Source: Rhizobium sp. BG4 (GTDB taxonomy: Bacteria > Pseudomonadota > Alphaproteobacteria > Rhizobiales > Rhizobiaceae). Taken from it: a DNA stretch of 64,000 bases. The notes under the pieces were generated by a model that saw only the letters and a list, made by a program, of their open reading frames with translations, was not told the DNA's origin and did no database searches. Each line of letters opens with the position of its first letter. Within the stretch, counting starts at the first letter, position 1. A program made the translations under genes and the position numbers. The stretch is from the NCBI RefSeq assembly GCF_016864575.1, contig NZ_CP044125.1, forward strand, positions 1,948,501 through 2,012,500, written 5' to 3'. This document shows positions 1 through 64,000 of the stretch, piece after piece.

Positions 1-1
1 T

Positions 2-1897
2 CTTGTGCGCTATGGCACGGTTAACGAGGATTTCCTCGCGGAGCAGGTGCACCGTGCGGACCGCACGGACGGTGAAATCGACACGCTTTCGGCGCGAATC
101 GCGCAGATAAGAACCTGGACCTATGTGTCGAACCGGCCCGGCTGGCTTGCCGATCCGACACACTGGCAGGAAAAGACGCGGGAAATCGAAGATCGATTGT
201 CCGATGCGTTACATGAAAGGTTGACGAAACGCTTTGTTGATCGCAGGACATCTGTGCTCATGAAGCGCCTGAGAGAGAATGCGATGCTGGAAGCTGAAAT
301 CAGTGTGAATGGTGATGTCTTTGTGGAGGGGCATCATGTGGGTCAGTTGAGCGGATTCCGCTTTACGCCCGTCGGTGGGACGGATGGACCGGACGCCAAG
401 GCCGTACAGGCTGCTTCACAGAAGGCGCTTGCTCTGGAATTCGAAGCGCGCGCGGCGCGCATGCATGCCGCTGGCAATGGCGATCTGGCGATCAGCGCCG
501 ATGGCCTGATCCGCTGGCTCGGCGATCCCGTTGCCCGCCTGTCCGGCAGCGACCATGTGATGCGTCCGCGGGTGATCCTGCTCGCTGACGAGCAGCTGAC
601 CGGCAATGCGCGCGATCACGTCGCCGCCCGCGTGGAGCGCTTCGTCAATCATCACATCAGCACGGTTCTGAAGCCGCTCGACGATCTGTCGCGCGCCGAA
701 GACCTGCAGGGCCTGGCCAAGGGTCTGGCGTTCCAGCTCGTCGAGAATCTCGGTGTTCTGTTCCGCCGCGACGTTGCCGACGACGTCAAGTCGCTGGATC
801 AGGATGGTCGTGCCTCGATGCGCCGCTATGGCGTGCGTTTCGGCGCCTACCACATCTTCGTCCCGGCACTCTTGAAGCCGGCTCCGGCCGAGCTCATCAC
901 GCTGCTCTGGGCGCTCAAGAACGACGGCCTCGACAAGCCGGGTTACGGCGACCTCATTCCAGTGCTTGCCGCCGGACGCACGTCTGTCGTCACCGATCCG
1001 AGCTTCGAGCGCACTTTCTACAAGCTTGCCGGTTTCCGGTTCCTCGGAAAGCGTGCCGTCCGTATCGACATCCTCGAGCGGCTTGCCGACATCATCCGTC
1101 CGCTGCTGCAGTGGAAGCCGGGTCAGGCAAACCGTCCGGAAGGCGCTTACGACGGCCGCCGTTTCACGACGACGACTGCGATGCTGTCGATCCTCGGCGC
1201 GACGTTGGAAGACATGGAAGAGATCCTCAAGGGTCTCGGCTATCGCGCCGACGCCGTGAAGGCTGAGGAAGCGGCTGCTCATCTGGCTGTGCAGGACGCT
1301 TCGGCGGCACCTGCTGCAGCCGCCGAGCCGGCAGCAGAAGATGCTTCCGAGAAGGCCGATCACGACGACGCCGACCAGGCTGACGAAGCAACGGCTGAAA
1401 CGCCGGCTGCCGAAGCGGCACCGGTCACGGTTGAGGTCGCTGCCGAGGCTGCTCCGGCCGCCGCAGACGGCGAACCCACCGAGCCGAAGCCGGTTCTCCT
1501 GTGGCGCCTTGGCGGCCGCAACGACAACCAGCGTCAGGCCCGCAATCATGGCGGCGAACGCCGTGGCGGTGGCAACAACGAGCGTCCGCAGGGCAACCGC
1601 CGTCATGGTGGTGGCGAAGGCGGCGAGAACCGTGAAGGCCGCGACAACCGCGACGGCAACCGCCAGCAGCGTGGCCGCGATGGCGGTAAGCCGCATCAGG
1701 GCCGTGGCGACCGCAACGACCAGCGTGGCGATCGTCAGGACCGTGGTGACCGCAAGGATCGCAACGACCGTAACAACAACCGCAGCGGCGCCCAGCCGCT
1801 GCGCTTCGAGGCCAAGCCGCCGCGCAAGGAAAAGCCGATCGATCCGGATTCACCTTTCGCAAAGCTCGCTGCCTTGAAGGAGCAGATGAAGAAGTAA
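2..1897 (+). CDS. SUV3-like DEAD/DEAH helicase, C-terminal part (5' truncated by window)
   Basis: The frame is open from the first complete codon, so the true start lies left of the window; the early GTG and ATG codons are internal. About 630 residues remain. Residues 1-420 resemble the C-terminal half of the SUV3/MgpS-type helicases of alphaproteobacteria; the motor motifs must lie upstream. Residues about 425-490 are Ala/Glu-rich, and about 505-600 form a basic Arg/Gly/Asn/Asp tail with repeated RGD, GDR and NRG units, ending in a short conserved KLAALKEQMKK segment. Such tails commonly bind RNA. The S4-domain gene follows after 3 bases, which suggests co-transcription and RNA metabolism. 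Family assignment is from recall of rhizobial homologues. Confidence 0.75.
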   Translation, partial: LVRYGTVNEDFLAEQVHRADRTDGEIDTLSARIAQIRTWTYVSNRPGWLADPTHWQEKTREIEDRLSDALHERLTKRFVDRRTSVLMKRLRENAMLEAEISVNGDVFVEGHHVGQLSGFRFTPVGGTDGPDAKAVQAASQKALALEFEARAARMHAAGNGDLAISADGLIRWLGDPVARLSGSDHVMRPRVILLADEQLTGNARDHVAARVERFVNHHISTVLKPLDDLSRAEDLQGLAKGLAFQLVENLGVLFRRDVADDVKSLDQDGRASMRRYGVRFGAYHIFVPALLKPAPAELITLLWALKNDGLDKPGYGDLIPVLAAGRTSVVTDPSFERTFYKLAGFRFLGKRAVRIDILERLADIIRPLLQWKPGQANRPEGAYDGRRFTTTTAMLSILGATLEDMEEILKGLGYRADAVKAEEAAAHLAVQDASAAPAAAAEPAAEDASEKADHDDADQADEATAETPAAEAAPVTVEVAAEAAPAAADGEPTEPKPVLLWRLGGRNDNQRQARNHGGERRGGGNNERPQGNRRHGGGEGGENREGRDNRDGNRQQRGRDGGKPHQGRGDRNDQRGDRQDRGDRKDRNDRNNNRSGAQPLRFEAKPPRKEKPIDPDSPFAKLAALKEQMKK

Positions 1898-1900
1898 CCG

Positions 1901-2305
1901 ATGGGCGGGGAGACACAGCCAGCAAGCGGTTCGCGTCAGCGTCTCGATAAATGGCTGTTCTTCACGCGCATGGTGAAATCCCGCTCCCTGGCTCAAAGCC
2001 ATATCCAATCGGGACACGTTCGCATCAATGGCGAACGTGTTTCCCAGCCCAGCCAGACCGTGAAAATCGGCGACCGTATCGAGCTGCAGCTCGAGCGGCG
2101 TGACGTCGTCCTGGTGGTCAAGCAGCCCGGCGAGCGGCGTGGCCCGTTTGAGGAAGCCAAGCTGCTTTACGAAGACCTGACGCCGCCTGCGGATGAGACC
2201 AAACGCCTCACCCCCTATGAGCAGGCGATCCGCGCAGCGGGCGCAGGGCGGCCCACGAAGAAAGAGCGCCGTGCAATCGACAAGCTCCAGTCGGGCGAGG
2301 ATTAG
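1901..2305 (+). CDS. S4-domain RNA-binding protein (HslR/Hsp15-like)
   Basis: This is a 134-residue protein with an S4 RNA-binding domain at residues about 10-75, beginning RLDKWLFFTRMVKSR and including GHVRINGERV, the usual S4 turn. The C-terminus is basic. The length and single S4 domain match the Hsp15/HslR family, whose E. coli member binds 50S subunits carrying stalled nascent chains and helps recycle them. The start is 3 bases after the helicase stop, so translation is probably coupled. No heat-shock promoter is visible directly upstream. It could be a generic S4 protein without the Hsp15 role. Confidence 0.85.
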   Translation: MGGETQPASGSRQRLDKWLFFTRMVKSRSLAQSHIQSGHVRINGERVSQPSQTVKIGDRIELQLERRDVVLVVKQPGERRGPFEEAKLLYEDLTPPADETKRLTPYEQAIRAAGAGRPTKKERRAIDKLQSGED

Positions 2306-2498
2306 AAAACTCTATCCAAACCGGCCGCTTTTGAAGATCGATTATCCTTGAAATCGGCCTGTAAAGCCGGTAGGTCACATCAACTCGCCGGATAGCGTTC
2401 TAGCCTCCCAAGCCAGTACACGCTGCCCCTCCGGCTCAGGGAAAGACGCGACGTTCCAGGTTGGTCTGCCCCGCTCGCGTGAAATCCTGGAGTTCTTC

Positions 2499-2837
2499 AT
2501 GACCTATGTCGTGACCGACAATTGCATTCGCTGCAAATATACCGACTGCGTGGAAGTCTGCCCGGTCGATTGCTTCTATGAGGGCGAGAATTTCCTCGTC
2601 ATCCACCCTGATGAATGCATCGATTGCGGCGTTTGCGAGCCGGAATGTCCTGCCGAGGCGATCAAGCCGGATACTGAGCCGGGTCTCGACAAGTGGCTCA
2701 AGATCAACGCCGAATATGCCAGCATCTGGCCCAACATCACCGTCAAGAAGGACTCAATGCCCGAGGCCAAGGAGATGGATGGTGAGACCGGCAAATTCGA
2801 GAAGTACTTCTCCGAAAAGCCCGGCTCAGGCGACTGA
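2499..2837 (+). CDS. fdxA: 7Fe ferredoxin FdxA ([3Fe-4S][4Fe-4S])
   Basis: This is a 112-residue cytoplasmic electron carrier. Cysteines fall at 9, 12, 17, 21, 25, 40, 43, 46 and 50. By comparison with Azotobacter ferredoxin I (offset +1), C9/C17/C50 would hold the [3Fe-4S] cluster and C21/C40/C43/C46 the [4Fe-4S] cluster. C12 and C25 are the usual extra cysteines of this subfamily. The C-terminal 50 residues form the alpha-helical extension typical of FdxA. The gene stands alone between the S4 gene (193 bases upstream) and carD. Its redox partner cannot be told from context. Confidence 0.95.
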
Positions 2838-2954
2838 GACCAAGCTGCTGAAATCCGCTTGAAATCGGGTTCAGATGGCGCTTAAACGTTTCAAGTGATG
2901 CTTCTCTAATATGTGAGCCATGTGTTGCCCGCATGACTCACACGCACCAAATTA

Positions 2955-2983
2955 TTGATTTCCTCATATTTTTGTGATAGGTT
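2955..2983 (+). promoter_or_regulatory. carD: Possible sigma-70 promoter of carD
   Basis: A TTGATT hexamer (2955-2960) is followed after 17 bases by TAGGTT (2978-2983). Spacing is ideal and the hexamers are moderate matches. It would give a leader of about 245 bases before carD. This is pattern matching only. Confidence 0.3.
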
Positions 2984-2998
2984 CTGAACACTGACCCA

Positions 2999-3022
2999 TT
3001 TGAGGCACGAAGCGTGCCCAAA
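2999..3022. repeat. Inverted repeat in the carD upstream region
   Basis: The arms TTTG-A-GGCACG and CGTGCC-C-CAAA surround a 3-base AAG centre, with one mismatch per arm. It sits 15 bases past the proposed -10 box, so it could be an operator at the transcription start or a leader hairpin. There is no T-run, so it is not an intrinsic terminator. Confidence 0.5.
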
Positions 3023-3234
3023 ACCATCACGAAAGCAAATAAAATCCGTACGCGGTTCCCGTGACATATCAACATCTTGAGCTGTCCGATCGTTGATCGC
3101 GCGCATGAATTTCTTTTGCTTCTGTCTGGTGGGACCAGAGTGAAGTCACCCGACGGTAATCAACCGTCTCATCCGGGCCTGACTGACCCGGCTCCGGCCG
3201 CCGCCGGAAGCGTAACAGGGAGTTTTTGATTAGA

Positions 3235-3807
3235 ATGACGACCCAGCAGAAAAAACCTTCAGCAGCTCGCCACGGCTTCAAGACCGGTGAATCGATCGTC
3301 TACCCCGCTCATGGGGTCGGTACCATCAGCGCTATCGAAGAGCAAGAAGTTGCCGGCATGAAGCTTGAACTTTTCGTAATCGATTTCGAAAAGGACAAGA
3401 TGCGCCTGAAGGTTCCGGTCGCAAAAGCGATGAGCATCGGCATGCGCAAGCTGTCGGAGACCGATTTCGTTGAGCGCGCGCTCAAGGTTGTCCAGGGCAA
3501 GGCACGCGTCAAGCGCACCATGTGGTCGCGCCGTGCGCAGGAATACGATGCCAAGATCAATTCGGGCGACCTGATTTCGATCGCGGAAGTCGTACGCGAC
3601 CTCTACCGCGCCGAAAACCAGCCGGAGCAGTCCTATTCCGAGCGTCAGCTCTATGAAGCTGCCCTCGACCGCATGGCCCGCGAAATCGCCGCCGTCAACA
3701 AGATGTCGGAAACCGAAGCCGTCCGCCTCGTCGAGACCAACCTGAACAAGGGTCCGAAGCGCGGCAAGGCCATCGAAGAAGACGACTCTCAGGACGAAGC
3801 CGCATAA
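3235..3807 (+). CDS. carD: CarD-family RNA polymerase-binding transcription regulator
   Basis: This is a 190-residue CarD/CdnL-family protein. The N-terminal RNA-polymerase-interacting domain (residues about 10-65) begins with the Tudor-like GESIVYPAHGVGTI, and an alpha-helical DNA-binding domain follows at about 75-165. Family members bind the polymerase beta subunit and stabilise open complexes, especially at rRNA promoters. The ATG at 3235 is preferred over the in-frame TTG at 3226, because the AGGGAG Shine-Dalgarno (3217-3222) is only 3 bases from the TTG. The tail is acidic (EEDDSQDEAA). A strong terminator follows, so the gene is probably monocistronic. Confidence 0.9.
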   Translation: MTTQQKKPSAARHGFKTGESIVYPAHGVGTISAIEEQEVAGMKLELFVIDFEKDKMRLKVPVAKAMSIGMRKLSETDFVERALKVVQGKARVKRTMWSRRAQEYDAKINSGDLISIAEVVRDLYRAENQPEQSYSERQLYEAALDRMAREIAAVNKMSETEAVRLVETNLNKGPKRGKAIEEDDSQDEAA

Positions 3808-3828
3808 TAGCGCTTTGTTTTTCCTTGC

Positions 3829-3861
3829 AAAAAACCCGGCCTTCGAGCCGGGTTTTTTATT
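3829..3861 (+). terminator. Intrinsic terminator of carD
   Basis: The stem AACCCGGC/GCCGGGTT has a 6-base loop and is followed by a run of six T. It lies 22 bases past the carD stop. Confidence 0.9.
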
Positions 3862-3886
3862 GGAACTTTTTCCGCGCTGACGCGTT
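3862..3886 (+). promoter_or_regulatory. rpoH2: EcfG/RpoE2-type general-stress promoter
   Basis: GGAAC (3862-3866), 16 bases, then CGTT (3883-3886) matches the alphaproteobacterial EcfG consensus GGAAC-N16/17-CGTT, and also the Sinorhizobium RpoE2 form GGAAC-N18-TT. Transcription would begin near 3893, directly after the carD terminator, and run through the small structured region toward rpoH2. EcfG control of rpoH2 has been described in other rhizobia; here it is inferred from sequence. Confidence 0.75.
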
Positions 3887-3965
3887 TAAACCTCGTAAGT
3901 GCGGACAAAAGCCAGGTGAACCCACCGATCGTCCGCTGTTGTAAACGTTCGATGAGGAGTGGGTC

Positions 3966-4037
3966 ATGACTTCCACATATTGCCAGAGCGGCAACGTGAA
4001 GAAACAGATCCTGCTTTACCGTCTGACCGGTACTTGA
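3966..4037 (+). CDS. Small ORF (23 aa) in the rpoH2 leader
   Basis: ATG at 3966 follows a GAGGAG Shine-Dalgarno (3954-3959) with 6-base spacing. The peptide reads MTSTYCQSGN then VKKQILLYRLTGT, basic with one Cys and two Tyr. It stops at 4037, 10 bases before the terminator stem. It is too short for homology and I do not recognise it. The placement recalls leader peptides or small stress proteins. Translation is supported only by the ribosome binding site. Confidence 0.4.
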   Translation: MTSTYCQSGNVKKQILLYRLTGT

Positions 4038-4047
4038 TGAAGAGATA

Positions 4048-4085
4048 GGGCCTCGTCCTGAAAAGTCCAGGAGCGGGGCCTTTTG
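4048..4085 (+). terminator. Intrinsic terminator between the small ORF and rpoH2
   Basis: The stem GGCCTCG-TCCTG / CAGGA-G-CGGGGCC has one bulged G and two G-T-type pairs, a 6-7 base A-rich loop, and is followed by TTTT. It stands 97 bases before rpoH2, so transcripts from the EcfG-type promoter must read through it to express rpoH2. Confidence 0.75.
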
Positions 4086-4181
4086 CATTCGAGAGCTGAA
4101 TTTGATCCGGACGGCGACGTTCCGGAAACGAACCTTCATTGTTTTTGTTTTGGGCGCGAGGCCTGATTTTAGGAGACCGAT

Positions 4182-5045
4182 ATGAAGAACATGTCTGCAG
4201 ACCGGCGCATGATCAAAATAGCGATGGCGGCTCCCTATCTCGCCCGCGAGGAAGAACATGAACTGGCGATCCGCTGGAAGGACAATGAAGACCGCGGCGC
4301 CCGCAACCAGATCGCCATGGCCCATATGCGCCTCGTCATCTCGATGGCCGGCAAGTTTCGCAATTTCGGTCTGCCGATGAGCGATCTCGTGCAGGAGGGC
4401 TATGTAGGTCTCCTGGAAGCCGCTGCCCGTTTCGAGCCGGAGCGTGAAGTTCGTTTCTCCACTTACGCCAGCTGGTGGATCCGTGCGTCGATCCAGGATT
4501 ATATCCTGCGCAACTGGTCGATCGTCCGCGGCGGTACGAGTTCCGCGCAGAAAGCGCTTTTCTTCAATCTTCGCCGCCTTCGCGCCAAGCTTGCCCGCGG
4601 CGATACGCAGCTGACCCTGCAATCCATTCATCAGGAAATCGCCGCAGCCCTCGGCGTCAGCCTTGCCGACGTTCAGACGATGGATGCGCGGCTTTCCAGC
4701 AACGATGCGTCGCTGCAGGCGCCGTCCGTCTCCGGCGACGCCGACAGTGCCGAGAAGATGGACTTCCTCGTCAGCGACGATCCCCTGCCCGATGAGCAGG
4801 TCTCCAACATGATCGATGGCGAGCGCCGCCGCGTGTGGCTCGCCTCTGCGCTGACGCATCTCAACGAGCGCGAGATGAAGATCATCAGCGCCCGCCGTCT
4901 CGCTGAGGATGGAGCGACGCTCGAAGAGCTCGGCGCCGATCTCGGAATTTCCAAGGAGCGTGTGCGCCAGATCGAAAGCCGGGCGATGGAGAAGCTCCGC
5001 AGCGCGCTCGTGAGCGCCGACCCGCACATGGCCGCCTACGCCTGA
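4182..5045 (+). CDS. rpoH2: RNA polymerase sigma-32-type factor RpoH2
   Basis: This is a 287-residue group 3 sigma factor of the RpoH family. Region 2 (about 45-115) includes DLVQEGYVGLLEAAARFEP and the -10-binding FSTYASWWIRASIQDYILRNW. The RpoH-specific box QKALFFNLRRLR follows at about 123-134. Region 4 ends with the helix-turn-helix LEELGADLGISKERVRQIE. Rhizobia usually carry two rpoH genes; the length, the EcfG-type promoter and the carD neighbour point to RpoH2, the copy tied to general-stress rather than classical heat-shock control. ATG 4182 follows TAGGAGACC. A terminator closes the gene. Confidence 0.9.
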   Translation: MKNMSADRRMIKIAMAAPYLAREEEHELAIRWKDNEDRGARNQIAMAHMRLVISMAGKFRNFGLPMSDLVQEGYVGLLEAAARFEPEREVRFSTYASWWIRASIQDYILRNWSIVRGGTSSAQKALFFNLRRLRAKLARGDTQLTLQSIHQEIAAALGVSLADVQTMDARLSSNDASLQAPSVSGDADSAEKMDFLVSDDPLPDEQVSNMIDGERRRVWLASALTHLNEREMKIISARRLAEDGATLEELGADLGISKERVRQIESRAMEKLRSALVSADPHMAAYA

Positions 5046-5072
5046 ACGTTCTTACTCCCAGCAGCACAGACT

Positions 5073-5098
5073 GGCCCGGTTCATCCGGGCCTTTTTTA
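5073..5098. terminator. Terminator between convergent rpoH2 and the M48 protease gene
   Basis: The stem GGCCCGG/CCGGGCC has a 5-base loop and a seven-T run on the + strand, 27 bases past the rpoH2 stop. On the - strand the stem lies just beyond the protease stop, with an imperfect T-run. Confidence 0.85.
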
Positions 5099-6613
5099 TT
5101 CGGCGATGATTTTGACGCGGTCGCCGGGGGCGACGGTGGCGCCTGTCGGCAGCGCATTGATGAGCTTGAAGAGATCGAGCTTACGATCGGTGCCCATCAT
5201 GCGGGCGGCAAGCGTCGTGATGTTGTCGCCCGGGCGGACGGTGACGACGCGGATGCGCAGCGGCTTCAGCGACGACATCTCATCCGGGGTCATGCGGCGG
5301 AAGCTGGCGCGCAGGACATCCGCCGTCTGCTGCAGGGCCGTGCTGCCCTTCGGAACGGCGGTCAGGAACCGGAAGATCTGCTGATTGTTGCGGATGACCG
5401 TGACGTCGAAATCCCAGCGGTCGGCACTGGCGCGGGCGGTTGCCGCTTCCATGCCGTTGATCGTCGTCGCCTGGATCGTCGAGGGATCGAGGCCGGTGAC
5501 CCAGCCGCTCGAGATATAGTTGGTCAGGCTCTGGTTGTTGCTGTCGGCCACGCCATCGAAACGGATGGCGATATCGCCGGGGCCGGTCGCCATGACGGCT
5601 TCGACCTTGTTGTCGATGGTGAAATCGGGCGGTACGTCGAAGCGGATGCCGAGACCGCCATGCAGGAAGGTCTGGCCGCGCACATAGCCCTCTTCCGGGC
5701 TGTCGCCGTAGAGCAGACCGTCGATGCCGTCGAGATAGTAATCGCGGCCCTTGTCGCCGACCTTGCCTTCCTGGCCGAAGGCGCGGGCGTGGTCGCGGGC
5801 CAGTTCGATGCGCTGCGCGGAATTCGGATGGCTGGACAGGAAGTCCAGGCTCTGGTCGGCATCCGGATCGGCCGACATGAAGCGGCTGTATGCGGCCATG
5901 CTGTCGAGGAAGCGGCCAGCAGCATAGGGGTCGTAACCGGCTTCGCCGAGCATACGTACGCCGATGACGTCGGCCTGCAGCTCCTGCTGGCGGGAGAAGG
6001 CGGCGAGGCGCAGCTTGCCGCGGGCGAGCGCCTGCTTGCCGGCGATATCGCTGGAGAGAACTTCGGCAACAACGCGGCTGGCGATGACTTCGGCTTCTTC
6101 GCGCTTCTGGCGCTCGATGCCGTGATTGGCCGTCACGTGACCCATTTCGTGCGAGAGCACGGCGGCAACCTCGGAGGCATCATTGGCAAGCGCCAGCAGG
6201 CCGCGTGTCACGTAGAGATAGCCGCCCGGCAGCGCGAAGGCGTTGATCGCCGGCGAATTCAGGATTGTGATGCGATAGGACTGGCTCGGATTTTCCGAAA
6301 CGGCCGTCAGCGCGCCGGCAATGCGGGCAACGAGGCGTTCGGTCTTGGCGTCCTTGTATTCACCGCCATAGCTCGCGACGATGCGCGGGTGTTCGCGGGC
6401 GCCCATCGCGGCGCGCGGATCGTTCTTCTGCACTTCATCGACGATCTGCGGATTGGACGAGGGCGAGACGGTCGGCTGGTAGGATTGCTCGATGATCGAC
6501 TGGCAGCTGTTAAGCGCGACTGCGGCAGCAGTCAGCAGCAGCGCATGCCGTCCCCGGTGGCGCAAAGCGGAAAGCATAGTCCTGGAGGGCGCGGGTCTCG
6601 TCCACGTCTTCAT
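5096..6613 (-). CDS. Lipoprotein-anchored M48 family zinc metalloprotease with LysM-like tail
   Basis: This is a periplasm-facing Zn protease of the BepA/YfgC-like M48 group, roles of which include outer-membrane protein quality control. From the chosen Met (MKTWTRP) the 505-residue product has a basic N-terminus, a hydrophobic stretch and the lipobox LNSC, so it should be a lipoprotein. The zinc site is HEMGH, with a third ligand in QELQADVIG. A middle region of unknown fold follows. The C-terminus (VRPGDNITTLAARMMG...LPTGATVAPGD) resembles a LysM peptidoglycan-binding repeat. The open frame extends to 6727, but that part lacks a credible start; MLSALRHRG at 6577 is an alternative. The start is uncertain. 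Confidence 0.85.
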   Translation of the reverse strand: MKTWTRPAPSRTMLSALRHRGRHALLLTAAAVALNSCQSIIEQSYQPTVSPSSNPQIVDEVQKNDPRAAMGAREHPRIVASYGGEYKDAKTERLVARIAGALTAVSENPSQSYRITILNSPAINAFALPGGYLYVTRGLLALANDASEVAAVLSHEMGHVTANHGIERQKREEAEVIASRVVAEVLSSDIAGKQALARGKLRLAAFSRQQELQADVIGVRMLGEAGYDPYAAGRFLDSMAAYSRFMSADPDADQSLDFLSSHPNSAQRIELARDHARAFGQEGKVGDKGRDYYLDGIDGLLYGDSPEEGYVRGQTFLHGGLGIRFDVPPDFTIDNKVEAVMATGPGDIAIRFDGVADSNNQSLTNYISSGWVTGLDPSTIQATTINGMEAATARASADRWDFDVTVIRNNQQIFRFLTAVPKGSTALQQTADVLRASFRRMTPDEMSSLKPLRIRVVTVRPGDNITTLAARMMGTDRKLDLFKLINALPTGATVAPGDRVKIIAE

Positions 6614-6892
6614 GCTGTCCAGTCTGGCTCTCCGAGTCATCTTGCTTTTCAGCCGGTTCGCCGCTTTATCGATCCGGCCACTTCCAACGGGGTTCAACAG
6701 GCGCCCATCCTGGCTCTCGCAGTGCACAACGGATGGATACAGGTCATTGCTGTAGCTGATTTCCGCATCGGTTGCATAGCGAGACTCTGCTTAATTGTGG
6801 CGCCGTTGTAATTTAGCAAGCTTGGCGTGGTTAAGGAGTTCTTTCGCTCGGATGAAATTGTGGCGAAAGTGCCATCGCACCCTGCAGATTCG

Positions 6893-7612
6893 TCAACCGC
6901 GCAGAAATTGCCGCAATGCGGGCATATCTTTTCGCGCGAGATATTCATCGATCGGCGCGGCAAGCGCGATCGCGCCATGGTCGATGAAGACCCCATAGCT
7001 GGCGATGCGGCGGACTTCGTCCGGGTCATGCGAGACGACGATCACGGTGCTGCCGGTCTCGCGCTGCATCGTCGTCAGAAGCTCCACCATGCCGCTGCGC
7101 AAACCGGGATCGAGGGCAGCGAAGGGTTCATCGAGAAGCAGGATCGGGCGATTGCGGACGAGGGCGCGGGCGAAGGCGGCGCGTTGGCGCTCGCCGCCTG
7201 ACAGTGTCGCCGGAAGCCGCTTCTCGAAGCCTGCAAGTCCGACCTGCGCCAGCGCCGCCGAGATGCGGCTACGGTCCGCCTGCGTGAGCTTCAGGGCCGG
7301 ATTGATGCCCAGCCCGATATTGGTGAAGATATCGAGATGGGCGAAGAGATTGTTGTCCTGGAAGACGAGCGAGACCGGCCGCTCTGACGGATGGACGCCG
7401 GTGACGTCCCTGCCATCAAGCAGCACCTGGCCACTCTCCGGTATCTCGAAGCCTGCCAGCAGATTGAGGAAGGTCGATTTTCCGGCGCCCGAGGGGCCGG
7501 TCACGGCGATGATCTGGCCGCCGGGGAGTGCGCAATCGAAGTGAAAAGCATGGCTGCCAAGTGTCAGGCGGACGTTCTGCATAGCGATATCAGCGGCCGT
7601 CATCGGCACCAT
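6893..7612 (-). CDS. thiQ: Thiamine ABC transporter ATP-binding protein ThiQ
   Basis: This is a 239-residue ABC ATPase energising thiamine/TPP uptake. It shows Walker A GPSGAGKST, Q-loop VFQDNNLF, signature LSGGERQR, Walker B ILLLDEPFAALD and the H-loop VSHD. It overlaps the 3' end of thiP by 23 bases and is last in thiBPQ, all under the TPP riboswitch upstream of thiB. The length fits short ThiQ proteins with no extra C-terminal regulatory domain. The start could also be MTAADIAM, three codons in. Confidence 0.92.
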   Translation of the reverse strand: MVPMTAADIAMQNVRLTLGSHAFHFDCALPGGQIIAVTGPSGAGKSTFLNLLAGFEIPESGQVLLDGRDVTGVHPSERPVSLVFQDNNLFAHLDIFTNIGLGINPALKLTQADRSRISAALAQVGLAGFEKRLPATLSGGERQRAAFARALVRNRPILLLDEPFAALDPGLRSGMVELLTTMQRETGSTVIVVSHDPDEVRRIASYGVFIDHGAIALAAPIDEYLARKDMPALRQFLRG

Positions 7613-9227
7613 GTCCTCGCACCTGGCCGGATGTTCCGGCGATTGTCAGCAACAGGCATATCACGCCGAGGATCAGCGCAAAGCCATCGGCATCATTGGT
7701 TCTGTAGCTTCCCATGCGGCTATAGACTAGCCACGGCAGGGTGATGAAACCATCTGACCCAAAAAGAGCAACGGCGCCGAGATCACCGAGCGACAGCGCC
7801 ATAGCGAAAGACAGGGCGGTGAGGAACGGCCTGCGCAGCCCCGGCCAATCGATAAGCCGCAGCCGCGCGATGCCGGCGATCCCGAGGCTTGCCGATAGCC
7901 GCGCCGTACGGCGCTGATGGACGAGATAGGCCGGTTCGAGCACGCGCATGACGAAGGGCAGCGCCATCAGCATGTTGATCAAGACGACGAGGGCAGGCGC
8001 GAAAATTTCTGCATCTCCGAACGGTCGCAGGGTCATGAACCATCCTGTGGCAAGCACGACCGGCGGGGCCAATAGCACCATCGAAGATGCGCCGCCCATC
8101 GTGGCGAAGAAGGCGCGGTTGCCACGGCCGGACTGCTTGCTGGTGGCGATGGTCTGGCGGGCGCGGATCAGGGCTGCCGATACCAGCAGCGCCAGTGTGG
8201 CGGCGGAGATGGATATACCGAAGCTCATCGCCGCGGCCTGCCAGAAGACGGGTTCGCCAAGCAGTTTCGGCAGGTCGGCTTTCAGGCCGGCGACGACGAC
8301 CGAGAGAAGTGGCGACAGGAGAAAGGCTGCGACGACGATCAATAGCAGGCTGTCCAATAGCCTCGCTGTGGGCTTCCTGCCATCGAAACGCATTGCTCGT
8401 TGGCCCGTCGTCAGCCCCTCGTCAGGGCTCGCTGGCAGGAGCGACATGGCGGCGAGGACGAGGCCGGTCAGCGCGATCTGCAGCAGGGAAAGTGCGACGG
8501 CGCGGCCGGGATCGAAATCGAAGCGAAGCGACTGGTAGATCGCCACCTCGACCGTCGTTGCCGCAGGACCGCCGCCGAGCGTCAGCACCAGCGTGAAGCT
8601 GGTGGCACAGAGCATGAAGATCAGCCCCGCGATACCGGGGATCAGGCCGCGGATGGCGGGCCATTCGATGAAACGGAAGATGGCGCGCTGACGCATGCCG
8701 AGATTGCTCGCCATCAGCCAGTATTCAGAGGGCAGCCGTTCAAGACCGGCAAGCATCAGCCGGCAGGCGAGCGGCAGGTTGAAGAAGACGTGGGCAAGCA
8801 GAATGCCGGTCAGGCCATAGATGCTGACGGGTTCGGCGAGGCCGAGTTTCGTCAGCGCGCTGTTGAGCAGGCCCTGCCTGCCCCAGATGCCGATCAGGCC
8901 GAGCGCGCCGATCAGGACCGGCAGTCCCATCGGCACCGCCATCAGCCGGATGATCCAGATGCGGCCGGGAAATTGCGGCTGGCGGGCGAGCGACCGCGCG
9001 ACAGGGATCGCCAGGAAAACCGATAGCAGCGTGGAGAGGACTGCCTGCAGCAGCGTGAAGCGCAGGACGCGGAGGATATAGGGATCGGAAATGATCCCGG
9101 CAAAGGCAGCGCCCCCGCCGGAGGCGGCAAGCGAAACGGCAGCGATACCGATGAAAAGCAGGATGGCGGCGAGCGCAATTGCGCCGCCCGCCAATGCATT
9201 TCGCCGTTCCGCCGCCGTCTGCAGCAT
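7590..9227 (-). CDS. thiP: Thiamine ABC transporter permease ThiP
   Basis: This is a 545-residue inner-membrane permease with two fused BPD-type modules and about 12 membrane segments. Each half carries an EAA loop; the first reads around LPSEYWLMASNLGM and the second around LSASLGIAGIARL. The start ATG at 9227 shares its A with the thiB stop (TGATG), so translation is coupled; the upstream extension to 9254 lies inside thiB and is rejected. It forms the channel for ThiB-delivered thiamine, driven by ThiQ. Confidence 0.92.
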   Translation of the reverse strand: MLQTAAERRNALAGGAIALAAILLFIGIAAVSLAASGGGAAFAGIISDPYILRVLRFTLLQAVLSTLLSVFLAIPVARSLARQPQFPGRIWIIRLMAVPMGLPVLIGALGLIGIWGRQGLLNSALTKLGLAEPVSIYGLTGILLAHVFFNLPLACRLMLAGLERLPSEYWLMASNLGMRQRAIFRFIEWPAIRGLIPGIAGLIFMLCATSFTLVLTLGGGPAATTVEVAIYQSLRFDFDPGRAVALSLLQIALTGLVLAAMSLLPASPDEGLTTGQRAMRFDGRKPTARLLDSLLLIVVAAFLLSPLLSVVVAGLKADLPKLLGEPVFWQAAAMSFGISISAATLALLVSAALIRARQTIATSKQSGRGNRAFFATMGGASSMVLLAPPVVLATGWFMTLRPFGDAEIFAPALVVLINMLMALPFVMRVLEPAYLVHQRRTARLSASLGIAGIARLRLIDWPGLRRPFLTALSFAMALSLGDLGAVALFGSDGFITLPWLVYSRMGSYRTNDADGFALILGVICLLLTIAGTSGQVRGHGADDGR

Positions 9228-10249
9228 CAGTTCATGCTCATCGCCGCAAGCCACTCGTCGATCCAGGCCTTGCGGTTCTTGGCGACGTCATCCGGCGACA
9301 TCAGGAAAGTCTTGGAGGGGTTGACGAGCTTGCCGAAAGCATCCGGCAGGGGCGTGGATGTCGCCGAGACCGGCATCATCCAGTTGTTGGTCGGGATCGT
9401 GTCCTGGAAGCCGGGGGTGACCATGAACTTCAGGAAGTCGCGGGCAAGATCCTTGTCTGGCGCGTTCTTCAGCAGGCCGGCGACTTCGATCTGGATATAG
9501 TGGCCCTCGGAGAAGGCGGCCGCCTGATAGCGGTCGGTGTTTTCAGCGACCATGTGGTAAGCCGGGGACGTCGTATAGGAGAGCACCATCGGCGCCTCGC
9601 CCTTGGTGAACAGGCCATAGGCCTCCGACCAGCCGGGCGTGACCGTCAGGATGCGGTTCTTGAGCTTGGCCCAGGCTTCCGGCGCCTTGTCGCCGTAAAC
9701 GGACTTCACCCAAAGCAGCAGGCCGAGACCCGGCGTAGAGGTGCGCGGATCCTCGATGACGATCTTCTGCGACGGGTCGCCGTCGACCAGTTCCTGCATG
9801 CTTTTCGGTGGGTTCTTTACCGTCTGCGTGTCGTAGATGATGGCGAAGTGGCCGTAGTCATAGGGAACGAAGACATCGTCCTTGAAATCGCCGGGTACCT
9901 TCAAGGCGCTGGTATCGACGCCGCTGGCGTCAAACAGGCCCGTATCCTTGGCTTCGGTGATCAAGTTGGTGTCGATGCCGAGCACGACGTCGGCCTTCGT
10001 CGAGGCGCCCTCGAGCTTGAGGCGTGAGAGAAGGGCGACGCCATCGGCGACGCTCACGAAATTGACGGTGCAGGCGCAGGTCTTCTCGAAGGCTTCCTTC
10101 ACCTTGGGGCCAGGACCCCATTCGGAGGTGAAGCTTTCGTAGGTATAGACCGTCAGCGTCTTGTCTGCGGCCTGGGCCGGAGCGATGGCCGAGGTAACGG
10201 CGAGAAGCGCCGTGGCGAAAATTGCGATCAATGGTTTGCGGCCGGGCAT
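9227..10249 (-). CDS. thiB: Thiamine/TPP periplasmic binding protein ThiB
   Basis: This is a 340-residue periplasmic binding protein for thiamine and its phosphates. The chosen ATG (10249) follows a strong GGAGGAGG Shine-Dalgarno and starts a Sec signal peptide, [18 protein letters not shown], with cleavage near APAQAA. The mature protein begins [12 protein letters not shown], the usual opening of this iron/thiamine-type solute-binding family, and contains [14 protein letters not shown]. The open frame extends upstream to a TTG at 10270, but that would place the Shine-Dalgarno inside the gene. It is first in thiBPQ and preceded by a TPP riboswitch. Confidence 0.95.
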
Positions 10250-10311
10250 GGCGCGCCTCCTCCTATACAAGTTGTTTCACGGGAAAAGGGCGGTGCCTGG
10301 TGTCACGCGCG

Positions 10312-10408
10312 CATCTAATCCCTCCGCCGGTGTTAACCGGATCAGGTTCCGCGGGTTGGCTTGCAGCCTCTCAGCCAGATGTCCTTTCGGACACAGGCAC
10401 CCCGTTAG
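10312..10408 (-). promoter_or_regulatory. TPP riboswitch (THI element) controlling thiBPQ
   Basis: Read on the - strand, the region has the hallmarks in order: GGGGTGCC at the 5' side, GGCTGAGAGG (10367-10376), GGAACCTGATCCGG (10341-10350 area) and the closing GGCGGAGGGATTAGA. These are the pyrimidine- and pyrophosphate-binding elements of the TPP aptamer. It ends about 60 bases before the thiB start. No clear T-rich terminator is visible in that interval, so control is probably at translation initiation. Confidence 0.95.
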
Positions 10409-10470
10409 AGCGTTGGCAGATGTATAGCGATGACGGCTTTATGACAAGGGCGAAGCTCGCCCTCATCAGG

Positions 10471-12003
10471 TCACTCGGCTGCTTCAGCTGCAGCCGCAGA
10501 ATTCTTTGCCTCGCCGTGGCGCGGCAGCTGTACCGGCTTCAGCAAAAACGCCGCGATCAGGCCGATCAGGGCGAAGGCGCAGGACGTCATGAAGAGCGGC
10601 GTGAAGGCTGCCGAATAGGCATCGGCCACCGCCTGGCGGCTGGCTTCCGGCAATGCCGCCATCATCTTCGGCGTCAGCTGTTCGATATCGGCGACACCCG
10701 GGATGGAGACGCCGACCTTGGCGAGTTGCGAGCCGATGATCGCGCCGTAGATCGAGATGGCGATCGAGGCGCCGCCCATGCGCGACAGCGTCACCGAACC
10801 CGTTGCAGCACCGACGTCACGGGCCGGAGCCGCGTTCTGAACGCCGATGATAGGCACCTGCTGTGCAAGCCCGATGCCGATGCCGTGCAGAGCCATTAGC
10901 AGGCCGATGATGGGCAGAGGGGTACCCGCATGAACCTGTGTCAGGAGCGCGAAAGCGATGGCGCTGCAGGAGAGGCTGGCGATGGCGAAGGGCTTGTAGC
11001 GGCCGGTGCGCGAGATGGTGCGGCCGGCAAACAACGAACCGCAGACAAGGCCGCCGGTCAGCATGATGAAGAGCAGGCCGGCATGCGAGGGCGAGAGGCC
11101 TGTTGTCGTCTGCAGGAAGAGCGCGAAATAGTTGGCCATGCCGATGGCGATCCCGCCGCCAGTAATCGACATGATCAGGAGAAGCGGGAAGGTCGGGTTG
11201 CGGAACAGCGACAGCGGTACGATCGGTTCGGCGGCGCGGCGCTCGACGAAGACCCAGGCGATGGCGCAGACAACGCCTGCGGCGATGATGCCAAGGCTCT
11301 GCGGCGCAAGGATCGAGCCAAAGAGCTCGCTGCCATCGGCCATCAGCACGATGCTGGTGGTGGTCATCGCCAAGAGCAGGGCACCGGCATAATCGATCTT
11401 CGGGCGGCGATGCGGTTTGCGGTAGGGCAGCATCAGCGCCAAGCCGATAAGCACGACGAAACCGATGGGGACGTTGACGAGGAAGATCGAACGCCAGCCG
11501 AACAGATCGCTCATCATGCCGCCGAGAACGGGGCCGATGGCGCTGGAGGCCATCAGCACGAGGCTGGAATAGCTTTGGTAGCGGGCACGCTCCCGCGGCT
11601 CGAAAAGGTCGGCATTGACGGCGAAGATCGACACCATGATGCCGCCGCCGCCGAGGCCCTGCAGCACGCGGGCGGCAATCAGCGTGTTCATCGAGATGGC
11701 CAGACCGCAGACAGCCGAGCCGACGGTGAAGATCGCGATCGCCGTCATCATCACATATTTGCGGCCGAAGAGGTCGCCGAGCTTGCCATAGACGGGCATC
11801 ACGGCGCTGAGCGACAGGAGATAGGCCGAGCCGATCCAGCCGAAGCGCTCGAGATGGCCGAATTCGCCCACGATCGTCGGCAGCGCCGTCGAGACAATCT
11901 GATTGTCCAGCGTTGCCATGAACATCGCGGTCATCAGAAACAGGAAGAGAATAAGCCTGCGGCGGGGATCCGTCACGAGCGGCTGGGAGGCAAGCTGCAT
12001 ATC
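10471..12003 (-). CDS. MFS multidrug exporter, DHA2 (14-TM, EmrB/QacA-type)
   Basis: This is a 510-residue proton-driven drug exporter of the inner membrane with about 14 membrane segments. Motif A is GKLGDLFGRKYVMM, with the preceding D/N-containing helix ATLDNQIVSTALP, and antiporter motif C is GPVLGGMMSDLFGWR, followed by the DHA2-typical FLVNVPIG. ATG 12003 (MDMQLASQPLV) is chosen; the frame runs on to 12051 but without a better start. It diverges from a MarR regulator with a palindromic operator candidate between them, which suggests ligand-induced derepression. An outer-membrane/MFP partner is not encoded nearby. A short hairpin (10447-10463) follows the stop but lacks a T-run. Confidence 0.9.
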   Translation of the reverse strand, partial: DMQLASQPLVTDPRRRLILFLFLMTAMFMATLDNQIVSTALPTIVGEFGHLERFGWIGSAYLLSLSAVMPVYGKLGDLFGRKYVMMTAIAIFTVGSAVCGLAISMNTLIAARVLQGLGGGGIMVSIFAVNADLFEPRERARYQSYSSLVLMASSAIGPVLGGMMSDLFGWRSIFLVNVPIGFVVLIGLALMLPYRKPHRRPKIDYAGALLLAMTTTSIVLMADGSELFGSILAPQSLGIIAAGVVCAIAWVFVERRAAEPIVPLSLFRNPTFPLLLIMSITGGGIAIGMANYFALFLQTTTGLSPSHAGLLFIMLTGGLVCGSLFAGRTISRTGRYKPFAIASLSCSAIAFALLTQVHAGTPLPIIGLLMALHGIGIGLAQQVPIIGVQNAAPARDVGAATGSVTLSRMGGASIAISIYGAIIGSQLAKVGVSIPGVADIEQLTPKMMAALPEASRQAVADAYSAAFTPLFMTSCAFALIGLIAAFLLKPVQLPRHGEAKNSAAAAEAAE

Positions 12004-12038
12004 CATGAAGACAGTTCCGATCTTGATCGCCAATTTAT

Positions 12039-12067
12039 GTGACAAAAGCATATAAATGTCAATGACA
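12039..12067. promoter_or_regulatory. Candidate MarR operator between the MFS and marR genes
   Basis: A perfect palindrome TGTCAATGACA (12057-12067) is preceded by a GTGACA half-site (12039-12044). It lies in the 118-base divergent intergenic region, where MarR proteins normally bind. Inferred from symmetry and position only. Confidence 0.45.
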
Positions 12068-12121
12068 CTTGAATGACGCAGGCATGTTTCCTTCCCGCAA
12101 GCCTTCTGTTATGCTCGCCGC

Positions 12122-12649
12122 ATGAACGAGAAACCCGCCCGAATTCACGAGCTCGATCCCCTGTCGCTGGAAAGCGAAAGCGTCTTGAGCATTGGCCAGA
12201 GCATGACCCGCATGAAGCTCATGACGGGCCGCAGGCTGATCGGGCGCCTTGCGATCCAGAGCGTTGCGCCGGATCTCGAACTATCGCATCTCGATGTGCT
12301 CGATGCCGTACGCCGCGCGCAGCCGGCTGACGAAGTGACGGTCGGGACGATCGCGGAGATGCTGCGCATCGATCCGTCACGCGCCAGCCGCGTTGTTGCC
12401 GACATGGTCAGCCGCAACATTCTTCGCCGCGCGGCATCGCAGGCCGATGCGCGCCGGATCGTCGTGGTAATGACGCCGATCGGCCAGCGGCTGCTTGCTG
12501 AAATCCGTGCGCAGAAGATGGCGCTGATCGGCGAAATCCTCGACGGATGGAGCGAAAAGGACGTCGATGCCTTCGCCGCACTCTATGAGCGCTTCATCGA
12601 CGGCTATGAAAAAGCCTTCGAACGGCGCGACAAGGGTACGCCCGGCTGA
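12122..12649 (+). CDS. MarR-family transcriptional regulator
   Basis: This is a 175-residue winged helix-turn-helix regulator. The N-terminal 45 residues are an extension; the wHTH lies at about 60-130 with VGTIAEMLRIDPSRASRVVADMV as recognition region and the wing around RAASQADARRIVVVMT. C-terminal helices would form the dimer interface. It is divergent from the DHA2 exporter and probably represses both. The effector is unknown. ATG 12122 lies at the end of the divergent promoter region. Confidence 0.88.
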   Translation: MNEKPARIHELDPLSLESESVLSIGQSMTRMKLMTGRRLIGRLAIQSVAPDLELSHLDVLDAVRRAQPADEVTVGTIAEMLRIDPSRASRVVADMVSRNILRRAASQADARRIVVVMTPIGQRLLAEIRAQKMALIGEILDGWSEKDVDAFAALYERFIDGYEKAFERRDKGTPG

Positions 12650-12691
12650 ACCCTGCCCCTTTCCCTCGACCCCTGCTTTGCGCTATGGGCA

Positions 12692-13348
12692 ATGCCCATG
12701 ACGGAAACCACCTTCACCATCCTGCTTGGCGGCGAGCTGACGCCGACGGAACGGCTGCGCAGCGCCGTTGCCGGTAGCCGCTTCATCGCGGCCGATGGCG
12801 GCATGCGGCATGCGGCCGAGCTCGGCGTCGTGCCGGAGCTCTGGGTGGGCGATTTCGATTCCACGGCGCCTGATCTCGAAGGCGCCTTTCCCGATGTGCC
12901 GAAGCAGCCCTACCCGGCCGCCAAAGCCTCGACGGATGGCGAGATCGCCGTCTCGGAAGCCATTGCGCGTGGGGCGAAGAGGCTGATCCTAGCTGGTGCC
13001 CTGGCGGGCGAGCGCTCCGACCATGCGCTTCAGCATCTGCTTTACGCCGTCAGCCTTGCAGAAGAGGGTTTCGACCTGCTGCTCACCTCAGGGGTGGAGG
13101 AAGCGGTTCCGCTTCTTGCCGGAACCATCGAGCTTGATCTGCCGAAGAACAGCCTGTTTTCCGTCCCCGGGTTCAGCGAGCTGCGCGGGCTCTTCATCGA
13201 GAATGCCCGCTATCCGCTCTCGGATTTCCATTTGCCTTTCGGCTCATCGCGTACCATTTCCAATGTGGCGGAAGGCAAGGTCCGGTTCACGCTCGGCAGC
13301 GGCCGCGCGATCATCCTTGCCCGCCCTTATGATCTTTCCGGAGTCTGA
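12692..13348 (+). CDS. thiN: Thiamine pyrophosphokinase (ThiN/TPK)
   Basis: This is a 218-residue cytoplasmic kinase that transfers pyrophosphate from ATP to thiamine, giving TPP. Recognisable motifs are AADGGMRHAAELG, VGDFDST and STDGEIAVSEA in the catalytic N-terminal domain, and GALAGERSDHALQHL, the equivalent of the family G-x-x-G-x-R-x-DH element. The C-terminal beta-sandwich binds thiamine (SNVAEGKVRFTLGSGRAIIL). It sits only 2.4 kb from thiBPQ, matching import followed by activation, though with no riboswitch of its own. Either of two Met codons six bases apart could start it. The uup gene begins 3 bases after the stop. Confidence 0.9.
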   Translation: MPMTETTFTILLGGELTPTERLRSAVAGSRFIAADGGMRHAAELGVVPELWVGDFDSTAPDLEGAFPDVPKQPYPAAKASTDGEIAVSEAIARGAKRLILAGALAGERSDHALQHLLYAVSLAEEGFDLLLTSGVEEAVPLLAGTIELDLPKNSLFSVPGFSELRGLFIENARYPLSDFHLPFGSSRTISNVAEGKVRFTLGSGRAIILARPYDLSGV

Positions 13349-13351
13349 TTC

Positions 13352-15175
13352 TTGGCGCCTCCCATTCTCAAACTGGACGACATCTTCCTGAGCTTCGGCG
13401 GCACGCCGTTGCTGGCGGGCGCAAGCCTGCAGGTGGAGCCCGGCGACAAGATTTGCCTCGTCGGCCGCAACGGTTCCGGCAAGTCGACACTGCTGAAGAT
13501 GGCTGCCGGCATTGCCGAGGCGCAGTCCGGCGAGGTGTTCCGCCATCCGTCGTCGACCGTGCGTTATCTTGAGCAGGCGCCCGATTTCGCCGGCTTCTCG
13601 ACCGTGCAGGCCTATGCCGAAGCCGGGCTCGGGCCGGGCGACGATCCCTATCGTGTCACCTATCTGCTGTCGCATCTCGGCCTGACCGGCGAGGAAGACC
13701 CGAAGAACCTTTCGGGTGGCGAAGCCCGCCGCGCGGCCCTTGCCCGCGTCATGGCGCCAGAGCCGGATATCCTGCTGCTCGACGAACCGACCAACCATCT
13801 CGACCTGCCCACCATCGAATGGCTGGAAGGCGAGCTTCAGAAAACGCGGAGCGCCCTGGTTCTGATCTCGCACGACCGCCGGTTCCTGGAGAAGGTCTCG
13901 ACGGCAACGGTCTGGCTCGATCGCGGCACGTCGCGGCGGCTTGACCGCGGCTTCGGTCATTTTGAAGCCTGGCGCGATCAGGTTCTCGAAGCGGAAGAGC
14001 TGGAGCAGCACAAGCTCGGCAAGGCGATCGAGCGCGAAGAGCACTGGCTGCGCTACGGCGTCACCGCCCGCCGCAAGCGCAACATGCGCCGTCTCGGCGA
14101 ATTGCAGACGATGCGCTCGCAATATCGCGGCCACAAGGGTCCGCAGGGCACGGTGCAGGCGAGCGTTTCGGATGCGCAGGAATCCGGCAAGCTGGTCATC
14201 GAGGCCGACAAGATCACCAAGACTTACGGCGACCGGCCGATCGTCGCGCCGTTCTCGATCCGCGTTCATCGCGGCGACTGCATCGGTCTCGTCGGTCCGA
14301 ACGGGGCTGGCAAGACGACGCTTCTGAAGATGCTGACGGGGCAGCTGGCGCCGGACGCTGGCACGGTGAAACTCGGAACCAATCTCGAGATCGCAACGCT
14401 GGACCAGAAGCGCGAAGACCTCAATCCCGAGGACACGCTTGCCAATTACCTGACCGATGGCCGCGGCGAGAACCTGCTGGTCAATGGCGAGCAGCGGCAT
14501 GTAACCGGCTACATGAAGGAGTTCCTGTTCCAGCCGGAGCAGGCCCGCACGCCGATCAAGAATCTCTCCGGCGGCGAGCGCGCGCGGCTGATGCTGGCGC
14601 GCATCCTGTCGCGCCCGGCCAATCTTCTCATCCTCGATGAGCCGACGAACGATCTCGATATCGAGACGCTCGACCTGCTGCAAGAAATTGTCGCAGGGTT
14701 CCCCGGCACGGTCATCCTCGTCAGCCACGATCGTGACTTCCTCGACCGCACTGTGACCTCGACCATTGCACCGGCCGTTCCCGATGCGCCTGATGGTCGC
14801 TGGATCGAATATGCCGGCGGCTATTCCGACATGCTGGCGCAGCGCAAGGGCGCGATGGAGGAAAAGCGCAGGGCGGAGAAAGCGGCCGAAAAGCCGAAGG
14901 CCGAGGCTTCAGCACAGGCTGACGCGCCGAAGGGCAAAGGCAAGCTCTCCTTCAAGCAGAAGTTCGCGCTCGACAATCTGCCGAAGGAAATGGCGAAGGC
15001 TGAAGCCGAGATCGCCAAGCGCGAAGAGAAGATGGCAGATTCCAACCTCTTCACCAAGGATCGCAAGACCTTCGACAAGCTTGCCGCGGAAATGGAAAAA
15101 CTGCGCGACAGCCTGACCAAGATGGAAGAGGAATGGCTCGAGCTCGAAATGCTGAGGGAAGAGCTCGAAGGCTGA
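13352..15175 (+). CDS. uup: ABC-F family ATPase Uup
   Basis: This is a 607-residue soluble ABC-F protein with two ATPase domains and no membrane segments. NBD1 has Walker A GRNGSGKST, signature LSGGEARR and Walker B LLLDEPTNHLD. NBD2 has GPNGAGKTT, LSGGERAR and LILDEPTNDLD. The linker between them is basic. The C-terminal 90 residues form an Ala/Lys/Glu-rich linker and a coiled coil, as in Uup, which binds DNA and affects transposon excision and ribosome function in E. coli. It starts at TTG, 3 bases after thiN, so coupling is likely. Confidence 0.88.
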   Translation: MAPPILKLDDIFLSFGGTPLLAGASLQVEPGDKICLVGRNGSGKSTLLKMAAGIAEAQSGEVFRHPSSTVRYLEQAPDFAGFSTVQAYAEAGLGPGDDPYRVTYLLSHLGLTGEEDPKNLSGGEARRAALARVMAPEPDILLLDEPTNHLDLPTIEWLEGELQKTRSALVLISHDRRFLEKVSTATVWLDRGTSRRLDRGFGHFEAWRDQVLEAEELEQHKLGKAIEREEHWLRYGVTARRKRNMRRLGELQTMRSQYRGHKGPQGTVQASVSDAQESGKLVIEADKITKTYGDRPIVAPFSIRVHRGDCIGLVGPNGAGKTTLLKMLTGQLAPDAGTVKLGTNLEIATLDQKREDLNPEDTLANYLTDGRGENLLVNGEQRHVTGYMKEFLFQPEQARTPIKNLSGGERARLMLARILSRPANLLILDEPTNDLDIETLDLLQEIVAGFPGTVILVSHDRDFLDRTVTSTIAPAVPDAPDGRWIEYAGGYSDMLAQRKGAMEEKRRAEKAAEKPKAEASAQADAPKGKGKLSFKQKFALDNLPKEMAKAEAEIAKREEKMADSNLFTKDRKTFDKLAAEMEKLRDSLTKMEEEWLELEMLREELEG

Positions 15176-15275
15176 GTTTCACGTTTCCTTGATTCGCCGG
15201 TGTCCCGGTGCGGCTCTACATTCCGCCACGGCAGCCGGGGATATGCCTGCTATCGTGGCGACAAGGAATAGTCAT

Positions 15276-15899
15276 ATGTCTCGCAAGCTTTCTTCCGCAT
15301 TTCTGACGGCGCTCGCCGCCGCAGCCATCACCTTTTCAGCCGTTCAGTCCAGCCGGGCCGACGATACGCAGCGCGTTCGCATCCGCGGGATCGTCGAGAG
15401 CCTCAATGGCGACGTGCTGACGATCAAGACCCGCGACGGCAGCGATCAGTCGATCGCCATGCAATCGGGCTTCAAGATCGGCGGTATCCAGCGGGCATCC
15501 GTCGATGACATCAAGCCGGGCGATTTCGTCGGCGTTGGCTCGATGCCGAAGGGCAGCGGCCCCAATGATGCACTGCAGGTGATGATCTTCCCGGCCTCGA
15601 TGAAGGGCACCGGCGAGGGCAATCGCCCCTGGGATGCCAAGCCGAATACAGAGATGACCAATGCGACGGTCAGCACCTCCGTCAAGGCGGTCAACGGCAA
15701 GACGATCACGCTCACCTATCAGGGCAAGGAAAAGACGATCGCCATTCCCGATGGCACGCAGATTGTCACCATCGCGTCGGCTACCAAGGATGATCTGAAG
15801 CCGGGTGCTGCCGTCATCGTCACGGCCGAGAAGGCCGCCGATGGCAGCGTTTCGTCCAAGCAGGTTTCCGTCGGCCTCAGCGGCGTCCAGCCGATGTGA
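15276..15899 (+). CDS. Secreted protein of unknown function with two beta-rich repeats
   Basis: This is a 207-residue protein with a Sec signal peptide, MSRKLSSAFLTALAAAAI, cleaved near SSRA-DD. The mature part holds two similar halves, each opening with a beta segment (VRIRGIVESLNGDVLTIKT and VSTSVKAVNGKTITLTY) followed by IKPGDFVGVGS or LKPGAAVIVTA. This internal duplication resembles DUF5666/OB-like periplasmic proteins. ATG 15276 is chosen because AAGGAA lies 8 bases upstream and a signal peptide follows; the frame opens at 15189. Function is unknown. It is convergent with the ABC transporter gene, 6 bases away. Confidence 0.75.
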   Translation: MSRKLSSAFLTALAAAAITFSAVQSSRADDTQRVRIRGIVESLNGDVLTIKTRDGSDQSIAMQSGFKIGGIQRASVDDIKPGDFVGVGSMPKGSGPNDALQVMIFPASMKGTGEGNRPWDAKPNTEMTNATVSTSVKAVNGKTITLTYQGKEKTIAIPDGTQIVTIASATKDDLKPGAAVIVTAEKAADGSVSSKQVSVGLSGVQPM

Positions 15900-15905
15900 T
15901 GACTG

Positions 15906-17741
15906 CTAGAGCACCGGAGCCGCCGCCGGGCGGCCGGTGCCGGCTTTCGGCGGTGCGGGTTCTTCGGTCTTCGAAGCGATCGCTTCGAGGTGCAGCACCC
16001 GCGGCTTCAGCACTTCCATATAGGTCTCGGAGCGGCCGATATAGATCATCGCCGTATCAGGCAGCGCCGTCAGCAGGTTGGTGAGCGTCGTCTGCCACTC
16101 CGGTTCGAGACCTTCGAGCACTTCGTCAAAGACCACCCAGCGCGGCCGCACGAGCAGAAGCCGGGCAAAGCCGATGGCCTTCTGCTCGTCGGAATCCAGC
16201 ACCTTGTCCCAGCGCGCACGCGTATCGAGACGGCCGATGAGCTGACGCAGCCCGGCCTTCTCCATCGCAGCTTCGATATCTTTGTTCTTGTAGGAACCGG
16301 CAGGTTCGGGGAAGCAGAGCGCCTCGCGCAGCGTGCCGCCGGGGATATAGGCGACCTGCGGGATGAACAGCATGTCGTCGGATGGCGGCAGGCCCATCGT
16401 GCCGCTGCCGCAGGGCCACAGACCGGCCATTGCCTGGAACAGCAGCTTGCGATTGACGTTGTGATCGCCGTTGATCATCACCTTCTCGCCGGCCTTCAGC
16501 GTGACGTCAGGCTCGTGCACACGGAAGCCGCCGCACTGGTCGACTTCTTCGCCGAGCTTTGCGGCGATCGTCACGTTCTTCATCACAAGCCTGTCCGCGG
16601 CAGTGTCCTCGTAGGCGATGACATTCTTCGGGTTCATCGCGTCATCCATGTGCTGAAGCGCATGGCGGAAATCGGTGACGCGGTTCAGCGTTGCGCGCCA
16701 TTCGGCGATCGGGCCGAAATTGGCGACGTACCAGCGCAGCGCCGTGTTGACCTGGTTGAAGGCGCCGACCGACATCATCAGCTCACCGAAGGTCAGGCCG
16801 CCGGAGAAATAGGCAGGGGCAGCGACGATGATCGGGATAACGATGACGAGCCAGCCATAGCCGGCAGAGACCCAGGTGAGATTGGTATTCGCCATCGTCA
16901 GCCGCTTCAGGACGGCGAGAACGGTGCTGATATCGATATTGATGCGCTGGCGCTCGTTTTCCTCGCCCTTGGCAACGGTGATCGCCGGCATGTTCTCGTT
17001 TGCATGCATCAGCGAGAAACGTAGCTCGGCTTCCTTCGAGAAGCGCTCGGCATTGATCGGCACCAGCTTGCGGCCGACGATCTGGCTGAGGATCGATGCC
17101 GAGGCGGCATAGAAGACCGCGGCCCAGACCATGTAGCCGGGGATGGCGAAGGAATAGGTGCTGAAGTGGAAGACGAAGCCGCTCGACAGTTCCCAGAGAA
17201 CGCCGATGAAGCTGACGAGCAGGATGGTGGACTGAATGAGCCCGAGAACGAGGCCGGTGGTGCTTTCCGCCAGGTTTCGGGCGTCTTCATGCAGGCGCTG
17301 GTCGGGATTGACGCCGATCAGGCCGCTCGAGGCCAGCCGAAGGGCTCGCTTGCGCTTCAGCCATTGATCGACGAGATCGCGTGTCAGGCCCTCGCGCATG
17401 TAGAGCGCGGTCATCTGGTTCAGCCATGCCTGGCCGACATTGAGCAGCAGGAGGGAGCCGGCGATCAGGCCGAAGACCTGCAGCTGGTGGAAGAATTCGG
17501 TGACATCGCGCCGCTGCAGCGAATCGTAGAAGGGTGCGTTCCAGCGGTTCAGGACCACCTGGCCATAGGCCGTCGCCAGGATGACGGCGAGCAGAATCGC
17601 CGCGAGCGACAGGATCTTGCCGCGCACCTTGGAGGCCCAGAAAGCCTGAAACATCAATTTAAGGCGGTAGCCGAGGCTCAGGTCATATCCGACCCGGTCT
17701 TGCCGCTGACCGCCAGCCGCGCCTTTGGCGTCGTCCGTCAT
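15906..17741 (-). CDS. ABCD/SbmA-BacA-like ABC transporter with degenerate ATPase domain
   Basis: This is a 611-residue fusion of a six-helix SbmA/BacA-like membrane domain (residues about 25-330) and an ABC ATPase-like domain (about 370-590), as in the YddA/ABCD group. The ATPase is atypical. The Walker A region reads GDHNVNRKL (425-433), so Arg replaces the essential Lys. The signature region is LDSDEQ, lacking the Gly pair. Walker B survives as WVVFDEV. Hydrolysis by the standard mechanism looks impaired. BacA-like proteins import peptides and modify lipid A in rhizobia; this one's substrate is unknown. The start at MTDDAKGAAGG is the most plausible. Confidence 0.85.
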   Translation of the reverse strand: MTDDAKGAAGGQRQDRVGYDLSLGYRLKLMFQAFWASKVRGKILSLAAILLAVILATAYGQVVLNRWNAPFYDSLQRRDVTEFFHQLQVFGLIAGSLLLLNVGQAWLNQMTALYMREGLTRDLVDQWLKRKRALRLASSGLIGVNPDQRLHEDARNLAESTTGLVLGLIQSTILLVSFIGVLWELSSGFVFHFSTYSFAIPGYMVWAAVFYAASASILSQIVGRKLVPINAERFSKEAELRFSLMHANENMPAITVAKGEENERQRINIDISTVLAVLKRLTMANTNLTWVSAGYGWLVIVIPIIVAAPAYFSGGLTFGELMMSVGAFNQVNTALRWYVANFGPIAEWRATLNRVTDFRHALQHMDDAMNPKNVIAYEDTAADRLVMKNVTIAAKLGEEVDQCGGFRVHEPDVTLKAGEKVMINGDHNVNRKLLFQAMAGLWPCGSGTMGLPPSDDMLFIPQVAYIPGGTLREALCFPEPAGSYKNKDIEAAMEKAGLRQLIGRLDTRARWDKVLDSDEQKAIGFARLLLVRPRWVVFDEVLEGLEPEWQTTLTNLLTALPDTAMIYIGRSETYMEVLKPRVLHLEAIASKTEEPAPPKAGTGRPAAAPVL

Positions 17742-17896
17742 CACGCATTCCCGTACAGCATCGCCCCTGATTAACATGGTAGCGCGCACTGTCCATCAAC
17801 AGATTCTACCAGTCATTAATGCGTGAGTTACCTTGCGCCAAGGCGCCGCATGCGAATCCTCATTGATTCGCGCCGCTGTCAGCGCTATCTAGGAGA

Positions 17897-17953
17897 CCTC
17901 GTGGTGATTTGGCCGGCCGGCTTGCAGCCACGTTAAATAAGTCGCTAAAGGGC
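17897..17953 (+). promoter_or_regulatory. metA: SAM-II riboswitch upstream of metA
   Basis: The alphaproteobacterial metA motif is present almost to consensus: CTCGTGGTGATTTG, CCGGC, CTTGCAGCCACG, TTAAA and AAGTCGCTAAAGG. The GTGG/CCAC stem with the downstream AAGTCGC segment forms the H-type pseudoknot that binds S-adenosylmethionine. It lies 77 bases before the metA start and is directly followed by a terminator hairpin. Confidence 0.95.
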
Positions 17954-17962
17954 CGCGTGCGG

Positions 17963-17997
17963 ACCGGTAGCGATTCTTTCGTTGCCGGTTTTTTATT
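17963..17997 (+). terminator. Terminator hairpin between the SAM-II riboswitch and metA
   Basis: ACCGGTAGCGA pairs along 11 positions (three G-T) with TCGTTGCCGGT around a 5-base loop, and six T follow. As it stands between aptamer and gene, it is the probable expression platform: SAM-bound RNA terminates and free RNA reads through. Confidence 0.85.
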
Positions 17998-18029
17998 TGC
18001 CGGTTGTTCTGTTCGATCGAGTGAATGCG

Positions 18030-18953
18030 ATGCCCATCAAGATTCCTGACACGCTCCCCGCTTTCGAAACCCTCGTTCAGGAGGGGGTTCGGGTGATGAC
18101 CGAAACGATGGCTATCCGCCAGGATATCCGTCCGCTGCAGATCGGGCTTCTCAATCTCATGCCGAACAAGATCAAGACCGAGGTGCAGATGGCGCGCCTC
18201 GTCGGCGCCTCTCCGCTGCAGGTCGAGTTCTCGCTGGTGCGCATCGGCAACCACAAGGCCAAGAACACCTCCGAAGACCATCTGCTCGCCTTCTACCAGA
18301 CCTGGGAAGAGGTGAAGCACCGCAAATTCGACGGTTTCATCATCACCGGCGCGCCGATAGAGCTGATGCCCTATGAAGACGTCACCTATTGGAAGGAGAT
18401 GCAGGACATCTTCGAATGGACGCGCACCAACGTGCATTCGACGATGAATGTCTGCTGGGGCGCGATGGCGGCCATCTACCATTTCCATGGGGTGCCGAAG
18501 CATGAGCTCGGCGAAAAAGCCTTCGGCGTCTATCGCCACAAGAACCTGAAGCCCTCTTCCGTCTATCTCAACGGTTTCTCCGACAATTTCGAAATCCCGG
18601 TCTCCCGCTGGACCGAGGTTCGCCGTGCCGATATCGAAAAGGCATCGGGTCTGGAAATCCTGATGGAATCGAACGAGATGGGCGTCTGCCTGGTTCAGGA
18701 AGAAGCGGCCAAGCGGCTCTATATCTTCAATCACGTCGAATATGACTCGACGTCACTGTCGGACGAGTATTTCCGCGACGTGAATGCCGGCGTGCCGATC
18801 AAGATGCCGCATAACTATTTCCCGCATAACGATCCAGCCCTTCCGCCGCAGAACCGATGGCGCAGCCACGCGCATCTGCTCTTCGGCAACTGGATCAATG
18901 AAATCTACCAGACGACGCCCTACGAGCTCAGCGAGATCGGCACGAAAATCTGA
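18030..18953 (+). CDS. metA: Homoserine O-acyltransferase MetA (acetyl-CoA-type, MetAA)
   Basis: This is a 307-residue cytoplasmic enzyme for the first committed step of methionine synthesis, acylating homoserine. The nucleophile is C142 in NVCWGA, and FNHVEYD holds the catalytic His and Glu. Residue 111 is Glu (GAPIE), whereas succinyl-specific enzymes have Gly there; Glu111 favours acetyl-CoA, so despite the family's usual name it is probably a homoserine O-acetyltransferase. ATG 18030 matches the family N-terminus [11 protein letters not shown]; the frame opens upstream at 17982 inside the terminator. Expression is controlled by the SAM-II riboswitch. Confidence 0.95.
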
Positions 18954-18974
18954 GGGCTTATCAATCTGTTGACG

Positions 18975-19012
18975 TTGCGCCGCTGGCCTTGATGCCGCGG
19001 CGCTTCTTTTTT
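18975..19012 (+). terminator. Probable terminator of metA
   Basis: The stem GCGCCGC/GCGGCGC with a 13-base loop is followed by TTCTTTTTT, 23 bases after the metA stop. Confidence 0.7.
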
Positions 19013-19091
19013 GCCTTTGGCAGTTGCGGTTCGTGGAAAATGGGGGCAGGTTCGCTGCCGGAAAGCGAACAGATTTCAGGACGATGGATAG

Positions 19092-20114
19092 ATGGCTGAA
19101 CAGCTGAAGCGGGAAGTTTTCGGAACGACGAAGGATGGCGAGACCGTCTATCGCGTCGAGATCAAGGGCGGCGGTCTGACGGCCAAGATCATGACCTGGG
19201 GCGCGGTCATCCAGGATCTGCGGCTCGACGGCCATGAGGCGCCGCTGCTGCTCGGCTTCGACAATTTCGCCGACTATCCGGCCTATTCCTCCTATTTCGG
19301 CGCAACGCCCGGCCGCTGCGCCAACCGTATCGGCGGCGGCAAGTTTACGCTCGACGGCAAGGCCCACCAGCTGGAGCTCAACGAGAAGGGTGTCTCGCAT
19401 CTGCATGGCGGCAGCGACAATATCGCCAAGCGCAACTGGACGATCGTCGAGCATGATGTCGATCGCGTCGTGCTGAAGATCGTCGATCCCGATGGCCGCG
19501 CCGGCTATCCGGGCAATTGCACGATCCAGGCGACCTACCGGGTCCATGGCAACGGCGAGTTCTCGATCGTCTATGAATCGACATCGGATCAGCCGACGCT
19601 CGCCAATGTCTGCCAGCACGCCTATTTCAATCTCGATGGCCGTGACGATGCACTCGGCCACGACATCATGATCGCCGCCGACCATTATCTGCCGACCGAC
19701 GAGCGGCAGATCCCGACCGGCGAGCTGCGCCCGGTCGACGGCACCGCTTTCGACTTCCGCGAAATGACCTCGATGAAGCGTTTCGAGGGCTCCGAGCAGG
19801 CGCTCTACGACCATAATTTCTGCCTGTCGAAGGATCGTGTCGCCAAGCGCTCGGTCGTTCTGGCGCGCAGCGTCAATTCCGGCGTGTCGCTGGAAGTACG
19901 CACGACCGAGCCCGGCGTGCAGTTCTATGCCGGCTTCAAGCTCAATGTCGCGGTGCCGGGTCTCGATGGCCGCAAGTATGGCCCGTTTGCCGGTTTCTGC
20001 CTGGAAACGCAGGTCTGGCCCGATGCGATCAATCACGAGGGCTTCCCCAATGCCGTGCTGCGGCCGGGTGAGGCGCTGCGTCAGGAAACGGACTATATCT
20101 TCAGCAAGAGCTAA
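19092..20114 (+). CDS. galM: Aldose 1-epimerase (GalM/mutarotase)
   Basis: This is a 340-residue cytoplasmic mutarotase interconverting alpha and beta anomers of aldoses such as galactose or glucose. Family landmarks include TPGRCANRIGGGKFTLDG (substrate-binding Arg), GVSHLHGG with the first catalytic His, VCQHAYFNLDG with the second, and the C-terminal FCLETQVWPDAINH with the catalytic Glu. There is no signal peptide. It stands between terminators on both sides, so it is probably monocistronic. The amino-sugar operon downstream has its own regulator and no visible functional coupling. Confidence 0.92.
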   Translation: MAEQLKREVFGTTKDGETVYRVEIKGGGLTAKIMTWGAVIQDLRLDGHEAPLLLGFDNFADYPAYSSYFGATPGRCANRIGGGKFTLDGKAHQLELNEKGVSHLHGGSDNIAKRNWTIVEHDVDRVVLKIVDPDGRAGYPGNCTIQATYRVHGNGEFSIVYESTSDQPTLANVCQHAYFNLDGRDDALGHDIMIAADHYLPTDERQIPTGELRPVDGTAFDFREMTSMKRFEGSEQALYDHNFCLSKDRVAKRSVVLARSVNSGVSLEVRTTEPGVQFYAGFKLNVAVPGLDGRKYGPFAGFCLETQVWPDAINHEGFPNAVLRPGEALRQETDYIFSKS

Positions 20115-20137
20115 GCCGCTTCAGCATCGCCGTTTTC

Positions 20138-20175
20138 GAAACCCTCGTGACCCCGTCACGAGGGTTTTGTGTTTT
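20138..20175 (+). terminator. Intrinsic terminator of galM
   Basis: A 12-13 bp perfect stem (AACCCTCGTGAC with its complement) and a 3-base loop are followed by a T-rich stretch, 24 bases after galM. Confidence 0.9.
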
Positions 20176-20198
20176 TGGCGTAAATTCATCTTGAAGAG

Positions 20199-20240
20199 TG
20201 GTTCTAGATAGGTTCTAATCACTTTCCATGGATAGAACCA
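20199..20240 (+). promoter_or_regulatory. Candidate GntR operator upstream of the amino-sugar operon
   Basis: TGGTTCTA (20199-20206), a direct repeat GGTTCTA (20211-20217) and the inverted TAGAACCA (20233-20240) flank and overlap the GntR start codon at 20228. The core recalls the TGGTCTAGACCA-like sites of DasR/NagR-type regulators. This suggests autoregulation. Confidence 0.5.
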
Positions 20241-21001
20241 GTCTGATAGCAGAGCTGAATGCGCGCGGACTGCGCGACGAGGCGTCCACCGGCCCGCTTT
20301 ACAAGCGGCTGGCGCTGGCCTTGACCGGTCTCATTCAGGAAGGGCTGTTGAAGCCCGGCGCGGCATTGCCGGGCGAACGTGATCTTGCCGAAGCGCTGAA
20401 GCTCGGCCGTGTCACCGTCAGGACCGCCTATCGCGACCTGATGTCGTCGGGTGCGCTGGAATCGCGCCATGGCAGCGGCACGTTCGTCTCGGCGCGGGTC
20501 GAACGCATGGAGCAGCCGCTCTGGCGTCTCTCGTCCTTCTCGGCCGATATGCGCTCGCGCGGCCGCTCACCTGCTGCAAAAATTCTGTCGAGACAGATCA
20601 ACCAGCCCTCGCCGGAAGAATCCTTTCTCCTAGGTCTCAGTCAGGACGAGCCGGTGCTGCGGCTTGACCGACTGCGCCTAGCCGATGGCCTGCCGCTCGC
20701 GATCGAGCGCGCCGTCGTTCCGGTGAAGTTCGTCGGCGAGCATGCCGGTGGCGAGGGATCGCTTTACGATGCGCTGGCTGCCAGCGGACACAAGCCGGTG
20801 CGGGCGCTGCAGCGCCTGACGGCGGTGACGCTCGACCCTTCTTCGGCCGCGATGCTGAACGTCAAGGCCGGTGCGCCTGCGCTGCTGATCGAGCGGATTT
20901 CCCGCCTCGAAGACCAGCGCGTCGTTGAATATACCCGCTCGCACTATCGTGGCGATGCATATGATTTTGTTGCAGAATTGAGAATTGGAGATGAGCTATG
21001 A
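20228..21001 (+). CDS. GntR-family regulator (HutC/UTRA subfamily) of the amino-sugar operon
   Basis: This is a 257-residue repressor-type protein. The N-terminal GntR wHTH (about 20-85) contains LPGERDLAEALKLGRVTVRTAYRDL and HGSGTFV. The C-terminal UTRA ligand domain (about 100-250) contains EEPVLRLDRLRLADGLPLAIE-like text and ends VVEYTRSHYRGDAYDFVAEL, the family closing motif. UTRA domains of this group bind sugar phosphates such as GlcN-6-P. Its stop overlaps the next start (ATGA), so it is the first gene of the operon it probably controls, with operator-like repeats over its own start. Confidence 0.88.
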   Translation: MDRTSLIAELNARGLRDEASTGPLYKRLALALTGLIQEGLLKPGAALPGERDLAEALKLGRVTVRTAYRDLMSSGALESRHGSGTFVSARVERMEQPLWRLSSFSADMRSRGRSPAAKILSRQINQPSPEESFLLGLSQDEPVLRLDRLRLADGLPLAIERAVVPVKFVGEHAGGEGSLYDALAASGHKPVRALQRLTAVTLDPSSAAMLNVKAGAPALLIERISRLEDQRVVEYTRSHYRGDAYDFVAELRIGDEL

Positions 21002-22029
21002 GTGAGAACAAGTCGCTGATGTTGCAGGAGGCGGGTCAATCGCCGGACGTGGTGGCGACCCTCCTCGAAAAGGAAAAGCCGGGCTTCGCGGAGATCGCCA
21101 AACTGTTCTCCTCGGCCCGGCCGAGCGTGGTGACGACGGCAGCGCGCGGGTCCTCCGACCACGCGGCGACCTTCTTCAAATATCTTTTCGAGATCAGCTG
21201 CGGCGTACCGGTTGCTTCGGTCGGCCCGTCGATCGCTTCGGTCTATGGCGCGCCGCTGCATCTGAAGGGTGGCATTCACTTCACGGTTTCGCAGTCGGGC
21301 GCCAGCCCTGACATCGTCGCCCTGCAGGAAGCAGCCAAGAAGGGTGGCGCAACGACGATCGCCGTCGTCAACGTCACCGACAGTCCGCTCGGCAATCAGG
21401 CCGATATCGTGGTTGGCCTGAATGCCGGACCCGAAAAGAGCGTCGCCGCGACCAAGTCGTTCATCGCTTCCGTTGCCGCACTGGCTGGTGTTACCGCTGC
21501 AATCGGCGGCAAGGCCGATCTGCAGGCTGCCCTGCAGAAGCTTCCGGAGGCGTTGTCTGCGACTTCCGGCATCGATACGGCCGCCGCCGAAGACGTGCTC
21601 TTCAACGCGAGCTCGCTCTATACGGCAGGCCGCGGTCCGGCTTTCGCGATTGCGCTCGAAGCTGCGCTCAAGGCTAAGGAAACCTCCGGCCTGCATGCCG
21701 AGGCTTTCTCGCTCGCCGAGCTGATGCACGGCCCGATGCGCCTCGTGCAGCCGGGCTTCCCGATCGTCGCCTTCGCGCCTGACGATGCCGCCTATGCCAA
21801 TAACGTCCAGGCGCTGGAGCGCCTGCAGAAGCTCGGCGCGACGACAGTTCCGTTCTCGGCGCAGCCGCTTGCCGGCGTCAACCTGCGTGTGCCGACGACC
21901 GGCAACGGTCTGCTCGATCCGCTTGTCTCGCTGCTCGTCTACTATCGCCTGATCGAGTCTGTTACCCGCCGCAAGGGTTTTGATCCTGACAAGCCGGCAA
22001 ACCTGCTCAAGGTCACGGAGACCGTCTGA
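20998..22029 (+). CDS. SIS-domain aldose-ketose isomerase/deaminase (NagB-II/GlmS-isomerase-like)
   Basis: This is a 343-residue protein with two SIS domains, equivalent to the isomerase half of GlmS without the glutaminase domain. The first SIS contains TTAARGSSDHAATFFKYLFE and FTVSQSGASPDIV; the second contains YTAGRGPAFAIALEAALKAKETS, AEAFSLAELMHGP and the C-terminal PANLLKVTETV. This arrangement fits NagB-II/AgaS-type enzymes that deaminate GlcN-6-P to fructose-6-P. Lying directly before nagA (overlap of 1 base), it would supply the step after deacetylation. Which amino sugar is used is inferred. Confidence 0.85.
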   Translation: MSENKSLMLQEAGQSPDVVATLLEKEKPGFAEIAKLFSSARPSVVTTAARGSSDHAATFFKYLFEISCGVPVASVGPSIASVYGAPLHLKGGIHFTVSQSGASPDIVALQEAAKKGGATTIAVVNVTDSPLGNQADIVVGLNAGPEKSVAATKSFIASVAALAGVTAAIGGKADLQAALQKLPEALSATSGIDTAAAEDVLFNASSLYTAGRGPAFAIALEAALKAKETSGLHAEAFSLAELMHGPMRLVQPGFPIVAFAPDDAAYANNVQALERLQKLGATTVPFSAQPLAGVNLRVPTTGNGLLDPLVSLLVYYRLIESVTRRKGFDPDKPANLLKVTETV

Positions 22030-23180
22030 TGTCCCGGAAGATTTTCACCGGCGCGCGCATCTTCGATGGCGAGCGCTTTCATGACGAGCGGGCGCTCATC
22101 GTTTCCGATGGGCGCATCGAGACGATCGCTGCGCTCAACGATCTACCCGAAGGCGAGCGGGTCGTGCTCGACGGCGGCGTTCTCTCCGCCGGGTTCATCG
22201 ACGCGCAGGTGAATGGCGGCGGCGGCCGGATGCTGAATGATGAGCCGTCGGCCGGCTCCATGTATATCATCGCCGACGGTCACCGCCGCTACGGCACGAC
22301 GGCCCTGCTGCCGACGCTGATCACCGATACGGCCGATGCGACCAAGGCGGCGATCGAGGCGGCCAAGGACGCCGTGAAGACCAACCGCGGCGTCGCCGGT
22401 CTGCATCTGGAAGGCCCGCATCTGGCGCCGGCCCGCAAGGGTGCTCATCTCGCCTCGCTGATGCGGCCCGTCGAAGACAGCGACGTCAAGGCGTTCATCG
22501 CGGCACGCGAGGCGATCGGTACGCTGCTGGTTACCATGGCGGCGGAGCAGGTTTCCGTGAAGCAGGTGCGGGAACTCGCCGAAGCAGGCGTCACCGTCAG
22601 CATCGGCCATTCCGACTGCACCAGCGAACAGGCCGAAGAGCGTTTCGATGCCGGTGCCCGGGGCGTCACGCATCTCTTCAATGCCATGAGCCAGATGGGC
22701 CATCGCGCACCTGGCCTCGTCGGCGCGGCGATCGATCATCCGGCGACCTGGTGCGGCGTGATTGCCGATGGTCACCATGTCGATCCCAAGGCTCTGCGCA
22801 CGGCGCTTCGCGCCAAGCGCGGCGAGGGCAAACTGTTTCTGGTCAGCGATGCGATGTCGCTTGTCGGCTCCGACAAGGACAGCTTCACGCTGAATGGCCG
22901 CACGGTCCATCGCGAGAGCGGCAGCTTCTGCTCCAAGGTGGTTCTGGCCGACGGCACGCTGGCCGGCTCGGATGTCGATATGGCCTCCAGCATCCGCTAC
23001 TGCACGACCTATCTCGACCTGACGCTGGCGGAAGCGTTGAGGATGGCGACACTCTATCCGGCCCGCTTCCTGCGCCTCGAAGGCTACGGACAGCTTCTGC
23101 CGGGATACCGCGCCGATGTGGTTCACCTCAACGACAAGACCGAAGTGACGGCGGCCTGGATCTCCGGCGAGAGGAAGTAG
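22029..23180 (+). CDS. nagA: N-acetylglucosamine-6-phosphate deacetylase
   Basis: This is a 383-residue amidohydrolase that removes acetate from GlcNAc-6-P. The metal/active-site motifs are [39 protein letters not shown] and LVSDAMS, with the catalytic Asp in the last. The N-terminal beta-sandwich and C-terminal [21 protein letters not shown] are typical. It starts at the overlapping TGATG of the preceding gene. Together with the SIS protein and GntR regulator it forms an amino-sugar catabolic operon, probably for chitin- or murein-derived sugars. No kinase or transporter lies in the window. Confidence 0.93.
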
Positions 23181-23182
23181 CG

Positions 23183-23911
23183 ATGACGGCGATTACCGAC
23201 GCCTATTTCTCCAACCTGATCGCCCGTCTCGGCAAGCTGCAGTCCGCTCTTGACGATCCGATGCAACAGGCTGCGGCGGCTATTCTGGACGCGGCACGCC
23301 ATGACCGGCGCGTCTATGTCTTCGGCACCGGCCATTCGCATATGCTGGCCGAAGAGGTCCATTACCGCGCAGGTGGTCTTGCCTTTACCGTGCCTGTTCT
23401 CGTCGGTTCCGCAATGCTGCATGAGGGGGCTGTCATCAGCTCGGTCTACGAGCGGACGCAGGGTCTGGTGCGGCCGGTTCTGGAGCGCTACGGCATGCAA
23501 TCCGGCGACGTGATCATCATCGCGTCAAACTCGGGCGTGAATGCCGCACCGATAGAGGCGGCGGATTACGGCCATGAGATCGGCGCCAAGGTGATCGCCA
23601 TAACCTCGGTCGAATATTCGAGCGCCATTGCCAACGGCCGCCGCCGCCTGGCCGACGTCGCCGATATCGTCCTCGACAACGGCTTGCCACCCGGCGATGC
23701 GGTGATCGAGATCGAAGGCAGCGGCCTGAAGGTCGGCCCGGTTTCGACGGCGATCGGTGTGACGGTTCTCAATGCCATCTTCGCCGAGGTCGCCTCCGAG
23801 CTCGCGAAAGCCGGCGATGCGCCTGTCTATCTGAGTGCCAACATGCCAGGTGCCGCCGATGTCAATCAGCGGCTGGTCAGGCGCTACCGGCCGCGCAATC
23901 CGCATCTCTGA
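23183..23911 (+). CDS. SIS-domain protein, UPF0309-like
   Basis: This is a 242-residue single-SIS protein. Sugar-phosphate-binding signatures are [15 protein letters not shown] and [15 protein letters not shown]. The size and sequence resemble UPF0309, members of which sit near amino-sugar genes. ATG 23183 follows GAGGAAG and lies 2 bases after nagA; the same frame is open back to 22751, inside nagA, but that extension is not credible. It probably acts on a phosphorylated amino sugar, perhaps as isomerase or etherase. The exact reaction is unknown. A strong terminator follows. Confidence 0.82.
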
Positions 23912-23914
23912 AAC

Positions 23915-23947
23915 GAAAAAAGCCGGCGTCTCCGCCGGCTTTTTTGT
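23915..23947. terminator. Bidirectional terminator between the SIS gene and efp
   Basis: The stem AGCCGGCG/CGCCGGCT with a 3-base loop is flanked by an A-run and a T-run, so it can terminate both converging transcripts. Confidence 0.92.
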
Positions 23948-23965
23948 TCGGTCCCTGAGGGCCAA

Positions 23966-24535
23966 TCAGTTCTTGGCGCGCTCGACGTAGGAATTGTCTT
24001 CCGTCGCGATGACGACGCGGGTGCCGGCATCGATATGCGGCGGAACCATCGTGCGAACGCCGTTCGAGAGCATTGCCGGCTTGTAGGAAGAAGAAGCCGT
24101 CTGGCCCTTGACGACCGGCTCGGTCTCGGTGATCTCCAGCGTGACGTGACGCGGCAGCTCGAGCGCCAGCGGGATGCCTTCGTGAATCGACAAGATGCAG
24201 GTCATGCCTTCCTGCAGATAGGCCTTCTGGTCACCCATCGTTTCGACATCGACGACGACCTGGTCATAGGTCTGCGGGTTCATGAAGTGGAAGCCTTCGC
24301 CGTCTTCATAGAGGAACTGGAAGTTGACGTCTTCGACGAAAGCGCGCTCGACCTGTTCGGTCGTGCGCCAGCGCTCGGACACCTTCACGCCATCGACGAT
24401 GCGGCGCATGTCAACCTGCGTGACCGGCGTGCCCTTGCCCGGGTGGAAGTTGTTGGCAGTGAGAACGACGTAGAGCTTGCCTTCCACTTCGAGAACGTTG
24501 CCCTTGCGGACGGAGGAGGCGATGACCTTGACCAT
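23966..24535 (-). CDS. efp: Elongation factor P
   Basis: This is a 189-residue EF-P with the KOW-like domain I and two OB domains. It relieves ribosome stalling at polyproline. The modified residue is K34 in HPGKGTPV, the site used for beta-lysylation in bacteria that carry EpmA and EpmB, both encoded immediately divergent. The C-terminus contains the signature [20 protein letters not shown] 24535 is chosen for the AAGGAAG Shine-Dalgarno and because it places Lys at 34; the frame extends to 24736 into the epmA 5' end without family support. Confidence 0.96.
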
Positions 24536-24685
24536 AAGACTTCCTTGTAACTCAGGCTTCGGCGTCGTAGAGGACTGTCGCAATAGCCCCGGAGACGCGA
24601 TTGATTTTCCTTTGGGGCGGCAACTAACGTAAAATCCGGTGAAAAGCCAGCCCTCGCGTTGGTCCTTGCAGTGAAGAAGCGGAGA

Positions 24686-25750
24686 ATGACCCTGACGAGC
24701 GCCAAAGCCTCGCCCTGGTGGACGCCTGATGTTCATGCGGATCGCCGCCCGTTCCTGATCGGGCGCAATGCGATCCAGGCGGCTCTGCGTCTTTACTTTG
24801 CCAAGGAAGACTTCATCGAAGTCGATACATCGGCTCTACAGGTCTCCCCCGGCAACGAGGCGCATCTTCATGCCTTCGCGACCGAAGCGCTGACGACCGA
24901 CGGGCAGTCCGCACCCTTCTATCTGCACACGTCGCCGGAATTCGCCTGCAAGAAGCTGCTCTCGGCCGGCGAGCAGCGCATTGCCTGTTTCGCGCATGTC
25001 TATCGCAACCGCGAGCGCGGGCCGCTGCACCACCCTGAATTCACCATGCTGGAATGGTACCGGGCGGGCGAGAGCTACGAGACGCTGATGATGGACTGCG
25101 TGCGGATGGCCGCACTCGCCGCCGAGACCGTCAAGGCATCCAAGCTCACCTATCGCGGCGCCGAGGCCGATCCCTTTGCCGGGCCGGAACGGATTTCCGT
25201 TGCCGAGGCTTTCGATCGCTACGCCGGCATCGATCTGCTCGCCTCCGTCGCCACCGATGGTTCGACCGATCGCGAGCATCTGGCGGCCGAGTTGCGCCGC
25301 AACGGCCTGCGCGTTGCAGAGGACGATGGCTGGGCCGATCTCTTCAGCCGGGCGCTGGTCGAAAAGATCGAGCCGCATCTCGGCTTCGGCCGCATCACCA
25401 TTCTCGACGAATATCCGGTTTCGGAAGCTGCATTGGCGCGACCCTCGGCCGGCGATCCCAGGGTTGCCGAGCGCTTCGAGGTCTATGCCTGCGGAGTCGA
25501 GCTCGCCAATGGTTTCGGCGAACTGACCAACGCTGCCGAGCAGCGCCGCCGTTTCGAGATCGAGATGGCCGAGAAGGCGCGCATCTATGGCGAGCGCTAT
25601 CCGCTGGACGAGGATTTTCTCGACGCGTTGCAGATCATGCCGGAGGCAAGCGGTATCGCGCTCGGCTTCGACCGGCTGGTGATGCTGGCGACGGGTGCCA
25701 CGCGCATTGATCAGGTGCTCTGGGCGCCTGTCGCGGAGTATGGCCGATGA
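24686..25750 (+). CDS. epmA: EF-P--(R)-beta-lysine ligase EpmA (PoxA/GenX)
   Basis: This is a 354-residue class II lysyl-tRNA synthetase paralogue lacking the N-terminal anticodon-binding domain. It activates (R)-beta-lysine and attaches it to EF-P Lys34. Class II motif 2 is seen in [21 protein letters not shown] (trimmed view: YRNRERG) and motif 3 in [18 protein letters not shown] 24686 ([12 protein letters not shown]) follows GCGGAGA; the frame opens 9 codons earlier. It is divergent from efp and overlaps epmB by 4 bases. Confidence 0.95.
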
Positions 25751-26799
25751 ATATCGTCCGGCCGATCAAGAGCGTCGATGACCTGTCGAGCGCCGGCCTG
25801 ATCGCCGAGGGTGACCGGCTGGCTCTCGAAGAGGTCGCGGCCCGCTATGCGATCGCGCTGACGCCTTCAGTCGCGGCGTTGATCGATCGCGATGATCCGA
25901 CCGATCCGATCGCGCGCCAGTTCGTACCTGTCGGCGACGAACTGCGGATCCTGCCGGAAGAGCGCGCCGACCCGATCGGCGATATCGCGCATAGCCCTGT
26001 CGAAGGCATCGTGCATCGCTATCCAGATCGCGTGCTGTTGAAGGCCGTGCACGTCTGCCCGGTCTATTGCCGCTTCTGCTTCCGCCGCGAGATGGTCGGC
26101 CCTCAGGGGCTGGGCACGCTGGAGCCGGAGGCGATGAAGGCCGCCTTTGATTATATCCGCCTGCACGATGAAATCTGGGAAGTCATTATGACGGGTGGTG
26201 ATCCGCTGATCCTGTCGCCGCGACGCCTCGAAGAGATCATGCGGGAACTGGCGACGATCGATCACGTCAAGATCGTCCGTTTCCATACTCGTGTTCCGGT
26301 GGTTGAGCCGCGCAAGATCGATGCGGCGCTGATTGCGGCGCTGAAGGCCAGCGGCAAGACCGTCTACGTCGCACTGCATGCGAACCACCCCCGTGAATTC
26401 ACCGACGAGGCCCGCGCTGCCTGCGCCCGCCTCGTCGATGCCGGGATCGTCATGATCAGCCAGTCGGTGCTGCTGAAGGGTGTCAACGACGATCCGGCCG
26501 TGCTTGCCGACCTGATGAAGCGGTTCGTCGAGAACCGCATCAAGCCCTACTACCTGCATCATCCGGATCTTGCCCCGGGCACCAGTCATTTCCGGCTGTC
26601 GATCGAAGAAGGGCAGAAGATCGTCGCCGCCTTGCGCGGGCGCATCTCCGGGCTCTGCCAGCCTGCCTATATTCTCGATATCCCCGGCGGTCACGGCAAG
26701 ACGGTGATCTCGGAGAGCGGGTTGCGCAAGACGGCGGACGGCTGCTTTTCGGTCTCCGATTATCGTGGCGGCGAGCACGTCTATCCGCCGGTGGGTTGA
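25747..26799 (+). CDS. epmB: EF-P lysine 2,3-aminomutase EpmB (radical SAM)
   Basis: This is a 350-residue radical-SAM, PLP-dependent enzyme that converts (S)-alpha-lysine to (R)-beta-lysine for EpmA. The iron-sulphur motif is CPVYCRFC (C-x3-C-x2-C). The chain continues with VIMTGGDPLILS and the family PYYLHHPDLAPGTSHF. The C-terminal ISGLCQPAYILDIPGGHGK is typical of the PLP-binding part of lysine aminomutases. Its start overlaps the epmA stop (ATGA). It could be taken for a free lysine 2,3-aminomutase, but the efp/epmA context argues for EpmB. Confidence 0.95.
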   Translation: MNIVRPIKSVDDLSSAGLIAEGDRLALEEVAARYAIALTPSVAALIDRDDPTDPIARQFVPVGDELRILPEERADPIGDIAHSPVEGIVHRYPDRVLLKAVHVCPVYCRFCFRREMVGPQGLGTLEPEAMKAAFDYIRLHDEIWEVIMTGGDPLILSPRRLEEIMRELATIDHVKIVRFHTRVPVVEPRKIDAALIAALKASGKTVYVALHANHPREFTDEARAACARLVDAGIVMISQSVLLKGVNDDPAVLADLMKRFVENRIKPYYLHHPDLAPGTSHFRLSIEEGQKIVAALRGRISGLCQPAYILDIPGGHGKTVISESGLRKTADGCFSVSDYRGGEHVYPPVG

Positions 26800-26863
26800 C
26801 GGTTTTGCGTTTCATTTCTGCACTGCAGGCTTGAACGCCAATTTCGGGTATTTCGGCAGATCG

Positions 26864-26893
26864 TTGCCGCAAATCGCTGAAATCAAATATAAA
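26864..26893 (+). promoter_or_regulatory. Possible sigma-70 promoter of the carrier-protein cluster
   Basis: TTGCCG (26864-26869) and TATAAA (26888-26893) are 18 bases apart inside a 256-base AT-rich gap (26800-27055) between epmB and the carrier-protein gene. The rest of the gap holds no gene I can support. No operator is recognised. Confidence 0.3.
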
Positions 26894-27055
26894 ACATCGA
26901 TCGCTTTCGAATATCCGATAAAACTTTAAGTATGAACCTTGCTCATATTTAACCAGACCAATTAGCGGAATGTTGTTTTTTCCGGCCTAAAAGAACGCTC
27001 ATGATTTAGGCGATGACTGCCTGCTCAGGATCATGACAATCTTGGAGATGCTAGG

Positions 27056-27307
27056 ATGAACACGACAATCCGCGACCTTATAGCCAAGTTCGGCAAGCTT
27101 CCGGTGGCGGTCGACCAGATCGCCGATGATGCCGATCTCTATGCGGCGGGTCTTACGTCCTTCGCCTCCGTGCAGCTGATGCTGGGCATCGAAGAAGCCT
27201 TCGACATCGAGTTCCCCGACAATCTGCTCAACCGCAAATCTTTCGCCAGCATTTCGGCGATCGAGAAGACCGTCGATCAGATCAAGGATAGCCGGAAGGT
27301 CGCCTGA
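27056..27307 (+). CDS. Acyl-carrier-protein-like phosphopantetheine carrier
   Basis: This is an 83-residue four-helix carrier protein. The attachment serine is S35 in the motif GLTSFASV, a divergent form of the usual GxDSL in which Thr replaces Asp and Phe replaces Leu. Acidic helix II follows (MLGIEEAFDIEFPD). It differs from the housekeeping fatty-acid ACP. Its position, overlapping the flavoprotein gene (TGATG) and two genes before an amino acid:[carrier protein] ligase, makes it the likely acceptor of the activated amino acid. Downstream recipients are unknown. Confidence 0.9.
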   Translation: MNTTIRDLIAKFGKLPVAVDQIADDADLYAAGLTSFASVQLMLGIEEAFDIEFPDNLLNRKSFASISAIEKTVDQIKDSRKVA

Positions 27308-28488
27308 TGAACTTCCAGGTCAAGATTGCCGAAGAGAGTTTTGCGGCACGGGCCGCGCGCGTCGCCGAGATCGCTGCCAAGCACGCCGATACGGTCGATG
27401 CGGAAGGCCGCTTCCCGCGCGAAGCTGTCGATGCGATGAAGGCTGAGCGGTTGCTCGGCATCCAGGTCCCCCGCCATCTCGGTGGCGAGGGTGCGACGAC
27501 GACCGAAATCGCCGAACTCTGCTCCATTCTTGGCCAGGCCTGTGCCGCAAGCGCCATGGTCTTCGCCATGCATCACATCAAGCTTTCGAGCCTGGTGGAA
27601 CACGGCACTGAAAGCGAATGGCATGCAGGCTTCATGCAGCGGCTTGCTGCCGAACAGCTGCTGATCGCCTCGGCGACGACGGAAGGCGGCATCGGCGGCA
27701 ACCTGCGCAACAGCATCTGCGCCATCGAGGTCAGCGGCGGCATCTGCCGTCTCGAAAAGGACGCGACCGTCATCTCCTATGGCTCGCATGCCGATGCGAT
27801 CCTGATTACCTCGCGCAGCAATCCGGAAGCCGCTTCCTCCGACCAGGTTCTGACGGCCTTCACCAAAGATCAGTACACGATCGAGCGGACCCATGTCTGG
27901 AACACGCTCGGCATGCGCGGCACCTGCTCGGACGGGTTCCTGTTCAAGGGCGAGGCGCCGGCGGTCCAGATCCTGCCGAAGCCGTTTGCCGAGATCGCGG
28001 CGCAGTCGATGCTTGCCTCCTCGCACCTCCTCTGGAGCGGCGTCTGGTATGGTATCGCCGTCGATGCTGTCTCGCGCGCTCAATCCTTCGTGCGTGCTGC
28101 TGCGCGCAAATCTCCCGGCGCCCCGCCCCCAGGCGCGCTGCGGCTCGCGGAAGTTTCCAACCTTCTGCAGATGGTCAAGTCCAATGTCGTTGCGGGCCTG
28201 AAGGCCTATGAGGACGCCAAGGCCGATCCCGACAAGCTGTCGTCGATGGGCTTTGCCGTTGCCATGAACAACGTGAAGATCGCCTCGTCGGAAACGATCC
28301 TCGAGATCGTCAACCACGTCATGCTGATCTGCGGCATCATGGGCTACAAGAATGGCACGCCCTTCAGCGTCGGCCGCCATCTGCGAGACGCGCATTCCGC
28401 GCAGCTCATGATCTCGAATGACCGCATCCTCGGCAACACGTCGAGCATGCTTCTCGTCCACAAGCAGGACACTAGCCTACTGGGGTGA
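27307..28488 (+). CDS. Acyl-CoA dehydrogenase-like flavoprotein of the carrier-protein cluster
   Basis: This is a 393-residue FAD-dependent member of the acyl-CoA dehydrogenase superfamily: N-terminal helical domain (1-120), beta domain with [17 protein letters not shown] (about 117-230) and C-terminal helical bundle with [20 protein letters not shown]. Its genomic coupling with a carrier protein and an aminoacyl-carrier ligase suggests it oxidises a carrier-tethered aminoacyl group rather than a fatty acyl-CoA, as comparable enzymes do in prolyl- and aminoacyl-carrier chemistry. That substrate is inference. It overlaps the carrier gene by 1 base. Confidence 0.88.
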
Positions 28489-28493
28489 CTCAC

Positions 28494-29402
28494 ATGGATA
28501 TGCAGACCTCGTTTCTGGACCGGCTTTTCGAATCCGGCCTGCTGATCGATACCGGCGTTGATGGTCTTTATGGCCGCAGCGGCCAGTTCGAAGACGTGAT
28601 CACCGCCTTCGAGCGGCTGATCGACAAGTTCGGTGGCGCCGATGGCGCGGAGGCCATGCGCTTTCCGCCGGGTATGAACCGGGCGATCTTCGAAAAGAGT
28701 GGTTACATGAAGAGCTTCCCGCAGCTGGCCGGTACCGTGCACAGCTTCTGCGGTGCCGAGCTCGATCACATGAACCTGCTGCAATGCATGGAAGTCGGCG
28801 ACGACTGGACCAAGGGCCAGGAAGCGACCGAAATCGTGCTGACGCCGGCAGCCTGCTATCCGCTCTATCCGACTGTTGCCAAGCGCGGCAATCTGCCGGC
28901 AAACGGTGGTCTCTACGATCTGCAGTCCTATTGCTTCCGCCATGAACCTTCCAAGGATCCGGCGCGCCAGCAGCTGTTCCGCATGCGCGAATATGTCTGC
29001 ATGGGCACGGAGCAGCACGTGACGGAATTCCGCCAGCGCTGGATGGATCGCGGCGTGGAGATGATGAAGCAGGTCGGCCTCGACGTCGTCATCGATGTCG
29101 CCAACGACCCGTTCTTCGGCCGCGCCGGCAAGATGATGGTCAACAACCAGCGTGACCAGAATCTCAAGTTCGAGCTGCTGATCCCGATCACCTCGACTGC
29201 CAATCCGACGGCCTGCATGAGCTTCAACTATCATCAGGATTCGTTTGGTCTGAAGTGGGGCCTGAACCTCGAAGACGGCAGCGTCGCGCATACGGCCTGC
29301 GTCGGCTTCGGTCTTGAACGCATCGCGCTCGCGCTCTTCCATCACCACGGTCTCGACGTGAAGGAATGGCCCGAAAACGTTCGCAAGGCGCTCTGGGGCT
29401 GA
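28494..29402 (+). CDS. Amino acid:[carrier protein] ligase (SerRS-like class II aaRS paralogue)
   Basis: This is a 302-residue protein with only the class II synthetase catalytic core, related to atypical seryl-tRNA synthetases. Motif 2 lies in [21 protein letters not shown], with a motif-3-like element [12 protein letters not shown] near the end. Cysteines in [10 protein letters not shown] and ACMSF and the motif-2 Glu would be the Cys-Glu-Cys zinc set that recognises the amino group. No tRNA-binding domain is present. Characterised homologues from Bradyrhizobium and Agrobacterium load Gly or Ala onto carrier proteins and do not charge tRNA. ATG 28494 is chosen over the GTG at 28485, which overlaps the preceding stop. 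Confidence 0.9.
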
Positions 29403-29410
29403 GATCTCGG

Positions 29411-30373
29411 ATGAACGCCGTCTTTCCAGCCATCCGTCCCGATGGCTACGCCAGGCATGCGCTCCATTCCAGTGAGCGCATGTGGCCTGAAACCAATTGC
29501 TACATCGATCTCTGGATCGAAGTGCTGAACGCGCTTCGCCTGCCGCCGGAAGCCATGCTCGGCTTCACGATGACGCAGGATTTCGAGGGCGATCAGTTCA
29601 CCTTCTTCAAGGTGCCGCTCGAGGATCTCGAAGCGCTGTTCGGCATCCGCGTCAGCGAGCTGGCGATTTTCGATGCGGTGGAAAGCCATATCCAGACGCA
29701 GATCGGCCGCGGCCGTCTCTGCTTGATCGAGATGGATTCCTATTTCATGCCCGATACGCAGGGCACCGTCTATCGCACCGAACACGGCAAGACGACGGTG
29801 GCGATCAACCGCCTGGACATGGCGGCAAAGCGCGTCGAATACTTCCACAATGCCGGCTTCTTCTCGCTCGAAGGCGAGGATTTCGACGGGCTGTTCCAGC
29901 TGCATCTGACCGAATCCGATGCGCCGTTCCTGCCCTATACGGAATTTGCGAAATTTCCGGCGATGCTTCCCGGCGATGCCGATATCCGCAAGGTTTCCGG
30001 CGAGCTCTTCCGCAAGCATTTTGCGCGCCGCCCTTCCACAAATCCGATCCGGGCCTTCGCTTCGGTTTTCCCGCAGCAGGTCGAGGCGGTTGCCGAGCGT
30101 CCCTTCGGCTTCTTCCACAAATATGCGTTCAACACGTTGCGCCAGTTCGGCGCCAATTTCGAGCTCGCGGCCGATCATCTTGCCTGGCTGGCGCCCGGCC
30201 GCTTCGCCGATGCCGAAGCTAGCGCGCGGCAAATTTCCGAGACTGCAAAATCGGTGCAGTTCCAGCTGGCGCGCGCCGTCATCCGCAAGAAATTCGAGCC
30301 GTTGCAGACCGCGCTTGATCCGGCTGCCGATGCATGGGATTCCATGATGGCTTCGATTTCCGAGCGGTTGTGA
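29411..30373 (+). CDS. DUF1839-family protein linked to the aminoacyl-carrier system
   Basis: This is a 320-residue soluble protein of DUF1839, a family of unknown function that I recall as regularly neighbouring amino acid:[carrier protein] ligases. Visible features are ETNCYIDLWIEVLNALRL near the N-terminus, FTFFKVPLEDLEALFGI, and a conserved-looking MDSYFMPDTQGTVYRTEHGKT with several polar and acidic residues; the first Cys-containing part could recall a transferase active site, but no known catalytic motif is clear. ATG 29411 lies 8 bases after the ligase. The likely role is transfer or processing of the carrier-bound aminoacyl group, by context only. Confidence 0.8.
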   Translation: MNAVFPAIRPDGYARHALHSSERMWPETNCYIDLWIEVLNALRLPPEAMLGFTMTQDFEGDQFTFFKVPLEDLEALFGIRVSELAIFDAVESHIQTQIGRGRLCLIEMDSYFMPDTQGTVYRTEHGKTTVAINRLDMAAKRVEYFHNAGFFSLEGEDFDGLFQLHLTESDAPFLPYTEFAKFPAMLPGDADIRKVSGELFRKHFARRPSTNPIRAFASVFPQQVEAVAERPFGFFHKYAFNTLRQFGANFELAADHLAWLAPGRFADAEASARQISETAKSVQFQLARAVIRKKFEPLQTALDPAADAWDSMMASISERL

Positions 30374-30389
30374 CACCGGAGAGTTGAGC

Positions 30390-32867
30390 ATGCGGGGGAG
30401 GTTGGCAAGCGTCGCGGCAGAGGAAGTTCTGCTTTCGGAAGGATGGAACCTCGTCCTGACCGAACCGGATGCCTATGCGACGCCGCACGATATTCCGCCG
30501 ACATCGCAGTTCATCGCCGCACCCGTGCCGGGTACGGTGGCAGCGGCACTCGAAAAGGCCGGATTGTTCGACCGCGAAAATCCGCAGCCGCTGAACACCC
30601 GCGATGCTTGGTATGTCTGCCGCCTGTTCGATGCCGAGCCGGGCGACTGGGTACTGCGGCTCGAAGGGCTGGCGACGCTCTGCCATGTCTTCGTCAACGG
30701 CAAGGAGATGCTGTTTTCGGAGAGCATGTTCACCGCACACGAGATTCCGGTGACGCTCGCTGGCGGCGATGAGCTCGCGCTTTGCTTCCGCGCCCTGGCG
30801 CCGAAGCTTGCCGAACCCGGACCGCGGGCCCGCTGGCGCCCGCAGATGATCACGCCCCCCGGTCTCAAGAATATCCGCACCACCGTGCTCGGCCACATGC
30901 CGGGCTGGTGCCCTGAAATTCATGCTGTCGGCCCCTGGCGGGCGATTTCGCTGGTGCGCGGCAGCCCGGTCTCGATCGACAATGTCTCGATCCGCGCGGT
31001 TCTCGACGAGGATGGTGCCGGGCGCCTCAGCGTGTCGCTCTATTGCGATGCCGAGGAGCCGGTGCTGCAGCTGCGCTGCGGCGAGCATGAAGCGTCCTTC
31101 GAGAAGGTTGGCGACAACCATTATTCGGCGATCCTGAAGATCCCCGACGTGACGGCCTGGTGGCCGCATACGCATGGCACGCCGCATCTCTACGATCTGA
31201 CGCTTCTCTCCGACGGGATCGCATATCCGCTCGACAAGACCGGTTTCCGGCGGATCGAGCTGGATCGGGGTGTCGATGGCGATGGTTTTGGTCTTGTCAT
31301 CAACGGCGAGCGGGTGTTCTGCCGCGGGGCGGTCTGGACGACGGCCGATATCGTGCGGCTGCCTGGAGATCGCAGCGCCTACGAGCCGTTCCTGCGGCTT
31401 GCGGCGGAAGCCGGTATGAACATGATCCGCATCGGCGGCACGATGGCCTACGAGACGCCGGAGTTTTTCGCGCTGTGCGACGAGCTCGGCCTGCTCGTCT
31501 GGCAGGACTTCATGTTCGCCAATTTCGACTATCCGCGAAACGACAAGGCTTTTGCCGGTCATGTCCATACCGAGGTCGAAGGCTTCCTGCATGGCGTTCA
31601 GGCGTCGCCGTCGCTTGCCGTGCTCTGCGGCGGCAGCGAGGTGCACCAGCAGGCGGCAATGCTCGGCCTGCCGCGCGAATTCTGGGGCGGCCCTTTCACC
31701 GACGAGGTGATTCCAGCGATTGCTTCCCGCCTGCGGCCCGATGTGCCCTATGTGCCGAACTCTCCCTATGGCGGCGCGATGCCGTTTTCGCCGAATGCAG
31801 GGGTGACCCACTATTACGGTGTCGGCGCCTATATGCGCCCGCTTGAGGACGCGCGTCGGGCGGATGTGCGTTTTGCCGCCGAGAGCCTCGCCTTCGGACA
31901 TGTTCCGCAGCAATCGACGCTGCAGCGGCATCTCGATGTTCCCGCCGTCCATAGCCCGCTCTGGAAGGCGCGAGTGCCCCGCGATCGCGGCGCTTCCTGG
32001 GATTTCGAGGATGTCCGTGATTTCTATCTCGGCCTTCTCTACGACACTGACCCGGCAAGCCTTCGCCGCGAGAACCCGGAGCGCTATCTCGAGCTCTCCC
32101 GCGCCGTCACGGGAGAGGTGCTGACCGAGACCTTTGCCGAATGGCGCCGCACCGGTTCGCGCTGCGACGGTGCGCTTGTCTGGACACTGCAGGACCTGCT
32201 CCCCGGCCCGGGCTGGGGCGTGATCGATTCCACGGGTGAGCCCAAGCCGGTCTGGCATGCGATGCGCCGTGCCTTCCAGCCGCTGCAGGTGCTGCTGACC
32301 GACGAAGGCACCAACGGGCTCGACATTCACGTCGTCAACGAGACGGCGGACGATCTAGCGGCCGAGCTCGAGATCATCTGCTTCCGTGACGGCCGGCAGC
32401 AGGCGGCGAGCGGTAGCCACAGCCTGGCGCTTGCTGCGCGCAGCAAACAGAAGATCGCCGCGACCGAGCTTTTCGGCGCATTCTTCGACACGACCTACGC
32501 CTTCCGCTTTGGGCCGCCGTCGCATGACGTCACGGTCGCGCGGCTTCGCTCCGTCGATGGCGAATTGCTGGGCGAAGCGTTTCATTTCCCGCTCGGGCGC
32601 GCCAAGGCCTGCCATGACGCCAGCATCGACGTCAGGCTCGTCGAGGATGCCGGTCATTGGGCCGTTGATCTGACGACCGATCGCTTTGCGCAGTCGGTGC
32701 ATGTCGAAGCTGCCGGTTACCGTCCGTCGGACGACTGGTTCCATCTCGCGCCGGGCATCCAGCGGCGCATTCGTTTGACGCCGATGACGGCAGACGCGGG
32801 CGAGCCTCAGGGCGAGGTGCTCTGCGCTGGAAACATGCGCCGGTTTGCCTTCAGCGCCGGTGGTTAA
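30390..32867 (+). CDS. Glycoside hydrolase family 2 protein (beta-mannosidase-like)
   Basis: This 825-residue protein has the GH2 layout: N-terminal sugar-binding jelly roll (about 15-190), immunoglobulin-like domain (about 200-290), catalytic barrel (about 295-640) and C-terminal beta domains. The acid/base Glu is probably that in CGGSEVHQQ and the nucleophile that in VRFAAESLAFG, positions matching exo-beta-mannosidases. It lacks a signal peptide, so it should act in the cytoplasm. It sits 16 bases after the DUF1839 gene and 7 before a glycosyltransferase, tying glycan chemistry to the carrier-protein operon. ATG 30390 is chosen over TTG 30384. The natural substrate is unknown. Confidence 0.85.
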   Translation: MRGRLASVAAEEVLLSEGWNLVLTEPDAYATPHDIPPTSQFIAAPVPGTVAAALEKAGLFDRENPQPLNTRDAWYVCRLFDAEPGDWVLRLEGLATLCHVFVNGKEMLFSESMFTAHEIPVTLAGGDELALCFRALAPKLAEPGPRARWRPQMITPPGLKNIRTTVLGHMPGWCPEIHAVGPWRAISLVRGSPVSIDNVSIRAVLDEDGAGRLSVSLYCDAEEPVLQLRCGEHEASFEKVGDNHYSAILKIPDVTAWWPHTHGTPHLYDLTLLSDGIAYPLDKTGFRRIELDRGVDGDGFGLVINGERVFCRGAVWTTADIVRLPGDRSAYEPFLRLAAEAGMNMIRIGGTMAYETPEFFALCDELGLLVWQDFMFANFDYPRNDKAFAGHVHTEVEGFLHGVQASPSLAVLCGGSEVHQQAAMLGLPREFWGGPFTDEVIPAIASRLRPDVPYVPNSPYGGAMPFSPNAGVTHYYGVGAYMRPLEDARRADVRFAAESLAFGHVPQQSTLQRHLDVPAVHSPLWKARVPRDRGASWDFEDVRDFYLGLLYDTDPASLRRENPERYLELSRAVTGEVLTETFAEWRRTGSRCDGALVWTLQDLLPGPGWGVIDSTGEPKPVWHAMRRAFQPLQVLLTDEGTNGLDIHVVNETADDLAAELEIICFRDGRQQAASGSHSLALAARSKQKIAATELFGAFFDTTYAFRFGPPSHDVTVARLRSVDGELLGEAFHFPLGRAKACHDASIDVRLVEDAGHWAVDLTTDRFAQSVHVEAAGYRPSDDWFHLAPGIQRRIRLTPMTADAGEPQGEVLCAGNMRRFAFSAGG

Positions 32868-32874
32868 GGACAAG

Positions 32875-34056
32875 ATGTCGATCCGATCGCTTTACCGTGC
32901 CTTTCGCTCCCATGTTCTGCAGCGGCTGATCCCGAAATCGCGTGTTGCGTTCGATCCGGCGCGTCCGGTCGAAGTCGCCGGTTATCTCTCGATGATGGCA
33001 GGTGTGGGCGAATCGGCGCGGCTCTGTGCCGACGCCCTCGTCTCGGCGGGACGGACGATTTCGCTGCGCGATGTCAGCACGCATGCTGGCGAGGGATCGT
33101 CGGTCGAGTGGACGGCGGCTGCGCAGTCTTCGGCGAAGCCCGGCACCCGCATCTGGCACCTCAATCCGCCGATGCTGCCGCGCGCCGTGCTCAGCACCGG
33201 TCTCGGCGAATTCGCGCGTGCTTACAATATCGGCTATTGGGCCTGGGAGTTGGAAGTCGTTCCCGCCGAATGGCGCAATGGTGCGCGCTATGTGAATGCC
33301 GTCTTCGTACCCTCCGAATTCACCCGCAAGGCGATCGCGCCGTTGACGTCGGCGCCCGTTATCGTCGTGCCGCATCCGGTGACAGAGAAGCCCGCTGCCG
33401 ACGGCATGCGCGCAAAGTTCGGGATCGAGGACGATGCCTTCCTCGTCAGCTTCATCTTCAGCGCGGGATCGTCTATCAACCGGAAGAACCCGCAGGCGGT
33501 GATTGACGCCTTCAAGATTTTCCAGGCGCGCTGCCCGAAGGCATTCCTGCTGATGAAGGGCAGTGGCGATCCGGCGAAGGATGCCGGATTGGCCGCGCTT
33601 TATCGCTCCGCCGAGGGCAATAGCCGGATTCGGATCGTCACCGACAAGCTGGCAAGCAGCGAGATCAACGGACTGATCCGCGATTCCGACGCCTACATCT
33701 CGCTGCACCGCTCGGAAGGCTTCGGTCTCACCGTTGCCGAGGCGATCATCCACAATACGCCTGTCGTGAGCACGGGCTGGTCGGGCACGGTGGATTTCTG
33801 CGATCCGAACAACACCTGGAACGTCGCGCCGTCGCTGATCTCCGTCGTCGATACGCATCCGGAATTTGCGGCACTTGACGGTGCGGTCTGGGCCGATCCA
33901 TCGCCTGAAATCGCCGCCGGATATCTGGCAGAAATCCATGCCGATCCGGAAGCCGCCAAGGCGAAAGCGGCGCGGGCGAAGCGTTTCCTGATCGCCTATC
34001 TCGAGGCCAATACCTACGAGAAAGCGCTGCAAACACTGGCGAGCGCTGACCGTTAA
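32875..34056 (+). CDS. Glycosyltransferase, GT4 family
   Basis: This is a 393-residue GT-B fold retaining glycosyltransferase. The donor-binding domain shows FIFSAGSSINRKNPQAVIDAF and the E-x7-E motif SEGFGLTVAEAI. The acceptor-side half includes GYWAWELEVVPAEW, typical of rhizobial polysaccharide transferases. There is no membrane segment apart from a basic N-terminus that might associate peripherally. ATG 32875 follows AAGGACAAG; the frame opens earlier inside the GH2 gene. It probably builds the glycan moved by the flippase encoded next. Donor and acceptor sugars are unknown. Confidence 0.88.
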   Translation: MSIRSLYRAFRSHVLQRLIPKSRVAFDPARPVEVAGYLSMMAGVGESARLCADALVSAGRTISLRDVSTHAGEGSSVEWTAAAQSSAKPGTRIWHLNPPMLPRAVLSTGLGEFARAYNIGYWAWELEVVPAEWRNGARYVNAVFVPSEFTRKAIAPLTSAPVIVVPHPVTEKPAADGMRAKFGIEDDAFLVSFIFSAGSSINRKNPQAVIDAFKIFQARCPKAFLLMKGSGDPAKDAGLAALYRSAEGNSRIRIVTDKLASSEINGLIRDSDAYISLHRSEGFGLTVAEAIIHNTPVVSTGWSGTVDFCDPNNTWNVAPSLISVVDTHPEFAALDGAVWADPSPEIAAGYLAEIHADPEAAKAKAARAKRFLIAYLEANTYEKALQTLASADR

Positions 34057-34125
34057 CCGAAAACTTCGGGCCTTATTTAACGGTTTCACTTTAGGAATGG
34101 CTGAGAAAGCAACGGAACGGGACTG

Positions 34126-37100
34126 ATGTCGAACGGGATCATAGCAAACTCGGTGATGAACGCTGCGGCCGGCATGCTGCTGCTTGCCACCGGCTTCGCC
34201 TCGTCGATCATCACCGCGCGCCTGCTCGGCCCCGAGGCGAACGGCATCGTCGCCTTCTCGCTGTGGCTCGTCGTCACCGGCGCTTCGATTGCCGAACTTG
34301 GCTCCAGCATCACGCTGCTGAAAACCCTGCCGCAGCTCAGCGCTCAGGGTTATGACAGCAGGAGGCGCATGGGCTTTGCGTCGATCCTCGTCACCTTCAT
34401 GGTATTCTCGACGGTGGTGCTGCTCGGGCTCTACGCGATCTTCTTCCTGTCGTCGGAGGAGATGCATTGGGCCGAAACCGCGCCGTCAGTGGCACTCGTT
34501 ACCGGCGCGCTGTTCTTCATTCAGGCGATCGGCTCCTTCGTCAAATTCTACCTGATCGGCGAAAAGCGGCTCGGAGACTTCTTCAAGCTGACGGTTGGCG
34601 TGTCGATCCTGCAGCTCGGCGGTGTTGCCATTGGTGCCGTCCTGCATGGCGTCGAGGGGGTGCTGATCGGTTATGCGCTCGGCCAGCTGGTGTTCTTCGT
34701 CGCGACCATGCCGATCCTCTTCGCCAAGCGGGACAAATGCGGTATCGCCTTCGGTGCGCTGGCCTCGTCCTCGGTGATCATCTCGACGCAGTTCCTGATC
34801 GATTCCGTCTTCATCAATCGCCTCGAACTGCTGTTCCTGCAGCAGTTCTGGTCGGTGGAGATGGTCGGCTATTATGCGATCGGCCTGTCGGTCGCCAATA
34901 TCGCCCTGCAGCTGCCGATCCAGATGACCGGGAGCTTGTTGCCCTATTATTCCGAGCAGCGCCACAGCAGCAAGGATGCCACGCTTCCCGTCGAAGTCTT
35001 CGCCGCCGTCACTCGCAGCATGGCCTATATCATCCTGCCGATGAGCTTCGGGCTTGCCGCCATCTCGGGCGTGCTCGTCGTCAGTGTCTTCGGTGAGGCC
35101 TTCCGCCCGAGTGGTCCCGTCGTCATGCTGCTGGCGCTCGCCGCACCCGCCTACACCTTCATGCAGATCCTCAGCCTCTACCTCCTGTCGATGGACCGGG
35201 TGCGCGATCGCCTGAAGACCAGTGTGATTGGTGGCCTTGTGATGGTAGGCGGTTGTTTACTCCTGGTGCCTAGTTTTGCGGCGGAAGGTGCGGCACTCGT
35301 TCGCATCGGCGTTTTTGTCGTGATGTGCGTGATCATGATCAAACAGACCGGATTTGGCAGTCAGCTGTCGACCCTCTATGTCAGCCTCGCGAAGGTGACG
35401 GCTGCCGCAGTCCTCTGCGCACTGGCAGCGCTTGCCGTGCTTGAGGTCTTCCATAATCCAGTTGGGCTCGTCCTCGCGATAATCGCCGGTGGCATTGCCT
35501 ATCTGCTGGCGCTGAAATTCCTCAAGGTCATTCCGCGGCAGGATGCGCTGGTCATCCGCTCGATCCTCGGCAAGGTTCCCTGGGCATTGCGTGGCCCCGC
35601 GCTGAAGGCCGCACAGTTCATCGCGCCGCTGCCACCTGAAAAGGACGGCGAAGCTTCTGACGCAGCGGTTCAGGAGCCCGCGGAAGGTGCCGGCCGCAGC
35701 GCTGCATTTCCGGTTGCCTTCGACGGAACGATCGGGCTTTTCATGCCTGAGAATCCTGCCGTCACCAAGCGTTCTTCGGCGGTGCTCTTCGTCAGCCCCT
35801 GGGGCTTCGAGGAAATGTGCAGCCGCAAGTTTTATCGCGTGGCCGCCGAGCATCTTTCGGATATCGGCGTTCCCAGCCTGCGTTTCGACTATCTCGGCAC
35901 CGGCGATGCGCTCGATTTCGGCAGCGAGCCGGCGACGCTGGCAAGCTGGGAGAAATCGATCCGTGCAGCCGCCGAAGAGCTGAAGTCGCTCAGCGGCTGC
36001 GACCAGATCATTCTGGCAGCTCAGGGCATCGGCGCAGCACTCGTGCAGCGCATCGGCGCGACGATACCCGGTGTCAGTGGCGTCGCGCTTCTGGCTCCCG
36101 TATTGAGCGGCCGCGGGTATCTCCGCGAACTCAACATGTGGGCGAAGATCATTCACGCCGATCTCGGCCTCAGCAAGGAACATGCGCCTGCCGACCAGGT
36201 GACGATCGCCGGTCTATTCATGCCGGAAGCGATCGCCGCCGAAATCCGCAAGCTCAATCTGAGCACTCCGGAAAGCATTGCTGCTGCCAAGTATGTTCTC
36301 TTCGAACATCCGTCGCGCGCCGGCGATTCCGCCTTTGCCGAAGCCTTGCGGGCCCTTGGCGCCAGCGTCGATGAGAAGGTGTTCGAAGGCTACGAGGAAC
36401 TGGCGACCAATCCGCTGTTTGCCAAGACGCCGATGGCCGTCGTCGCGGAGCTTGCCCGCTGGATCGAAGCGAACACCGTTCCCGATGCCACTGCAGCCAA
36501 CTCGGTCGTTCCAGCCGAAAACCAGATCCTGCGCGGTGACGGTTTCGAGGAGATACCGGTTCGCTTTGGTGATCATCATCATCTCGTCGGCGTTCTCAGC
36601 CGCCCGATCGGTGAGTCCCAGGGCAATTCGGTGATGTTCCTGACCACCGCCTATGACCGTCATGCCGGCTGGGGCCGGACGATCGTCGATATGGCGCGTG
36701 ATCTCGCCCGCCAGGGTGTCACGTCGCTGCGCTTCGATTCAGCCAATGTCGGCGACAGCGTTCCGCGCCCGGATGCGCCCGATCAGATTCTCTATTCAGC
36801 CACCCAGATCGAAGACGCCGTCTCGGCGCTCGATCTTCTGGAGGCGCATGTGCCGGGGCCGGTCATGGTCGCCGGGCGCTGCAGCGGCGGCTATGTCGCT
36901 TTCCGCGCCGGGATTGCCGACGAGCGCCTGAAGGCCGTCGTCTCGATCAATCCCTTCGTCTATTACTGGGATCCGGCGGTCCAGGTTGCCAAGGAGCACG
37001 TCGTTTCGGTGCCGCGCAGCGTCGATGACTACAGCCAGCGCCTGATGAATATCGAAACGCTGAAACGGCTGTTCCGCGGCCAGGTCGACGTGAAGGCCGC

Positions 37101-37431
37101 GTTCCAGAATTTCTTCATCGCCGTCGGCCGCCGCGTCTCCTACCGCTTCGCGCCGCTGATCGAGCTTCTGCCGCACAAGGGTCATGTCGCCCGCGAGGTG
37201 AAGCATGCCTTTGCCTCCTTCGGTAAGCGTAATGTGCCGCTGACGCTGATCTACAGCGAAGCCGATGTCGGCCTCGATCACATGTATTTCCACTTCGGCC
37301 CGGGTGGCCGCAAGCTGCAGCGCTATCCGAATGTGCGCCTCGTCATGCTTCAGGACGCCGACCATAACCTGACGCCGCTGGAATCGCGCCGGATCGTTCT
37401 GGAAGAGATCGCCAAGCTGGCGAAGGCTTAA
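34126..37431 (+). CDS. Flippase fused to two alpha/beta-hydrolase-like domains
   Basis: This is a 1101-residue three-part protein. Residues about 1-495 are a polysaccharide flippase of the MOP superfamily, with about 14 membrane segments. A charged, Pro/Ala/Glu-rich linker (500-527) follows. Hydrolase-like domain 1 (about 527-788) has AQGIG where G-x-S-x-G is expected, so Gly634 takes the nucleophile place. Domain 2 (about 799-1101) has GRCSGG with Cys919 there, and keeps a plausible acid (YSEADVG) and His (DADHN). The pair recalls the two exosortase-associated hydrolase types. It probably exports and modifies a lipid-linked glycan. It follows the glycosyltransferase by 69 bases and converges on another, sharing TTAA stops. 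Confidence 0.85.
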   Translation: MSNGIIANSVMNAAAGMLLLATGFASSIITARLLGPEANGIVAFSLWLVVTGASIAELGSSITLLKTLPQLSAQGYDSRRRMGFASILVTFMVFSTVVLLGLYAIFFLSSEEMHWAETAPSVALVTGALFFIQAIGSFVKFYLIGEKRLGDFFKLTVGVSILQLGGVAIGAVLHGVEGVLIGYALGQLVFFVATMPILFAKRDKCGIAFGALASSSVIISTQFLIDSVFINRLELLFLQQFWSVEMVGYYAIGLSVANIALQLPIQMTGSLLPYYSEQRHSSKDATLPVEVFAAVTRSMAYIILPMSFGLAAISGVLVVSVFGEAFRPSGPVVMLLALAAPAYTFMQILSLYLLSMDRVRDRLKTSVIGGLVMVGGCLLLVPSFAAEGAALVRIGVFVVMCVIMIKQTGFGSQLSTLYVSLAKVTAAAVLCALAALAVLEVFHNPVGLVLAIIAGGIAYLLALKFLKVIPRQDALVIRSILGKVPWALRGPALKAAQFIAPLPPEKDGEASDAAVQEPAEGAGRSAAFPVAFDGTIGLFMPENPAVTKRSSAVLFVSPWGFEEMCSRKFYRVAAEHLSDIGVPSLRFDYLGTGDALDFGSEPATLASWEKSIRAAAEELKSLSGCDQIILAAQGIGAALVQRIGATIPGVSGVALLAPVLSGRGYLRELNMWAKIIHADLGLSKEHAPADQVTIAGLFMPEAIAAEIRKLNLSTPESIAAAKYVLFEHPSRAGDSAFAEALRALGASVDEKVFEGYEELATNPLFAKTPMAVVAELARWIEANTVPDATAANSVVPAENQILRGDGFEEIPVRFGDHHHLVGVLSRPIGESQGNSVMFLTTAYDRHAGWGRTIVDMARDLARQGVTSLRFDSANVGDSVPRPDAPDQILYSATQIEDAVSALDLLEAHVPGPVMVAGRCSGGYVAFRAGIADERLKAVVSINPFVYYWDPAVQVAKEHVVSVPRSVDDYSQRLMNIETLKRLFRGQVDVKAAFQNFFIAVGRRVSYRFAPLIELLPHKGHVAREVKHAFASFGKRNVPLTLIYSEADVGLDHMYFHFGPGGRKLQRYPNVRLVMLQDADHNLTPLESRRIVLEEIAKLAKA

Positions 37432-38585
37432 GCGCTGGCTTTGAAAGCCGGGATGCCGAGCGACCGGTAGAGCTCGATATAGAGCCCGGCGACATGATCC
37501 CAGGAATAGGGGCGGGCTGCCGCTATCAACGCTTCACGCATGGCCGTCGGGTTTGCAGAGATCGCATCGAATGCCGCGCCGATCGCATCGGCTGCTGTCC
37601 CGGCGTCGCTGAAATCCGTGATCGTCACCGGTGCCTGACGCTCCGCGAGGGCGCGGTAGGCTGCATTGCCGTTTAGAACGGGATAGAGCCCGGCGCTCAT
37701 GGCCTCTAGTGCGACGAGGCCGAAGCCTTCGTATTCCGAGGCGGAGGCGAAGAGCGAGGCACCCGAGACCAGTGCCCGGATGGCCTCGTTGTCGATGCCG
37801 ACATGCAGGCCGACCGATTGGTCGAGATTGCGCGCGGTGATTTCGGCGCGCAGATCGCCGGCCTTGAGATCGGATTCCGAGCCGACGATATCGAGATGCC
37901 AGGACGTGTCGCGGCCCGTCAGCACCCGCATGGCGTCGAGGAGATGATCCAGACGCTTGTTTACCGAGAAGCGGCCGATGGTGACGATCCGGCGAAGCGG
38001 GGTGCGCGATGCGCTATCGGCGAACTTGCCGATATCGACGCCGTTCTCGATCAGCACCGTATTCGGGGCGATCTGCGAGAACTGGGCGATATCCGAGGTG
38101 CTGCAGCCGATGACACGGCGGTAATTCATCGCCGACAGCCGCGTCAGCGTCTGGAACCAGACCTTCTTCAGTGCGGCGTATTTCTGCGTATGGAAGAAGC
38201 CGCCATGGGTGGTCACCACCATCGGCTTTCGATGCAGGATCCGGCCGATCGCCAGCGCATCGAAGAAGAAGTCGATGGCGTGAACATGCACGAGATCGGC
38301 ATCGCCGAGATGGCGGAAGACCTGTGGGGCGATCGGGTAGCGCGTGCTGCCGGACCAGGGAATGCGGACGACCTCGATACCGTCGATGGTTTCGCGCGGC
38401 GGCAGCTTGCGGTCGCGGGCGGTAAAGAGCGTATCGAGCGTTACGACGCGGACGCGGAAGCTGCGTCTTGCGGTTTCACGCGCCAGATTGGCGACGACGT
38501 CTTCGAGGCCGCCGCGGTTCGGCAGGAACTGGCGCACGACATGGACGATCAGCGGCGCGTTTGTCCTCTGCGCATTCGTGGTCAT
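37428..38585 (-). CDS. Glycosyltransferase, GT4 family (convergent)
   Basis: This is a 385-residue GT-B glycosyltransferase. The N-terminal domain opens IVHVVRQFLPNRGGLEDVVANLA, a standard GT4 loop, with VVTTHGGFFHT further in. The donor domain has IGRFSVNKRLDHLLDAM and the E-x7-E element SEYEGFGLVALEAM. It is transcribed against the flippase fusion gene and overlaps its stop (TTAA). Sequence similarity to exopolysaccharide transferases plus position suggests it serves the same glycan. ATG 38585 (MTTNAQRTNAP) is the most likely start; the frame extends to 38684. Confidence 0.85.
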   Translation of the reverse strand: MTTNAQRTNAPLIVHVVRQFLPNRGGLEDVVANLARETARRSFRVRVVTLDTLFTARDRKLPPRETIDGIEVVRIPWSGSTRYPIAPQVFRHLGDADLVHVHAIDFFFDALAIGRILHRKPMVVTTHGGFFHTQKYAALKKVWFQTLTRLSAMNYRRVIGCSTSDIAQFSQIAPNTVLIENGVDIGKFADSASRTPLRRIVTIGRFSVNKRLDHLLDAMRVLTGRDTSWHLDIVGSESDLKAGDLRAEITARNLDQSVGLHVGIDNEAIRALVSGASLFASASEYEGFGLVALEAMSAGLYPVLNGNAAYRALAERQAPVTITDFSDAGTAADAIGAAFDAISANPTAMREALIAAARPYSWDHVAGLYIELYRSLGIPAFKASA

Positions 38586-38723
38586 GCCTGCCGTTACTTC
38601 CAAAGCAATACTCCTGACCCGCGCGGCCGTACAGCCGGACGAAATACCCGATCGCCTTAAAGCCGGGTTTACGGTGCTGCGCACGGCTGGAAATCTTGCG
38701 AAGACGGTTAATCGCCGGACGGC

Positions 38724-38960
38724 TCAGAAAGCCTTGAAAGTCAGTGTCGTCAGCGAACGGACGATGCCCGGGATATTGGCGATGTTGTCGTTGATGAACT
38801 TGCCGATATCCTGGCCTTCTTCGATATAGACCTTCAGCAGCAGATCGTAATCGCCGCTGGTCGAATAGAGCTCAGAAACACGTTCCGTCTGGTAGATGGC
38901 GTCGGCGACTTCGTAGGTCTTGCCGGGGGCGCACTGGAGCTGGACGAAAATGGGCTTCAT
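38724..38960 (-). CDS. Stand-alone Lrp/AsnC ligand-binding (RAM) domain protein
   Basis: This is a 78-residue protein comprising only the RAM domain (regulation of amino acid metabolism) of Lrp/AsnC regulators, MKPIFVQLQCAPGKTYEVA...SGDYDLLLKVYIEEG. The DNA-binding HTH is absent, and the length shows this is a complete gene rather than a fragment: it has its own start after GGAAAGTC. Such stand-alone RAM proteins form amino-acid-binding oligomers and may modulate full-length Lrp proteins. It lies downstream of the LysR gene on the same strand, next to an amino-acid catabolic operon. Confidence 0.88.
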   Translation of the reverse strand: MKPIFVQLQCAPGKTYEVADAIYQTERVSELYSTSGDYDLLLKVYIEEGQDIGKFINDNIANIPGIVRSLTTLTFKAF

Positions 38961-39027
38961 GGGACTTTCCTGCGGATCGGATGCTGTTGGCGCGCATAAT
39001 GCGCGAAAGCTCTCCCTGGATGCAAGC

Positions 39028-39918
39028 TCAAGACTTGGCTTCTGCCTCTATCCACTCGCGAAAGGCGGCAAGCGGGGCGTAATCGGCGCGTTCGGAGGGG
39101 TAGGCGAGATAGTAGCAGTCGCGGCTTTCGATCTCCCGGTCGATCGCGGCGACGAGATCTCCGCGCTTCAGTTCGTCCTGGATCAGGAAGGTCGGCAGCA
39201 AGGCGACGCCGAGGCCGGCGACGGCAGCCTGTGCTGCGGTGGCGAACTGGTCGAACAGCATGCCGTGAAGGCTCTGGAAGGCGACGCCGTTTTCGGCAAA
39301 CCAGATCTCCCAGGCGTCCGGCCGCGTCGTCAGATGCAGTAGCGGCAGGTCCAGCAGGTCCTCCGGCTTGCTGATCGCATGCTCCCTCAGGAACTGCGGG
39401 CTGCAGGCCGGAACCGTCTTCTCCGACATCAGAAAGGTCAGCTCGGCACCCGGCCAGTGCGGGTGACCGAAATGGATCGCGGCATCGATGGCATCGAGGC
39501 GGAAATCGAAGGAGGAGAGCCGGGTAACGAGATTGATCGTGACGCCCGGATTTTTGCGCAGGAAGCCTCCCAACCGCGGCGCCAGCCAGCGCGTGCCGAA
39601 GGTCGGCAGGATCGCCAGATTGAGCGTGCCGCCATGCGGGTTGGCCCGGAGGTTCAAAGAGGCGCTGGAAATGCGGCGCAACGCTTCCCGGATTTCTCGC
39701 GCGTAGCTGTCTCCTGCCAAGGTCAGCCTGACGGTCTGGCGTTCGCGCAGGAACAGTTCGACGCCGAGCTGTTCTTCGAGCGCCTTGATCTGCCGGCTGA
39801 CGGCGCTCTGGGTGAGGTCCAGCTCGCGAGCTGCGGCGGTGACGCTGCCGGTGCGTGCCACCGCTTCGAAGGCGGCAAGCAGGGAGATCGATGGCAGAAA
39901 ACGGCGTGATGCGAGCAT
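39028..39918 (-). CDS. LysR-family regulator divergent from the pipecolate-type operon
   Basis: This is a 296-residue LysR regulator of the GcvA-like group. The HTH lies at about 18-45 (GSVTAAARELDLTQSAVSRQI) and the ligand-binding domain at about 95-290 with VAGLGVALLPTFLIQDEL. It diverges from the amaA-like oxidase gene, and a TTC-N7-GAA palindrome of LysR type lies 5 bases upstream of its own start, so autoregulation and activation of the divergent operon are likely. The inducer is probably lysine-derived, by context. Confidence 0.88.
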   Translation of the reverse strand: MLASRRFLPSISLLAAFEAVARTGSVTAAARELDLTQSAVSRQIKALEEQLGVELFLRERQTVRLTLAGDSYAREIREALRRISSASLNLRANPHGGTLNLAILPTFGTRWLAPRLGGFLRKNPGVTINLVTRLSSFDFRLDAIDAAIHFGHPHWPGAELTFLMSEKTVPACSPQFLREHAISKPEDLLDLPLLHLTTRPDAWEIWFAENGVAFQSLHGMLFDQFATAAQAAVAGLGVALLPTFLIQDELKRGDLVAAIDREIESRDCYYLAYPSERADYAPLAAFREWIEAEAKS

Positions 39919-39922
39919 ATCT

Positions 39923-39939
39923 CATTCCATTTCAGAATG
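39923..39939. promoter_or_regulatory. LysR-type operator (T-N11-A palindrome)
   Basis: CATTC-N7-GAATG is a perfect inverted repeat containing the LysR consensus T-N11-A. It lies immediately upstream of the LysR gene, in the 188-base divergent region facing the oxidase gene. Confidence 0.6.
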
Positions 39940-40106
39940 ACCTGTTTCCGAAACGTCGATATTCACTCCAATAAGCGCTTTGTAAAGAATGGTTTGCCGC
40001 AATTTTGGAATGAACTGGCGCCGTGAAAGCCCTGCCGTCAGACGCTTTCGCAGGCCGTCCGGTAGCGGTAGATTAACCGCGATTTTGCCTTGGGATGGAA
40101 CGACCG

Positions 40107-41390
40107 ATGTTGAATGATCCGCGCTCGCACGGGCTCTGGGAAAAGACCGCTCCGCAACCGCCTGTCACCGTGCCGCTTCAGGGCGCAGTCGAGGCCGATG
40201 TGGTGATCGTCGGCGGCGGCTATACCGGCATCTCTTCCGGCCTGCATCTGGCGGAAGCCCGGACGAAGGTCGTTCTGCTCGAAGCCAAGGAGATCGGCTT
40301 CGGCGGCGCCGGCCGCAATGTCGGCCTGATCAATGCCGGCATGTGGGTGATGCCCGACGATCTTCCCGGCGTTCTCGGCGAGGTCTATGGCGAGCGGCTG
40401 CTCGATATGCTCGGCAATGCGCCGCGTCTGGTCATGGAGCTGATCGACAAGCATGGGATCGCCTGCGAGCTCGAAAAGAACGGCACGCTGCATTGCGCCG
40501 TCGGCGCCGAGGGCCTCAAGGAGATCGAGGACCGGGCGGAGCAATGGGGCAGGCGCGGTGCGCCGGTAACCTTGCTCGACGCGGCGGAAACCGCCCGCCG
40601 GATCGGCAGCGACGCCTATGCGGGCGCGCTGCTCGACATGCGCGCCGGCACGCTGCAGCCGCTCGCTTATGCGCGCGGGCTGGCGCATGCTGCCGTCAAG
40701 GCCGGCGTCTCGCTGCACACGGCAAGTCCGGTGACCGTCACCGAGCGCAAGGGCGCCAAATGGGTGGTGAAGACGGAAAGGGGGTCTGTTACCGCCGACT
40801 GGATCATCGTCGCCACCGACGCTTACAGCACCGGCCCCTGGGAGCAGGTGCGCACCGAGCAGGTCCATCTTCCCTATTTCAATCTCGCCACCACGCCGCT
40901 CAGCGACAATCTGCGCAAGTCGATCCTGCCCGGCCGCGAAGGCGTCTGGGATACCAAGGAGATCCTGTCGTCCTTCCGCATGGATCAGGCCGGCCGCCTC
41001 GTCTTCGGCAGCGTCGGGGCATTGCGTAATACCGGTATTTCCGTCCACAAGAACTGGGCGAAGCGCTCGCTGCGGAAACTCTTCCCGCAGATCGGCGAGG
41101 TCGAGTTCGAATGCGAGTGGTACGGTAAGATCGGCATGACCGACAATGCTCTGCCGCGCTTCCACAAGTTTGCCGAAAACGTCGTCGGTTTTTCGGGCTA
41201 TAATGGCCGCGGCATTGCGCCGGGCACGGTCTTCGGGCGTACGCTGGCGCAGCATATTCTCGGCCAGATCAGCGAAGCCGAGCTGCCGCTGCCGCTGACC
41301 GACCCTCGCGAGCCGGGGTTCCGGGCAATCAAGGAAATGTGGTACGAAGCCGGCGCCCAAGTTGCCCACTTCGCCGATGCACGTTTTTAA
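40107..41390 (+). CDS. FAD-dependent amino acid oxidase/dehydrogenase (AmaA-like L-pipecolate oxidase)
   Basis: This is a 427-residue DAO-family flavoprotein. The Rossmann motif DVVIVGGGYTGISSGLHLA is at about 32-50, FGGAGRNVGLINAGMW follows, and the C-terminal FAD contact is VVGFSGYNGRGIAPGT. The size and family match AmaA of Pseudomonas putida, which oxidises L-pipecolate to delta1-piperideine-6-carboxylate. The assignment rests on the next gene, an AmaB-type dehydrogenase, 21 bases downstream. Alternatives are a different cyclic or N-substituted amino acid oxidase (sarcosine, putrescine-type). ATG 40107 (MLNDPRSHGLW) has the better Shine-Dalgarno; the alternative is 40095. Confidence 0.75.
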   Translation: MLNDPRSHGLWEKTAPQPPVTVPLQGAVEADVVIVGGGYTGISSGLHLAEARTKVVLLEAKEIGFGGAGRNVGLINAGMWVMPDDLPGVLGEVYGERLLDMLGNAPRLVMELIDKHGIACELEKNGTLHCAVGAEGLKEIEDRAEQWGRRGAPVTLLDAAETARRIGSDAYAGALLDMRAGTLQPLAYARGLAHAAVKAGVSLHTASPVTVTERKGAKWVVKTERGSVTADWIIVATDAYSTGPWEQVRTEQVHLPYFNLATTPLSDNLRKSILPGREGVWDTKEILSSFRMDQAGRLVFGSVGALRNTGISVHKNWAKRSLRKLFPQIGEVEFECEWYGKIGMTDNALPRFHKFAENVVGFSGYNGRGIAPGTVFGRTLAQHILGQISEAELPLPLTDPREPGFRAIKEMWYEAGAQVAHFADARF

Positions 41391-41411
41391 GAACAAGAAG
41401 GTTGGAAACAC

Positions 41412-42950
41412 ATGACCATCGCTAGCCTCGATCTCGCAGCCGAAACGAAGAAGCTGCTTTCCGAACTCGGCGTCGATGCCGCCCGCTATACCGGCGGCAC
41501 GCTGCGCGTCACCTCGCCCGTCACTGGCAAGGAAATCGGTGCACTGAAGGAAGATACCGTTGCCGACGCCAAGAAGGCGATCGATGCAGCACATAAGGCC
41601 TTTGCCGAATGGCGTGCCGTTCCGGCGCCGAAGCGCGGCGAGCTCGTCCGCCTGCTCGGAGAAGAGCTGCGCGCCGCCAAGGGCGCGCTGGGCCGTCTCG
41701 TCTCGATCGAAGTCGGCAAGATCACGTCCGAAGGCCTCGGCGAAGTTCAGGAAATGATCGACATCTGCGATTTCGCCGTCGGTCTTTCCCGTCAGCTTTA
41801 CGGCCTGACGATCGCCACCGAGCGTTCCGAGCACCGCATGATGGAAAGCTGGCATCCGCTCGGCGTCGTCGGCATCATCTCGGCCTTCAACTTCCCGGTC
41901 GCCGTCTGGTCGTGGAATGCAGCGCTGGCGCTGGTCTGCGGCAATGCAACGGTCTGGAAGCCGTCCGAAAAGACGCCGTTGACGGCGCTTGCGACGCAAG
42001 CGCTGTTCGAGCGGGCGCTGAAGCGCTTCGTCGCCGAAGGCGGCAAGGCGCCGGCAAATCTCTCGACGCTGCTGATCGGCGGCCGCGATGTCGGTGAAGT
42101 CCTCGTCGACCATCCCAAGGTGCCGCTGGTTTCGGCAACCGGCTCGACCGCCATGGGCCGCGCCGTCGGTCCGCGCCTGTCGCAGCGGTTCGCCCGCGCC
42201 ATCCTCGAACTCGGCGGTAACAATGCCGCGATCATCTGCCCGACGGCCGATCTCGACCTGACGCTGCGCGGCGTTGCCTTTTCCGCCATGGGCACGGCCG
42301 GTCAGCGCTGCACGACGCTGCGCCGCCTCTTCGTGCATGACAGCGTCTACGACAAGCTCGTTCCGCGTCTGCAGAAGGCTTACGGCTCGGTCACCATCGG
42401 CAATCCGCTGGAAAGCGGCACGCTTGTCGGCCCGCTGATCGACAAGGCGGCCTTCGACAAGATGCAGGCGGCCCTTTCCGAAGCCAAGTCGGAGGGCGGC
42501 AAGGTCACCGGTGGCGAGCGCGTCGAGAACGGCGCCGGCGAAGCCTTCTACGTTCGCCCGGCTCTGGTTGAGATGCCGTCGCAGACGGGTCCCGTTGTCG
42601 ACGAGACCTTCGCGCCGATCCTCTACGTCATGAAGTACAGCGATTTCGACGATGTACTTGAGCTGCACAATGCCGTGCCGCAGGGCCTCTCCTCGTCGAT
42701 CTTCACCAACGACATGCGCGAAGCGGAAACCTTCGTCTCCGCCCGCGGTTCGGATTGCGGCATCGCCAACGTCAATCTCGGCCCATCCGGTGCCGAAATC
42801 GGCGGTGCTTTCGGTGGAGAGAAGGAAACCGGCGGCGGCCGTGAATCCGGTTCGGATGCGTGGAGGGCCTATATGCGCCGCGCGACCAACACCATCAATT
42901 ACGGCAAGACGCTGCCGCTCGCACAGGGCGTCAAGTTCGACGTCGAATAA
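41412..42950 (+). CDS. amaB: Aldehyde dehydrogenase AmaB-type (alpha-aminoadipate semialdehyde/piperideine-6-carboxylate dehydrogenase)
   Basis: This is a 512-residue NAD-dependent aldehyde dehydrogenase of the ALDH7/antiquitin group. The catalytic Cys is C300 (GQRCTTLRR) and the general base Glu lies in ILELGGNNAAI. FGGEKETGGGRESGSDAWRAYMRR is the family C-terminal signature (long form seen near residues 470-495) that recognises the aminoadipate carboxylate. It converts L-2-aminoadipate semialdehyde to L-2-aminoadipate in lysine/pipecolate breakdown. It follows the AmaA-like oxidase by 21 bases, and a DpkA-like reductase gene follows by 76. Confidence 0.9.
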   Translation: MTIASLDLAAETKKLLSELGVDAARYTGGTLRVTSPVTGKEIGALKEDTVADAKKAIDAAHKAFAEWRAVPAPKRGELVRLLGEELRAAKGALGRLVSIEVGKITSEGLGEVQEMIDICDFAVGLSRQLYGLTIATERSEHRMMESWHPLGVVGIISAFNFPVAVWSWNAALALVCGNATVWKPSEKTPLTALATQALFERALKRFVAEGGKAPANLSTLLIGGRDVGEVLVDHPKVPLVSATGSTAMGRAVGPRLSQRFARAILELGGNNAAIICPTADLDLTLRGVAFSAMGTAGQRCTTLRRLFVHDSVYDKLVPRLQKAYGSVTIGNPLESGTLVGPLIDKAAFDKMQAALSEAKSEGGKVTGGERVENGAGEAFYVRPALVEMPSQTGPVVDETFAPILYVMKYSDFDDVLELHNAVPQGLSSSIFTNDMREAETFVSARGSDCGIANVNLGPSGAEIGGAFGGEKETGGGRESGSDAWRAYMRRATNTINYGKTLPLAQGVKFDVE

Positions 42951-43026
42951 GGGCGCTTGCATTGCAGCATCGGGGGCGATGACGTAACACCGTCGTCGCC
43001 CTTTTCTTTGTTCCAAGGTCCTTCCC

Positions 43027-44016
43027 ATGCATCTGACGCTCGCCGCCGCCGAAACGCTCGTTCTCGACGCGTTGAAACGCAACGGCGTCGAGGAGGGGAA
43101 TGCGCTCTCGGTATCTCGTGCGCTCGTCGCCGCAGAAGCTGCCGGGCAGAGCGGGCACGGGCTTCGCCGCGCCGTGGCCTATGCCCTTCAGGCGAAATCC
43201 GGGAAGGTCGATGGCGTCGCCAAGCCGATCCTCTATCAGCCCTATCCTTCCGTGATCCAGATCGATGCCTGCCATGGATATGCCTATCCGGCGCTTGATC
43301 TCGCCGTTCCTGCCCTGACCGAAATGGCCCGGTCGCAGGGTATCGCCATGGCAGCGATCCGCCGCTCGCACCATGCCGGCGTTCTGGCGCTGACGGTCGA
43401 GCGTTTCGCCGAGGCTGGCCTCGTTGCGATCATGGTTGCCAATGCCACCGCGGCAATGGCGGCCTGGGGCGGGCGCAAGCCGCTGTTCGGCACCAACCCG
43501 ATTGCCTTTGCTGCGCCCGTAACGGGACAGGACCCTGTGGTTATCGACCTCGCACTTTCGCGCGTGGCGCGCGGCAAGATCATGGCGGCGCGGCAGAAGG
43601 GCGTGCCGATCCCTGCCGACTGGGCCTTCGACCGCGATGGCCAGCCGACGACGGATGCGGTTGCGGCACTCGATGGCACGATGGTGCCTTCGGGCGAGGC
43701 TAAGGGTGCTGCCCTTGCGATGATGGTCGAGATCCTGGCTGCGCCGCTGACGGGCGCCAACTTCTCCTATGAATCGACTTCGCTGTTCGACGATAAGGGT
43801 GCTGCTCCCGGCCTCGGGCAGATGATCATCGTCATCAATCCGGAAGCGGGCGGCGGCGCGTTTGCGGCGGCCCGGCTGACCGAGCTTGCCAATGAAATTT
43901 CCTCGGATCCAGGGGTGCGGTTGCCCGGCAGGCGCGGGCTGACGGCGCGGCGCGCCGCGATCGAAAACGGCATCGATGTCGAGGATGATGTCGTCGATGC
44001 GATCCTCGCGGTATAG
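43027..44016 (+). CDS. Ldh2/malate-lactate dehydrogenase-family NAD(P)H oxidoreductase (DpkA-like)
   Basis: This is a 329-residue member of the YlbC/LDH2 family, structurally unlike classical lactate dehydrogenases. Signatures are SGHGLRRAVAYALQ, RRSHHAGVLAL with the catalytic His pair, GGRKPLFGTNPIAFAAP and the Ser/Lys-bearing VPSGEAKGAALAMMVEIL. Members include DpkA, the delta1-piperideine-2-carboxylate reductase that makes L-pipecolate from D-lysine. Placed after amaA-like and amaB genes, this is the best-fitting role; malate, ureidoglycolate or 2,3-diketogulonate reduction are alternatives by family alone. Confidence 0.8.
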   Translation: MHLTLAAAETLVLDALKRNGVEEGNALSVSRALVAAEAAGQSGHGLRRAVAYALQAKSGKVDGVAKPILYQPYPSVIQIDACHGYAYPALDLAVPALTEMARSQGIAMAAIRRSHHAGVLALTVERFAEAGLVAIMVANATAAMAAWGGRKPLFGTNPIAFAAPVTGQDPVVIDLALSRVARGKIMAARQKGVPIPADWAFDRDGQPTTDAVAALDGTMVPSGEAKGAALAMMVEILAAPLTGANFSYESTSLFDDKGAAPGLGQMIIVINPEAGGGAFAAARLTELANEISSDPGVRLPGRRGLTARRAAIENGIDVEDDVVDAILAV

Positions 44017-44027
44017 AATCGTTCTAA

Positions 44028-44048
44028 ACTTGATAAATAATTTCAAGT
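44028..44048 (+). promoter_or_regulatory. Iron-responsive operator (RirA-type IRO box)
   Basis: ACTTGA-N9-TCAAGT is a perfect 6-bp inverted repeat whose core TGA-N9-TCA equals the IRO consensus bound by the rhizobial iron regulator RirA. It lies 108 bases upstream of the iron-binding protein gene in an AT-rich gap, so the importer is likely repressed when iron is plentiful. Confidence 0.75.
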
Positions 44049-44155
44049 ATTTGTGATCATCCCACGGTGAAGCAAACTTGAAAATTGAAGTCAGGAAAAA
44101 TATAGGGGGCGCGCATCACCCCACCCCCAGGGGAGATATTGCCATGGAGGGCATC

Positions 44156-45169
44156 ATGAAGAATTCCATTACGCGCCGTTCCGCGCTCGCGCTGGCTGCG
44201 TCTCTTCTCGCTGCAACATCGCTCGCATCAGGCGCCAGCGCGCAGGACGAAGGCATCGTCGTCTATAACGCCCAGCACGAAAGCCTCGGCCGCGAATGGA
44301 TCGATGCCTTCACCAAGGAGACCGGCATCAAGGTCACCATTCGTCAGGGCAGCGACATGCAGTTCGCCAACCAGATCATCCAGGAAGGCGACGCCTCCCC
44401 GGCAGACGTATTCCTGACGGAAAATTCCCCGGCCATGACGCTGGTCGACGGCGCAGGCCTTTTCGCACCCGTCGATAAGGAAACGCTCGATCAGGTTCCG
44501 GCCGAATACCGCCCGTCCGACGGCATGTGGACCGGCATTGCTGCCCGTTCGACCGTCTTTGCCTATGACAAGCGCAAGCTGACCGAAGACAAGCTGCCGA
44601 AGTCGATGCTCGATCTCGCCGATCCGGCCTGGAAGGGCCGTTGGGGCGCTGCTCCTGCCGGTGCCGACTTCCAGGCCATCGTCAGCGCGCTGCTGCAGCT
44701 GAAGGGCGAGGAAGCGACTGCCGCATGGCTCAAGGGCCTCAAGGACAATGCGACGCCCTACAAGGGCAACAGCGTTGCAATGAAGGCGGTCAATGCCGGC
44801 GAAGTCGAAGGCGCGATCATTTACCACTACTACTGGTTCGGCGATCAGGCGAAGACGGCTGAAAACAGCGCCAATGTCGGCCTGCACTATTTCAAGAACC
44901 AGGATCCGGGCGCATTCGTCTCGATCTCCGGCGGCGGCGTTCTGAAGTCGACGCAGCACATGAAGGAAGCCCAGGCGTTCCTGAAGTTCATCGCCGGCAA
45001 GGCGGGTCAGGCAATCCTGAAGAACGGCACGTCCTATGAATATGCCGTCAGCGGCGATTCCAACGACAAGCTCGTTCCGCTCAAGGATCTGAACGCGCCG
45101 AAGGTCGAAGCCTCGGAGCTGAACAGCAAGAAGGTCGTCGAAATGATGACCGCTGCAGGCCTGATCTAA
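44156..45169 (+). CDS. Iron(III) ABC transporter periplasmic binding protein (FbpA/AfuA family)
   Basis: This is a 337-residue periplasmic ferric-ion-binding protein. ATG 44156 follows GGAGG with 5-base spacing and starts a signal peptide, MKNSITRRSALALAASLL, cleaved near ASAQ; it carries a twin-Arg pair that might allow Tat export. The mature chain opens EGIVVYNAQHESLG, the FbpA family start, and the YHYYW segment supplies the paired tyrosines that coordinate ferric iron. It heads a three-gene importer behind the IRO box. Starts at 44144 or 44078 are less likely. Confidence 0.9.
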   Translation: MKNSITRRSALALAASLLAATSLASGASAQDEGIVVYNAQHESLGREWIDAFTKETGIKVTIRQGSDMQFANQIIQEGDASPADVFLTENSPAMTLVDGAGLFAPVDKETLDQVPAEYRPSDGMWTGIAARSTVFAYDKRKLTEDKLPKSMLDLADPAWKGRWGAAPAGADFQAIVSALLQLKGEEATAAWLKGLKDNATPYKGNSVAMKAVNAGEVEGAIIYHYYWFGDQAKTAENSANVGLHYFKNQDPGAFVSISGGGVLKSTQHMKEAQAFLKFIAGKAGQAILKNGTSYEYAVSGDSNDKLVPLKDLNAPKVEASELNSKKVVEMMTAAGLI

Positions 45170-45232
45170 GCCCATCTGCCGCAGGCGGGCGGAGTCAAAA
45201 CTATTGCTTTTGGCTCAAGAAAACCTTACGGC

Positions 45233-46899
45233 ATGACCAATCATGGCAACCGCTTCCTGACGAGGCGGTTGCCTTCCTTTTTCAGCGTCACAAAGGCGTC
45301 GGCCTTGCTGCAAGACAACAGATCGCTCGTGACCGGCCTAGCCGGCAATGAAGCGCCGGTCAGCACAATCGGTTCCCTGCGCGGGCGCATGCCGCACGCT
45401 TCCGTCGTCGTCTTCGCAACCATCGTCGCGCTCTTCAGCCTCGTGCCGCTCGGCTTCATCGCCTGGATCACCTACGATGTCGGCTGGGAAACCGTGAAGG
45501 CGCTCGTCTTCCGCCCGCGCGTCGGCGAGCTGATGATCAACACGGTGTTCCTGGAAGCGCTGACGGTTCCGCTGTCGATCGCGCTTGCGGTGACGCTCGC
45601 GTGGCTGACGGAGCGGACCGACATTCCTTTTGCGCGGCTCTGGTCGTGGCTTGCGGTCGCGCCGCTCGCCGTTCCCGCTTTCGTTCACAGCTATGCCTGG
45701 ATCAGCCTCGTGCCCGGTATGCGCGGGCTGCAGAGCGGCGTCTTCGTCTCTGTGCTTGCTTATTATCCCTTTCTCTACCTGCCGGTTGCCGCGGCACTTC
45801 GCCGTCTCGATCCGGCGATCGAGGATGCTGCGGCCTCGCTCGGGCTCGGCCCCTGGCGGGTGTTCTTCCGCACGATCCTGCCGCAGCTCAGGCTGGCGAT
45901 CTGCGGCGGTTCGCTGCTGATTGCGCTGCATCTGCTGTCGGAATACGGGCTCTATGTGATGATCCGCTTCGACACGTTTGCGACGGCGATTGTCGACCAG
46001 TTCCAGTCCGCCTATAACAGCCCGGCCGCCAATATGCTCGGCGGCGTGCTCGTCGCCTGCTGCCTGTTCCTGCTCGGGCTCGAAATCCTCGTTCGCGGCA
46101 ATGAGCGCTATGCCCGCGTCGGCTCCGGTTCGGCGCGCCCGGCAGACCGGCGCAGGCTCGGATGGTTCACCATTCCGGCGGTGCTGTTGCCGATCGCAGT
46201 CGCGGTGCTGACGCTTGGCGTTCCCCTCGTGACGCTGGGACGCTGGCTCTATCTCGGCGGCGCCGAGATCTGGCGGCTGGATACGGTTGGCAATGCGTTC
46301 ATTCAGACCATCATTCTTGCCGTCGCAGGCGGTGTGCTGACGACGATTGCCGCGGTGCCGATGGCCTGGCTCTCGGTGCGTGCGCCGGGCCGCTTCCAGC
46401 GCTTCCTCGAAGCCTGCCATTACTATGTCGGCTCGCTGCCTGGCGTCGTCGTGGCGCTAGCGTTGGTGACGATCACCGTGCGGTTGGTGCTGCCGCTCTA
46501 CCAGACCTTCGCGACGCTGACCGTCGCCTATGTGCTGCTGTTCCTGCCGCGTGCCATGGTCGGCCTGCGCGCCAGCATTGCGCAGGCGCCGGTCGAGCTC
46601 GAACGTGCCGCCATGGGCCTTGGCCGCACGCCGTCGCAGGCCGTGCGCCAGATCACCATGCGGCTTGCAGCACCCGGTTTTGCCGCCAGCGTGGCGCTTG
46701 TGGCGCTCGGGATCACCAACGAGCTGACGGCAACGCTGATGCTTTCGCCGAATGGCGTCGAGACGCTGTCGACGAAATTCTGGTCGCTGACGAGCGAGAT
46801 CGATTACGTCTCGGCGGCGCCCTACGCGGTGATGATGATCATCCTGTCGCTGCCGCTGACGCTGCTTCTCTATTCCCAATCGAAACGGACTGCCGGACA

Positions 46900-46903
<4 letters not shown>
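45233..46903 (+). CDS. Iron(III) ABC transporter permease (FbpB-type, duplicated)
   Basis: This is a 556-residue inner-membrane permease with two BPD modules, about 12 membrane segments and two EAA loops ([15 protein letters not shown] and [14 protein letters not shown]). It would form the whole translocation channel with the binding protein upstream and ATPase downstream. About 50 cytoplasmic residues precede the first membrane segment, longer than usual, so the start might be at MPHASVVVF (45389); no strong Shine-Dalgarno decides. The ATPase gene overlaps its stop (ATGA). Confidence 0.88.
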
Positions 46904-47936
<1,033 letters not shown>

Positions 47937-47940
<4 letters not shown>

Positions 47941-49262
47941 GCCGTCTTGCGATCGGCTTCTTCGCCCTGCTCCAGCCAGCCGCCGGTGAAGCCGGCGCGC
48001 TCGAGGCCAAGGCGAATGACCGGTGATTGCCGCATCAGGCTCCAGATGAAATCCGAACGGTCGTTCTCGATCGTCATCACCAGCAGACCCTGATCGATGC
48101 CAACGCAGCGGTCATCCACCCAGCCTTCCGGACGTCGGGTCTTCACCGTCGGATTGAAGCCGCCGGGGAAGCGTCCCTCGTAGGTGAGGTCAGGATAGGT
48201 TTCGAGCAACGCCTTCGTGCCGTCGAGTGCTGCCTGCCGGTCATAGGGGAGCGATGCCAGGGCTGCCCAGGGCGCGATCGTTCCATCATCGGGGCCGAGC
48301 GGGGCGCCGCGAGCTGCATAGCCCAGCACCTTCGGATGACGTCCGCCGCGCATATGGCGGCTCGGCGGCGGGCCGTCGGAGGCGGAAAGGCCCCAGACAT
48401 CCTTGTTATAGCCGACGAAATGGCCGGGATTGCGCACGGCATAGTCGCGCTGGACGGCGATCGAGATTTGCGTATTGCGGAAATAGTCCCAATCGCGGGC
48501 CGCCATCGGGCGGTCCTGGATGCCACGGAAATCGATCCAGGCATGCGAGAAGAAATGGATGAAGAGCGGGCCGGCATAGAGATAGGCCTGTTCCCCAAAG
48601 AGCATCCAGGAATAGCTCGAGGTAAAGGCGTCATAGCTCGACTGCGGGATCGGGTGCGTCGGCGAGGCGAGCGCCAGCGTATAGAGCAGCACCGCCTCGT
48701 CGTAACCCTGCCAGCGCCAGTGCAGGAAGCCGCTGGCGGGCTTCCAGCCCATGCAGATGGTCTCGCCCTTGTTGAGAGCCCAGTGCCAGTCGATACGCTC
48801 GTAAATGACCTTAACGAGGTCGCGGATTTCCTGCTCGTCGCCATCGGCGCGATCGAAATAGGCCGAAGCCGTCAGCATGCCGGCGACAAGCAGCGTCGTA
48901 TCGATGGTCGAGAGCTCGCTGTTCCAGGCGCGGTGGCCGGTGTCCATGTGCAGGAAGTGATAATAGAAGCCGCGATAGCCGCTTGCGTGGCGCTCCCGGC
49001 CCTGATGGCTTCCGGCAAAGAAGCGAAGCGTCGTCAGCGTGCGTTCGATGGCGCCCGTCCGAGTCATCCAGCCGCGCTCGACGCCGACGGTATAGGATGA
49101 CAGCGCAAAGCCGACGGCGGCGATGCTGCAGGGTACGCCCTCGATCGAGGTGTCGGCAACAAGCCCGTTATCGGGATTGGTATGTTTCAGGAAGTAGTTA
49201 AAGGCGGATTCTTGCAGCCTGTCGATCAGCGCAGCATCCGTGTCGTCGAGTCGTTGCAGCAT
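47937..49262 (-). CDS. Glucoamylase-like (PF10091/GH144-type) protein
   Basis: This is a 441-residue (alpha/alpha)6-barrel-type protein of the Glycoamyl family, also found as an internal domain of cyclic beta-1,2-glucan synthase and in GH144 endo-beta-1,2-glucanases. Seen motifs include YRGFYYHFLHMDTGHRAW, STIDTTLLVAGML and the substrate-cleft-like GPLFIHFFSHAWIDFRGIQD. From the chosen Met (MLQRLDDTD) there is no signal peptide; the frame extends to 49388 with a doubtful hydrophobic N-terminus, so localisation is uncertain. It likely acts on beta-glucan, a major rhizobial periplasmic polymer. The precise reaction is unverified. Confidence 0.75.
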
Positions 49263-49430
49263 ACTCAAACCATTTGTTTTCGCCCCTGCTTCAACATGGC
49301 GATGCGTTGCGTGCAAATCAAACCTTTTTGAAAAGCGCGCAAATTCGATGGATGCTGCGGCCGGAAAGGCGGAAACGACAAAGCACACGCCGGAGCGTGC
49401 TGTCTGTATTCTAGATCTCTAAGGAGAAAC

Positions 49431-49505
49431 TGGAGCGGGCGAAGGGGTTCGAACCCTCGACCCCAACCTTGGCAAGGTTGTGCTCTACCACTGAGCTACA
49501 CCCGC
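49431..49505 (-). tRNA. tRNA-Gly (anticodon GCC)
   Basis: On the - strand the acceptor stem GCGGGTG pairs with CGCCCGC, followed by discriminator T and an encoded CCA. The D-arm GTAGCTCAGTGGTAGAGC, the anticodon stem CAACC/GGTTG around TTGCCAA (anticodon GCC) and the T-arm with GGTTCGAACCC are intact. It is 75 bases long including CCA. Confidence 0.98.
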
Positions 49506-49759
49506 TCATAATCCCGTCGGCCTGTGGTAGTTGTGAGGACCGTGGGCGCCACCTTGCGGCGACGGGCGCTATATCGCCCAAACGATTTTCAAATGCAACA
49601 GGGAAATGACGGAAAGCCGAAGAAAAATTCCAAGCTGTTGAAATGATTTCCGAAAACGCCGCAAATCTGCGCGAAAGCGTCGATCATGCGCATTGCCAAA
49701 GCCGGCCCCTGGACTTAATCAAAGCGCCTGCCCGCAATTTTCATCAGATGGGTGCCGCG

Positions 49760-50269
49760 ATGACCGATACCAAACCGAAGACCCGCGACGAACTTTTCGC
49801 CTTTCTGGACAGCCTCGGCATCAAACATTCCACCAAGGATCATGCACCCGTCTTTACGGTCGCCGAATCGGTGGCGCTGCGTGATGAAATTCCGGGCGGG
49901 CACACGAAGAACCTTTTCGTGAAGGACAAGAAGGACCAGTTTTTCCTGCTGACTGTCGAGGAGCATGCTTCCGTCGATCTCAAGACGGTGCACACGCTGA
50001 TCGGTGCGGCGAGCAAGGTCTCCTTTGGCAAGCCCGAGAAGCTGATGGAATATCTCGGTGTCATTCCCGGCTCGGTCACGGCCTTCGGCGCGATCAACGA
50101 TACCGGCCACAACGTGACCTTCGTTCTCGATGCGGATCTGATGAAGGACGAGATCATCAACTGCCATCCGCTGTCGAACGACGCGACGACCTCCATATCA
50201 AGTGCCGATCTCGTCCGTTTCATGGAAGCGACGGGCCACAAGCCGCTTGTCTTGAAAGTCACGGCCTGA
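49760..50269 (+). CDS. YbaK/ProX-family aminoacyl-tRNA deacylase
   Basis: This is a 169-residue free-standing editing domain related to the INS domain of prolyl-tRNA synthetase. ProXp-ala members hydrolyse Ala mischarged on tRNA-Pro. Typical text is VALRDEIPGGHTKNLFVKDKKDQFFLL, with the catalytic Lys in KNLFVKDKK and the GH loop before it, and ALINDTGH-like text (AINDTGHNVTFVLD). ATG 49760 (MTDTKPKTR) is chosen; a Met four codons earlier is possible. Alphaproteobacterial ProRS often lacks its own editing domain, which explains a separate gene. Confidence 0.88.
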   Translation: MTDTKPKTRDELFAFLDSLGIKHSTKDHAPVFTVAESVALRDEIPGGHTKNLFVKDKKDQFFLLTVEEHASVDLKTVHTLIGAASKVSFGKPEKLMEYLGVIPGSVTAFGAINDTGHNVTFVLDADLMKDEIINCHPLSNDATTSISSADLVRFMEATGHKPLVLKVTA

Positions 50270-50327
50270 CATACGATTTTAACGCTAGAAAAAAGGCCGG
50301 GCACGACCGGCGTGGCGGGAGATACCT

Positions 50328-51308
50328 ATGAGCGGCAACGACAACCCCTACAGCACGTCCTACGGCACGATGTCGGCAACGGCGACCTATGGCGGCGCGC
50401 AGCAGCCTGCGGCGGCTCCGGCAGCAGCCGGTAGCTATATCAAGGACACGACGACGGCGAATTTCACCAAGGATGTCATCGAGGATTCGCGCAACCAGCC
50501 GGTTCTCGTCGATTTCTGGGCGCCCTGGTGCGGTCCGTGCAAGCAGCTGACGCCGGTGCTCGAAAAGGTCGTCAACGAGGCCCAGGGCCGCGTCAAGCTC
50601 GTCAAGATGAACATCGACGATCATCCGTCGATCGCCGGCCAGCTCGGCATCCAGTCTATCCCGGCCGTCATCGCTTTTGTCGGCGGCCGTCCGGCTGACG
50701 GCTTCATGGGCGCGGTTCCGGAAAGCCAGGTTCGCCAGTTCATCGATCGGCTCGCCGGTCCGGCAGGCGCCGATCAGGCAGCCGAGATTGAAGCCATTCT
50801 CGAAGAGGCCGCCGGGCTTCTGGCGTCGGGCGACGTCAATGGCGCCGCGCAGCTCTATGGCGCCGTCATGCAGGCCGATCCGGAAAATGCCAAGGCACTC
50901 GCCGGCATGGTCGAATGCATGATCGCCGCCAATCAGCACGAGCGTGCCCGCGAAGCGCTGACCGATCTGCCGGAAGAGCTTTCGAAGGATGCCGCCATCC
51001 AGGCCGTTCTCAAGAAGCTCGACCAGATCGAAGAGGCCCGCAAGCTTGGCGATCCCTTTGCGCTGGAACAGCAGCTTTCGGGCAATCCTGACGACCACGA
51101 AGCGCGAATGAAGCTTGCCAAGATCCGCAATGTCGAGGGACGCCGCGACGAAGCTGCGGAACATCTCCTGACCATCATGCGCAAGGACCGCACCTTCGAC
51201 GACGACGGCGCTCGCCGCCAGTTGCTGCAGTTCTTTGAGGTCTGGGGCTTCAAGGATCCGGCCACCGTTTCCGCCCGGCGCAAGCTTTCGGCGATGCTGT
51301 TCTCGTAA
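50328..51308 (+). CDS. Thioredoxin-TPR co-chaperone (CnoX/YbbN-like)
   Basis: This is a 326-residue cytoplasmic protein. A low-complexity 35-residue N-terminus (Ser/Tyr/Thr then Ala/Pro-rich) precedes a thioredoxin domain (about 40-145) with the intact site WCGPC. TPR-like helices follow (about 155-320), for example AAQLYGAVMQADPENAKALAG. This is the CnoX layout, a chaperone that holds unfolded proteins under oxidative or chlorine stress and passes them to GroEL. The WCGPC motif suggests active redox function, unlike E. coli CnoX. It precedes the Lon-N gene by about 100 bases. Confidence 0.88.
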   Translation: MSGNDNPYSTSYGTMSATATYGGAQQPAAAPAAAGSYIKDTTTANFTKDVIEDSRNQPVLVDFWAPWCGPCKQLTPVLEKVVNEAQGRVKLVKMNIDDHPSIAGQLGIQSIPAVIAFVGGRPADGFMGAVPESQVRQFIDRLAGPAGADQAAEIEAILEEAAGLLASGDVNGAAQLYGAVMQADPENAKALAGMVECMIAANQHERAREALTDLPEELSKDAAIQAVLKKLDQIEEARKLGDPFALEQQLSGNPDDHEARMKLAKIRNVEGRRDEAAEHLLTIMRKDRTFDDDGARRQLLQFFEVWGFKDPATVSARRKLSAMLFS

Positions 51309-51409
51309 CTTGATGCGGGTGCCCTTGCGTTTTTGAGCGGGGGCACCACATTCAGTTGAATGGCAGGGGCTCCGATTTTTCCTGCTTGAAGAATGCGGGA
51401 CGAAATTTC

Positions 51410-52081
51410 ATGCAAGTCGGGAATGCGAGATATTTGAAACCCGGTGATCTGCCGGACACGATCGCTGTTTTCCCCCTGACCGGCGCTCTCCTCCTGCCGA
51501 CCGGGCAGCTTCCCTTAAACATTTTCGAGCCGCGTTATCTGGCGATGTTCGATGCCGCCATGGCCGGAAACCGGCTGATCGGCATGGTGCAGCCGGCACT
51601 TGGCGATAGCGACGAAAAGATGCCGGATTGCAATCTGGCGCCTGTCGGCTGCCTCGGCCGCATCACCTCTTTCGCCGAAACCGGCGATGGCCGCTATATC
51701 GTATCGCTGACCGGCATCTGCCGGTTCAGGCTGATCGGCGAGAAGGTGAGCCACGACCCGTTCCGCACCTTTCGTATCGCTCCGTTCATTTCCGATCTCT
51801 CGGCACGTGACGAGGAGGATGCAGTCGATCGCGCCGCCCTGCTCTCTGCCTTCCGTGCTTATCTCGATGCCAACAAGCTGGAAGCGGATTGGGAGAGCGT
51901 CGAGCGGGCAAGCAACCTGACGCTCGTCAATTCGCTCGCCATGATGTCGCCCTTCGGCCCTGCGGAAAAGCAGGCTCTGCTGGAAGCGCCCGATCTCAAG
52001 ACACGCGCTGAGACGCTGATCGCCATTACCGAAATCGTGCTGGCGCGCGTCTTCGGTGACTCCGATACGGTTTTGCAGTAA
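51410..52081 (+). CDS. Lon-N (LON substrate-binding domain) protein
   Basis: This is a 223-residue protein made only of the Lon protease N-terminal substrate-recognition domain: IAVFPLTGALLLPTGQLPLNIFEPRY opens it and a helical part closes it (SLAMMSPFGPAEKQALLEAP). No ATPase or protease domain follows. The biochemical role is unknown; it may act in substrate binding. ATG 51410 (MQVGNARYL) is favoured over the opening at 51356. It is followed after 10 bases by the Trm112-like gene, and the order thioredoxin/Lon-N/Trm112 looks conserved among alphaproteobacteria. Confidence 0.88.
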   Translation: MQVGNARYLKPGDLPDTIAVFPLTGALLLPTGQLPLNIFEPRYLAMFDAAMAGNRLIGMVQPALGDSDEKMPDCNLAPVGCLGRITSFAETGDGRYIVSLTGICRFRLIGEKVSHDPFRTFRIAPFISDLSARDEEDAVDRAALLSAFRAYLDANKLEADWESVERASNLTLVNSLAMMSPFGPAEKQALLEAPDLKTRAETLIAITEIVLARVFGDSDTVLQ

Positions 52082-52091
52082 GTCCTGAGAG

Positions 52092-52280
52092 ATGGACGAA
52101 AAACTCAGCCGCGTTGATCCAAAGCTCCTCGAGCTCCTCGTCTGCCCCCTGACCAAGGGGCGGCTGACCTATGACCGCGACCATAACGAGCTCGTCTCCG
52201 AGAAAGGGCGGCTCGCCTACCCGATCCGTGACGGTATTCCGATCATGCTGGTGTCTGAGGCTAGGCGGCTGGACGACTAG
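52092..52280 (+). CDS. Trm112/YcaR-like small protein lacking its zinc cysteines
   Basis: This is a 62-residue Trm112-fold protein, [16 protein letters not shown] followed by [19 protein letters not shown], the family's best-conserved region. The usual CPxCK zinc knuckle has become CPLTK, and only one Cys remains, so it should not bind zinc as eukaryotic Trm112 does. Bacterial members are of uncertain function. The stop overlaps that of the convergent UbiH gene. Confidence 0.9.
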
Positions 52281-53491
52281 ATCGCCTCGCCCGCCAATAG
52301 CCGCGGATTATCCTTTGCCGTCGTTCCGGCGGCCTGGCCGATGAAGAAGGACTTCAGGCCCGGCAGGCGATCGACGATGCCGAGGCCGACGTCGCGGGCG
52401 ATGCGGATCGCCGTCACGTCGTTCGAAAACAGACGGTTCAGCACGTCGGTCGTAACACCCATGCGGAACGTGTCGAAACGGCGCCATGTCTGGTAGCGCT
52501 CCAGGATATTGATCGAGCCGATATCGAGGCCGAGACGGTCGGCTTCGACGATGGTTTCGGCGAGCGCCGCCACATCCTTGAAGCCGAGATTGAGGCCCTG
52601 GCCGGAGATCGGGTGAATGCCGTGTGCTGCGTCTCCTGCCAGCGCAAAGCGCGGGGCGACGAAAGAGCGCGCCAGCGTCAGGCCGAGCGGGAAGGCGCGC
52701 TTTGCGCCGATCACCTTGAGAGCACCGAGCTTGTGGCCGAAGCGGCGTTCCAGTTCTTCTTCGAAAATCAGATCGTCACCGGCAACCAGCCGGTTCGCAT
52801 CGCTGGTGCGTTCGGTCCAGACGAGCGAGGAGCGGCTGTTGGTCAGCGGCAGGATGGCGAAGGGGCCGGAGGGCAGGAAATGCTCCTCGGCGCAGCCATT
52901 ATGCGGCCGCTCGTGCTCGACGGTGGCGACAATGCCGGACTGGCCGTAATCCCAGCTGACCGTCTTGATACCGGCAAAGTCGCGCAGCTTGGAGCGCACG
53001 CCGTCGCAGGCGACCACGAGACGCGCCTCGATCGCGCTGCCATCGGAGAGTTCGACGGTCGCGTGGTTTTCACCGCTGCTCAGTCCCGTTGCGCTCAGGC
53101 CATGGCGGATTTCGATGCCGAGCCGCTCGCAGACGCCGCGCAATTCGCGCACCATGACGGCGTTCGGGATCATGTGGGCGAAAGGCCGACCTTCCTCGAT
53201 CTCACCGTCGAAGGTCAGGAAAACGGGGCGTACCGGATCCGATGTCTTGGAATCGGTGACGATCATCTTGGTGATCGGCTGCGCCTCGGCGCGGATATTC
53301 TCCCAGATGCCGAAGACCTCCAGCATCTTGGCTGCGGCGGCGATGATGGCGGAGGCGCGCATGTCCTTCTGCCAGACGTGCTCGGGCGCGGCCTCGACAA
53401 CGGCGACATCAAGATGCGGTGCGGCCTGCTTGACCGCCACCGCCGCGGAGAGGCCCACATAGCCTCCGCCAACAACCAGCATATCAAGCAT
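52277..53491 (-). CDS. UbiH/UbiF-family FAD-dependent hydroxylase (ubiquinone biosynthesis)
   Basis: This is a 404-residue class A flavin monooxygenase. The dinucleotide-binding motif [19 protein letters not shown] opens the protein, and the second FAD motif [25 protein letters not shown] (seen about 280-305) includes the UbiH/COQ6 signature GQGLNLG. It hydroxylates the aromatic ring during ubiquinone synthesis; which carbon (C1, C5 or C6) cannot be told by sequence. No other ubi genes are adjacent. It diverges from tesB across an 82-base gap. Confidence 0.85.
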
Positions 53492-53573
53492 CGCTTACTC
53501 CTCAGCCTTGTGAATACAATCGTGATCTATATAGATCATCGCTCCCTTACTTCCTACTGCCGGGGGCAAGCAA

Positions 53574-54458
53574 ATGACCGCAGCTGCGGCAAAACCGACT
53601 GCCATGGAAACCCTTCTCGCGACGCTTGATCTCGAGCCGATCGAGATCGACATTTTTCGCGGTCGCAGCCCCCAAGTCGGCTGGCAGCGTGTGTTCGGCG
53701 GCCAGGTGATCGGGCAGGCGCTGATGGCGGCGCAGCGGACGATCGAGGCGGGGCGGATCGTGCACTCGCTGCATGCCTATTTCATGCGTCCCGGCGATCC
53801 CTCAGTGCCGATCATCTATCAGGTCGAGCGTATCCGCGACGGATCCAGCTTCAATACGCGGCGCGTCGTTGCCATCCAACATGGCAAGGCGATCTTTGCG
53901 CTATCCTGCTCGTTCCAGATCGAAGAGCCGGGGTTCGATCATCAGATAGCAATGCCGGATGTGCCGCCACCGGAGAAGCTTCTCGGTGAGCAGCAGATCA
54001 AGGACCAGTATCTGGCCCACGCACCAGCCGCGATCCGCAAATACTGGGAGCGTGAACGGCCGATCGAAATTCGTCCGGTATCGCTGAAGCATTATTTCTC
54101 CAACGAGAAGCTGGAGCCGCGCCAGGATGTCTGGGTGCGCGCCACGGGTCCCGTTCCCGATGACCGGCTTTATCAGGCGGCGGTGCTTGCCTACCTCTCG
54201 GATATGACGTTGCTCGACACATCGCTCTATGCGCATGGCACGTCGATTTTCGATCAGACCCTGCAGGTCGCCAGCCTCGACCATTCGATGTGGTTCCACA
54301 GGCCCGACAAACTGGACGATTGGCTGCTCTATACCCAGGATAGCCCGTCTGCTTCGGGTGCTCGCGGGCTGACGCGCGGTAGCCTGTTTACGCGCTCGGG
54401 TGTTCTGATTGCGTCGGTCGCCCAGGAGGGTTTGATTCGGAAAAAGGCAGATGAATAA
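53574..54458 (+). CDS. tesB: Acyl-CoA thioesterase II (TesB)
   Basis: This is a 294-residue double-hotdog thioesterase that hydrolyses acyl-CoA. Family landmarks are GRSPQVGWQRVFGGQVIGQAL, the first hotdog's active-site region, HSLHAYFMRPGDPSVPI, SFNTRRVVAIQHGKAIF, and LDHSMWFHRP with LYTQDSPSASGARGLTRG containing the catalytic Asp, Ser/Thr and Gln set. Expected length is about 285-290. It is monocistronic between ubiH and the nitrogen-control operon; no terminator is obvious after it. Confidence 0.93.
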   Translation: MTAAAAKPTAMETLLATLDLEPIEIDIFRGRSPQVGWQRVFGGQVIGQALMAAQRTIEAGRIVHSLHAYFMRPGDPSVPIIYQVERIRDGSSFNTRRVVAIQHGKAIFALSCSFQIEEPGFDHQIAMPDVPPPEKLLGEQQIKDQYLAHAPAAIRKYWERERPIEIRPVSLKHYFSNEKLEPRQDVWVRATGPVPDDRLYQAAVLAYLSDMTLLDTSLYAHGTSIFDQTLQVASLDHSMWFHRPDKLDDWLLYTQDSPSASGARGLTRGSLFTRSGVLIASVAQEGLIRKKADE

Positions 54459-54581
54459 ATAATGTGCATATTTGTGTTTTTGCGCATTTTTTAAGCTGTG
54501 ATTGCTTCGTCAGATGCCTCATAATTGGCATCCTCTGATATCATCTTTACTTTTCAATAACTTATAACGCGCCTCGAATCT

Positions 54582-54597
54582 GGCACGCCCCTTGAAT
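54582..54597 (+). promoter_or_regulatory. glnK: Sigma-54 promoter of glnK-amtB
   Basis: TGGCAC-GCCCC-TTGAA matches the -24/-12 consensus TGGCAC-N5-TTGCA with one mismatch, 84 bases before glnK. The AT-rich region upstream carries two TGYGCAT half-sites near 54463 and 54481 that could be part of an NtrC enhancer, though I cannot define a full one. Nitrogen-limitation control is expected. Confidence 0.8.
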
Positions 54598-54662
54598 GTA
54601 TATCCTCGGTCGCTGCTCGCAAACGTCAGCGGCAAGGAGAGTCGGCTCCGTGCCGAGGATAA

Positions 54663-55019
<357 letters not shown>

Positions 55020-55047
55020 GAACCGCTGAGCAAGGAGCTTTATACCA

Positions 55048-56415
55048 ATGTCAATTTCGAAGTTTTCCTCCACTTTTGCGCGGCTCGGCGCTGCGTCGGC
55101 TGCGCTTCTCGCGCCAGTCGCCGCTTTCGCACAGGATGCGGCAGCGACGGCCGCTCCGGCAGCTGCCGCTGCAGCACCGGTTGCTGACAAGGGCGATACC
55201 GCCTTCATGTTCATTTCTACGCTGCTGGTTCTCTTCATGATCCTGCCGGGTCTCGCCCTGTTCTACGGCGGTCTCGTTCGCGCCAAGAACATGCTCTCGG
55301 TTCTCATGCAGTGCACGATGGTCGCTGCAGTTCTGATGCTCATCTGGGTCATCTACGGCTATTCCTTCGCCTTCGGCGGCTCGGACAGCCCGTATTGGGG
55401 CGGCACGGCGAAGATGTTCTTTGCCGGCGTCACCAAGGATTCGACGGCTGCGACCTTCTCGCAGGGCGTTGTCATTCCTGAGTTCATCTTCGCGATGTTC
55501 CAGATGACCTTCGCAGCCATCACGCCTGCCCTGATCGTCGGCGCCTTCGCCGAACGCATCAAGTTCTCGGCAGTCGTTCTCTTCTGCGCACTCTGGGCAA
55601 CCTTCGTCTACTTCCCGATCGCTCACATGGTCTGGGATGCCAACGGCATGCTCTTCAAGATGGGCGCGCTCGACTTCGCAGGCGGCACGGTCGTTCACAT
55701 CAACGCCGGCGTTGCCGGTCTGATCGGCGCGATCATGGTCGGCAAGCGTACCGGCTACGGCAAGGACATGATGGCTCCGCATTCGATGACGCTGACCATG
55801 GTCGGTGCATCCATGCTCTGGTTCGGCTGGTTCGGCTTCAACGCCGGCTCCAACCTGGAAGCTTCCGGTGGCGCCATGCTCGCAACGGTCAACACCTTCG
55901 TTGCAACCGCTGCTGCCGTCATCTCCTGGGCGATCGTTGAAAGCCTGACGCGCGGCAAGGCATCCATGCTCGGCGGCGCTTCCGGTATGGTCGCTGGTCT
56001 CGTTGCCATCACGCCTGCTGCCGGCATCGTCGGCCCGATGGGCGCGATCGTCATGGGTCTGATCGTTTCTCCGCTTTGCTACTTCTTCGTCTCCGTCGTG
56101 AAGAACAAGTTCGGCTACGACGATACGGCTGACGTGTTCGGCGTTCACGGCGTCGGCGGCATGTTCGGTGCCGTTGCTACCGGCATCTTCGCCAGCGCTT
56201 CGCTCGGCGGCGTCGGTTACGCAGAAGGCGTGACGATGGGCGGTCAGGTCATGACCCAGATCACGGCTATCGCCACCACCATCGTATGGTGCGGCGTCGG
56301 CTCGGCGATCCTCTACAAGGTCGTCGACCTCATCGTCGGCCTGCGTGTTGCAGTCGAAGCCGAACGCGAAGGTCTCGACCTCGCAACCCACGGCGAAGCT
56401 GCCTACCACTCGTAA
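55048..56415 (+). CDS. amtB: Ammonium transporter AmtB
   Basis: This is a 455-residue channel with a cleavable signal region (about 1-26, ending AFAQD), an Ala-rich stretch, then 11 membrane segments. The substrate-path features include DFAGGTVVHINAG with the first pore His, GWFGFNAGSNLEASG, and VFGVHGVGG with the second pore His (twin-His). It imports ammonium under nitrogen limitation and is regulated by GlnK, encoded just upstream. A terminator follows 80 bases later. Confidence 0.96.
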   Translation: MSISKFSSTFARLGAASAALLAPVAAFAQDAAATAAPAAAAAAPVADKGDTAFMFISTLLVLFMILPGLALFYGGLVRAKNMLSVLMQCTMVAAVLMLIWVIYGYSFAFGGSDSPYWGGTAKMFFAGVTKDSTAATFSQGVVIPEFIFAMFQMTFAAITPALIVGAFAERIKFSAVVLFCALWATFVYFPIAHMVWDANGMLFKMGALDFAGGTVVHINAGVAGLIGAIMVGKRTGYGKDMMAPHSMTLTMVGASMLWFGWFGFNAGSNLEASGGAMLATVNTFVATAAAVISWAIVESLTRGKASMLGGASGMVAGLVAITPAAGIVGPMGAIVMGLIVSPLCYFFVSVVKNKFGYDDTADVFGVHGVGGMFGAVATGIFASASLGGVGYAEGVTMGGQVMTQITAIATTIVWCGVGSAILYKVVDLIVGLRVAVEAEREGLDLATHGEAAYHS

Positions 56416-56496
56416 TCAAGGGATTGCAGCGCCCGGAAACAAAGGGCGCCGCTGAACGGCCCGTCGCGGCCTAGCGAAACGCCTAGACCGCATTTT

Positions 56497-56529
56497 GGCC
56501 CGGACCTTCCAAGGTTCGGGCCCTTTTAT
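56497..56529 (+). terminator. Terminator of glnK-amtB
   Basis: The stem GGCCCGGACCTT/AAGGTTCGGGCC (one G-T type pair) with a 2-base loop is followed by CTTTTATTTT. Confidence 0.88.
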
Positions 56530-56659
56530 TTTGAAGCTGCTAATCCTGCCTGTCATGGTTAACACCGCTTTAACCGTCCTCTGATTAGGTGGAGCGGACG
56601 CATTCTGCGTGGATGGCGCGAGGGCGATTCGCGCCGCAGCAAATGGACGGGTAGGTTAC

Positions 56660-59332
56660 ATGGCAAGAAGCACGTCGCCGGCGATCGATAGCCGGCCGGA
56701 CCGTTTCTCCCTTTCGGGGTTCCTGTTCAGGCAGGCGCAGGCTCTTCTGGGCTTTGCGATCTTCCTGATGCTGGCGCTTGCCGTCGCAGCGCTGGCAACC
56801 TGGAATGTCGCCGATCCGAGCTATTCCTATGCCACCGGCAATGCCCCCACCAACGTACTCGGCTATAGCGGCGCCGCCTTCGCCGATATCGCCATGCAGT
56901 TCTTCGGCCTCGCCAGCGTCATCGCCCTGCTGCCGGTCGTCGCCTGGGCGCTCTCCCTGATCTCCGGCCGCCATATCAGCCGCATTCCGGCCCGTGGTGG
57001 CGCATGGGCCCTGGGCTCCGTGCTGTCCTCGGCCGTCGTCGGCTGCTTCCCGCCGCCGCTCACCTGGCCGATCCCGAACGGTATCGGCGGCGTCGTCGGC
57101 GACATGATCCTCCGTTTCCCGGCGCTCTTCGTCGGCGCCTACCCGACCGGCACCTTCGCAACTGCCGTCGGCTGCGTCTTTGCCATTCCGACCGTTTGGA
57201 TGATGCTGTTTGCTGCCGGTCTCGTCGGCCGTACCGAGGAGGACGAGGATTTCGCCGAAGACTACGCTGCCGCGACGCCTTCCAAGGCGCGTTCGGTCGG
57301 CGAAGCCGATGATGACGATGGTGAAGACGAGGGTGGCTGGCTTGCCTTTGGCGCGTTGACGCACGCCTGGTACATGAGCCAGGCGCGCATGCGCCGCATC
57401 TTCGGCATGGGTCCGCGCAAGCGCCGCCAGAGCGATTTCGAATCGCCTTACGACTTCAACGACGACGAGTTCGGCAAGCTCAACGAACCGGTTCGCGCCA
57501 AGACGCCGGCCGGCCGCGGCGACCGCATGGATCCGTCGATGGAGATGGGTGCGGGCTCGCAGCGCCGCGTCGTTTCCGCACCGTCGATCTCGCTCAACGA
57601 TGACGATGATGACGCGCCGTTCGATACGGACATGCCGCCGCGTCCTGCCGACATCCTGCCTGATGACGATGAAGACGCCTGGATGATGCGCGCTCCGGCG
57701 CGCTCCAACGGCGGCAAGCCGGAACCGCGGGTCATTCCCGCTGCATCTCGTCCCAAGCCCGGTGCCCGCGTCGATCGTGAATCGCAGGGCAGCTTCATTC
57801 GCCCCGAAGGCTTCCAGCTGCCGCCCATGCATCTTCTGGCGGAGCCGAAGAATGTCGTGCGCGATTCCTCGCTCTCGGCCGACGCGCTGGAGCAGAATGC
57901 CCGCATGCTGGAAGGCGTTCTCGAAGATTTCGGTGTCAAGGGCGAGATCATCCATGTCCGCCCCGGCCCGGTCGTCACGCTGTACGAGCTGGAGCCCGCA
58001 CCGGGCATCAAGTCGTCGCGCGTCATCGGCCTTGCCGACGATATCGCCCGCTCGATGAGCGCGATCGCCGCCCGCGTCGCCGTCGTTCCCGGCCGCAACG
58101 CGATCGGCATCGAACTGCCGAACTCGACCCGCGAAACCGTTTACCTGCGCGAGCTCATCGCATCGCGCGACTTCGAGGGATCCAAGGCGAAGCTCGCTAT
58201 GGCGCTCGGCAAGACGATCGGCGGCGAAGCCGTCATCGCTGACCTCGCGAAGATGCCGCATCTGCTTGTTGCCGGTACCACCGGTTCGGGTAAGTCGGTC
58301 GCCATCAATACGATGATCCTGTCGCTGCTCTATCGGATGACGCCGGAGCAGTGCCGCCTGATCATGATCGACCCGAAGATGCTCGAACTCTCCGTCTATG
58401 ACGGCATTCCGCATCTGCTCTCGCCTGTCGTGACCGATCCGAAGAAGGCCGTCGTGGCGCTCAAGTGGACCGTCCGCGAGATGGAAGAGCGCTACAAGAA
58501 GATGTCGAAGATCGGCGTGCGCAACATCGACGGCTTCAACGCCCGCGTCGAGCAGGCGCTTGCCAAGGGCGAGCAGATTTCGCGCACCGTCCAGACCGGC
58601 TTCGATCGCCACACCGGCGAGGCGATGTACGAGACGGAAGAATTCGATCTGCAGCCGATGCCGTATATCGTCGTGATCATCGACGAAATGGCCGACCTGA
58701 TGATGGTTGCCGGCAAGGATATCGAAGGCGCCGTTCAGCGTCTGGCGCAGATGGCGCGTGCCGCTGGTATCCATGTCATCATGGCAACGCAGCGTCCGTC
58801 GGTAGACGTCATCACCGGCACGATCAAGGCAAACTTCCCGACCCGTATCTCGTTCCAGGTCACCTCAAAGATCGACAGCCGCACGATCCTTGGCGAACAG
58901 GGCGCCGAGCAGCTGCTCGGTATGGGCGACATGCTCTACATGGCCGGTGGCGGCCGTATCCAGCGCGTCCACGGTCCGTTCGTCGCCGATATGGAAGTCG
59001 AAGAGATCGTCTCGTTCCTGAAGACCCAGGGCGCGCCGCAATATCTCGACGCGATTACTGCTGACGATGATGAAGACGACGATTACGGCGGCGGCCCGGC
59101 CGGCACCTCCAATCTCGCCGATTCCGACGATCCCTATGATCAGGCGGTCGCCGTCGTGCTTCGTGACGGCAAGGCCTCGACCTCCTATATCCAGCGCCGT
59201 CTCGGCATCGGCTATAACCGTGCCGCATCGCTGATCGAGCGCATGGAGAAGGAAGGGGTTGTCGGTCCGGCGAACCATGCCGGTAAACGCGAGATTCTCG
59301 TTCCGACCGAAGGTGATATACTCGATCGCTAG
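56660..59332 (+). CDS. ftsK: DNA translocase FtsK
   Basis: This is an 890-residue inner-membrane septal DNA pump. Four membrane segments lie within about 20-190. A long acidic, disordered linker (about 195-400, rich in DDDD/EDE) follows. The alpha/beta motor (about 410-790) has Walker A GTTGSGKS and Walker [15 protein letters not shown]. The gamma winged-helix domain (about 825-885, [20 protein letters not shown]) reads the KOPS polarity sequences and contacts XerD. ATG 56660 ([10 protein letters not shown]) follows TAGG and is preferred to upstream options. It is near the usual length for rhizobia. Confidence 0.95.
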
Positions 59333-59469
59333 AGGCCGAAAAAAATCTTTCGAGGCAACAACTTCACGGAAACCTGATCGCCTCGAAAACGTTACCTGCT
59401 TCAGCCATGCTTCTGCGCCATGAAGACGCCGCCTTTCGGCAGCAAGCAGGTCGCATAAAGGAGACTTAG

Positions 59470-60138
59470 ATGAACAACTCCGATTCCTTCCTCGAAGGCT
59501 TTTCGCTGACGCGCCGCCATATGCTGGGCGCGATGGCGCTGGTGGCTGCGTCTGCGGCCCTGCCGGTCAATGTCTTCGCTCAGGCTGCTGCCGGAGGTTC
59601 GGCGACGGCTCAGGCGATTGCCGACCACTTCTCGAGCGTCGGCACCATGCAGGGCGAGTTCGTGCAGTTCGGACCGCGCGGTGAACAGACCGGCGGCAAG
59701 TTCTTCATCCAGCGCCCGGGCAAGCTGCGCTTCAACTACGACGACCCGTCGCCGATCCGCGTGATCGCTGATGGAAAGAACGTTGCCGTGGGCAACCTGA
59801 AGCTCAAGACCTGGAACCTCTATCCGCTGTCGAAGACGCCGCTCAGCCTGCTGCTGGCACAGAAGATCAATCTGAACGACGGCTCGGTAAAGAGCGTCAA
59901 GGAAGAGTCCGACCTGACGACGATCGCGCTCGGCAACAACACGGTGTTCGGCAATTCGACGATCACCATGATGTTCGATCCGAAGACCTACGATCTGCGT
60001 CAGTGGACGATCACCGACAATCAGGGCAAGGACACCTCCGTCATGGTGTTCAACGTCAAGACCGGCGTGCAGTTCGACGACAAGGTCTTCAAGGTGCCCT
60101 ACGAGAGCATCCCGGGCACTGCCGCCTATCGCGACTGA
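59470..60138 (+). CDS. lolA: LolA-like outer-membrane lipoprotein carrier
   Basis: This is a 222-residue periplasmic carrier that moves lipoproteins from LolCDE to the outer membrane. The signal peptide carries a twin-Arg pair, SLTRRHMLGAMALVAASA, cleaved near VFAQ, and might use Tat rather than Sec. The mature region shows MQGEFVQFGPRGEQTGGKFFIQRPGKLRFNY, the LolA beta-barrel-half core, and QWTITDNQGKDTSVMVFN near the end. It follows ftsK by 137 bases, as in many proteobacteria. A terminator follows. Confidence 0.9.
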   Translation: MNNSDSFLEGFSLTRRHMLGAMALVAASAALPVNVFAQAAAGGSATAQAIADHFSSVGTMQGEFVQFGPRGEQTGGKFFIQRPGKLRFNYDDPSPIRVIADGKNVAVGNLKLKTWNLYPLSKTPLSLLLAQKINLNDGSVKSVKEESDLTTIALGNNTVFGNSTITMMFDPKTYDLRQWTITDNQGKDTSVMVFNVKTGVQFDDKVFKVPYESIPGTAAYRD

Positions 60139-60160
60139 TCCTGCCTTCCGCGGTTTCTGG

Positions 60161-60190
60161 AAACGCCCGGCTTTGTCCGGGCGTTTTTGT
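60161..60190 (+). terminator. Terminator of lolA
   Basis: The stem AAACGCCCGG/CCGGGCGTTT with a 6-base loop is followed by five T, 23 bases past the lolA stop. Confidence 0.92.
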
Positions 60191-60258
60191 TTGCGGCCCG
60201 TTTCCTATGGCGCCGCTTTGCTCTAAAGCCTCTGCGACCCCTGATGAAAGGCATTGGC

Positions 60259-61062
60259 ATGAGCTTCTCGATCACGACCTGGAACATCAATTCCGTGCGG
60301 CTGCGCATGCCGATCGTCGAGAAGTTTCTGATGAAGCATCAGCCGGATATTCTCTGCCTGCAGGAAACCAAGGTTCCGAACGAGCTCTTCCCGCTCGCGC
60401 CTCTGCGTGCGATGGGCTACGAGCACATCATCATCCACGGGCAGAAGGGCTATCATGGGGTGGCGATCGCCTCGCGCATTCCGCTGACCGAGGATCACAG
60501 TTTCGATTACGGCAGCGTCGGCCATGCCCGCCATATCTCGGCGATCTTCGAGCGCGGCGGACGGCGTGTGCGCCTGCATAACTTCTACGTTCCGGCAGGT
60601 GGCGACGAGCCGGATCCGGCGATCAATCCGAAATTCGAGCACAAGCTGAACTTCATCGAGGAGATGAAGCTCCTGAAGGCGGGAGCCGAGGTCAATACTT
60701 CAGCCATCCTCGTCGGCGATCTCAATATCGCGCCGCTGGAGCACGATGTCTGGTCGCACAAGCAGCTCCTGAAGATCGTCAGTCATACGCCCGTTGAAAC
60801 AGAGGGGCTGCTCGAAGTCATCAAGCGGGGCGCCTGGCTCGATCTCATGCGCCAGCACGTGCCTGCCAACGAGAAGCTCTATACGTGGTGGAGCTACCGC
60901 GCCAAGGATTGGGAAGCGGCCGACAAGGGGCGCCGCCTCGACCATATCTGGTCGTCCTCCGATCTCGGCCCGCTGCTTCAGCGTGTCGATATCCTCAAGG
61001 AAGCGCGCGGCTGGGAGAAGCCGTCGGATCACGTGCCCGTCACGGCCCACTTCAATCTCTGA
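60259..61062 (+). CDS. xthA: Exodeoxyribonuclease III (XthA)
   Basis: This is a 267-residue Mg-dependent AP endonuclease and 3'-5' exonuclease for base-excision repair. Family motifs are SITTWNINSVRLR, ILCLQETKVPNE with the metal-binding Glu, AILVGDLNIAPLEHD with the Asp/Asn pair, TWWSYR and the catalytic His in KPSDHVPVTA. ATG 60259 follows AAAGG; Met codons at 60244 and 60187 are less likely. Its stop abuts that of the convergent cNMP-binding gene. Confidence 0.93.
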   Translation: MSFSITTWNINSVRLRMPIVEKFLMKHQPDILCLQETKVPNELFPLAPLRAMGYEHIIIHGQKGYHGVAIASRIPLTEDHSFDYGSVGHARHISAIFERGGRRVRLHNFYVPAGGDEPDPAINPKFEHKLNFIEEMKLLKAGAEVNTSAILVGDLNIAPLEHDVWSHKQLLKIVSHTPVETEGLLEVIKRGAWLDLMRQHVPANEKLYTWWSYRAKDWEAADKGRRLDHIWSSSDLGPLLQRVDILKEARGWEKPSDHVPVTAHFNL

Positions 61063-61518
61063 TCAGGAGAAGCGGTGCAGCTGCGCCGTCGCCCGGGCGG
61101 CGAGCGCGGCGATGTTGTCGCGGATGCGGTTTTCGATCAGCTTTGCGGCTTCCGGATATTCCTCGATGAGGCGATGGAAGAGTGCGCGGGTGATGCGGAT
61201 GATGCCGGTGTCCTCGCGCGCGACAGCCGTATATTTGCGCTCGACGAGCGTCACAAGCGCAAGTTCGGACAAGAGCGTGCCCGGTCCGGCGACACGCTGC
61301 ACCCGGTGGTGCCCATCCTTGTCCATCACCGTCAGCTCAAGCGCACCGCTGGTGACGACATAGGCGCTCTCCGCCGGAGAGCCCTCGCGGAACAGCATCT
61401 GGCCGGTCGAGATGATGCGGCGGTCGGCGCCGAAGGCCACCAACCGCAGCTGGTCGTCGGACATGCCGTTGAACAGCGGCAGCTGCGAGAGCGTGTGAAT
61501 GTCGTCGGTCAGCGCCAT
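61063..61518 (-). CDS. Single cyclic-nucleotide-binding-domain protein
   Basis: This is a 151-residue Crp-like cNMP-binding domain (about 10-130: LPLFNGMSDDQLRLVAF, MLFREGSPAESAYVVTSGALEL, GPGTLLSELALV) with no C-terminal HTH. The phosphate-binding cassette lacks the canonical RxA/S pair, reading SELALVTLVERKYTAVA, where RKYTA is a weak match, so cAMP binding is uncertain. It lies 13 bases downstream of an OmpR-type response regulator gene and is probably co-transcribed with it. It may be a protein-interaction or regulatory module. Confidence 0.85.
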   Translation of the reverse strand: MALTDDIHTLSQLPLFNGMSDDQLRLVAFGADRRIISTGQMLFREGSPAESAYVVTSGALELTVMDKDGHHRVQRVAGPGTLLSELALVTLVERKYTAVAREDTGIIRITRALFHRLIEEYPEAAKLIENRIRDNIAALAARATAQLHRFS

Positions 61519-61531
61519 CTGCGCATCTGCC

Positions 61532-62215
61532 TCACGGTATGATCTTGTAGCCGCCGTTCTCGGTGACGAGGATTTCGGCGTTGGAGGGGTCGCGCTCGAT
61601 CTTCTGGCGCAGACGGTAGACGTGGGTTTCGAGCGTATGCGTCGTCACGCCGGAATTGTAGCCCCAGACCTCCTCGAGCAGCACGTCGCGGGTCACGACC
61701 TTCTGTTCGGCGCGGTAGAGATAGCGGATGATCGCCGCTTCCTTTTCCGTCAGGCGGATCTTCTGGCCGTTTTCGGCAGTCAGCAGCTTCTGGCTCGGCT
61801 TGAAGAGATAGGGGCCGACCGTGAAGGTCGCGTCTTCGCTCTGCTCGTGCTGACGCAGCTGCACGCGGATGCGGGCGAGCAGGACGGCGAAGCGGAAGGG
61901 CTTGGTGACATAGTCGTTGGCGCCGGCCTCAAGGCCGAGGATCGTATCGGAATCCGTATCGTGACCGGTCAGCATGATGATCGGCGCCTTGAAGCCGCCC
62001 TTGCGGAGCAGCTTGACGGCCTCGCGGCCATCCATGTCGGGCAGGCCCACGTCCATGATCAGGAGGTCCACAGGCGCGCTGCGCGCCGCCTGCACACCCT
62101 TGCCAGCGGTCGATTCCTGGAGAACCGTGAACTCCTCATAGAGCGACAGCTGCTCCGTCAGGGTTTCGCGGAGGTCGTCATCGTCATCCACCAGTAGAAT
62201 GGTGCGTGCGGTCAT
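61532..62215 (-). CDS. OmpR-family response regulator (possibly CenR)
   Basis: This is a 227-residue two-component regulator. The receiver domain (1-120) has the acidic pocket VDDDDDL, phosphorylated Asp in LLIMDVGLPDMDG, Thr in IMLTGHD and Lys in YVTKPF. The C-terminal winged helix (about 130-225) has LTEKEAAIIRYLYR, RDVLLEEVWGYNSGV and HVYRLRQKIE. The sequence recalls CenR, an envelope-control regulator of alphaproteobacteria, from memory. No kinase is adjacent. ATG 62215 has TGAGGAACAG upstream. The divergent gene encodes an L,D-transpeptidase, in keeping with envelope control. Confidence 0.88.
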   Translation of the reverse strand: MTARTILLVDDDDDLRETLTEQLSLYEEFTVLQESTAGKGVQAARSAPVDLLIMDVGLPDMDGREAVKLLRKGGFKAPIIMLTGHDTDSDTILGLEAGANDYVTKPFRFAVLLARIRVQLRQHEQSEDATFTVGPYLFKPSQKLLTAENGQKIRLTEKEAAIIRYLYRAEQKVVTRDVLLEEVWGYNSGVTTHTLETHVYRLRQKIERDPSNAEILVTENGGYKIIP

Positions 62216-62356
62216 GCGGGTCTGTTCCTCAGGTTCCGTCTTACAAGTCCTACGCCAAATTCGACGATTGGCAAAGAGCACAAGACGCGCGGTTGCGGGG
62301 CTCGGATCGATATGATTTCATCGAACATCCAAGCAAAACAAAAACATGTGAGAATA

Positions 62357-62905
62357 ATGGAAAAAACAAGGCAGAGAGCGCCGAAGCGCATCTCCACCAT
62401 CCTTGTAAGGCCTCAACCGGGAAAAAAGAGCCGGGCGCTGGTGCAATGCGGGCCTATCGTCGTGCCTGCGGCGATCGGCCGGACGGGCCGCAGCATCCTC
62501 AAGCGCGAGGGCGATGGGGCAACACCTGTCGCGGCGATGAAGCTACTTTACGGCTTCCGGCGAGGCGAGCGCCCGCAGCGGCTCACAACGCCGCTTGCGC
62601 TTTCGCGGATCCGTAGCGGTATGCTCTGGTGCGACCAGGCTGAGAACGCCAACTATAACCGGCTGGTCAAGGCGCCCTTCAAGCCGAGCCACGAGGAGCT
62701 GAAGCGCAAGGACGGGCTCTACGATGTCTGCCTGGTCATGGACTGGAATGTCTCGTCCCGGGCGCGTCATCGCGGCTCGGCGATCTTCCTCCACCTGATC
62801 CGCCCGGGCTACCAGCCGACGGATGGCTGTGTCGCCGTCAAACCGCAGGACATGCGCCGGATGCTTCCCCACATGCGCAAGGGGACGGTCGTCCGGGTTC
62901 TCTGA
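62357..62905 (+). CDS. L,D-transpeptidase (YkuD) family protein
   Basis: This is a 182-residue YkuD-fold protein. Catalytic signatures are IFLHLIRPG (active-site His) and QPTDGCVAV with the nucleophile Cys, where Thr-Asp replaces the usual Ser-x. The domain spans nearly the whole protein: ILVRPQPGKKSRALVQCG, GATPVAAMKLLYGFRR. There is no visible signal peptide from either possible start (62357 or 62312), unusual for an enzyme of periplasmic peptidoglycan cross-linking. Divergent from an OmpR-type regulator gene. It may be exported by another route or use a missed upstream start. Confidence 0.82.
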   Translation: MEKTRQRAPKRISTILVRPQPGKKSRALVQCGPIVVPAAIGRTGRSILKREGDGATPVAAMKLLYGFRRGERPQRLTTPLALSRIRSGMLWCDQAENANYNRLVKAPFKPSHEELKRKDGLYDVCLVMDWNVSSRARHRGSAIFLHLIRPGYQPTDGCVAVKPQDMRRMLPHMRKGTVVRVL

Positions 62906-63000
62906 ATCTCAAGGGGTGATAATTTTTCGCCGCCGTCCTATATGGCTTGTCGACGTCGCGCTGCCTGGCGCGCCGGCTTTCAAACTGACGGAGACATATT

Positions 63001-63831
63001 GTGGCCAATCAACCCATCATTACTTTCCATGACGGACATTCCATCCCGCAGGTCGGCCTCGGCGTCTGGCAGACGCCGCAGGACATTGCCGCGCCGACAG
63101 TGCTGAAGGCGCTGGAAGCCGGCTACCGCCACATCGATACGGCATCCGGATACGACAACGAGCAGGGTGTCGGCGAAGGCTTCCGTTCCTCCGGTCTCGA
63201 CCGCAAGGACGTGTTCATCACCACCAAGCTGCGCAACACCGATCAGGGCTACGACAATACGCTGCGCGCCTTCGACGGCAGCCTGAAGAAGCTCGGCATG
63301 GACTATGTCGATCTCTACCTCGTCCACTGGCCCTCGCCGCATCGCGGCCTCTACCGCGAGACCTGGAAGGCTTTCGTGAAGATCAAGGAAGAGGGCCGGG
63401 CGCGCTCGATCGGCGTTTCGAACTTCTATCCCGATCATCTGGAGCACATCATCGGCGATACCGGCGTCGTACCGGTGATCAACCAGATCGAGCTGCATCC
63501 CGACTTCCAGCAGAAGGCGGCGCAGGAAGCGCACCAGAAGCTCAATATCGTCACCGAATCCTGGAGCCCGCTCGGCCAGGGCAAGTTCATCGCCAACCCG
63601 GTGATCGGCACCATTGCCAAGAAGCACGGCAAGACGCCGGCGCAGGTGATCATCCGCTGGCATATCGATACCGGCCTCGTGGTCATCCCGAAGTCGGTAA
63701 CGCCGTCGCGCATCGAAGAAAACTTCAAGGTTTTCGATTTCAAGCTGGATGCCGAGGATATGGCTGCGATCGCCAAGCTCGACGACAAGGGTGCGCGAAT
63801 GGGGCCTGATCCGTATACGGCGACTTTCTAA
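63001..63831 (+). CDS. Aldo/keto reductase (2,5-diketo-D-gluconate reductase-like)
   Basis: This is a 276-residue NADPH-dependent TIM-barrel reductase. The catalytic set is visible: Asp in HIDTASG, Tyr in SGYDNEQG, Lys in ITTKLRN and His in YLVHWP. The C-terminal cofactor loop is IPKSVTPSRIEENF. It starts at GTG 63001 after GGAGA. The size and sequence fit the DkgA/YafB group, which also reduces methylglyoxal and other aldehydes; the physiological substrate is unknown. A GC-rich palindromic repeat follows directly. Confidence 0.92.
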   Translation: MANQPIITFHDGHSIPQVGLGVWQTPQDIAAPTVLKALEAGYRHIDTASGYDNEQGVGEGFRSSGLDRKDVFITTKLRNTDQGYDNTLRAFDGSLKKLGMDYVDLYLVHWPSPHRGLYRETWKAFVKIKEEGRARSIGVSNFYPDHLEHIIGDTGVVPVINQIELHPDFQQKAAQEAHQKLNIVTESWSPLGQGKFIANPVIGTIAKKHGKTPAQVIIRWHIDTGLVVIPKSVTPSRIEENFKVFDFKLDAEDMAAIAKLDDKGARMGPDPYTATF

Positions 63832-63844
63832 TATCCCGCGGTCA

Positions 63845-63996
63845 AGACCCCTCCCCAACCCCTCCCCACAAGGGGGAGGGGCCTGCGGCGAGCGCGAGGT
63901 TTGCGCACCGGCTCCCTATTTGATGGTCAGTTGGGTCACAGCGGCGCAGCAAGCTAAGCCCCTCCCCTTGTGGGGAGGGGTTTGGGGCGGGGGTCC
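63845..63996. repeat. GC-rich inverted repeat pair, each arm itself palindromic
   Basis: The left arm (63845-63881) and right arm (63958-63996) are near-perfect reverse complements of about 38 bases, 76 bases apart. Each contains the inner palindrome CCCCTCCCCACAAGGGG-like (about 23 bases). Such elements are common in rhizobial intergenic DNA. The left arm's hairpin follows the reductase gene by 13 bases and may stabilise or end its transcript, although no T-run is present. The right arm reaches within 4 bases of the window end. There is no transposase. Confidence 0.85.
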
Positions 63997-64000
63997 TCAC

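Follow-up and report, generated by a model that had tools for sequence, protein, structure and literature searches.

Results

An amino acid-loading gene set beside glycan genes

The window analyzed here is a stretch of 64,000 nucleotides from Rhizobium sp. BG4 (contig NZ_CP044125.1), and the eight genes considered lie between its positions 27056 and 38585, with the flippase-hydrolase fusion given by its domains:

27056–27307, plus strand: aminoacyl carrier protein of 83 amino acids, phosphopantetheine site Ser35 (PF00550; NF005480, 127 bits, cut-off 72)
27307–28488, plus strand: flavoprotein of acyl-CoA dehydrogenase fold (PF02771, PF00441)
28485–29402, plus strand: amino acid--[acyl-carrier-protein] ligase, SerRS-like (NF005479, 520 bits, cut-off 357)
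29366–30373, plus strand: DUF1839 papain-like protein, proposed aminoacyl transferase (PF08893, 443 bits, gathering cut-off 22.5)
30390–32867, plus strand: GH2 beta-mannosidase-like glycosidase (PF22666, PF17753)
32875–34056, plus strand: GT4 glycosyltransferase, a variable partner (PF00534)
34126–35595, plus strand: MOP-superfamily flippase domain of the fusion, end approximate (PF13440, residues 30–329)
35713–37431, plus strand: two alpha/beta hydrolase domains of the fusion (PF12146; TIGR03100 and TIGR03101 below cut-off)
37428–38585, minus strand: convergent GT4 glycosyltransferase (PF00534/PF13439; start at 38585 from the gene call)

All eight genes are where a sequence-only reading had placed them, seven on the plus strand across 27056–37431 and the last GT4 convergent, and the gaps of 16, 7, and 69 bases that it gave are correct with ATG starts at 30390, 32875, and 34126. 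Across the loci compared, the called genes of the module overlap or leave short gaps. Between 26700 and 38800 there are 8 terminator-like sites against 9.6 expected from shuffled sequence; five are on the plus strand, the sole intergenic one being a 5-pair stem at 34057–34069, between the GT4 and the flippase-hydrolase gene. A promoter scan gave 3 sites against 2.6 expected. Elsewhere in the window, at 20998–23911, are amino-sugar genes encoding a SIS domain and a NagA-like protein, NagA being by name a breakdown enzyme.

The first five genes form one conserved unit

Our comparison covers 125 loci: 29 from the family, 15 from class and phylum searches (among them L083 from the same genus and L084 from the same family), 80 that are the best of 551 relatives, all Rhizobium or Rhizobiales, and the window. 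The sets overlap, with L034, L044, and L083 corresponding to L166, L105, and L135, and the short loci L001–L030 and L060–L075, which duplicate longer stretches, were left out of the counts. Gene calls in the 125 loci comprise 121 carriers, 122 flavoproteins, 123 ligases, 126 DUF1839 proteins (two in L082), and 122 GH2 proteins; in L056 the GH2 gene is truncated at a contig end.

The order of the first five genes, from carrier to GH2, is kept in all 29 other family loci, in 78 of the 80 Rhizobium loci (the best 80 of 551 relatives), and in 13 of the 15 loci from the class and phylum searches, and thus the arrangement is not due to chance. The two Rhizobium exceptions are L092, which ends at a contig end, and L128, which retains just the final portion of the ligase, with no carrier or flavoprotein; among the 15, where the L082 module is in order by coordinates, the exceptions are L076, a module without GH2, and L080, the second DUF1839 of the genome of L081. 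Such second DUF1839 genes are solitary in L080 and for one of the two copies in L082. Of 151 family genomes, 29 have a ligase above cut-off, and exactly these 29 have DUF1839. The sequence-only reading had divided this region into four amino acid genes and a glycan-assembly block opened by the glycosidase, and would have been refuted if the two never adjoined in other genomes. In every one of the 125 loci except L076, the module's DUF1839 gene is followed by GH2, so adjacency is upheld, but the dividing line has to move: the four genes and the glycosidase are one conserved unit, and GH2 belongs to its core. Unlike GH2, the glycosyltransferases and flippase vary between loci. A GT4 of the type at 32875 is present in 33 of the 80 Rhizobium loci (the best 80 of 551 relatives), one of the type at 37428–38585 lies opposite the module strand in 53 of the same 80. 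Outside the genus, family loci frequently have the hydrolase and flippase in convergent orientation instead of running in the same direction.

Ligase, carrier, and flavoprotein

The ligase scores above the curated cut-off of NF005479 and has a carrier partner with the phosphopantetheine serine (Ser35 in 121 of 121 carriers). Its best PDB matches are 4H2W (E 5.7e-96) and 3MEY (E 3.1e-91), and those of the carrier are 4H2W chain C (E 2.6e-36) and Atu2571, 2JQ4 (E 2.8e-36). From work on relatives of the ligase, we take its probable substrate to be glycine or alanine.

PDB matches of the flavoprotein mix dehydrogenases with DnmZ and a nitrososynthase, and the best solved matches of its profile are the dehydrogenases 9W60 and 7P98. 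None of the 122 flavoproteins has an acidic residue at 236–241 or at 369, which are presumably the positions of the catalytic glutamate base in SCAD and IVD; residue 369 is Ile or Val and aligns with a Glu of 3PFD. A classical acyl-CoA dehydrogenase was set aside on this ground, although 7P98, named a dehydrogenase, also lacks the glutamate and has Thr at the aligned position. We propose that the flavoprotein acts on the aminoacyl group as a flavin oxygenase or oxidase.

DUF1839 resembles an amide synthetase in predicted structure

A search with the sequence profile of DUF1839 retrieved no solved relative (best E 0.33). Its predicted structure (AF2 pLDDT 87.7) gave 14 matches with Z between 16.9 and 18.1 in a fold search, all of them CtaG, CcbD, or AziU2/U3, and the next match had Z 7.7. 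The alignments with CcbD, CtaG, and AziU2/U3 cover 273–288 residues at an rmsd of 3.8–4.1, so that the predicted model matches this fold over its full length. Cys30 (numbered from the start at 29411) is present in 124 of 126 DUF1839 proteins, and His125 and His146 are present in all 126; the two without the cysteine are the operon copies of L081 and L082, and both genomes have a second DUF1839 that retains it. CtaG and AziU2/U3 serve antibiotic pathways. CcbD, according to the available text of PMC12945683, uses Cys-His-Glu to couple carrier-bound proline with a sugar amine. The strong fold matches of the predicted DUF1839 model thus include, in CcbD, an enzyme that links carrier-bound amino acid and sugar, a connection that is new here.

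The GH2 glycosidase and the recurring hydrolase-fold partner

The best PDB match of GH2 is 5N6U (E 3.5e-50). Glu413 and Glu494 (numbered from 30402) are present in 121 of 121 sequences and align with Glu in 2VJX, and we take the pair to be the acid/base and nucleophile. No signal peptide was seen in GH2 by eye.

The hydrolase pair recurs in 21 of 29 family loci and in none of 40 control stretches. Its second domain has a predicted Cys-Asp-His triad (Cys919 in 86 of 86, Asp1047 in 84 of 86, and His1080 in 86 of 86), which is described here for the first time in this recurring partner. A model of the pair (AF2 pLDDT 89.1) retrieved common esterase-type alpha/beta hydrolases in a fold search, and two of the lower-ranked matches presumably use other nucleophiles. 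Membership of the exosortase A hydrolases 1 and 2 was rejected, with scores below cut-off (77 bits against 168 for TIGR03100 and 65 against 203 for TIGR03101). These two families are nevertheless the nearest named relatives.

Glycan-assembly genes are near the module in about half of the family

Near neighbors were counted within 10 kb of the module. A PF13440 flippase is present there in 14 of 29 family genomes, against 0.41 expected from genome-wide numbers, and in 12 of 26 after removal of our own and same-genus genomes; a PF13439 GT4 is present in at least 12 of 29, against 1.2 expected. Compared with 40 control stretches (from 24 of 28 other genomes, at round coordinates chosen by hand, and longer than five of the family loci), an assembly gene of any kind was found in 15 of 29 family loci against 3 of 40 (P 5e-5), a result that is inflated because part of the queries had been taken from these very loci. 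With single queries drawn from outside the family, assembly genes turned up in 7 of 29 loci against 3 of 40 controls (P 0.08), but this test is insensitive because it found no flippase where Pfam finds one. We therefore put weight on the whole-genome Pfam test rather than on the two control-stretch tests, and all of these statistics ignore relatedness.

The association with glycan assembly that the sequence-only reading proposed is accordingly closer than chance but not general, as a PF13440 flippase is missing from the surrounding 10 kb in 15 of 29 genomes. Since about half of the family genomes lack a near flippase and the module is nearly alone on some replicons, it is autonomous. In records from an incomplete gene table, Azospirillum, Phyllobacterium, and Caballeronia have the module without a glycan cluster, and Mycetohabitans has none beside the module except ArnT-like and LTA-synthase-like genes. 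In Priestia, the carrier, flavoprotein, and ligase belong to a non-glycan plasmid cluster that lacks both DUF1839 and GH2.

The module lies in exopolysaccharide loci of Burkholderia and Cupriavidus

In Burkholderia and Cupriavidus the module is embedded in exopolysaccharide loci. It is flanked by a CRP-type and a sigma-54 regulator gene, and ManC adjoins it, in B. cenocepacia, B. multivorans, B. arboris, B. stagnalis, and one more genome, and Wzx is in reach of it in B. cenocepacia, B. multivorans, and B. stagnalis. The Burkholderia regulator genes match berA and berB, the c-di-GMP regulators of Bep, a placement that is new here. The published B. cenocepacia Bep locus comprises BCAM1330–1341, with berB at 1342 and berA at 1349. 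Our searches of the open-access literature of one library found no publication on BCAM1343–1348 or on the H111 tags I35_5194–5199, and on those searches the link between Bep and the module is apparently not in print. The Bep polymer contains Gal, Glc, and Man only, with no amino sugar, which conflicts with an amide link unless the acceptor is another molecule. Extraction was with 0.3 M NaOH and its structure was solved in NaOD, and an ester-linked amino acid would therefore have gone undetected.

Discussion

We infer that an amino acid is transferred to a glycan, and the explanation that we consider somewhat better than an even bet is a portable aminoacylation module that works in the cytoplasm, is linked to the synthesis of exopolysaccharide, and passes the amino acid to a sugar. 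By homology, which supports this step well, the SerRS-like ligase would adenylate a small amino acid and load the carrier. The flavoprotein may then oxygenate or oxidize the loaded aminoacyl group, and the DUF1839 cysteine, judging from the predicted fold, could accept this group and, in the manner of CcbD, hand it on to a sugar. GH2 would trim or edit the sugar intermediate, and the cysteine-nucleophile hydrolase, here fused to the flippase, might make a second acyl transfer or proofread at export, with the neighboring GT4 and flippase genes presumably building and exporting the glycan. By the CcbD precedent the acceptor would be an amine; with a neutral target polymer like Bep it would be a hydroxyl. 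A more specific form of this proposal, which we regard as speculative and quite unlikely as a whole, is that biofilm exopolysaccharides carry a base-labile amino acid: glycine or alanine would be charged on the carrier by a tRNA-synthetase paralogue, oxygenated by the flavoprotein, and esterified to neutral sugars by the CcbD-fold transferase before export, with regulation by c-di-GMP in Burkholderia at least and the same chemistry in Rhizobium, Burkholderia, Cupriavidus, and Azospirillum.

The competing explanations differ mainly in what becomes of the loaded amino acid. It could form an amide with an amino sugar of LPS or another surface glycan instead of modifying a Bep-type neutral polymer, which is a narrower form of the explanation we favor and overlaps it in probability. 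Such a product was predicted in a note in proof (PMC2922099), CcbD forms an amide on a sugar amine in the available text of PMC12945683, and the window has the SIS-domain and NagA-like genes described above, even if the name NagA denotes a breakdown enzyme; among the proteins scanned, however, none was recognized as serving amino-sugar biosynthesis, and the Burkholderia module occupies the regulator interval of the neutral polymer Bep, so that we hold the amide to be a tentative and rather unlikely alternative. The product could also be a small soluble metabolite, either an aminoacyl sugar or a modified amino acid amide, with exopolysaccharide genes nearby through shared biofilm-type control. 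The antibiotic pathways of CtaG and AziU2/U3, mentioned above, and the near isolation of the module on several replicons are consistent with this, as is the presence of the carrier, flavoprotein, and ligase in the non-glycan cluster of Priestia. CcbD works in an antibiotic pathway too, according to the available text of PMC12945683. Against a soluble product stand the GH2 gene in every module but L076, the frequent hydrolase and flippase neighbors, the fusion of hydrolase domains to a flippase in the window, and the position of the module inside exopolysaccharide loci in Burkholderia and Cupriavidus, and we judge it unlikely but far from negligible.

Two further explanations have much less in their favor. 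Many proteins with papain-like or alpha/beta hydrolase folds are hydrolases (available text of PMC10318531), and DUF1839 and the cysteine hydrolase might unload a mischarged carrier or deacylate a glycan, making the module a recycling or editing system. The fold match of the DUF1839 model is nearly full-length and includes the known synthetase CcbD, and for mere hydrolysis it would seem wasteful to keep a whole operon that includes an ATP-using ligase, which together make this reading very unlikely. Finally, the amino acid module and the GT4 and flippase genes could be functionally unrelated neighbors, as the presence of the 32875-type GT4 in a minority of the 80 best Rhizobium relatives, the often convergent hydrolase and flippase outside the genus, and the outside-query control would allow. 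The flippase excess in the whole-genome test, which persists after removal of our own and same-genus genomes, and the complete absence of the hydrolase pair from control stretches argue the other way and leave an accidental neighborhood highly improbable.

If surface glycans are decorated by the favored aminoacylation module, these matrices would have been misread in their charge and solubility. What carrier-protein ligases derived from aminoacyl-tRNA synthetases are for has been a standing question since 2010 in the literature that we found. As the operon lies in the biofilm locus of a known polymer and DUF1839 can be matched to CcbD, a direct test of polymer composition is possible.

Comparison with known systems

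Among relatives of the first step, Bll0957-type ligases with Atu2571-type carriers are alike, the ligase aligning over 285 residues and the carrier over 82. Studies of these proteins reportedly stop at the loaded carrier. In the Dlt and Alm systems, which respectively D-alanylate teichoic acids and glycinate LPS, a carrier-loaded amino acid is provided for a surface glycan (available text of PMC3783018); their ligases are of a different family from that of the module, where a cysteine enzyme would carry out transfer. No Pfam match to the DltB MBOAT or DltD partners, or to the Alm AMP-forming ligase or LPLAT transferase, was found among the 18 window proteins scanned (20998–44013). No protein of the module matches MBOAT, DltD, or LPLAT in Pfam, so transfer is not of the Dlt or Alm type; a Dlt/Alm homologue was rejected for want of a matching transferase family. 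A better parallel than the teichoic acid D-alanylation named in the sequence-only reading is CcbD, a cysteine amide synthetase that works on a sugar amine. The lincosamide condensing enzymes CcbD and LmbD have the predicted fold of DUF1839 over 282–288 residues (Z 17.5–18.1) at 9–10% identity; they are fed by an adenylation domain, unlike the ligase of the module, and their product is an antibiotic.

In the Bep locus the five-gene module lies between both regulators by gene order and count, and the cluster holds a TIGR03100 hydrolase, GT4s, and a flippase, though the order of assembly genes in the strain examined is unlike the J2315 table. The Rhizobium locus differs in its flanks, with no CRP or sigma-54 gene among the 18 window proteins scanned (20998–44013).

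Most of the earlier interpretation of this DNA is already in print, its core idea since 2010: a note in proof described the neighborhood and predicted that DUF1839 transfers an amino acid to a cell-surface sugar (PMC2922099). The neighborhood in that paper and in PMC10318531 (2023), as far as their available text goes, likewise contains genes for a carrier, a redox enzyme, an unknown but conserved protein, and a glycosidase, together with liposaccharide genes. Beyond that text, the present analysis counts the unit across loci and adds the cysteine hydrolase partner, the predicted fold match to CcbD, CtaG, and AziU, and the link to the Bep locus.

Organization and constancy of the five-gene module

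The genome holds 6.42 Mb in three contigs, and the window covers positions 1948501-2012500 of one of them, 4.02 Mb long. On re-examination of the gene calls, the coordinates and intergenic gaps that the sequence-only reading had given for the block at 27056-38585 were borne out:

From 27056, + strand: carrier protein, then acyl-CoA-dehydrogenase-like flavoprotein, amino acid--[carrier-protein] ligase, DUF1839, GH2, GT4, flippase-hydrolase fusion
End of the + strand run: the fusion, a flippase joined to two alpha/beta hydrolase domains
Converging on the fusion: GT4 gene

A genome search found one DUF1839 copy and one ligase match, and the nearest species-named relatives of this DUF1839 are from Rhizobium. 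Across 151 genomes of the host's family, DUF1839 occurs in 29 and the ligase exceeds the cut-off in the identical 29, with weaker ligase matches lacking DUF1839 in 3 more. The first five genes are consecutive on a single strand in all 29 other family loci, in 78 of 80 Rhizobium loci (the best 80 of 551 relatives) and in 13 of the 15 loci that searches of the class and phylum gave; the exceptions are stretches L092 (cut by a contig end), L128 (broken ligase), L076 (without GH2) and L080 (a solitary second DUF1839). Median intergenic distances from carrier through flavoprotein, ligase and DUF1839 to GH2 are -1, 4, -10 and 28 bases. We count GH2 as part of the amino acid module because this order is kept across loci and the DUF1839-GH2 distance is short (100 bases or less in 105 of 121). 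Downstream of GH2 the next query gene is not constant: of the 80 Rhizobium loci, 33 have GT4 there, 17 a flippase, 6 a LysR-type gene and 5 a hydrolase, and 19 have no query gene.

The L128 stretch (4081-6068, Rhizobium leguminosarum Vaf-46) lacks carrier and flavoprotein genes and keeps the ligase only from residue 143 onward, before DUF1839 and the start of GH2; plasmid record NZ_CP018229 has a comparable ligase fragment that begins at residue 140. Directly upstream of the module, at window 23966-26799, lie EF-P (minus strand), epmA and epmB, which adjoin it in 78/80 Rhizobium and 9/29 family loci, so that two tRNA-synthetase paralogues are neighbours. Past the convergent GT4, at 38724-39918 (minus strand), a 78-aa Lrp/AsnC-type gene and a LysR-type gene, named from the annotated relative L176, recur across Rhizobium loci.

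Glycan-related genes near the module

The test we relied on ran Pfam models over the whole genomes of 29 family members, considering 10 kb around DUF1839; this is a sound test, and two comparisons with 40 control stretches are weaker. These genomes contain 101 PF13440 flippase matches; DUF1839 has one no more than 10 kb away in 14 of the 29 (0.41 expected), or in 12 of 26 (0.37 expected) when the window's genome and two of its genus are removed, and PF13439 GT4 genes lie as near in at least 12 of 29 (1.2 expected), all three figures being uncorrected for relatedness. No PF13440 flippase lies within 10 kb in the other 15 of 29. Against the control stretches, assembly genes appear at 15/29 family loci versus 3/40 with queries partly drawn from those loci, and at 7/29 versus 3/40 (P 0.08) with outside queries only; the hydrolase pair appears at 21/29 versus 0/40 with either query set. 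GH5 cellulase-like genes also recur near the module (L171:34572-35924, L035:16480-17571): a query taken from one of the loci detects them at 9/29 family loci versus 0/40 controls, and a Burkholderia query detects none.

Among further records, all with incomplete gene tables, those of Azospirillum have the five genes and hydrolase without a glycan cluster, and in one of them a Crp/Fnr gene lies upstream. Mycetohabitans has these six genes too, with ArnT-like and LTA-synthase-like genes at greater distance, and Phyllobacterium the five genes and a convergent hydrolase. In Caballeronia grimmiae the five stand alone, pelF and pelG being over 11 kb off, and in Shinella genes for GumC, O-antigen ligase and cellulase lie 6-10 kb upstream. 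On a Priestia plasmid (L173:10151-18698), acpS and the genes for carrier, flavoprotein and ligase are accompanied by genes for an ATP-grasp protein, an alanine permease and an alanine racemase, with comX near; DUF1839 and GH2 are absent. A Tsukamurella plasmid (L174:8740-17327) carries ligase, carrier, phosphopantetheinyl transferase, glycosyltransferases and a polyprenyl glycosylphosphotransferase; its annotation has no DUF1839.

Predicted activities of the module proteins

The ligase and carrier are both close to solved proteins in the PDB. For the flavoprotein, acyl-CoA dehydrogenases lead a profile search of solved structures, and three others lead a single-sequence search: DnmZ, a nitrososynthase and 3M9V (the N-oxygenase KijD3). 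Two positions, presumably the sites of the catalytic base in acyl-CoA dehydrogenases, hold Ile/Val and Ser/Ala/Cys in 122/122 sequences. These residues are in line with the monooxygenation suggested in 2010 (PMC2922099), but 7P98, a named dehydrogenase, also lacks Glu at one base position. GH2, whose nearest relatives are beta-mannosidases, keeps both glutamates in 121/121. The second hydrolase domain keeps Cys and His in 86/86 and Asp in 84/86; the first has Gly or Arg at the nucleophile position in 82/86.

The predicted DUF1839 structure (pLDDT 87.7) strongly matches CtaG, CcbD and AziU2/U3 alone (Z 16.9-18.1 over 273-288 residues), with the next match at Z 7.7. CcbD takes carrier-bound proline onto a Cys and then passes it to a thiooctose amine (PMC12945683); PMC4351081 describes LmbD/CcbD as without recognised relatives in 2015. 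Of 126 DUF1839 sequences, 124 have Cys30; the other two, with Arg or Gln there, are the operon copies in stretches L081 and L082, whose genomes each have a second DUF1839 retaining Cys30 (in L080 and L082):

L082:7401-8381 and L082:12232-13299, DUF1839 pair
L081:9435-10421 and L080:88-1125, DUF1839 pair

Cupriavidus metallidurans L221 likewise has two copies.

The Bep locus, the acceptor and earlier predictions

A tblastn search of plasmid records with the ligase matched 60, including Burkholderia, Cupriavidus, Caballeronia and Mycetohabitans. The locus of B. cenocepacia CMCC(B)23006 has a sugar phosphotransferase and a CRP-type gene on one strand and, on the opposite strand, another CRP-type gene with the five genes (regulator and phosphotransferase families assigned from scanned homologues). 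Next come a sigma-54 activator that converges on them, a 219-aa protein that matches no Pfam family, ManC, two GT4, Wzc, flippase and GT4. B. multivorans, B. arboris, B. stagnalis and stretch L087 have this same arrangement from the phosphotransferase as far as ManC. In the Bep literature, the cluster BCAM1330-1341 contains a TIGR03100 hydrolase, a flippase and GT4s, with ManC as BCAM1340 and a predicted acyltransferase as BCAM1341; next to it lie berB (BCAM1342, sigma-54 dependent) and berA (BCAM1349, CRP/FNR) (PMC3584217, PMC9684580, PMC5552954). Six locus numbers separate BCAM1342 from BCAM1349; in CMCC(B)23006 the outer CRP-type gene and the sigma-54 gene likewise enclose six genes, the five of the module plus one CRP-type gene. 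Mapped by gene order and count, these six would be the BCAM numbers between berB and berA; the assembly genes beyond ManC are ordered differently in CMCC(B)23006 and the J2315 table. In Cupriavidus metallidurans CH34 and L082 the module directly follows a priming transferase and precedes CRP, ManC, Wzc and hydrolase genes; L081 matches CH34 from priming transferase through module to CRP, where the stretch ends.

The CcbD precedent points to an amine as the acceptor. As described in PMC7084887, Bep consists of Gal, Glc, Gal and Man, with no amine, so that a bond made to Bep by the module would be an ester. Extraction there used 0.3 M NaOH and measurement NaOD, conditions under which esters would be lost. 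If the bond is instead an amide, the target would be other than Bep, and the choice between an ester on Bep and an amide elsewhere is the sharpest question about the acceptor.

The proposal from sequence alone that an activated amino acid decorates a lipid-linked or surface glycan proves mostly a rediscovery: PMC2922099 had in 2010 already described this gene neighbourhood and predicted that the DUF1839 protein moves an amino acid to a sugar of the cell surface. PMC10318531, from 2023, places DUF1839 among papain-like proteins, with a suggested role in processing glycans at the cell wall. Beyond this literature our additions, all computational, are the counted five-gene core, its hydrolase partner, the DUF1839 fold match and the link to Bep.
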